IMG/VR virus record: IMGVR_UViG_3300009001_000091
Span: 1-24,528 of that record
Length of the DNA stretch: 24,528 nucleotides
Direction: 5' to 3' (one strand)
Origin: a virus
The notes beneath the pieces are model-generated. The model was not told the origin of the DNA, made no database searches, and worked only from the letters and a program-made list of their open reading frames with translations. This document shows, piece by piece, positions 1 through 24,528 of the stretch (positions are counted from its first letter, which is position 1; every line of letters begins with the position of its first letter). Both the position numbers and the translations under genes were made by a program.

Positions 1-1092
1 ACCGCGACTGAAATGGCCTCCACCCCATACAGAAGTATAGAATGTATTATCACCAGAAGCAACTGCTAATAAGTAGCCTTCACCTGGGATTGACTTATGA
101 TCGGTCCATGAATCTCTCGGTGCATTTGGTTTCTCTTTAGAAGTATCTGAAATATAGAAAATAAGAGTGTCAGCTTGCTTGTTTTTGTAAGCTGTTTGAG
201 GATCCATTGTCAAAAGATCTTCATCTTCAATTAGATCCATTTTTACTTTAGCTGTACCATAAAATGCTTTAGCTAAATTTTTATCTATTTTTCCACCGCG
301 TTTTGTAAATAAACTAGCGAATAGACTAGACTTAAACGCTTCGTTTAATGAAATAGATTCAATGAATGTTGAGAACGATTCATGTAAGAAAGTCTCTTTT
401 ACTTCTTCTCCCTCTTCAATTTTCGGAGCGTCCTTAACTGTTACTGGGTAAGTTTTACCGTCAAATTCAAATTCAGTCTTACCTTCTTGTTTAGCTTTAG
501 TTGCAGCCGCCACAAATTTACGACCTTCTTCTAAAGTTTCAGTTTCAGTTACACTAATAGTGTTAAAGATTTTTCTACCATATTTAGAAAGTGAAACACC
601 ATCTTCAGATACGTTAAAGTATCTTGCGTTTCTTCTAGCCCATCTGCCAGAATCTTTTGACATCTCTCTTACCAAGTTATCAAACTCTTCTTTAGTCAAT
701 TTACCATCAGCAATAGCTTCTAGCACTTTGTTTCTAATAGAAGCGTGCATTCCAGCTGTCATTGCTGGGTGGTTTTCAGTGTATTTTCTTTTGATCACAA
801 TTCTTGATTCGTTAACATTAGCTGACTCTTCGATGTATTCAGCTAAACCCGGATCGTCCCATCCATATACGCTATCAGCTAAAACTCTTTCAAGATCTTT
901 TCTCTTTCCTTGCATCGTAATAACAGGGTGACCTCCTGCTGGGCCGTCCATCATGGTATCAATAATCTCAACCTTATTCTTTTTTAAAAACTTTAAAAAG
1001 TCTTTATCTTCTGGATTCATTGCGTCCATTTCAACCGTAGCCTCGTTAACTGGCTTAGCATTGACGTTGATAAATTCTTGGAATTTTTTCAT
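1..1092 (-). CDS. Unknown T4-type phage protein with capsid-targeting-like N-terminus (3'-truncated by window)
   Basis: The frame opens at ATG 1092 and runs without a stop to base 1, giving 364 visible residues; the C-terminus lies outside the window. I recognise no enzymatic domain. The first residues, MKKFQEFINV, closely resemble the capsid-targeting peptide of T4 internal proteins (MKTYQEFIAEA, recalled from literature). V-N-E|A occurs at residues 15-18. A second similar segment, FSTFIESISLNEAF, lies at residues 240-253, with L-N-E|A matching the prohead-protease consensus. Residues 100-160 are basic and helical-looking, and the visible end is glycine and aromatic rich (WGGGHFSRG). The leader is A-rich with no clear Shine-Dalgarno. 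It is last of four consecutive genes that share such peptides, so I infer a packaged head protein; the function is unknown. The reading frame is certain, the role is not. Confidence 0.8.
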   Translation of the reverse strand, partial: MKKFQEFINVNAKPVNEATVEMDAMNPEDKDFLKFLKKNKVEIIDTMMDGPAGGHPVITMQGKRKDLERVLADSVYGWDDPGLAEYIEESANVNESRIVIKRKYTENHPAMTAGMHASIRNKVLEAIADGKLTKEEFDNLVREMSKDSGRWARRNARYFNVSEDGVSLSKYGRKIFNTISVTETETLEEGRKFVAAATKAKQEGKTEFEFDGKTYPVTVKDAPKIEEGEEVKETFLHESFSTFIESISLNEAFKSSLFASLFTKRGGKIDKNLAKAFYGTAKVKMDLIEDEDLLTMDPQTAYKNKQADTLIFYISDTSKEKPNAPRDSWTDHKSIPGEGYLLAVASGDNTFYTSVWGGGHFSRG

Positions 1093-1129
1093 TTTTTATA
1101 TTTGTGTTTTTATATTCTTATACTATATA

Positions 1130-2977
1130 TTAGAGTTTAGTGATAAACTGTTCAAACGTCATTAAATGACTCTCTGCAGTAACACCCATCGATGCCTCTA
1201 ATTTTTCTTTTAGCTCAGTGTACATGCCGTGAATTGGCTTTGGTGTTAGTTTCTTAAACAGTTTTTCGTCACCGTCTAACATTGCGTTTCTAACTTGTGT
1301 TGCTGAAATGTTTTTACCAGTTCTTGGTATTTCAAATAGTCCAAAATCTGTTCTAACTCCAAGATCTTCTCTATATTCTGGATTATCTACTTGAAAGCCA
1401 TAACTCTTCATTCTATCTGTTCCTGTACCCCAAAGTACTGGCTCGTAACCATCGCTTCTCATTGCATTAAACATATGATCGATACCGGCTGTCGGTAATA
1501 TGTAAACCTTCTCAATTGGATACTTTGACTTTAATCTATCAAGCATTGCCATTTGCGTATCTTCATCATAAGGTCTTTTAAACGCATCTTCTGGTTTTTT
1601 AGACTTTGACTTGATCAAGAGGATTACCACTGGATAGCCATTTTGTTTGTGAATAGTTTCAATAACTTTAGCGTGGCCCAATGTAAACGGTTGGAAACGT
1701 CCAACAAACATATTTACTGGAGTTTCGCCTTGTTCTGGGTAATTCACAGTTAAGGCTTCCATAATTGGACTAACTTCGCCCTTAAGTTTTTGATTTAGTA
1801 GGTATCTTTTAAAATCCATAACGTCTTGTTCGTTTGTTTTGCTCATTACAATAGCTTCGATCTCTTCGACGTTATCGTTGATCTGTGCCATTAAGTCAGC
1901 GTTAATTATATCTGTTTCTTTGGTTCTCTTTTTTCTAAATGATCCTAGTGCTATTTTAAATAGTTCAGCTAAGACTTTATTTTGAACCAATGAAAGTGTT
2001 TTTTCACTTCTAATATATGCAGTGTTAAGTTCAAATCCTGGAGCAGCTGCAAATTCAGCTGAATCAAAATCAGCGCCAATATATTTTGAAGCATTCTTTT
2101 CTACGTATGCATTAAAGACCGCTGAGATTAATTCAATATATCTTAGATCAGCATCTTCTTCTTTAAGTTGAATACTATTTAGATCAAAACCATCTAAAAA
2201 TTCAACTAGATCTAAAATAGAAATTTGATACATGTCAGATGGTTGTCTATCTTCTTGTTTTGCTCTATCAAATCTTTCTAATTTAAAACTTTTTGGATTG
2301 CGACCTTCGTAGAAATTAAGGATTAAACTATCAATAGGTTTATCAAGATCTGTGTTAAGTGCAGTTTTTGATAGACCATTATTAAAGATATTGTAAATCT
2401 TTCTAGTAAAACTTTCGTTTTTAAACTTAGTACCAAACGCTTCGATACTTAATTGCAACAAGTCAATCAATTCTTGTTTTTGATGTGATTGTAATTGGCC
2501 TTCAAATACAATAGGTGTCTCTTGTACGTCTAACTTGTTGGCCCACTTTTTTAAGATTTGTGGATCTCTAATTACTCTTTTAATTTGAGTAGGATTAGCT
2601 GGATTTAAAACTTGAATATGTGTAAGAATTAGATTATTCTTTGGTAATAAATCATACTCAATATCAATGGTTTTTTTATCAACCATATAGTCAAATCCGA
2701 ATTTCCAATCAGAAGGCATTTCTTCAACAACTTCTTTTAAGAGTGTGTTAAAGTGTTTAATTCCGTTTTCGTAGTATTTTACTAAGGTACGATCTACCTT
2801 ATTCATAGCAACCTTTGAACCACTCTTGAAAAACTCAACCGTGCCATCAGCTTCTCTTTTAACATGGAAGCTTGATGCCTGTACTTTTTCAGTTACAACA
2901 CAAGTTTGTTTTAATAACTCTTGAAAGTCATTAATATTAGTAGATTCGAAATATGTTTTTAGGTTTTGTAATGCCAT
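1130..2977 (-). CDS. RNA-ligase-like / NMN adenylyltransferase (NadM-like) fusion protein
   Basis: This 615-aa protein appears bifunctional. The N-terminal part (about residues 25-235) fits the nucleotidyltransferase fold of RNA ligases. EKVQASSF (30-37) aligns with motif I of T4 Rnl2 (EKIHGTNF), making K31 the likely AMP-accepting lysine. FGFDYM (93-98) fits motif III, and DSLIL (216-220) with SFKL (230-233) fit motifs IV and V, although motif I has A for G and motif IV D for E. Residues 240-410 are a helical linker. Residues 421-570 form a HIGH-type nucleotidylyltransferase with GRFQPFTLGH (426-435) and ISATQVR (557-563), typical of NadM enzymes that make NAD from NMN and ATP. The protein ends LMTFEQFITKL, a capsid-targeting-like peptide at the C-terminus; LKTYFES is at residues 6-12. 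The NadM-type domain is well supported. Ligase activity is inferred, and nucleotide substrates other than NMN remain possible. Confidence 0.85.
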   Translation of the reverse strand: MALQNLKTYFESTNINDFQELLKQTCVVTEKVQASSFHVKREADGTVEFFKSGSKVAMNKVDRTLVKYYENGIKHFNTLLKEVVEEMPSDWKFGFDYMVDKKTIDIEYDLLPKNNLILTHIQVLNPANPTQIKRVIRDPQILKKWANKLDVQETPIVFEGQLQSHQKQELIDLLQLSIEAFGTKFKNESFTRKIYNIFNNGLSKTALNTDLDKPIDSLILNFYEGRNPKSFKLERFDRAKQEDRQPSDMYQISILDLVEFLDGFDLNSIQLKEEDADLRYIELISAVFNAYVEKNASKYIGADFDSAEFAAAPGFELNTAYIRSEKTLSLVQNKVLAELFKIALGSFRKKRTKETDIINADLMAQINDNVEEIEAIVMSKTNEQDVMDFKRYLLNQKLKGEVSPIMEALTVNYPEQGETPVNMFVGRFQPFTLGHAKVIETIHKQNGYPVVILLIKSKSKKPEDAFKRPYDEDTQMAMLDRLKSKYPIEKVYILPTAGIDHMFNAMRSDGYEPVLWGTGTDRMKSYGFQVDNPEYREDLGVRTDFGLFEIPRTGKNISATQVRNAMLDGDEKLFKKLTPKPIHGMYTELKEKLEASMGVTAESHLMTFEQFITKL

Positions 2978-2992
2978 ATTATAGTATTTATC
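2978..2992 (-). promoter_or_regulatory. Possible T4-late-like promoter element
   Basis: Read on the minus strand, the bases before ATG 2977 are GATAAATACTATAAT. They match the extended T4 late promoter TATAAATACTATT at 11 of 13 positions. The element overlaps the TAA stop of the upstream gene. With T4 spacing, transcription would start about 2 nt before the ATG, giving an almost leaderless message. A shorter version (TAAATACTAAT) precedes the gene starting at 13867. In AT-rich DNA this could arise by chance. Confidence 0.3.
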
Positions 2993-4274
2993 GTCCGTAC
3001 TTAATGATACCCATGAGCTGATTAATTGCAGCGAATGTACCCGTTAGTTTAAATGTTTTACCTTTGTAAACAAAAACGATACCTTCGGTTGGCACAATAG
3101 ATTCAATGCCACCAATTCTTTCGAGTCTGGCTAATTCAGCTTCAACTTTAGTGATTTGATCAACAGAACCGCCTTTTTTAATTTTATCAGCCTCAGTTCT
3201 AATTTGATTATGCAGTCTTTGCATCTCAGCGTCTGGGTTGGCAGCAACAAAGTTACTTGCATTCTTTAAAATTACAGAACCTAGTTCTAAGAATAGATCT
3301 TCAAATGGTCTAATGTTTTCTTTATACTTTTTCTTAGAGTCCTCTTTATCAAACTTTCTAATGGCTTCCATTTGTTCTGGAGTTACCTCTTTCGCAAGTG
3401 CTCTCATGTTTAGAGTCTTCTTGTCTTCATATGCCCATCTAAGTAATAAACCCTCTTTGTGATCTTGAGTTAAATCACCGAAAGCTTTTTCGATTTCTTC
3501 TCTCCACCACATTTCGTGATAGCGACTAACTTCGTCAGCGTCTGTTAAATTATATCTTGTTCTAAGTGCTTCAACTTGTTTTAAGAATTTGGCTTTGTTC
3601 TTTTCAAAATCAATATCTTTGCCAAGTTTAATAATTTGTGGGGGAATTATTGTAAAGGTTTTACCAACGTTTGCTTTAACAGACTCTAATGCTTTTGCTA
3701 TTATTGCGGCAGGTTTACTGTCTTCTGCAATTATATTACCATTACCATCCGTCTTTTTTATACCATGAAATTGAATAACATCTCTATCGTAATAGATTAC
3801 GTTTGGATTTTTAGAATAGATCAATTCCATATTCATCCAATTAAGGCCGTTTTCAAACGTTTCTTGTTGAACTTTAGCTGGTAATTTAATTAGTGCATTG
3901 GCTAAATCTTCTGCGGCAAACTTAAAAGTTTCTTCAACCATTGCAGATGCATGGCCGTCGAATTTTTGTTTAAATGTTGGAAGATCCATTGGATTTATAA
4001 GTTCACCTTTATTACGAGCAAACTTAACTTCACCATCTTGAATAGTTGCAAATACATTTTGGCCATCTGTTTTTTCAGTAGCATCCTCTTCAAAGTTTAG
4101 TTCTCCACTAAGACCAGCTTCAATTAAGTTTTTAAAGTCTCCAAATGTTAGTGATTTATCATCGAATGGGTGTGACATGTGACCTGCAGCCCCACCTTCC
4201 ATGATCAATTCAGTGCCAGAATGCGAATTGAATTTCTCTGTTAAGAATTCTGTATATGTAAGTATTTTAGCCAT
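2988..4274 (-). CDS. KxDG ligase-like nucleotidyltransferase, predicted capsid-packaged
   Basis: I place the start at ATG 4274 (428 aa). The frame could extend to a TTG at 4313, but that stretch encodes an RNA hairpin, and MAKILTYTEFLTEK is a typical beginning. Residues 4-12 (ILTYTEFLT) resemble the T4 capsid-targeting peptide. I-M-E|G at 24-27 fits the prohead-protease consensus, and cleavage would leave GGAAGHMSHPFDD as the mature end. Ligase-superfamily motifs follow: K68-T-D-G (motif I, likely adenylated lysine), RNKGE (87-91), NMELIY (148-153, motif III), EGIVFVY (397-403, motif IV) and KTFKL (406-410, motif V). About 240 residues, rich in charged helices, separate motifs III and IV, unusually many. 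I recall similar proteins with a GGAAGH start in T4-like marine phages, annotated as ligases or hypotheticals. Nucleic acid end-joining is inferred; the substrate is unknown. Confidence 0.8.
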   Translation of the reverse strand: MAKILTYTEFLTEKFNSHSGTELIMEGGAAGHMSHPFDDKSLTFGDFKNLIEAGLSGELNFEEDATEKTDGQNVFATIQDGEVKFARNKGELINPMDLPTFKQKFDGHASAMVEETFKFAAEDLANALIKLPAKVQQETFENGLNWMNMELIYSKNPNVIYYDRDVIQFHGIKKTDGNGNIIAEDSKPAAIIAKALESVKANVGKTFTIIPPQIIKLGKDIDFEKNKAKFLKQVEALRTRYNLTDADEVSRYHEMWWREEIEKAFGDLTQDHKEGLLLRWAYEDKKTLNMRALAKEVTPEQMEAIRKFDKEDSKKKYKENIRPFEDLFLELGSVILKNASNFVAANPDAEMQRLHNQIRTEADKIKKGGSVDQITKVEAELARLERIGGIESIVPTEGIVFVYKGKTFKLTGTFAAINQLMGIIKYGR

Positions 4275-4287
4275 AATGGTATGAATA

Positions 4288-4316
4288 AGATTGGCCCAGA
4301 AAAACTGAGCCAATCT
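4288..4316 (-). terminator. Intergenic 12-bp hairpin (terminator or processing signal)
   Basis: The arms are AGATTGGCTCAG and CTGGGCCAATCT on the minus strand, around a loop of five T. All 12 positions pair in minus-strand RNA (one G-U). The plus-strand transcript would have a C-A mismatch, so the structure favours minus-strand RNA. It lies 12 nt after the stop of the 423-aa gene and 13 nt before ATG 4274. The bases after the stem (TATTCATACC) are not a clean T-run, so it may attenuate, stabilise or mark processing rather than terminate fully. Confidence 0.55.
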
Positions 4317-4327
4317 CTATGTTTATA

Positions 4328-5599
4328 TTAACCTAATGAAGATTGTAATGCTCCTACCATTGCGCCATAATCTCCTTCGTGTTTAGAGATTAGTCCGTCT
4401 ACAACTTCTTGAGCTTTAGCTTCGTCAAAATCTTCGCCGAAAGCTTTTTGTAAAACTGAGAATGCATACTCTTTAAAGTCTTCATCTGATTTTACTTCAG
4501 CTTCATCCAATTTAACAAAGTATTCATATAGCTTTTCTTCAACGTTAACCGTTACGGCATTACCTTCAAACTGTGCATTGAATTTATCCATTAGATCTTG
4601 ACCCATTTGAGCAAATCCAAGCTGTTCTAAGAAAAGCGCAGTACCTTCAACAATTGCAAGACCTGACCAACCAGCTGCATTTGAAAGTCTAGAGTAATAA
4701 TCTTCTAAAGCCGCTTTAATTCTAGTAGCACCAATATTAACTGCCATTCCACCTAAACCATCAACGATTACTGGAATTGAAGCAATGTTACCTTTGATTG
4801 CAGTTGCACATGCATCTTTTTCTCTGTGGAAATTAGCATCTTCCATTGCATCTACGAATAGCTTCTTAACTGCACCTAAAATGGTTTTTTCATCACCTGA
4901 TGCACCAATACCACTTAGTTCGCCCATTAAAATTTTATTGTATTGAGTAACTACCTTTTTAGCATCTCTTTTACCTGTAACTTTAATAGCTTCATTAACT
5001 ACAGATTCGAAAGCTGGTCTTAATTGACCACCACCATAAAGGTCTGCCATCATCCACTCTTTAGATCTTTCGTCCCAAAGGTAAACATATTCTGCGCCCC
5101 AATCGTTTGCTGCAGTTCTAACGTATCTGTCAAATGATTTAACGTTACCATTAAGTTGATCATCTTCACCATAGAAGTTCATTGAATCTGGATCCGCTTC
5201 CAAACCTGATGAATTACCACCTTGTAGGACAGCGTCAACGTTTTGGCCTTTCATGTAACCTTTTTTGATCAAGGGTAACATGTTCTCTGGATATGAATCG
5301 TAGTGAGTGTAAACTGAAACAATATTTCCTTTTTTGTCAATCTTACCGAATTGGCCTCTTGTACCCTCGTTAAGTTGCATAAAAGACTCATTCATTTCAA
5401 CACCTCTAAGTCTTTCGAAGAATTCTGATCTCTGTTCTTCAGTCAACTCTTTAACCGATGTTACGTCAAATTCTGCTAAAAGTGTTTTAAACGTTTCAGC
5501 CTCGTTTTGTCTCTTGTTGTTGTTCTGTTCTTGCACTTCGATTTTGTTAGCTTCTGTTTTAGCTACAACGAATTGCTCGAATGACTTTAATTTTTCCAT
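4328..5599 (-). CDS. Unknown DSYP-domain protein with capsid-targeting-like N-terminus
   Basis: This 423-aa protein starts MEKLKSFEQFVVAKTEA. The segment KLKSFEQFV resembles the targeting peptide of T4 internal head proteins. L76-N-E|G79 fits the prohead-protease consensus, so a propeptide of about 78 residues, rich in E, Q and N, could be removed. Just after it, residues 80-200 hold a domain with SVYTHYDSYPENMLPLIKK, LQGGNSSGL, YVYLWDERSKEWMMADLYGG. I recall this type (D-S/G-Y-P, then L-GG/GD-S) in many phage proteins of unknown function. The C-terminal half is helical, with a small-residue segment (ASIPVIVDGLGGMAVNIG) and an acidic end. It is the first of the four-gene left block. The leader is A-rich and lacks a clear Shine-Dalgarno. 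I infer a packaged head protein; the biochemical role is unknown. Confidence 0.85.
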   Translation of the reverse strand: MEKLKSFEQFVVAKTEANKIEVQEQNNNKRQNEAETFKTLLAEFDVTSVKELTEEQRSEFFERLRGVEMNESFMQLNEGTRGQFGKIDKKGNIVSVYTHYDSYPENMLPLIKKGYMKGQNVDAVLQGGNSSGLEADPDSMNFYGEDDQLNGNVKSFDRYVRTAANDWGAEYVYLWDERSKEWMMADLYGGGQLRPAFESVVNEAIKVTGKRDAKKVVTQYNKILMGELSGIGASGDEKTILGAVKKLFVDAMEDANFHREKDACATAIKGNIASIPVIVDGLGGMAVNIGATRIKAALEDYYSRLSNAAGWSGLAIVEGTALFLEQLGFAQMGQDLMDKFNAQFEGNAVTVNVEEKLYEYFVKLDEAEVKSDEDFKEYAFSVLQKAFGEDFDEAKAQEVVDGLISKHEGDYGAMVGALQSSLG

Positions 5600-5637
5600 C
5601 TGTAATCTATATTTGTTTTAATTTGATTATCTTATTA

Positions 5638-7146
5638 TTATATATCTCCTTCAAAACTGACATTTTTTACATCAAACGAGAACTTTTGCTCTCTATAGAT
5701 GGCTTGGCGAGCTTTAGCATGTCTAATTAGGTAGTTATCCCAATCTGATGAGCTTAAATCGTCTACAAAATCAATAATGTTTACCGCATCTTTTGATGCA
5801 TGTTGTCTCAATCCACGACCAATTGATTGACGAATAATCACCTCTGATTTGAATGATTCAGTAAAGAAAATGTTGTGAATCTTCTTAATCGAAATACCCG
5901 TTGAGAAGGTACCATAACTAGCCACGATTACGACTTCTTCGCCGGCTTCCATCTTTTTTTTGTATTCTTCGCGAATGTCTTTGTCAGTTCCACCATCAAC
6001 ATAAAATACACGCTTATTACTTTCTTGTCTAAGCGTTTCGTATAACTTTTTACCGTGCTCAATCCTGTGGAAAAGAACAAGACTATTGCCTCGTACTCTG
6101 GAAATAACATTAGTAACGAAGTTGAGACGGCCTGGCGAATTGATGATATAGTTTTGTTCGAACTTAAATACGTCTTTGCTTTCATATCTGTTTTGTGACA
6201 TTTCTCTAAATGCATCTTTAGTACTTTGTGGAGCATAATCCATCTTAATTACTTTTACTTTACATTTAGCAATGTGTCCTTCATTTTGTAAGAAATTAGC
6301 TGAAACCTCAGTAATCACGGGGCCAGTGTAGGCCATTAGAGTTAATCGATCTAGTGTGCCGGGTTTTGGGATTGTACCTGATAAACCATAACGATAATCG
6401 GCATTGACGCATTTCTGAAGGATGGTCTTGATCGATTGTGATTTAGCTTTATGTGTTTCGTCAATAATAACAGCGTCAAACTGTTCAAAATAGGCTTTGT
6501 CTTTTTTGACCAGAGATTGATAAGTACCAATTACTACGTTGCGACCTGCTCTGATCTTTTGGCCACTATAAATTTGTTGTACCTTAATGTCGACTTGATT
6601 TCTGTAATTATAGTCTAAGAAATCCTCACTGGCTTGTACTACAAGTGATACATTAGGTACGATAAACAGAATGCGTTCAGCTTTCTTCTGTTCTAATATA
6701 TATGCGACTGTAAGGAAGGAAATTAACGTTTTACCTGCTGAAGTCGCCAATTCGCTCAAACACCTCTTAAATTTTAAGATGTTAAAAGCAGCGTCAATTT
6801 GATAATCTCTTGGTGTAATCTCAGACTTTTCAAAGAAGTCCAATGCCCACTGAGTAAACTTTTCTTGATTGATCCCAGTGTCAAATAGCTCAGTAATACC
6901 ATTTAACTTGAGTTCATAATTATATTCTTTGCAAATGTTCATCACTTCTCGCCAAAGACCAGAAGGAATCCATTTGTCATCCTTAATGTAGGAGATGTAA
7001 CCGTCCCATAAACCCTTCTTTACAAGTGGGTTAAATCGCCAAGATTCAATCCGCCTGTTCAGAGAAATGTTAAGCTGCTCAAGCTCCATCTCAGTTGCAT
7101 CGTCAATTCGTAGCAACTGTTTATTTTCTGTCAAACTAAGCTCCAC
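5638..7146 (-). CDS. uvsW: UvsW-type ATP-dependent DNA/RNA helicase
   Basis: This 502-aa superfamily 2 helicase is close in length to T4 UvsW, which unwinds branched DNA and R-loops and promotes branch migration when replication switches from origin- to recombination-dependent initiation. Motifs in order: TPRDYQIDAA (111-120, Q-like motif), ATSAGKT (134-140, Walker A), VIIDETHK (226-233, DExH), LSGTIPK (255-261, motif III), LVLFHRIEHGKKL (357-369), ASYGTFSTGISI (409-420, motif V) and RQSIGRGLRQ (439-448, motif VI with arginine fingers). Residues 1-105 match the position of the UvsW N-terminal DNA-binding domain. The start appears to be GTG 7146: an ATG two bases upstream in another frame stops after five codons, and no in-frame ATG exists after the upstream stop. 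It follows uvsY by 27 nt, the classic recombination pairing. Confidence 0.93.
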   Translation of the reverse strand: MELSLTENKQLLRIDDATEMELEQLNISLNRRIESWRFNPLVKKGLWDGYISYIKDDKWIPSGLWREVMNICKEYNYELKLNGITELFDTGINQEKFTQWALDFFEKSEITPRDYQIDAAFNILKFKRCLSELATSAGKTLISFLTVAYILEQKKAERILFIVPNVSLVVQASEDFLDYNYRNQVDIKVQQIYSGQKIRAGRNVVIGTYQSLVKKDKAYFEQFDAVIIDETHKAKSQSIKTILQKCVNADYRYGLSGTIPKPGTLDRLTLMAYTGPVITEVSANFLQNEGHIAKCKVKVIKMDYAPQSTKDAFREMSQNRYESKDVFKFEQNYIINSPGRLNFVTNVISRVRGNSLVLFHRIEHGKKLYETLRQESNKRVFYVDGGTDKDIREEYKKKMEAGEEVVIVASYGTFSTGISIKKIHNIFFTESFKSEVIIRQSIGRGLRQHASKDAVNIIDFVDDLSSSDWDNYLIRHAKARQAIYREQKFSFDVKNVSFEGDI

Positions 7147-7173
7147 ATTTTTGCGGGCTTTTTTATTTTCAGC

Positions 7174-7596
7174 TTACAGATCTTTTATTGCCAATCTGTT
7201 TCTGACGGCAAAGCCCATGTTATCTAGAGTCTTTACCGATTCTCTCATAAATTCAACTTGATTTTCTAAGAGAGCTAGTCTGGTATTTTCTTGAACAAGA
7301 TCGTTTTCTATAAACCTTTCTTTTTGTTTTTCACCTAGTTTATAGTCGTATTCATAATACCTAATATAGGCTTCTCGCCACCTTGCATTGATCGCATTTT
7401 TTTGCTCCTTAATTTTTGTATTAAGATATGCCATTTGATCAACCATTGTTTGACGTGAAGACAAAATCCCGGCTATAGTCTCTTCCATACCGTTAATATG
7501 TTTAAGACTTTGAGCCAGTTCCTTTATGTTGTTAGACCAAGTGGTCCTTTGTGTAGTGAGCTTTTGATCAAGCTCAAGTATTTTCTCGTTACTCAT
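7174..7596 (-). CDS. uvsY: UvsY-like recombination mediator protein
   Basis: This 140-aa helical protein matches the size of T4 UvsY (137 aa), which loads UvsX recombinase onto gp32-coated ssDNA. The C-terminal pattern agrees with UvsY: a basic helix with AINARWREAYIRYY (69-82), then KERFIENDL, then LLENQVEFMRESVKTLDNMGFAVRN, comparable to the T4 segment ending in DAIKSRGFAIKH. The N-terminal half is coiled-coil-like. No other domain is visible and there are no cysteines. It sits between uvsW and the gp61/gp32 genes, fitting a mediator role; UvsY contacts gp32 and UvsX in T4. The assignment rests on size, pattern and context. I rate it likely but not certain, because UvsY diverges quickly. 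Confidence 0.7.
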   Translation of the reverse strand: MSNEKILELDQKLTTQRTTWSNNIKELAQSLKHINGMEETIAGILSSRQTMVDQMAYLNTKIKEQKNAINARWREAYIRYYEYDYKLGEKQKERFIENDLVQENTRLALLENQVEFMRESVKTLDNMGFAVRNRLAIKDL

Positions 7597-7605
7597 TTAT
7601 ATCTT

Positions 7606-7827
7606 TTAAAACAGTGACTTCTTATTAGGGTTTGGTTTGATATGCTTTGAAATAATCTCACGCTTCTTAAACTTAGGCTTACCCATTTTCATTTCAGGAG
7701 TATTAGCCTCGAGATCAATGCTATCAAAGTCAACCAACATTTTTAGACCCTTAAATCTATCTCTGTCATTGTAAAAATCATCTAAGTCCTTTTCAACCAT
7801 AACTGTTAAATCTTCTATACGTACCAT
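7606..7827 (-). CDS. Small unknown protein between primase and uvsY
   Basis: This gene encodes 73 aa. The first half is acidic (RIEDLTVMVEKDLDDFYNDRDRF) and the last 25 residues are strongly basic (KPKFKKREIISKHIKPNPNKK). I do not recognise a family. The start MVRIEDL resembles the start of T4 UvsY (MRLEDL), but the rest does not follow. Its ATG lies inside the end of the primase gene (13-nt overlap), and its stop is 9 nt before the uvsY start, so it is probably translationally coupled within the replication operon. A small adaptor or nucleic-acid-binding accessory is possible, but this is a guess from charge and place. Confidence 0.75.
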   Translation of the reverse strand: MVRIEDLTVMVEKDLDDFYNDRDRFKGLKMLVDFDSIDLEANTPEMKMGKPKFKKREIISKHIKPNPNKKSLF

Positions 7828-8891
7828 AGATCTAATTTACTTGAAGTGAAATAATCATTAATCTTCTTATAAGCATCTGATTTTAATTCATAACACTTAA
7901 TCATCAAGTCATTTAGATCTTTGATATTATATTTATCTAACCCATTTTCTTGTAAGAACTTAGACCACATAAAGACGGGTCGGCCACGTTTGAGTTTCTC
8001 AGTCATTTTAGCCTTACCAGTTTTATCATTATCAAACATATATCTAACTGTCTCGATTTCGTCAAACTCCTCAGTTGAGCGACCAGCTGTTGAAAGTGCC
8101 AATGAGTTATGCATAAATTTAGCATCTAATGGTCCTTCAAATAGTGTCACTGGCCTTTGAAAGTTGATATGCATAATACCAAAAAGAGTTGAGATCTTTG
8201 TAATACTATTAAGCTCATCTTCTGATATTTCAAGAGGTTGACCCATTTCTTCGTAGAGTTTAGGTAAATCATATGATAAGTATCGCTGACCATATCCTTT
8301 CATTCTACGTGTTTGTGCTCCAATAATTTTACCTTCTGCACCAAAGTTAAGAATCCATAAGCGATGCTCTTTGGCTGAATATAAAAACTCATCTACTTTA
8401 TGGTGTAAAAGGCGATCTTTAAGTTGAAACCAAATCCAATCTCCAGGTTCTATAGGCTTGGCTTTAAACTTAGCTTTAAAAGTTTCAATATCAATCGCAT
8501 ATTTTTGTACCTTCTCAAAAACAGTTGGCTGTAGAACGCTTTCGCTACTAACTTCAATTTTGTTTTGTTGAATGTAATCAATAATTGTAAAGGTATCCTC
8601 GCCGGTCGAGAACCTAATTTGATGATCCTTTAAAAAAGAGTGGAGATTTGTGTGGTAACTACAGTTGTAACAGTGATACTGTAGGGTATCCCAAAAGATA
8701 TTGCCACGTTTTTTAGTGTCATCTTTATGGGAATCACCACAATAGGGACATGCAAGGGTTATTCGCCCATGCATGTCCTTTAGTGATTGCTTATTTGGAT
8801 TTGTATGTTCTTGTTGTACTACTTGTTTAAGTGCAACTCGAATTTTATCCTTAAGCTCCTCTGTTAGTTTTATATTAGATGTCGAGGTCAT
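7815..8891 (-). CDS. 61: DNA primase (T4 gp61 type)
   Basis: This 358-aa protein matches T4 gp61 (342 aa), the primase that makes RNA primers for lagging-strand synthesis with the gp41 helicase. The N-terminal zinc-binding domain shows CPYCGDSHKDDTKKRG (48-63) and HCYNCSYH (73-80), nearly as in T4 (CPVCGDS...HCYNCNYH). The Toprim catalytic core is visible as FEGPLDAKF (251-259, conserved glutamate) and MFDNDKTG (285-292, DxD metal site). MWSKF and KDLNDLM (324-330) fit the C-terminal pattern of T4 gp61. Its ATG overlaps the end of the gp32 gene by 17 nt, suggesting coupled expression of primase with the ssDNA-binding protein. No key residue appears to be missing. Confidence 0.95.
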   Translation of the reverse strand: MTSTSNIKLTEELKDKIRVALKQVVQQEHTNPNKQSLKDMHGRITLACPYCGDSHKDDTKKRGNIFWDTLQYHCYNCSYHTNLHSFLKDHQIRFSTGEDTFTIIDYIQQNKIEVSSESVLQPTVFEKVQKYAIDIETFKAKFKAKPIEPGDWIWFQLKDRLLHHKVDEFLYSAKEHRLWILNFGAEGKIIGAQTRRMKGYGQRYLSYDLPKLYEEMGQPLEISEDELNSITKISTLFGIMHINFQRPVTLFEGPLDAKFMHNSLALSTAGRSTEEFDEIETVRYMFDNDKTGKAKMTEKLKRGRPVFMWSKFLQENGLDKYNIKDLNDLMIKCYELKSDAYKKINDYFTSSKLDLWYV

Positions 8892-9792
8892 TCAAGAAAG
8901 AATCTAGATCATCGTCACTTGAAACGCTTGATGAAGTTGAAGATTCTGTTGAAGAGGCCTCTTTCTCAACTACAGTTGTCGCAGCTACTGCTTCTTTTTT
9001 AGGTGCAGCTTTTGGTGCACTTGTTACTGCAGCGATTGAATCACCTGGATTGAGGTACATACGAAGTACATCGTTTACGAATGCACGAGTATCCTCGTCC
9101 CAAGCTTTGTAATCGTAACTTGCCAATGAAGGTGCAGCATCAAGTTCTTCTTTGATTGTAGCCATTGATTCTTTGCTACGCTCTGCTGGAGTTTCACCGA
9201 TTAAGATAGCTGATTTGCTAGCTGAGAATTTAGATTTGTCATAGTTGTTGTATTCACCTTGACGAGTGATGATCAACTCAAAGTTCTTACCTTCGAAAAG
9301 GTCAAATACTTGTGTTGGCTCACCGAAGTCTGGCTTCAACTCAGCGTCGATCTTCTCTTTGATCTTGTAACCAAACTTAAAGACCATATACTTACCTTCC
9401 AATTCTGGATTTTGTGGATCTTTAATGATTTTGATTAGAGAATAGTACTGCTGACGTCTCTTAAGTTTTTCTGAAGCCTTACGGTCTACAGCTGAGTCGC
9501 TTTTACGCAACTTCCAGAATACGTCTGCAATTGGACACTTTTCACCGATTGAAGATGGTGAATCTACCAATTTACCGTCACCGCTTGAATTTGTCAACCA
9601 GTGTACGTACTTTTGAATAAGAGAATTACGTGGATTCTCTGGGTTTGGAACGAAGCGAATCAACGCTTTGTAAGTTCCGTCTTTACCATCGTCAGCGGTC
9701 GGCTTATAGATCTCGCTTACTGATGTTTGTTGGGGCTGATGCGTTTCAACGTCTTCTACGCCCAAGTTAAAAATGTCAAAATTTTCACTCAT
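8875..9792 (-). CDS. 32: Single-stranded DNA-binding protein (T4 gp32 type)
   Basis: This 305-aa protein matches T4 gp32 (301 aa). It coats ssDNA during replication, recombination and repair and recruits partners through its acidic tail. Features shared with T4: the start of the OB-fold core (YKALIRFVPN, 41-50), KIIKDPQNPELEGKYMVFKFG (121-141), NYDKSKF (183-189), a Ser/Ala-rich linker, and the end SSDDDLDSFLNDLDI, nearly identical in style to the T4 tail. The zinc-finger region differs: H64 and C86 remain, but the other two T4 cysteines are replaced (V76/D77 and A89), and C86 is the only cysteine I see, so zinc binding is probably lost. AAGG lies 4 nt before the ATG, and the leader carries operator-like repeats, so autoregulation is likely. 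Confidence 0.95.
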   Translation of the reverse strand: MSENFDIFNLGVEDVETHQPQQTSVSEIYKPTADDGKDGTYKALIRFVPNPENPRNSLIQKYVHWLTNSSGDGKLVDSPSSIGEKCPIADVFWKLRKSDSAVDRKASEKLKRRQQYYSLIKIIKDPQNPELEGKYMVFKFGYKIKEKIDAELKPDFGEPTQVFDLFEGKNFELIITRQGEYNNYDKSKFSASKSAILIGETPAERSKESMATIKEELDAAPSLASYDYKAWDEDTRAFVNDVLRMYLNPGDSIAAVTSAPKAAPKKEAVAATTVVEKEASSTESSTSSSVSSDDDLDSFLNDLDI

Positions 9793-9796
9793 GATA

Positions 9797-9843
9797 CCTT
9801 AAAATTGTTTAAAAATGTTTAATACTTGAAATTTACTTTCAGT
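9797..9843 (-). promoter_or_regulatory. Putative gp32 autogenous translational operator
   Basis: In minus-strand order, a hairpin comes first: ACTGAAA, loop GTAAA, then TTTCAAGT (7 bp, one bulged A; 9824-9843). Next is an unstructured A/T stretch with three TTAAA/TTTAA repeats (ATTAAACA, TTTTTAAACA, ATTTTAAGG), ending in AAGG just before ATG 9792. T4 gp32 represses its own translation by nucleating at a folded leader element (a pseudoknot) and spreading over UUAAA repeats that cover the ribosome site. The arrangement here is the same, although I see only a hairpin and no proven pseudoknot. Confidence 0.55.
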
Positions 9844-9874
9844 CCTTATAATCGCAACTAAACAAATGTTTCAC

Positions 9875-10078
9875 TTACTCGTTGATTAATGTCAAAATAG
9901 ATGTGTTAGATTCTTGCCATCTACCGTCTTCTAGCTTAATCAGCCCAGATTTGTGCAGTAGACCTTCGCGCTCTTCATTCGTGAGCTGTCCCATACGCAC
10001 CATTTTTATGAGAACGGTGTTTAGATGGTAAAAATCAACCGTGACTAAATTGTCATTTGTCATTGTGTCTGTAATCAT
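9875..10078 (-). CDS. Small unknown protein upstream of gp32
   Basis: This gene encodes 67 aa with no recognised domain. The middle (LNTVLIKMVRMGQLTNEEREGLLHKSGLI) looks like two short helices, followed by a Gly/Trp turn. There is no signal peptide or membrane segment. In T4 the gp32 neighbourhood carries small transcription and helicase-loading genes (33, dsbA, 59), but this sequence does not match what I remember of them. A TATATAAT-like box lies about 12 nt before the ATG (10078). It is followed by the 82-nt leader of gp32, so it may share the transcript. The reading frame is plausible from context and length, but coding is less certain than for its neighbours. Confidence 0.65.
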   Translation of the reverse strand: MITDTMTNDNLVTVDFYHLNTVLIKMVRMGQLTNEEREGLLHKSGLIKLEDGRWQESNTSILTLINE

Positions 10079-10214
10079 TGTTAGTTACTTATTATATATC
10101 TCACTAGAGTTATGTTTCATGCCAACTGGCTATCTAATGAAATTTTTTTATTTAATTATGAAACAGTTTGGGGGAACGTGCATATAACTAAAGTCTTTAG
10201 GTCTAGAGGAAAGA
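10079..10214. promoter_or_regulatory. 136-nt intergenic region with palindromes and a candidate promoter
   Basis: This is the largest non-coding gap. On the minus strand, GAGATATATAATAAG lies shortly before ATG 10078 and contains a TATAAT-like box; TTGGCA is upstream, but the 23-nt spacing is too long for a normal sigma-70-type promoter. On the plus strand, CTAAAGTCTTTAG (10188-10200) is a perfect palindrome with one central base. The remaining sequence is A/T-rich with a GGGGG run at 10170-10174. I see no terminator with a T-run. Confidence 0.4.
10113..10165. repeat. 8-bp inverted repeat around a central palindrome (operator-like)
   Basis: TGTTTCAT (10113-10120) and ATGAAACA (10158-10165) are perfect inverted copies separated by 37 nt. 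Immediately beside the first arm is GCCAACTGGC (10121-10130), an inverted pair GCCA/TGGC with two central bases, and TAATGAAATTT follows. The element lies just upstream of the candidate promoter for the 67-aa gene and gp32. It could be a protein-binding site or a cruciform; no function is proven. Confidence 0.45.
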
Positions 10215-10868
10215 TTAGGCTGGGGGGTTGGACATATATGCCACTAAGAAGTAAGCATCGATAAGGTCATCTAAAGGCTTCGGGATCTTCTTCCCGATTT
10301 CCAAACCACTCACAATATTCCACAACGGGCTTTTAGCCAAGATGAGGTCTTCCGTCGAATTCTTTTGAAAAGCCTCAAACAACTGAAGCTTGTTCATATT
10401 ACCTTTACCGGCATATTTCTTAATAGTGGTTGGAGCGACTGTGACCAAGTTTTCGGGCTTTAAGGTCTTTAACATCTTCAACTTGAGAATGGCGGCACCT
10501 GCGGCCATGTCTATCATATTATTAGTTCCCATCTTAGAACCATATGAAGTGCCCTCAAACCCAATTATAAAACCATCACCAACAAAAACTTCTTGTAAAA
10601 TTAGATTGATAATGTCATCGGCCATTCGATCATATCTTTTGACCTTAGCTAATTCAACACTTGAATATTCTTCAGCCTCTCTATTAAAATCAGGTTGATC
10701 AACAAGTGTTACATCTTGAAGAAGTCCAAGTTCTTCCTGTAATTTTTGTTCAGCTTTAGTACCTGTTTTAGGTTTTATGTAACTGATGAAATGGTATCGT
10801 TTACTCTTATCATTGTAAACACATATACCGGGGGAATTTAGGGAAAAGTCTACCGAAACGTAGTTCAT
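10215..10868 (-). CDS. RuvC-like Holliday-junction resolvase / RNase H-fold nuclease
   Basis: This 217-aa protein has the acidic pattern of the RuvC family: VSVDFSLNSPGICVY (4-18, first aspartate D7 on strand 1), IIGFEGTSYGS (101-111, E105), and PLDDLIDAYFLVAY (198-211, D200/D201/D204). TVAPTTIKKYAGKGNMNK (143-160) fits the RuvC loop before the last acidic helix, which is usually P..(V/I)K....G.G.A.K. RuvC-like enzymes cut four-way junctions; T4 itself uses endonuclease VII (gp49), so this may be a replacement, as in other T4-like marine phages. Its ATG directly follows the stop of the 122-aa gene with no gap. An insertion of about 50 charged residues (35-85) separates the first two catalytic strands. 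Catalysis on junctions versus general RNA/DNA cleavage cannot be told from sequence. Confidence 0.75.
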   Translation of the reverse strand: MNYVSVDFSLNSPGICVYNDKSKRYHFISYIKPKTGTKAEQKLQEELGLLQDVTLVDQPDFNREAEEYSSVELAKVKRYDRMADDIINLILQEVFVGDGFIIGFEGTSYGSKMGTNNMIDMAAGAAILKLKMLKTLKPENLVTVAPTTIKKYAGKGNMNKLQLFEAFQKNSTEDLILAKSPLWNIVSGLEIGKKIPKPLDDLIDAYFLVAYMSNPPA

Positions 10869-11237
10869 TTACATTCTTTTACCAAGACTAGCACCTAAGG
10901 CAGCGCCAACAAGTCTTGAAGTTAACAAATCATAAAAAATACCCTTTTGAATACCGAGAACTCTAGCGATCATCTTACCAACTGATTTACCAAGTGCAAA
11001 GCCTGTCAAACCACCTAAGATACTACCTAAAAGACCTTCGTTCGTCATCTCTTCATTTAAGCGATCCATATCAAAAGTACCGTCTTCATTACCATACTCA
11101 GCAATAAATTGATCGATAGCTTCATCTACTTGAGCCTCTAATTCTGGAGTCCATTCAGATTGTAGACCTTCTTTAAGCATACCCATATCCTGATCGGTCA
11201 CTTTCTCTTCCAATAAGTATTTGTTAAATGTCTTCAT
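10869..11237 (-). CDS. Small glycine-rich hydrophobic protein with capsid-targeting-like N-terminus
   Basis: This 122-aa protein starts MKTFNKYLLEEKV, very close to the T4 internal-protein targeting peptide. L21-K-E|G24 and T65-N-E|G68 resemble prohead-protease sites; the first fits the L/I-x-E rule. Residues 25-64 are acidic. Residues 68-118 are a Gly/Ala/Leu-rich hydrophobic segment with G-x-x-x-G spacing (GLLGSILGGLTGFALGKSVG and LVGAALGASLG), like glycine-zipper membrane proteins. I infer a head-packaged peptide that may act on membranes during DNA ejection; a small lysis or assembly protein is an alternative. It is separated from the other four genes with such peptides by the replication block and lies beside virion genes. 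Confidence 0.8.
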   Translation of the reverse strand: MKTFNKYLLEEKVTDQDMGMLKEGLQSEWTPELEAQVDEAIDQFIAEYGNEDGTFDMDRLNEEMTNEGLLGSILGGLTGFALGKSVGKMIARVLGIQKGIFYDLLTSRLVGAALGASLGKRM

Positions 11238-11247
11238 AATGTATATA

Positions 11248-11799
11248 TCATTGTAATTCTATTCTCAAGTCTAACTTATTATAGTAGAACGTGACTTCAA
11301 ATGTTGAGAAGTCTGCGACGTTCTCTGCAAAGTTAAGTGAGAGTTCGTTTATTGAGTTCATAATTGGTTTTTGAAATTCCATATAGGCAACTGAAGCACC
11401 CTCTGCATCTAGAATTCTCAAAGTTAATGGATCCGTATATGGTCTAGTAGTCGATCTAGCATAATAATACAATAGAGTATCCATCATAATCCAATAGTTA
11501 ATAAAACCATCGAGTAATTGCATAGTCACTGTAAACTGACGCTCAATCGTATTTTGAATAGGTTGAGTTCCTCTATGGTATCTAATAGATCCGTCATTAT
11601 CTGCTTGCTGTACTGGATCAAAGCTAACTCCTGGAATATTAACGCCCTGAATTGAATAGTTGACAAAATCAATCGGTTCAGCGAGCATAGACCCTGGAAC
11701 CTTGTCTAAATACTTTTTATATTTAGCGGCAACTTCTTCTGGAATAAACTTCCTAGGAAATCTAAAGTCAAATGAGTTATTTCTGCTATTTAAGATCAT
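11248..11799 (-). CDS. Tail-tube-fold virion protein (gp19/gp48/gp54-like)
   Basis: This 183-aa protein has the size and end pattern of T4 tail-tube-fold proteins. SIQGVNIPGVSF (48-59) resembles the inner-strand region seen in tube proteins. The C-terminal INELSLNFAENVADFSTFEVTFYYNK matches the last strands of T4 gp19 (VGELQLDW...TFEVTLALDYW). ERQFTVTMQLLDGFINYWIMMDTLLYYY corresponds to the strand-helix step at the centre of that fold. It could be the main tube protein or a tube-initiator/baseplate protein (gp48 or gp54 type). It begins 1 nt after the 688-aa structural gene. Basis: pattern recognition against remembered T4 gp19; moderate certainty. Confidence 0.6.
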   Translation of the reverse strand: MILNSRNNSFDFRFPRKFIPEEVAAKYKKYLDKVPGSMLAEPIDFVNYSIQGVNIPGVSFDPVQQADNDGSIRYHRGTQPIQNTIERQFTVTMQLLDGFINYWIMMDTLLYYYARSTTRPYTDPLTLRILDAEGASVAYMEFQKPIMNSINELSLNFAENVADFSTFEVTFYYNKLDLRIELQ

Positions 11800-11800
11800 C

Positions 11801-13867
11801 TTATGCTAGTGTGAATTTTCCAGAAGTAATGTAAGTTTGATCAATGCCATTATCAAGACTAATATAGAACTTAGTGTTCTGCATGCCTCTAATTTTATTA
11901 GCATTAGCTTCATTAATCTTAAATAGAACTTCACCCTCGCCCATATCGATGTCTTTATTAGAAACGTGATTAAATGTTAATTTATTATCACCTTGTCCAA
12001 ATGTTAAGATAACTCTTTCTGCATTTTCAAACGATACAAATTCAATATCACCATCCTTTTGTTTTGCAATCACAAATTTAAAATAAGCTGCAAATGGTGG
12101 AATCTTAATAGTCAAATCATTTTCATTTACAAAACCACTTGTTTCTACCTCAACGACATCTTGTGTCATTATGTTTTCATTTCCACTATCGAATGTTACG
12201 TTTGCAATACTTGCTACAACATTATGTCTTTCTAAAAATGCAGGTACATATTTAACACTACGTGGGACTGAGTCAGTAATAAGACTCTTAATCACTTTAT
12301 TACCACTTAAGTTAGGTAGAATATTATAAACTTCAGTCAATTGGTTTGGACTGTTAATCTTTAAAGCCGCTAATTTTTTACCGTACTTTGCAGCTTGATT
12401 CACAGTTAAACTGGCTCTCTTAACTATTTGAGTGTTGTCAGTTTGATTGTAAATTCTCATAGTTACATCAATTGAGAAATTGACTGCTACGTTAGCATTT
12501 CTAATTACTGGTCTATAAATAATAGGCTCATTAAAATCTTCGTATTGAGTAAATGTCAATTCGTTAGTTTTAACTTCACTTGTACCTATTTGTTCAAAGA
12601 CTGCAACATCAAAAATCACAACAATATCATCTGAGCTTGTTTGAATTCTGTTTAAAATATAACCTTCAAATGCACCAATAGAATTGTCTTTCTCACCGTA
12701 AATCATAAAGTAATCACCATCAGTGGCGTCTTCAACTATAACTGTAAAGTCTTGATATTCATCTTCACGTGAAACTGTAAAAGAGTTTTCTTCGCCGGTG
12801 TAGAAGTAATCAAATCCATTTAGGGTTTCAAGTCTATCGATCAATTTAAAGTTAATGCCGTAATTAGCAGATGGATCTAAATCACTTGAACCTATTGTAC
12901 CATTACCATAGAATCTATCAGTAAACTCTTCATTTTGACCAACCAAAGATGGCACTTTAACCTCGATAAATTTACTCCATAAAGTCTCACCTAAAATAAA
13001 TGGCTTTGGATTAGAGTATTCATAGTTACTAGTATTTAAGTAAGCTAATTGAGTTAAGTAGTTTTGAATGCCACTAGTTCTGCCTGCTGAAACCTCAAAT
13101 AAGAAACCTTCATAGCCTCTTGCAGCGAACGAAAATCCACTTTTTAAGTGAAGTCTAACCGTATCATATAAAATATAATTTACATTCTGAGTTGCTTCAG
13201 TTTGGTAATTAATTAGATCGGCTTCATTACCACCGGTCCAATTAGGGTGATTATTAATGTAGTTAAACATTTCATAATAACCAGTAGAATCATAGCCTAA
13301 AAGTGCATACTTGGTTCTTTCTCCTGGGACTCTAACACCATGATAACGACCAATTGTTTGGTTAATATCATTACCTGTATTTTCATCCGGTGAAGCGAAT
13401 AATGGATTAGCTCTAGTGTCAATAATAATCTTACCACCAATTAAACCAGGGTAAGAGTATTCAAGCGTACCATTTTGGCTTGGAATAAATTGACCAATTT
13501 GAGTGGCCGCTGAATAAGTGTAAATGCCCAAAGTTCCACTAATTGCAAATTGACTTGGATCTGCCAATGCACTTAGATCAAACTTATAAGTTTTACCATT
13601 TTGTAGAAGTAGTGTTCTTGCTGCAAAATTTTCAACAGCTAAATAACCTGCAGTCGAAGTAACATCAAAGTTAACAACATCACTGCCTAATTCATTAATT
13701 AAATGACGTTGAGAAAATGGATCACCATCAACTGTATCTAGAAACTTTACTTCACTACCATTATCATCTACTTCGATTTTATAAGCATCTGTGTTGCTTT
13801 GATCGTGGTAGATAAATTCGAGTAAAACATCCTCGTCTATCCTAAAAAATCTTGATGATTGTGCCAT
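11801..13867 (-). CDS. Large virion structural protein candidate, unknown
   Basis: This 688-aa protein is rich in Asn, Thr, Tyr, Phe and beta-strand-like segments, with no signal peptide, membrane segment or cysteine cluster. I do not recognise an enzyme motif. The start is MAQSSRFFRIDEDVLLEFIY. Composition and position between a tail-tube-fold gene and fibre genes indicate a virion (baseplate, neck or fibre-connecting) protein. Residues 375-500 and 545-688 look like Ig-like or jelly-roll beta domains. The last segment (KIRGMQNTKFYISLDNGIDQTYITSGKFTLA) is a typical beta end. The leader contains TAAATACTAAT. A T4 baseplate wedge analogue (gp7/gp8/gp10) is possible but cannot be shown from sequence alone. 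Confidence 0.8.
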   Translation of the reverse strand: MAQSSRFFRIDEDVLLEFIYHDQSNTDAYKIEVDDNGSEVKFLDTVDGDPFSQRHLINELGSDVVNFDVTSTAGYLAVENFAARTLLLQNGKTYKFDLSALADPSQFAISGTLGIYTYSAATQIGQFIPSQNGTLEYSYPGLIGGKIIIDTRANPLFASPDENTGNDINQTIGRYHGVRVPGERTKYALLGYDSTGYYEMFNYINNHPNWTGGNEADLINYQTEATQNVNYILYDTVRLHLKSGFSFAARGYEGFLFEVSAGRTSGIQNYLTQLAYLNTSNYEYSNPKPFILGETLWSKFIEVKVPSLVGQNEEFTDRFYGNGTIGSSDLDPSANYGINFKLIDRLETLNGFDYFYTGEENSFTVSREDEYQDFTVIVEDATDGDYFMIYGEKDNSIGAFEGYILNRIQTSSDDIVVIFDVAVFEQIGTSEVKTNELTFTQYEDFNEPIIYRPVIRNANVAVNFSIDVTMRIYNQTDNTQIVKRASLTVNQAAKYGKKLAALKINSPNQLTEVYNILPNLSGNKVIKSLITDSVPRSVKYVPAFLERHNVVASIANVTFDSGNENIMTQDVVEVETSGFVNENDLTIKIPPFAAYFKFVIAKQKDGDIEFVSFENAERVILTFGQGDNKLTFNHVSNKDIDMGEGEVLFKINEANANKIRGMQNTKFYISLDNGIDQTYITSGKFTLA

Positions 13868-13880
13868 ATTAGTATTTAGA
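13868..13880 (-). promoter_or_regulatory. Possible T4-late-like promoter element (weak)
   Basis: On the minus strand the bases before ATG 13867 are TCTAAATACTAAT, sharing TAAATACTA with the site before 2977 and with the T4 late consensus. It overlaps the TAA stop of the upstream gene. The shared stop codon explains part of the similarity, so support is weak. Confidence 0.2.
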
Positions 13881-14682
13881 ATCTCAAGAACTTAGGTGAC
13901 CAGTAAACTCCTATACCAATAGAAGGGCCAGTACTAATTACTTGATTATTGTTTAAGTTTATTCCATAACCTACGCCGATTCCAATAGACCAGCCGGCCT
14001 TTTTCTCGTTACGTTGGTTTAATTTAGTATTTATCAGGTTTATATTCTCTATGTTAGAGATATTCAAACCTGGATATGAAGTAGACAATTTAAGTCTATT
14101 AGCTCCATCAACTTCTTCAATGCCTGCAACTAATGAAAGTGTTTGATCAATATTAAATTGATTTAGTCCAGTAGTAAATAAGCCATTATCATAGTTAATA
14201 ATAGAATAGCCAGTTAAATTTCTAGTGTTACCGTTTCCAAAATCATCAAACTTACTAAAATCTATTCTTGCAGAATTAGAGTCAATTTGAGTTACTTGAG
14301 CTGCCGCTAATAAACTATCTTTAATTGCAATATCAGCTGAAAGTAAAGCATTTGTTTTGTTTAGATCACTATTAAGATTAAGTACTCTACGGTATTTAGC
14401 TAGTACCTTTTTTTGATCTTCTTTTAAATTATCAATATCAAACTCGTAACTTCTAATAGTAGCTAACATATCACCATTGTCGTTCTTTAACACGGTGACA
14501 CTGTCCTTAGATGCTAAATAATTATTAAAATTTCTATCAGCGTTTTCTTGAGCCAATTTTACATCAGATTTAAGATCTGAAATACGATCACACTGTCTTA
14601 AAAACAATAAAACAAAAAGAGCCCCTGCAATAAATACAATTGCATTCTTACTAAGTTTTATATTTTTAATTTTATCTAACAT
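13876..14682 (-). CDS. Membrane-anchored coiled-coil protein, possible spanin
   Basis: This 268-aa protein has a short basic N-terminus and then one membrane segment (about 14-29, AIVFIAGALFVLLFL), so the rest is probably periplasmic. Residues 32-125 are a long coiled coil (ISDLKSDVKLAQENADRNF to KTNALLSADIAIKDSLL). Residues 225-268 are two glycine-rich beta strands, GWSIGIGVGYGIN and GPSIGIGVYW, and the protein ends KFLRF, an aromatic end typical of outer-membrane strands. That is the layout expected of an i-spanin or a one-protein envelope-spanning lysis factor, here with an outer-membrane-like end instead of a lipoprotein partner. Similar N-anchored coiled-coil proteins occur in Bacteroidota phages. 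No lysin gene is nearby, so a tail or adsorption role is an alternative. Confidence 0.75.
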   Translation of the reverse strand: MLDKIKNIKLSKNAIVFIAGALFVLLFLRQCDRISDLKSDVKLAQENADRNFNNYLASKDSVTVLKNDNGDMLATIRSYEFDIDNLKEDQKKVLAKYRRVLNLNSDLNKTNALLSADIAIKDSLLAAAQVTQIDSNSARIDFSKFDDFGNGNTRNLTGYSIINYDNGLFTTGLNQFNIDQTLSLVAGIEEVDGANRLKLSTSYPGLNISNIENINLINTKLNQRNEKKAGWSIGIGVGYGINLNNNQVISTGPSIGIGVYWSPKFLRF

Positions 14683-14701
14683 AATCTTTAATTTTAAATT
14701 A

Positions 14702-15415
14702 TTATCCAGCAGGGCTTACTCCTCTATCGGTGTCACCAGTTCCGGTACCAGTTCCGCTACCAGAAATCGTTGCTACCACAAAGAAAGAATCTGTTTGTCC
14801 ACCCCATGTAACAATAACTTCTTGTGTAAGAGTTGATATAGGGCTTGTCATTTGCCAAACATCAATAGTTCCCGTCCACGTTGTCATGCCAGTTTCCATA
14901 TTAGTTGTACCCATTGTTGGGTTATTAACTTGCCATCCGTTAGGATCAATTAAACTAGGAGCTGTAGTAACAGATGGGGGAACTGGGCTCACACCTGATA
15001 CAAGAATTTGATATGATACAGTTGCTGGGCTAGATGATGAAGTACCAAAAATCTCAACAGCAGTTAGATTTGTTGTATTACTAGTCATCGTAAATGTACT
15101 ATTTGATGTAGTTGGAGTCGGCGTTGGAGGAACTGGCGTTGCAGTTGCAGTTGCCGTTGGAGGAACTGGAGTTGCCGTTGGATTTACTACAGCACCAGCC
15201 TGACTCACACTAATAGAATCTGTTGTTACGCCATCTGCATGTGTCACTGTTAGATTTGCACTTCTAGCTCCACCTGCATTATCTGCAATTTCAATATTCC
15301 AACTATCAGAAGTACCTTGTTGTGTAATCGTAATCCAACTAGAAGCTGGATTATTCCACGTATATACGGTGCCATCTGGTGATGTCGTTATTGTTCTTGT
15401 ATATGTATAAGCCAT
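14702..15415 (-). CDS. BACON-like / Ig-like virion surface protein with Thr-Pro linker
   Basis: This 237-aa protein begins with a domain (1-75) of BACON type: WITITQQG, a middle strand, RSANLTVTHADG, then SISVSQAG, the W/R/Q pattern of these Bacteroidota Ig-like domains. A Pro-Thr-Ala-rich linker (78-108, ATPVPPTATATATPVPP) follows. A second beta domain (109-215) includes WTGTIDVWQMTSPIS and TQEVIVTWGGQTDSFFVVATIS. The tail is Gly/Thr-rich. BACON domains are associated with carbohydrate binding in Bacteroidota and occur in crAss-like phages. I infer a surface-exposed adhesin or decoration protein, possibly contacting host glycans. It precedes the spanin-like gene and follows the collagen-like fibre gene. 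The frame is firm, the binding role inferred. Confidence 0.85.
   Translation of the reverse strand: MAYTYTRTITTSPDGTVYTWNNPASSWITITQQGTSDSWNIEIADNAGGARSANLTVTHADGVTTDSISVSQAGAVVNPTATPVPPTATATATPVPPTPTPTTSNSTFTMTSNTTNLTAVEIFGTSSSSPATVSYQILVSGVSPVPPSVTTAPSLIDPNGWQVNNPTMGTTNMETGMTTWTGTIDVWQMTSPISTLTQEVIVTWGGQTDSFFVVATISGSGTGTGTGDTDRGVSPAG
15111..15182 (-). repeat. Degenerate Thr/Pro-coding repeat
   Basis: A low-complexity tract encodes the TP-rich linker. CGTTGGAGGAACTGG occurs exactly twice on the plus strand (15122-15136 and 15155-15169), separated by GTTGCAGTTG-type units. Repeat slippage could change the linker length. Confidence 0.7.
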
Positions 15416-15454
15416 TTTAGTTTTCTATTATATTTTTATCCTCACATTGGGCTA

Positions 15455-16783
15455 TTATCGGTTTTCTCCTTGTGTTAAAGTTCCATTTATAGATAATGTA
15501 ACATTTGTATCATCTGAGTGTCTAATAACTAAAGGATCTAGCGTTATACTTACCGGAAACTCAGCGCCAGAATCTTGACTTTGGATAATCATAGAACCAA
15601 CATGACCTCCTCCTACAAATAGACCATATGTAAAAGAAACACTAATACGATTATCCTTTGATACTAAAACTGGCACTGGTTGAGAAGCCCCAAACGAACC
15701 AGTCATTCTCCACGAAATGGTAGTTGTGCCTGTTCCTGGTCCTGATTCCCAATCACTTATAGTATAGCTGGTTTCTCCATTTTGAAATTCAATTGTATTT
15801 ACTGACGCTGCAGTCGGTGTTGGAGTTGGAGTCGCTGTAGGCGTTGCAGTTGGCGTTGCAGTTGGCGTTGCAGTCGGTGTTGGAGTAGGCGTTACACCCG
15901 TGTTAGGTGAACCATCTGCGTTTGCATTAATATCTCCACCACTGATTGTAATAGAGTTTGGAGCCGCAGCACCACATGGTGCCATACAAAATTCTGTCCA
16001 ACCACCGTTGCTCAAATAACCTTCAAATATATCACTTCCAGAATTATACCTAATCATACCAACATCAGGTGAAGTTGGATCCGTATCTGAAAGTTTTACG
16101 TATCCCTTAAACTCAGCATTTGCATCTATATCAACAATACCAGTATTAGCTTGTAATTTAATATTAGTAGTGCCTGTAGAAATTAGATTGATTCCAGCTG
16201 CCGTAATTGTAGTTGTAGAAGTAGAATCTAAGTCAATTTTATTAGTGTTAATCGCAACCTCAATATTGTTTTGGCCAAAATCATTTTGAATGGCAAATCT
16301 AGTAAACTGAGAAGTTGCATCGTATCCACTTGTGATAACTAATTTAGCAGCCGCAGTATCATCATCTACTAACATTATATAGTTATCAAATGTACCTGTG
16401 TGTTTTTTAACAGTAATCTTAGAGCTTAAATTAAGTTCACCGTTTGCAGCACTAGTCTCATCAAAGGCTTCATCACCTACATAAATAATTGGTGTTGAAG
16501 AGAGTCCTAATCTTTTAGGCTTTAAAAGTTTATAAGTAGTTTGATCAATACTGTGCCATGGCCCTGAATCACCGATATCGCCTTTAGCACCAGTAGAGCC
16601 TTCGTCACCTTTTTCACCTTTTTGACCAGTTAAACCAACGTTTCCCTGTAAACCTTTTTCACCCTTTTGGCCAGCAGGGCCGCCACCGTTTGCTAGAATC
16701 TGATCAAAATTATAGTTAATCTTCTCAAACTTAATAGCGTCAGAATCGCTAGGGTGTAATATTTCTTGAATATTGATTGCCAT
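15455..16783 (-). CDS. Collagen-like tail-fibre protein with TP-linked C-terminal Ig-like domain
   Basis: This 442-aa protein begins MAINIQEILHPSDSDAIKFEKINYNF, a type of N-terminus I associate with baseplate-attached fibres in T4-like phages. Residues 34-74 are about 13 G-X-Y triplets (GPAGQKGEKG, GLTGQKGEKGDEG, GAKGDIGDSG), predicting a collagen-like trimer. Residues 75-270 are beta-rich with repeated I-D/L-x-A-x-T patterns, as in beta-helical fibre shafts. IRYNSGSDIFEGYLSNGGW matches a common phage fibre tip segment. A Thr-Pro-Ala tract (about 298-327) links to a final beta domain of about 110 residues. Its ATG is 1 nt beyond the stop of the giant gene, so the two are probably co-translated. 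Receptor binding by the terminal domain is inferred. Confidence 0.85.
   Translation of the reverse strand: MAINIQEILHPSDSDAIKFEKINYNFDQILANGGGPAGQKGEKGLQGNVGLTGQKGEKGDEGSTGAKGDIGDSGPWHSIDQTTYKLLKPKRLGLSSTPIIYVGDEAFDETSAANGELNLSSKITVKKHTGTFDNYIMLVDDDTAAAKLVITSGYDATSQFTRFAIQNDFGQNNIEVAINTNKIDLDSTSTTTITAAGINLISTGTTNIKLQANTGIVDIDANAEFKGYVKLSDTDPTSPDVGMIRYNSGSDIFEGYLSNGGWTEFCMAPCGAAAPNSITISGGDINANADGSPNTGVTPTPTPTATPTATPTATPTATPTPTPTAASVNTIEFQNGETSYTISDWESGPGTGTTTISWRMTGSFGASQPVPVLVSKDNRISVSFTYGLFVGGGHVGSMIIQSQDSGAEFPVSITLDPLVIRHSDDTNVTLSINGTLTQGENR
15814..15893 (-). repeat. 12-bp tandem repeat (TPTA/TPTP linker minisatellite)
   Basis: On the plus strand GGCGTTGCAGTT-type 12-mers repeat head to tail, exactly in the centre and degenerate at the edges (GGTGTTGGAGTC, GGAGTCGCTGTA). 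They encode TPTATPTATPT. Such tracts often vary in unit number between isolates. Confidence 0.85.
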
Positions 16784-16784
16784 T

Positions 16785-19700
16785 TTATGACTTTATTTTT
16801 ATTACAGGTCTTATATCATAAGAATAACCTAATCTTTTATTATATATCAACCTAAAATTCATTGGCTTTTGAACGTGAGATCTGTATGCATAATTGTTTT
16901 GATCTTGTTCAAATCCACCTTGTGTTATCTCAGTAATATCATTTACAACGTTTATTGTTGATTCAGATCCTTTAAATCTTTTAATGTAAAGATCAACCTC
17001 ATCTATAATGTAATTACCTAACAAGTTATTTTTAACATAGAGTTGAGCATCGTCATTCAGAGTCTCTTTGTTTCCAGCTGAATTTTCATTAGTTACATAT
17101 CTAGATATGGTTGTTAAAACACCATCTGAAATCATAGTTTTAGTAAGAACATCTGTTATATAAAAATCAGCAATTATATTAGAGTCATTTTCAAAAATAA
17201 CTACATCTGTTGGGTTATTACCATTAATTAAGATTTCATCTAACTCTTCTTCAGAACCAACACTTGACCATGTATAATTTAATAATGAATAAAGCTGTTT
17301 TGGCTTCATAATAGTTGAAGCTAAATATGAACGCTCTTCTTTAGTTTCAAAAGTTCCAGGAACTGAAACCGATTCTCCACCTGCAAGCGATCTGCTATAG
17401 TAATCAAAATCCCAAGAAGATCTAAATACATTTACATCTTTTTTATCAATCGCAATCTCACCGATCAGCGGATATAAAGGTGGCTTATCACTTGTATTTG
17501 AAAGTTTAGTTACACCAGCTGGATTAATTTCATTCACTTTGTGATAGAAGTGGTTTTTAATAATACCCCATTTTCCGTCATGAGAACCACCATCTTGAAT
17601 AAAGCCTAAGTTAAATGCAACGCCACATCTATTGTAGCGATTATAATAAGCTTTAGCTCTATTAACTTCTAATAGATCTCTTTGAGAGTGTTTATAAAGC
17701 ATCTCTTCAAAAGTCCATTCGTTATCATTTGTAGTAACCTGATTTCTATCAACTTTAAAATGAGTATAGACATCAGTAAACGTTACAACTGGTGTAAGAT
17801 CTACAGTATAATTACCATTATGTCTAATCATAAATGGGAAGTATTCTTCGTCACCTTGAATAATGTTATAACCAATATTACCTTTAAATAACTTGTAGCT
17901 CTTTGGTTTATCGTTGTCTTCTTCTAATGTAAGAGCTGACTTCATAACGATTTCGTTTCCATCACTAAAGTTAATTACAAATTGATTATTAAGTGCCACG
18001 CCAGACTCTTCAATTGTAGTGTATTTTACTAAGTTATTATTTAGGTTAACTAAGTCAGCAACTGCACCCGCTGTTAATTCTTCTAAAATAGTTTTATGAG
18101 CATTAGCTCCACCACCAATGTAAGTATAAACGGCTTGACTCTGTACAGAGCTCGGTAAAAATTCTACTTGTAAAATATCAGTATCATCATTAATATTAAC
18201 CGGCTTTCCGCTTACAATAAGTGTACTATCTGACTCTACAGAAACTACACTAACTTTATATGTTTTTTGATTAGCTGTTTGTGGAAAAATATCAATGTAA
18301 ATATCACCATATAATCCACCTTCACCTAATGCAACTTGACTTTCAAAATTAGGAACACTTCCATCTAAATGAGAAATACCTTGAATCGTAAAAGGTCCGT
18401 CAGTATTCCAATTAATATTAGAATCATTTAGTTTTAGAGCACCGTCTATTGGCGTATTAGCATATACGTAATCATCTTCTAATGTATCATAAACGATTTT
18501 ATGATTTAATTCATATAGAAGTTTTCTATTCATATTACCTTTAACCCAATATTCACTTAAGTTAAGAGTAATAAAGAACACTACAAATTTGAATTTCTTA
18601 TTTTGAATAACTTCAAATTCCACACTATTAGAATCAACATCTTCGTTAACCTTTAAGATTGTACTAAATTTATAACCGTTAAATTGATTGCCTTTAACAA
18701 ACTCGTTTGCAGTATCATTAACAAATTCCTTTCTATTCTTAAAGTCAACTTTAATACCTTTAAAAATAGTACTAGCAAAGCTAACATCGTTTCCGCCTGA
18801 AATAATAGAATACTTTTTCTTTAATTCAGTTTTAATAAATGAATTAATAGTCTCATCAATTGAGTTTAACTCAGCCTCTCCAGTATTAATGTCACTGTAA
18901 ATATTAATAAGATCTTCTCTAGACAAACTCTTTTCAAAACCATCGCTGATCATAAACTTATTAAAATAATTATACTTAACACTCTTAAACATGTTAGGTG
19001 TTAATTCAAATCCTTCAATAAAGTTTAGATAGCTAAAGGTATCGTTGTATTGATCGTACCTTAAATATTTTGGCATCTTTTCCATGTAGAACCATTCGTG
19101 AGTCATTGCGTCTTTGTCTCTATCTGTGACTGTTAAATCAGGCGCAAAGTTAGTTCTACCAAAGGCTTCGTTAGCGTTTAAGTAATATGGTTGTTCTCTA
19201 ACAGTTACTGCATCCTTTAAGACCCATTTATTAGTATTAGGTACTACTCTCGATCTATTAGCAAACTGTTTAACTTGATTCTCTTTTAGTCTATCATATT
19301 CGCTTGTGATTTGTTCAAAGTCAACATCATCAACCGACTCTTCGTTTAATAAACCCGATAGGTTTGAAAAATACTCTATAGGATCTAAGCTAAAATCATC
19401 ATTAAAAATATCTCTACTATTAAGAGTTGACGTTTCAGTACCTGTGTCTATATCTACACTATTGAGTGCATTTTGATATGGTTCATAATTAATAATAGCA
19501 GAAGTTTCATACTTTAACTCTTTAAGATCAGAATTAGAAGTATCGTAAAAGTCAAAGTTCATATCGTATAAATTATACGCTGAGAACAGACCTAAACTAA
19601 TTTCGTTTTCATAGAATACATTAGCTTCTCCTCTGGTTAAATCATTTTTATCTTCTAAAATAACTTTAGAATATTGACCATTAACCCTAGTAATATCCTC

Positions 19701-22700
19701 TACTATATCAATGATTTTATTATAAACACCAACATATCTAGTTTCTAAATAATCTCCCGCTGAAATTTCACTTAGAGTTTCGTTGTTAATAAACACTGAC
19801 TTACCAGCTGAGTTTCCTCCACTTAAATAATAAGCAGTCCAGTTTTCTAGGATAGAAGTGCCATCTGCTGGAATTTCTGGAACTGTCGTACCTGCTGGCT
19901 TTGGTTTTCTAAGAGTTAGGCTATTATAAAGATCTAAATTTTCAAGTTCTAAAAAGTCAACTGAATTTCCTTTTGCAATTAAGAAAACAGATTGATTTAG
20001 TTTATAACCTGGAACCTGATTAACAACATATACATTTGTACCAACATTATATGCTCTAAATGCAGTTTCATTTGCGTTAATACATGCCGCTAAAGCTACC
20101 GCTACATTTGTGGTTGTCCCTTGGTTAGAGAATCTATGTCCATTGAATTTACCTTCAGCTATTGAATAATCAGCAAAATAGACGTGATTTTGAAAATCAA
20201 CGCTTGTTTGAATTCTACTGTTCTTAATAATACATGCACCTCCAGAAACGAGTTCCATTGTTAATTCACCCAAGTTTGCTGAAATTTCAGTTAAGTAAAT
20301 TGAATCAGGAGAATCAGCATCAAAAGAAAGACTAACATAACGGTCTAAATTTTGATTACTTAATTCAACTTGAGCATTACCAATCGCATCAGCAATAGAG
20401 CTTCCGGTATCAAATGACATAGAATAAATTGTACCCATGTTATTTAATGAAATCTCAACTGTTTGGTTAGACACAAACTTAATAAACTTAAATCTATTAG
20501 CCTCTTCTTTAATAACACTAATTGCAATTGAATCGTTAGTGACAGGTATGTCAACCACATTCATTTTAACAAAGTCATAACCATGATCATTGTTTTCTAC
20601 AATATCAATAGATTTGCCTTTACCCTTAATACCCAAATAGTTTGGAATTTGTTGTAAGCTATCCTCGATAGCGACCTTAGACTCATTAGCATTATAATAA
20701 GTGTCTGTTGATAACCTAAAGAAAAGATCACCTACCGTTGCGTATGCTAAAACAGGCATTGATGAAATCATCTTGTAAGATGGAATCGCTGTTGTGGGTT
20801 CGCTTGAATCAACATAAGAGTTTAGCTCTTTAAACTCATGAACTTTACCATTAATATTAAAGATTCTACCTCTACCTGAATCAATATCATCGACGTATAA
20901 ACCAAAATATCTGTTAGCAGAATATTCTGAGGCTGACTCATCGTTAAATAAGAATTCTAAGTTTATCACATTAGCAGATGCCACTTGATTTCTTCTAAAT
21001 CCATCTGTTAAAAAGTCATTAGCTTCGATTAGTGGCTTATCGGTTAAAGTAAAGTCTTTGTATAAGTATTCACCTTTAGAAGTAAATCCACCTTTAATTA
21101 GATCAATACCATTATATGTAGACTTTTCATTCTTCTCAAAACTAACTGTCATTGGAGCGCTTGGGAAAGTTTCATTTTGAACATGGTTTCTCAAATACTT
21201 ACCAATATTAGAATTAGTAGTTAAATCGAAAGTCTTAATAATCTCAGCATTTTTTAACATGCCTTGAATGCGATTAAAGTTACCATCTGATGTATCGTTA
21301 TAATTAATAGCAGTTGATGGGTTTTTAACTTTAAAGATTACAAATCTTTTAGGAATGTTTTTATCAATCCAAATTGGGGCAAATAATCTAAAGTCTTCGT
21401 TATGTAACTTAGAATAATTGTAAGTCGTACCGTAGTGATATGCCTCTTCTGTCTGTTTTTCATATGAGTCTAATACAGTAAGATCAGAATATTCTCTTTT
21501 TGTAGTAAACATTATTTCATTTGGAGTTCTATTTACATTATAGAATCTCGCAACATCATATGAGTATTGACCGTTTTCATTAACAGGGAACTTTTTATAT
21601 TCAACTGCTGCTAATTCTTTAGTGGCATTAATACTTTCTAAGTATAATTTATCTGTTGAATTAACTACTAATTTAACGTTAGTTGTTAATTTAGGATTTG
21701 TTCTAAGAAGTGGTTTAGAAAGATTGTCTAACTTGTAGTTAGTTTCTGTTTCAAAGTTAGGATTTAATTGAGATAGCTGTGCATCTTCTACAAATGGAAT
21801 ATCATATGTAGACACTGTAATATCATTAGTACAATCATAACACGTAGCAAACGTACTAATTGTTTGTTCACTTGCAATACCAATATCTTGAGGATTTACC
21901 GCTGCAATTTCTATATCAGTGTATGTGGTTTCATATCCCCAATTTTTAAGAGTTTGTACCGCATCATTAATATTTTCTGCATAAATCTTATGCACATATT
22001 GCATACATTGACCATTTCCACTTGATTTAAAATAACCACTAGGGTTATCGATCTTAAGTTGATCAACAAAATCTTTAACATAACTTGTACCTAAGTCTTC
22101 ATGAACGTGAGACCCATCTGGATTTATAGTGTGAATAATATCATATAAACCATCGATCACATATAATTGCCAGTAATTAGAAATTAAACCGTTCTCATTA
22201 TCTGTTTCGGTAGATGGTGCACAATTCATAAATGCATAGAATACGTTTGTGTCATTAACACCTGAATTCCACTCTAAATCTTCTTGTAAAGAAACCGTAG
22301 GCCTAACATAATTATCACAATTACCAAGTCTTGTTGCATCTTGACCTTCTACAAATTGGTCATTCGAGTTAAACGCATACCACTTAAAGTTTATACCATC
22401 TTCCTCGTTTGTCCAAACTCCATATTCTCCGTTAACACTAAATGCACCAGTTGGCCACATATCAGAGATAATCTCGCCTTCTAAACCTTCTTGTGACATG
22501 TAAATTGGAATATTCTGCTGAATAATTTCCAACAAGGATTTACCTTCGCTTAATCCATTTCCATCTTGTGCAACTGCATACCAAATCGTAGTACTTGATG
22601 TAGAACCTTCACACAAATTATGAACACTTGTCGCGTTATTAATAGGAATGTCTACATTTGAAATAGAATAATGATCATATACTATTGGGGCTGAACATTT

Positions 22701-24528
22701 CCAAAAAACATTACCAGTTTCTGGGCTATTTACCCAAATATTATCAACTGATCTTTTAAAATAAGAGTATATGGCGTTAGGATCACCGTATACAGTATTT
22801 TCAGCATATAATCCAGATGGAATAAGCCCTTCTAATTCCGAATTAAGTCCATTGGCATATAAGTTTGCATAGTATTCGCTTGTAAATAGAGGTACATTGT
22901 TGCCTATTAATGTTGCTAGTGTTGAACCCGCTTGAGCAAGGTTAACTGAGTACCACACTGTAACGATGTCCGCTGCTTCGTCACACATTAGGGACTCTGA
23001 TGCTGTGTAGTATACGTTTGAAGAAACACCTAAGCCAGATTGCACCCCACACAATTGTGGCGTACTCGTAATATTACCACCTGGATCTACTTCAAAATAT
23101 CTTATAGTACCGTCAAAATCTTCAAGTTTAATAAATGCATTTATTTCTGGTCTATAAGGTTGACCACCTGAAGTTTGTAAAAGAGTTGCACCTGGCCCTA
23201 AATCCCCTACTGAGTAAAATTGATTAGCTGTTGCAACCCAAACAGTACCTGTAATTTCTTCTAAACATGCGCTATCTCCATCTGGTTGATAAATCGTAGC
23301 ACCAAATGAAATATATGCAGGTGCACTAATGCTAACTGTAATAGTTTGATTAGTTGTACCACCTTGACCATCAGAAACTTGAACCGTAAATGAGTCTGAA
23401 CCTATTTCACCGGCATTAGGCGTATATGTATATTGACACTCTGTAATACCTCCAGAAATAACTGAAGTTGAAAGTATAGCTACTGAACCCCTATTGCCTT
23501 GCGCTGAAACGGTAACTGCTAATGGTCCGCTTTGTTCATCATCGTCACATGTGAATGAAAATGAGTTGCTTCCACTGTTTAGTGCTACTGAAATAGTTAG
23601 ATCCCCGCCTAAAATAGTAGGTGCAGTGTTCGCAGCCGGATTTACTTGAATGTTAATTGTACCCACAGAACCCACATCAGAAAGTCCCCCACTATCAGTT
23701 ACTCTATATGTGTAACTTGTCGTTACTGCAGCGTTACCAAATGGTACAGTTGGGGCTAAATATGTTCCAGTATATCCTGCGATTGAAGCCGTACCTGAAG
23801 ATGCTTGTGATTCTAATGTATATGTAAGTGCTTGTGAATTTTCTTCAAGATCTGTCACTAAATTAGCAAGATCTGTACTTAAGGTTCCACCTGAATTTAC
23901 CGTAAGAATTTGAGAATCGCTAGCAACTGGGGCAGTATTAGCTGCAGCCGTAATAGTTAAATTTACAATTCCGTTTGTGGCCGCGGTTGCGCCTCCAGTG
24001 TCCTCAACGCTGTATTGAAATTGAGTTGTTTCATCAGGATCATCATATGCAACCGTTGGTGCAGTAAACTCTATTTGGTTATCAGTAATAATATCATTAA
24101 CACTAAAATCTAAGCTACCAGTATCAACCGTCTGGGTTAGTGTTAATACTAGGTTATCATCTAGATCTTCTGCATCCTCTATATAATTATTTAGATTAAT
24201 TGTAGTAACGCTCCCAGAAGCAAATGTTAAATTAGCTGTAGTTGTAGTAGGCGCAGTGTTAGTAATTGTAATCGTGATTTGACCGGTGCTGGATTCGTTT
24301 CCGTTTTGGTCTGTGGCTGTAAAGTCAATAGTTTCTGTACCTGCAGTGCTTCCTGCATTATATTGTACTATACCACTTGTCACATTATAAGCACCTAATG
24401 TACCTAAAGGTATTGGTGTTGATATTGTTAGATCGACTATTAAATCCTCATCGGCATCTATATTATCGCTAATTAATTCGTGAATATCAATATCTATTGA
24501 ACCACCAACTGCTACTGTTTCGGTCCCA
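16785..24528 (-). CDS. Giant virion protein with cadherin/Ig-like array (5' end outside window)
   Basis: The frame is open to the right edge. A GTG at 24383 is an internal codon, because upstream codons continue without a stop and encode more of the same repeat (HELISDNIDADEDLIVDL). At least 2,580 residues are visible. From the N-terminus: four cadherin/Ig-like repeats (about residues 1-390; markers TAP, SYTYRVTDSGG, DSFTVQVSDGQGG); then three cysteine-bounded modules of about 75-100 residues with W-V/Y-A/S-V/T cores (TVWVAT, TVWYSV, TIWYAV; roughly 23270-22318); then a mixed part with CYDC. From about residue 929 begins a separate 1,650-residue body (KPLLRTNPKLTTNVKLVV) ending RLGYSYDIRPVIKIKS. 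I infer a baseplate or fibre scaffold with an exposed adhesive arm. Similar long Ig-array virion proteins are common in phages of Bacteroidota. No protease or glycosidase motif was recognised. Confidence 0.9.
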   Translation of the reverse strand, partial: GTETVAVGGSIDIDIHELISDNIDADEDLIVDLTISTPIPLGTLGAYNVTSGIVQYNAGSTAGTETIDFTATDQNGNESSTGQITITITNTAPTTTTANLTFASGSVTTINLNNYIEDAEDLDDNLVLTLTQTVDTGSLDFSVNDIITDNQIEFTAPTVAYDDPDETTQFQYSVEDTGGATAATNGIVNLTITAAANTAPVASDSQILTVNSGGTLSTDLANLVTDLEENSQALTYTLESQASSGTASIAGYTGTYLAPTVPFGNAAVTTSYTYRVTDSGGLSDVGSVGTINIQVNPAANTAPTILGGDLTISVALNSGSNSFSFTCDDDEQSGPLAVTVSAQGNRGSVAILSTSVISGGITECQYTYTPNAGEIGSDSFTVQVSDGQGGTTNQTITVSISAPAYISFGATIYQPDGDSACLEEITGTVWVATANQFYSVGDLGPGATLLQTSGGQPYRPEINAFIKLEDFDGTIRYFEVDPGGNITSTPQLCGVQSGLGVSSNVYYTASESLMCDEAADIVTVWYSVNLAQAGSTLATLIGNNVPLFTSEYYANLYANGLNSELEGLIPSGLYAENTVYGDPNAIYSYFKRSVDNIWVNSPETGNVFWKCSAPIVYDHYSISNVDIPINNATSVHNLCEGSTSSTTIWYAVAQDGNGLSEGKSLLEIIQQNIPIYMSQEGLEGEIISDMWPTGAFSVNGEYGVWTNEEDGINFKWYAFNSNDQFVEGQDATRLGNCDNYVRPTVSLQEDLEWNSGVNDTNVFYAFMNCAPSTETDNENGLISNYWQLYVIDGLYDIIHTINPDGSHVHEDLGTSYVKDFVDQLKIDNPSGYFKSSGNGQCMQYVHKIYAENINDAVQTLKNWGYETTYTDIEIAAVNPQDIGIASEQTISTFATCYDCTNDITVSTYDIPFVEDAQLSQLNPNFETETNYKLDNLSKPLLRTNPKLTTNVKLVVNSTDKLYLESINATKELAAVEYKKFPVNENGQYSYDVARFYNVNRTPNEIMFTTKREYSDLTVLDSYEKQTEEAYHYGTTYNYSKLHNEDFRLFAPIWIDKNIPKRFVIFKVKNPSTAINYNDTSDGNFNRIQGMLKNAEIIKTFDLTTNSNIGKYLRNHVQNETFPSAPMTVSFEKNEKSTYNGIDLIKGGFTSKGEYLYKDFTLTDKPLIEANDFLTDGFRRNQVASANVINLEFLFNDESASEYSANRYFGLYVDDIDSGRGRIFNINGKVHEFKELNSYVDSSEPTTAIPSYKMISSMPVLAYATVGDLFFRLSTDTYYNANESKVAIEDSLQQIPNYLGIKGKGKSIDIVENNDHGYDFVKMNVVDIPVTNDSIAISVIKEEANRFKFIKFVSNQTVEISLNNMGTIYSMSFDTGSSIADAIGNAQVELSNQNLDRYVSLSFDADSPDSIYLTEISANLGELTMELVSGGACIIKNSRIQTSVDFQNHVYFADYSIAEGKFNGHRFSNQGTTTNVAVALAACINANETAFRAYNVGTNVYVVNQVPGYKLNQSVFLIAKGNSVDFLELENLDLYNSLTLRKPKPAGTTVPEIPADGTSILENWTAYYLSGGNSAGKSVFINNETLSEISAGDYLETRYVGVYNKIIDIVEDITRVNGQYSKVILEDKNDLTRGEANVFYENEISLGLFSAYNLYDMNFDFYDTSNSDLKELKYETSAIINYEPYQNALNSVDIDTGTETSTLNSRDIFNDDFSLDPIEYFSNLSGLLNEESVDDVDFEQITSEYDRLKENQVKQFANRSRVVPNTNKWVLKDAVTVREQPYYLNANEAFGRTNFAPDLTVTDRDKDAMTHEWFYMEKMPKYLRYDQYNDTFSYLNFIEGFELTPNMFKSVKYNYFNKFMISDGFEKSLSREDLINIYSDINTGEAELNSIDETINSFIKTELKKKYSIISGGNDVSFASTIFKGIKVDFKNRKEFVNDTANEFVKGNQFNGYKFSTILKVNEDVDSNSVEFEVIQNKKFKFVVFFITLNLSEYWVKGNMNRKLLYELNHKIVYDTLEDDYVYANTPIDGALKLNDSNINWNTDGPFTIQGISHLDGSVPNFESQVALGEGGLYGDIYIDIFPQTANQKTYKVSVVSVESDSTLIVSGKPVNINDDTDILQVEFLPSSVQSQAVYTYIGGGANAHKTILEELTAGAVADLVNLNNNLVKYTTIEESGVALNNQFVINFSDGNEIVMKSALTLEEDNDKPKSYKLFKGNIGYNIIQGDEEYFPFMIRHNGNYTVDLTPVVTFTDVYTHFKVDRNQVTTNDNEWTFEEMLYKHSQRDLLEVNRAKAYYNRYNRCGVAFNLGFIQDGGSHDGKWGIIKNHFYHKVNEINPAGVTKLSNTSDKPPLYPLIGEIAIDKKDVNVFRSSWDFDYYSRSLAGGESVSVPGTFETKEERSYLASTIMKPKQLYSLLNYTWSSVGSEEELDEILINGNNPTDVVIFENDSNIIADFYITDVLTKTMISDGVLTTISRYVTNENSAGNKETLNDDAQLYVKNNLLGNYIIDEVDLYIKRFKGSESTINVVNDITEITQGGFEQDQNNYAYRSHVQKPMNFRLIYNKRLGYSYDIRPVIKIKS

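Follow-up and report, generated by a model that had tools for sequence, protein, structure and literature searches.

The window analysed here, 24,528 nucleotides long (IMG/VR record IMGVR_UViG_3300009001_000091), comes from a marine T4-like phage. The gene order is UvsW, a 423-aa gene, a second ligase-fold gene (lig2), a gene for a fusion protein and a 364-aa gene, and lig2 accompanies the fusion gene at nearly every locus where the latter is found. The features of this part of the window are as follows.

1..1092, minus strand: syntenic neighbour, cut at the window end, with the tag-like start MKKFQEFINVN
1130..2977, minus strand: gene for the 615-aa fusion protein (N half with a ligase fold, C half of NMNAT type, tag at the C-terminus)
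1142..1162, minus strand: capsid-targeting-like tag MTFEQFI (family LTF-x-QF) at the fusion C-terminus, in 76 of 77 tails
1193..1717, minus strand: HIGH-superfamily (NadM/NMNAT-type) adenylyltransferase domain, residues 421-595 (PF01467, TIGR01527, TIGR00125)
1289..1309, minus strand: ISATQVR motif, residues 557-563 (S558, A559 and R563 in 78 of 78 sequences)
1673..1702, minus strand: active-site motif GRFQPFTLGH, residues 426-435, nearly invariant
1838..2977, minus strand: Rnl2-like nucleotidyltransferase domain and helical C domain, residues 1-380 (AlphaFold2; Foldseek to T4 Rnl2)
2867..2890, minus strand: motif I EKVQASSF including Lys31, residues 30-37 (K31 in 81 of 81 sequences of the window clade)
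2988..4274, minus strand: lig2, second ligase-fold gene, 428 aa from MAKILTY (ligase motifs; Foldseek, Rnl1 2c5u, E 1.6e-3)
4062..4076, minus strand: lig2 motif I EKTDG (K68), invariant in alignment A3
4191..4205, minus strand: candidate prohead-protease site IME/GG in lig2, with predicted cleavage at the slash (E26-G27-G28 invariant in A3)
4236..4256, minus strand: capsid-targeting-like tag YTEFLTE at the lig2 N-terminus, in 78 of 80 family members
4287..4317, minus strand: intergenic hairpin separating the 423-aa gene from lig2, perhaps a terminator (-20.8 kcal/mol, z -6.3)
4328..5599, minus strand: syntenic neighbour, 423 aa, with the tag-like start MEKLKSFEQFVVAKTE

The gene at 1..1092 has a weak PHROG match to an internal head protein (E 0.011). 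Elsewhere in the window, positions 15455-16783 encode collagen-like GxY repeats with PTPTATPT linkers, probably part of a fibre.

The original prediction placed an open reading frame at 1130-2977 and read it as an RNA-ligase-like domain joined to a NadM-type adenylyltransferase. The limits are exact, the strand is minus, and structure and profile searches agree with the pairing of an Rnl2-like fold and a NadM-type domain. The start codon is ATG, and M1-A2-L3 is invariant among relatives, so the annotated start can be taken as correct. Relatives of the fusion were confirmed by tblastn at no fewer than 104 IMG/VR loci, 80 of which were retrieved, the majority full length. Moreover, the 462 kb phage LR756500 encodes a full-length copy at 36% identity. 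With these 104 relatives and the LR756500 copy the fusion is real, and a chance joining of reading frames, an assembly artefact or a frame error can be discarded. The AlphaFold2 model (31-sequence alignment, mean pLDDT 83) is that of a true two-domain protein. The database relative A0A6J5NWC5 carries no assigned function, and PADLOC matched nothing relevant.

Comparison of the predicted N half with Rnl2, the check proposed with the original prediction, recovered a nucleotidyltransferase fold. The top Foldseek match in the PDB was T4 Rnl2 (2hvr, E 1.7e-8), and further top matches were 2hvq and 1s68, also T4 Rnl2, and the fungal Trl1 ligase; the model shows a covalent nucleotidyltransferase fold followed by a helical C domain. 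By sequence, PF09414 did not match the fusion at E<=1 in the Pfam search, PDB profile searches detected no ligase, and every profile library searched left the N half unnamed. Residues K31, K51, D96, D216 and K232 are each present in 81 of 81 close relatives, although only 64 of the 380 columns of the N half are invariant in this set. Placed by eye on T4 Rnl2, they fall at K35, R55, E99, E204 and K225, which we take to be the catalytic residues of that enzyme. The T4 sequence was taken from NC_000866.

The motifs are nevertheless altered. Instead of K-x-(D/H)-G, motif I reads KVQA, with the Lys retained and the Gly replaced by Ala (A34) in all 81 window-clade sequences; the missing glycine had been pointed out correctly at the outset. 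In the by-eye alignment, the Glu of motifs III and IV and the two Lys of motif V are represented by D96, D216 and K232; at position 234, where the second of these Lys would stand, most sequences have Glu. Distant relatives have the motif I Gly and have lost Lys31 instead. Lys31 is replaced by Asn or Asp in loci L001-L005; the residue is Asn in the full fusion of LR756500 and Asp or Asn in four distinct 600-740 kb phage genomes that carry the N half only. These changes suggest that the window-clade N half may be an altered enzyme and that the distant branches are probably pseudo-ligases. Catalysis by the N half is therefore uncertain. The Rnl2-fold half could be a pseudo-ligase, on which the NMNAT domain and lig2 would depend for structural support, RNA binding or regulation, and we give this nearly even chances. 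The Gly to Ala change, the two Glu to Asp changes, the lost second motif V Lys, the Asn or Asp at position 31 in L001-L005 and the adjoining, motif-intact lig2 would all fit such a role, but the invariance of all five residues in the window clade would be surprising for a dead site.

The C half was matched, alone, by PF01467 (HIGH/cytidylyltransferase-like superfamily) with 35.7 bits against a cut-off of 21, whereas the NadM equivalog TIGR01527 gave 33.6 bits against a cut-off of 181.2. The nearest NCBIfam equivalogs are NMNATs, and Foldseek against the PDB retrieved PPAT/NMNAT structures. The (H/T)xGH and ISxTxxR motifs of NadM are both present, as GRFQPFTLGH and ISATQVR, at residues 426-435 and 557-563, as the original prediction had read them. 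Its motifs and profile matches place the C half among the adenylyltransferases of the HIGH superfamily, nearest to NMNATs of the NadM type. Its specificity for NMN is less clear, since R507 would fall approximately at Trp87 of archaeal NMNAT, just before which the alignment stops. We take Trp87 to be the aromatic residue that stacks on NMN. The domain might thus adenylylate another acceptor (an RNA 5′ end, a protein or another mononucleotide) and make no NAD, a minority possibility with which the score far below the equivalog cut-off, the position of R507 and the constant pairing with ligase-fold proteins would be consistent. RNA capping by NMNAT has also been proposed, with E. coli NadD and NadR found inactive (PMC8131947). 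Against it, the top curated equivalog matches are NMNATs, and the GRFQPF and ISATxVR motifs are intact.

The lig2 motifs (EKTDGQN, RNKG, NMELI, TEGIVF, KGKTFKLTG) are mostly invariant. The model (pLDDT 83) has T4 Rnl1 (2c5u, E 1.6e-3) as its top Foldseek match, and other RNA ligases scored more weakly; lig2 is thus described here as a divergent ligase-fold protein. The strong hairpin at 4287-4317, just upstream of lig2, suggests that lig2 and the fusion gene may be transcribed separately. In L018 there are two lig2-fusion pairs (6704-9848 and 10783-13945), the second more divergent and downstream of the first, and both fusion copies retain Lys31 and the C-terminal tag. The common synteny and this duplicated pair indicate that lig2 and the fusion form one unit.

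Ligase-fold and NMNAT-type proteins are paired in other phages as well. Microcystis phage Mel-JY01 encodes a single protein with an NMNAT-type domain and a lig2 relative. A scan with this protein identified 304 viral contigs, many of which code for giant proteins that end in lig2; several of these proteins also carry NMNAT and a zeta/AAA_33-type kinase, and those of L147 and L171 a Pol-beta-like segment too. Among marine giant proteins with a lig2 relative, an NMNAT domain is present in many of the full-length ones. In Vibrio and Campylobacter phages, a ligase domain with KxDG and an NMNAT form a single chain (21 records at >=80% coverage), annotated as hypothetical protein, in some cases with a nucleotidylyl transferase domain remark. 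A ligase-motif gene is found in 16 records of Stenotrophomonas phages, and it overlaps an NMNAT-type gene in the Stenotrophomonas (Menderavirus) records examined and in Xanthomonas phage X1. By hhalign, the NMNAT parts are plainly related to that of the fusion (98.6-99.3%), the Mel-type less so (81.5%). Between the ligase parts, for which the profiles were small, nothing was significant: the fusion against the Campylobacter/Vibrio proteins reached Prob 12% and E 0.0025, the others less. The ligase assignment is therefore based on structure and motifs. A search of viral contigs with the Vibrio ligase-NMNAT protein found no relatives. That phages unrelated to one another repeatedly fuse these two kinds of protein, or encode them side by side, supports a functional link between them, and it looks as though the same functional pair was assembled repeatedly.

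Two further observations concern these loci. Marine giant chains in L171 (1450-5061), L138 (950-4570) and L144 (347-5275), which start with MxKLTxWLxxPFLxE or similar, combine NMNAT-type and ligase-fold domains with AAA_33/zeta-type kinase, Zn_protease-like or Pol-beta-like domains, and are possibly polyvalent injected proteins. Upstream of the ligase/NMNAT pairs of Xanthomonas phage X1 (L087, 1128-2138) and Stenotrophomonas phage Mendera (L182, 2187-3107) lie genes with a GS...DxD pattern that resemble Pol-beta nucleotidyltransferases and are not recognised by Pfam.

Both members of the lig2-fusion unit carry a terminal motif reminiscent of the T4 capsid-targeting sequence (CTS). The tail of the fusion family is a near-invariant LTF(E/D)QF. 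The pattern [FY]xx[FY], chosen post hoc from these related sequences, occurs in 76 of 77 fusion tails against 8.6% expected from shuffling. The lig2 tag pattern, chosen in the same way, is shared by 78 of 80 members of its family, where shuffling predicts 1.1%. Across the region, the tag pattern was found in 0.5% of interior stretches and 19.6% of N-termini. It is absent from UvsW, primase, gp32 and a 140-aa protein, and the same tag-like start is present in a short gene at the position of T4 gp67/gp68, flanked by the portal and prohead protease genes. The T4 internal proteins start with MKTYQEFIAE (IPII and IPIII) and MKTFKEFTS (IPI; NC_000866). In the T4 CTS, residues 4 and 7 serve targeting and residues 8 and 10 processing (PMC9026906). 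A T4-type prohead protease (PF03420) is encoded by nine of nine long contigs, and residues 16-32 of lig2, which include the candidate cleavage site, are poorly ordered in the model. Where an (L/I)xE trimming site might be expected beside the fusion tag, about 77 sequences could be compared: 64 have E602 and 56 have S603, and the residues before them vary. A C-terminal propeptide has a precedent in T4 Alt, which gp21 trims at both ends, with LTE as the C-terminal site (PMC5694885). Finally, the cyanophage cytidylyltransferase T4-GC190, which starts with MKKFSAFLNEA in S-SM1, was detected in S-SM1 virions (PMC3037559), and the S-CREM2 cytidylyltransferase was also found in virions (PMC10665884).

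The tags, the protease in all nine contigs and the virion-located cyanophage homologues favour packaging in the phage head. The case is weakened by the C-terminal location of the fusion tag, unlike that of T4 internal proteins, by the lack of enrichment of the T4-type late promoter TATAAATA upstream, and by the loose conservation of the trimming sites. The fusion could instead be an unpackaged intracellular enzyme of NAD salvage or RNA repair, whose terminal motifs bind another phage protein. The gene adjoins UvsW, gp32 and primase, outside the head gene cluster, the late promoter signal was not found, and phage NMNATs are generally assigned to NAD salvage (PMC9503650). We consider this alternative unlikely, given the agreement of the motif with the key CTS positions 4, 7, 8 and 10 (PMC9026906), its absence from the replication proteins, its occurrence in the gene at the gp67/gp68 position, and the presence of a tagged NMNAT homologue in virions.

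Two features of related loci may be mentioned here. In L179 (9770-11974) and L180 (9459-11459) the prohead protease lies within a protein of 666-734 aa that also contains extended acidic and repetitive stretches and appears to join protease and scaffold in one chain. In L006-L085, several small variable genes with MKxxKLFEQFINE-like starts lie downstream of the fusion gene, as if they formed a cassette of differing head-packaged proteins.

NadV (PF04095) was found in two of nine long contigs, and KptA and NAD-dependent DNA ligase in none of the nine, which are possibly fragments; the search for ART (PF03496) gave no information, its control having matched nowhere. Every phage NadM is described as having NadV alongside it (PMC9503650), so its scarcity weakens NAD salvage alone as an explanation, and textbook NAD salvage or KptA-type repair is a poor fit to these possibly incomplete contigs.

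We favour, with confidence only slightly above even, a bifunctional or semi-degenerate nucleotidyltransferase of a T4-like phage that is carried inside the capsid and enters the host together with the genome. The LTFxQF tail of the fusion and the YTEFLTE motif of lig2 would dock on the prohead core like the T4 CTS, the T4-type protease would trim both tags, and the trimmed proteins would enter the cell with the phage DNA. There the HIGH domain, to judge from its family, would convert NMN (or a similar mononucleotide) and ATP to NAD+; with NadV mostly absent, NMN would need to be supplied by the host. Lig2, the likely working ligase-type enzyme, would repair or modify RNA ends, assisted by the Rnl2-fold half as a weak or slow enzyme or as a binding partner or platform, so that a pseudo-ligase N half is compatible with head packaging and injection. 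The cell would thereby be protected or reprogrammed ahead of phage gene expression. The LR756500 copy, which has neither the tail nor Lys31, weakens this explanation. A more speculative and rather improbable version is a coupled cycle, in which the injected ligase-fold enzyme takes AMP from NAD+ and frees NMN, from which the HIGH domain remakes NAD+, or in which the HIGH domain joins NMN to RNA 5′ ends after transcription.

These data suggest that a ligase-fold nucleotidyltransferase and an NMNAT-type enzyme occur as partners in many T4-like phages, and that some of these phages deliver the pair in the virion, active before phage gene expression. If so, NAD/RNA metabolism would join ARTs and anti-restriction proteins in the repertoire of injected proteins, and abundant phage genes annotated merely as 'cytitidyltransferase' would gain a testable function. 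Counterparts exist in the cultured phages Campylobacter CP220, Vibrio Va1 and Stenotrophomonas Mendera. No prior description of ligase-fold/NMNAT fusions was found in a literature search that covered phage RNA-repair papers incompletely.

Among known systems, T4 Rnl2 (PF09414) comes closest to the N half in structure, with the same order of nucleotidyltransferase and helical domains and a shared motif I, EK[IV]x[GA][ST][NS]F (EKIHGTNF in T4). The fusion differs in its missing PF09414 match, the Gly to Ala change in motif I, the Glu to Asp changes, the loss of one motif V Lys and the joining of the ligase fold to an adenylyltransferase. It resembles NadM (TIGR01527, PF01467) in fold and in the GRFQPFxxGH and ISxTxxR motifs, but departs from it in score (33.6 vs 181.2 bits) and in R507 near the Trp87 position, and from described phage NadM/NadR proteins in having neither their Nudix nor their kinase partner. 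The proteins of the Campylobacter CP220 group and of Vibrio pv27/Va1 (484-503 aa) likewise have a ligase-motif domain followed by NMNAT in one chain, and the fusion model matched a 484-aa viral model in Foldseek at E 2.4e-20; however, they have a canonical KxDG, a ligase part without homology detectable with small profiles, and no C-terminal LTFxQF tag. Phage polyvalent proteins (PMC5512222) also carry multiple enzyme domains per chain and are thought to be injected, but the ligase/NMNAT combination does not appear in the passages of that article consulted here. T4 IPI-III and Alt offer a CTS-like tag, a gp21-type protease in the genome and the precedent of trimming at both ends, whereas here the predicted cargo is a nucleotidyltransferase and the fusion tag is C-terminal. 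T4-GC190 ('cytitidyltransferase') is an NMNAT homologue with a CTS-like start and is located in virions, although its tag is N-terminal and no ligase domain was recognised in it. We would place the fusion, as a putative member, among the virion-associated phage nucleotidyltransferases.
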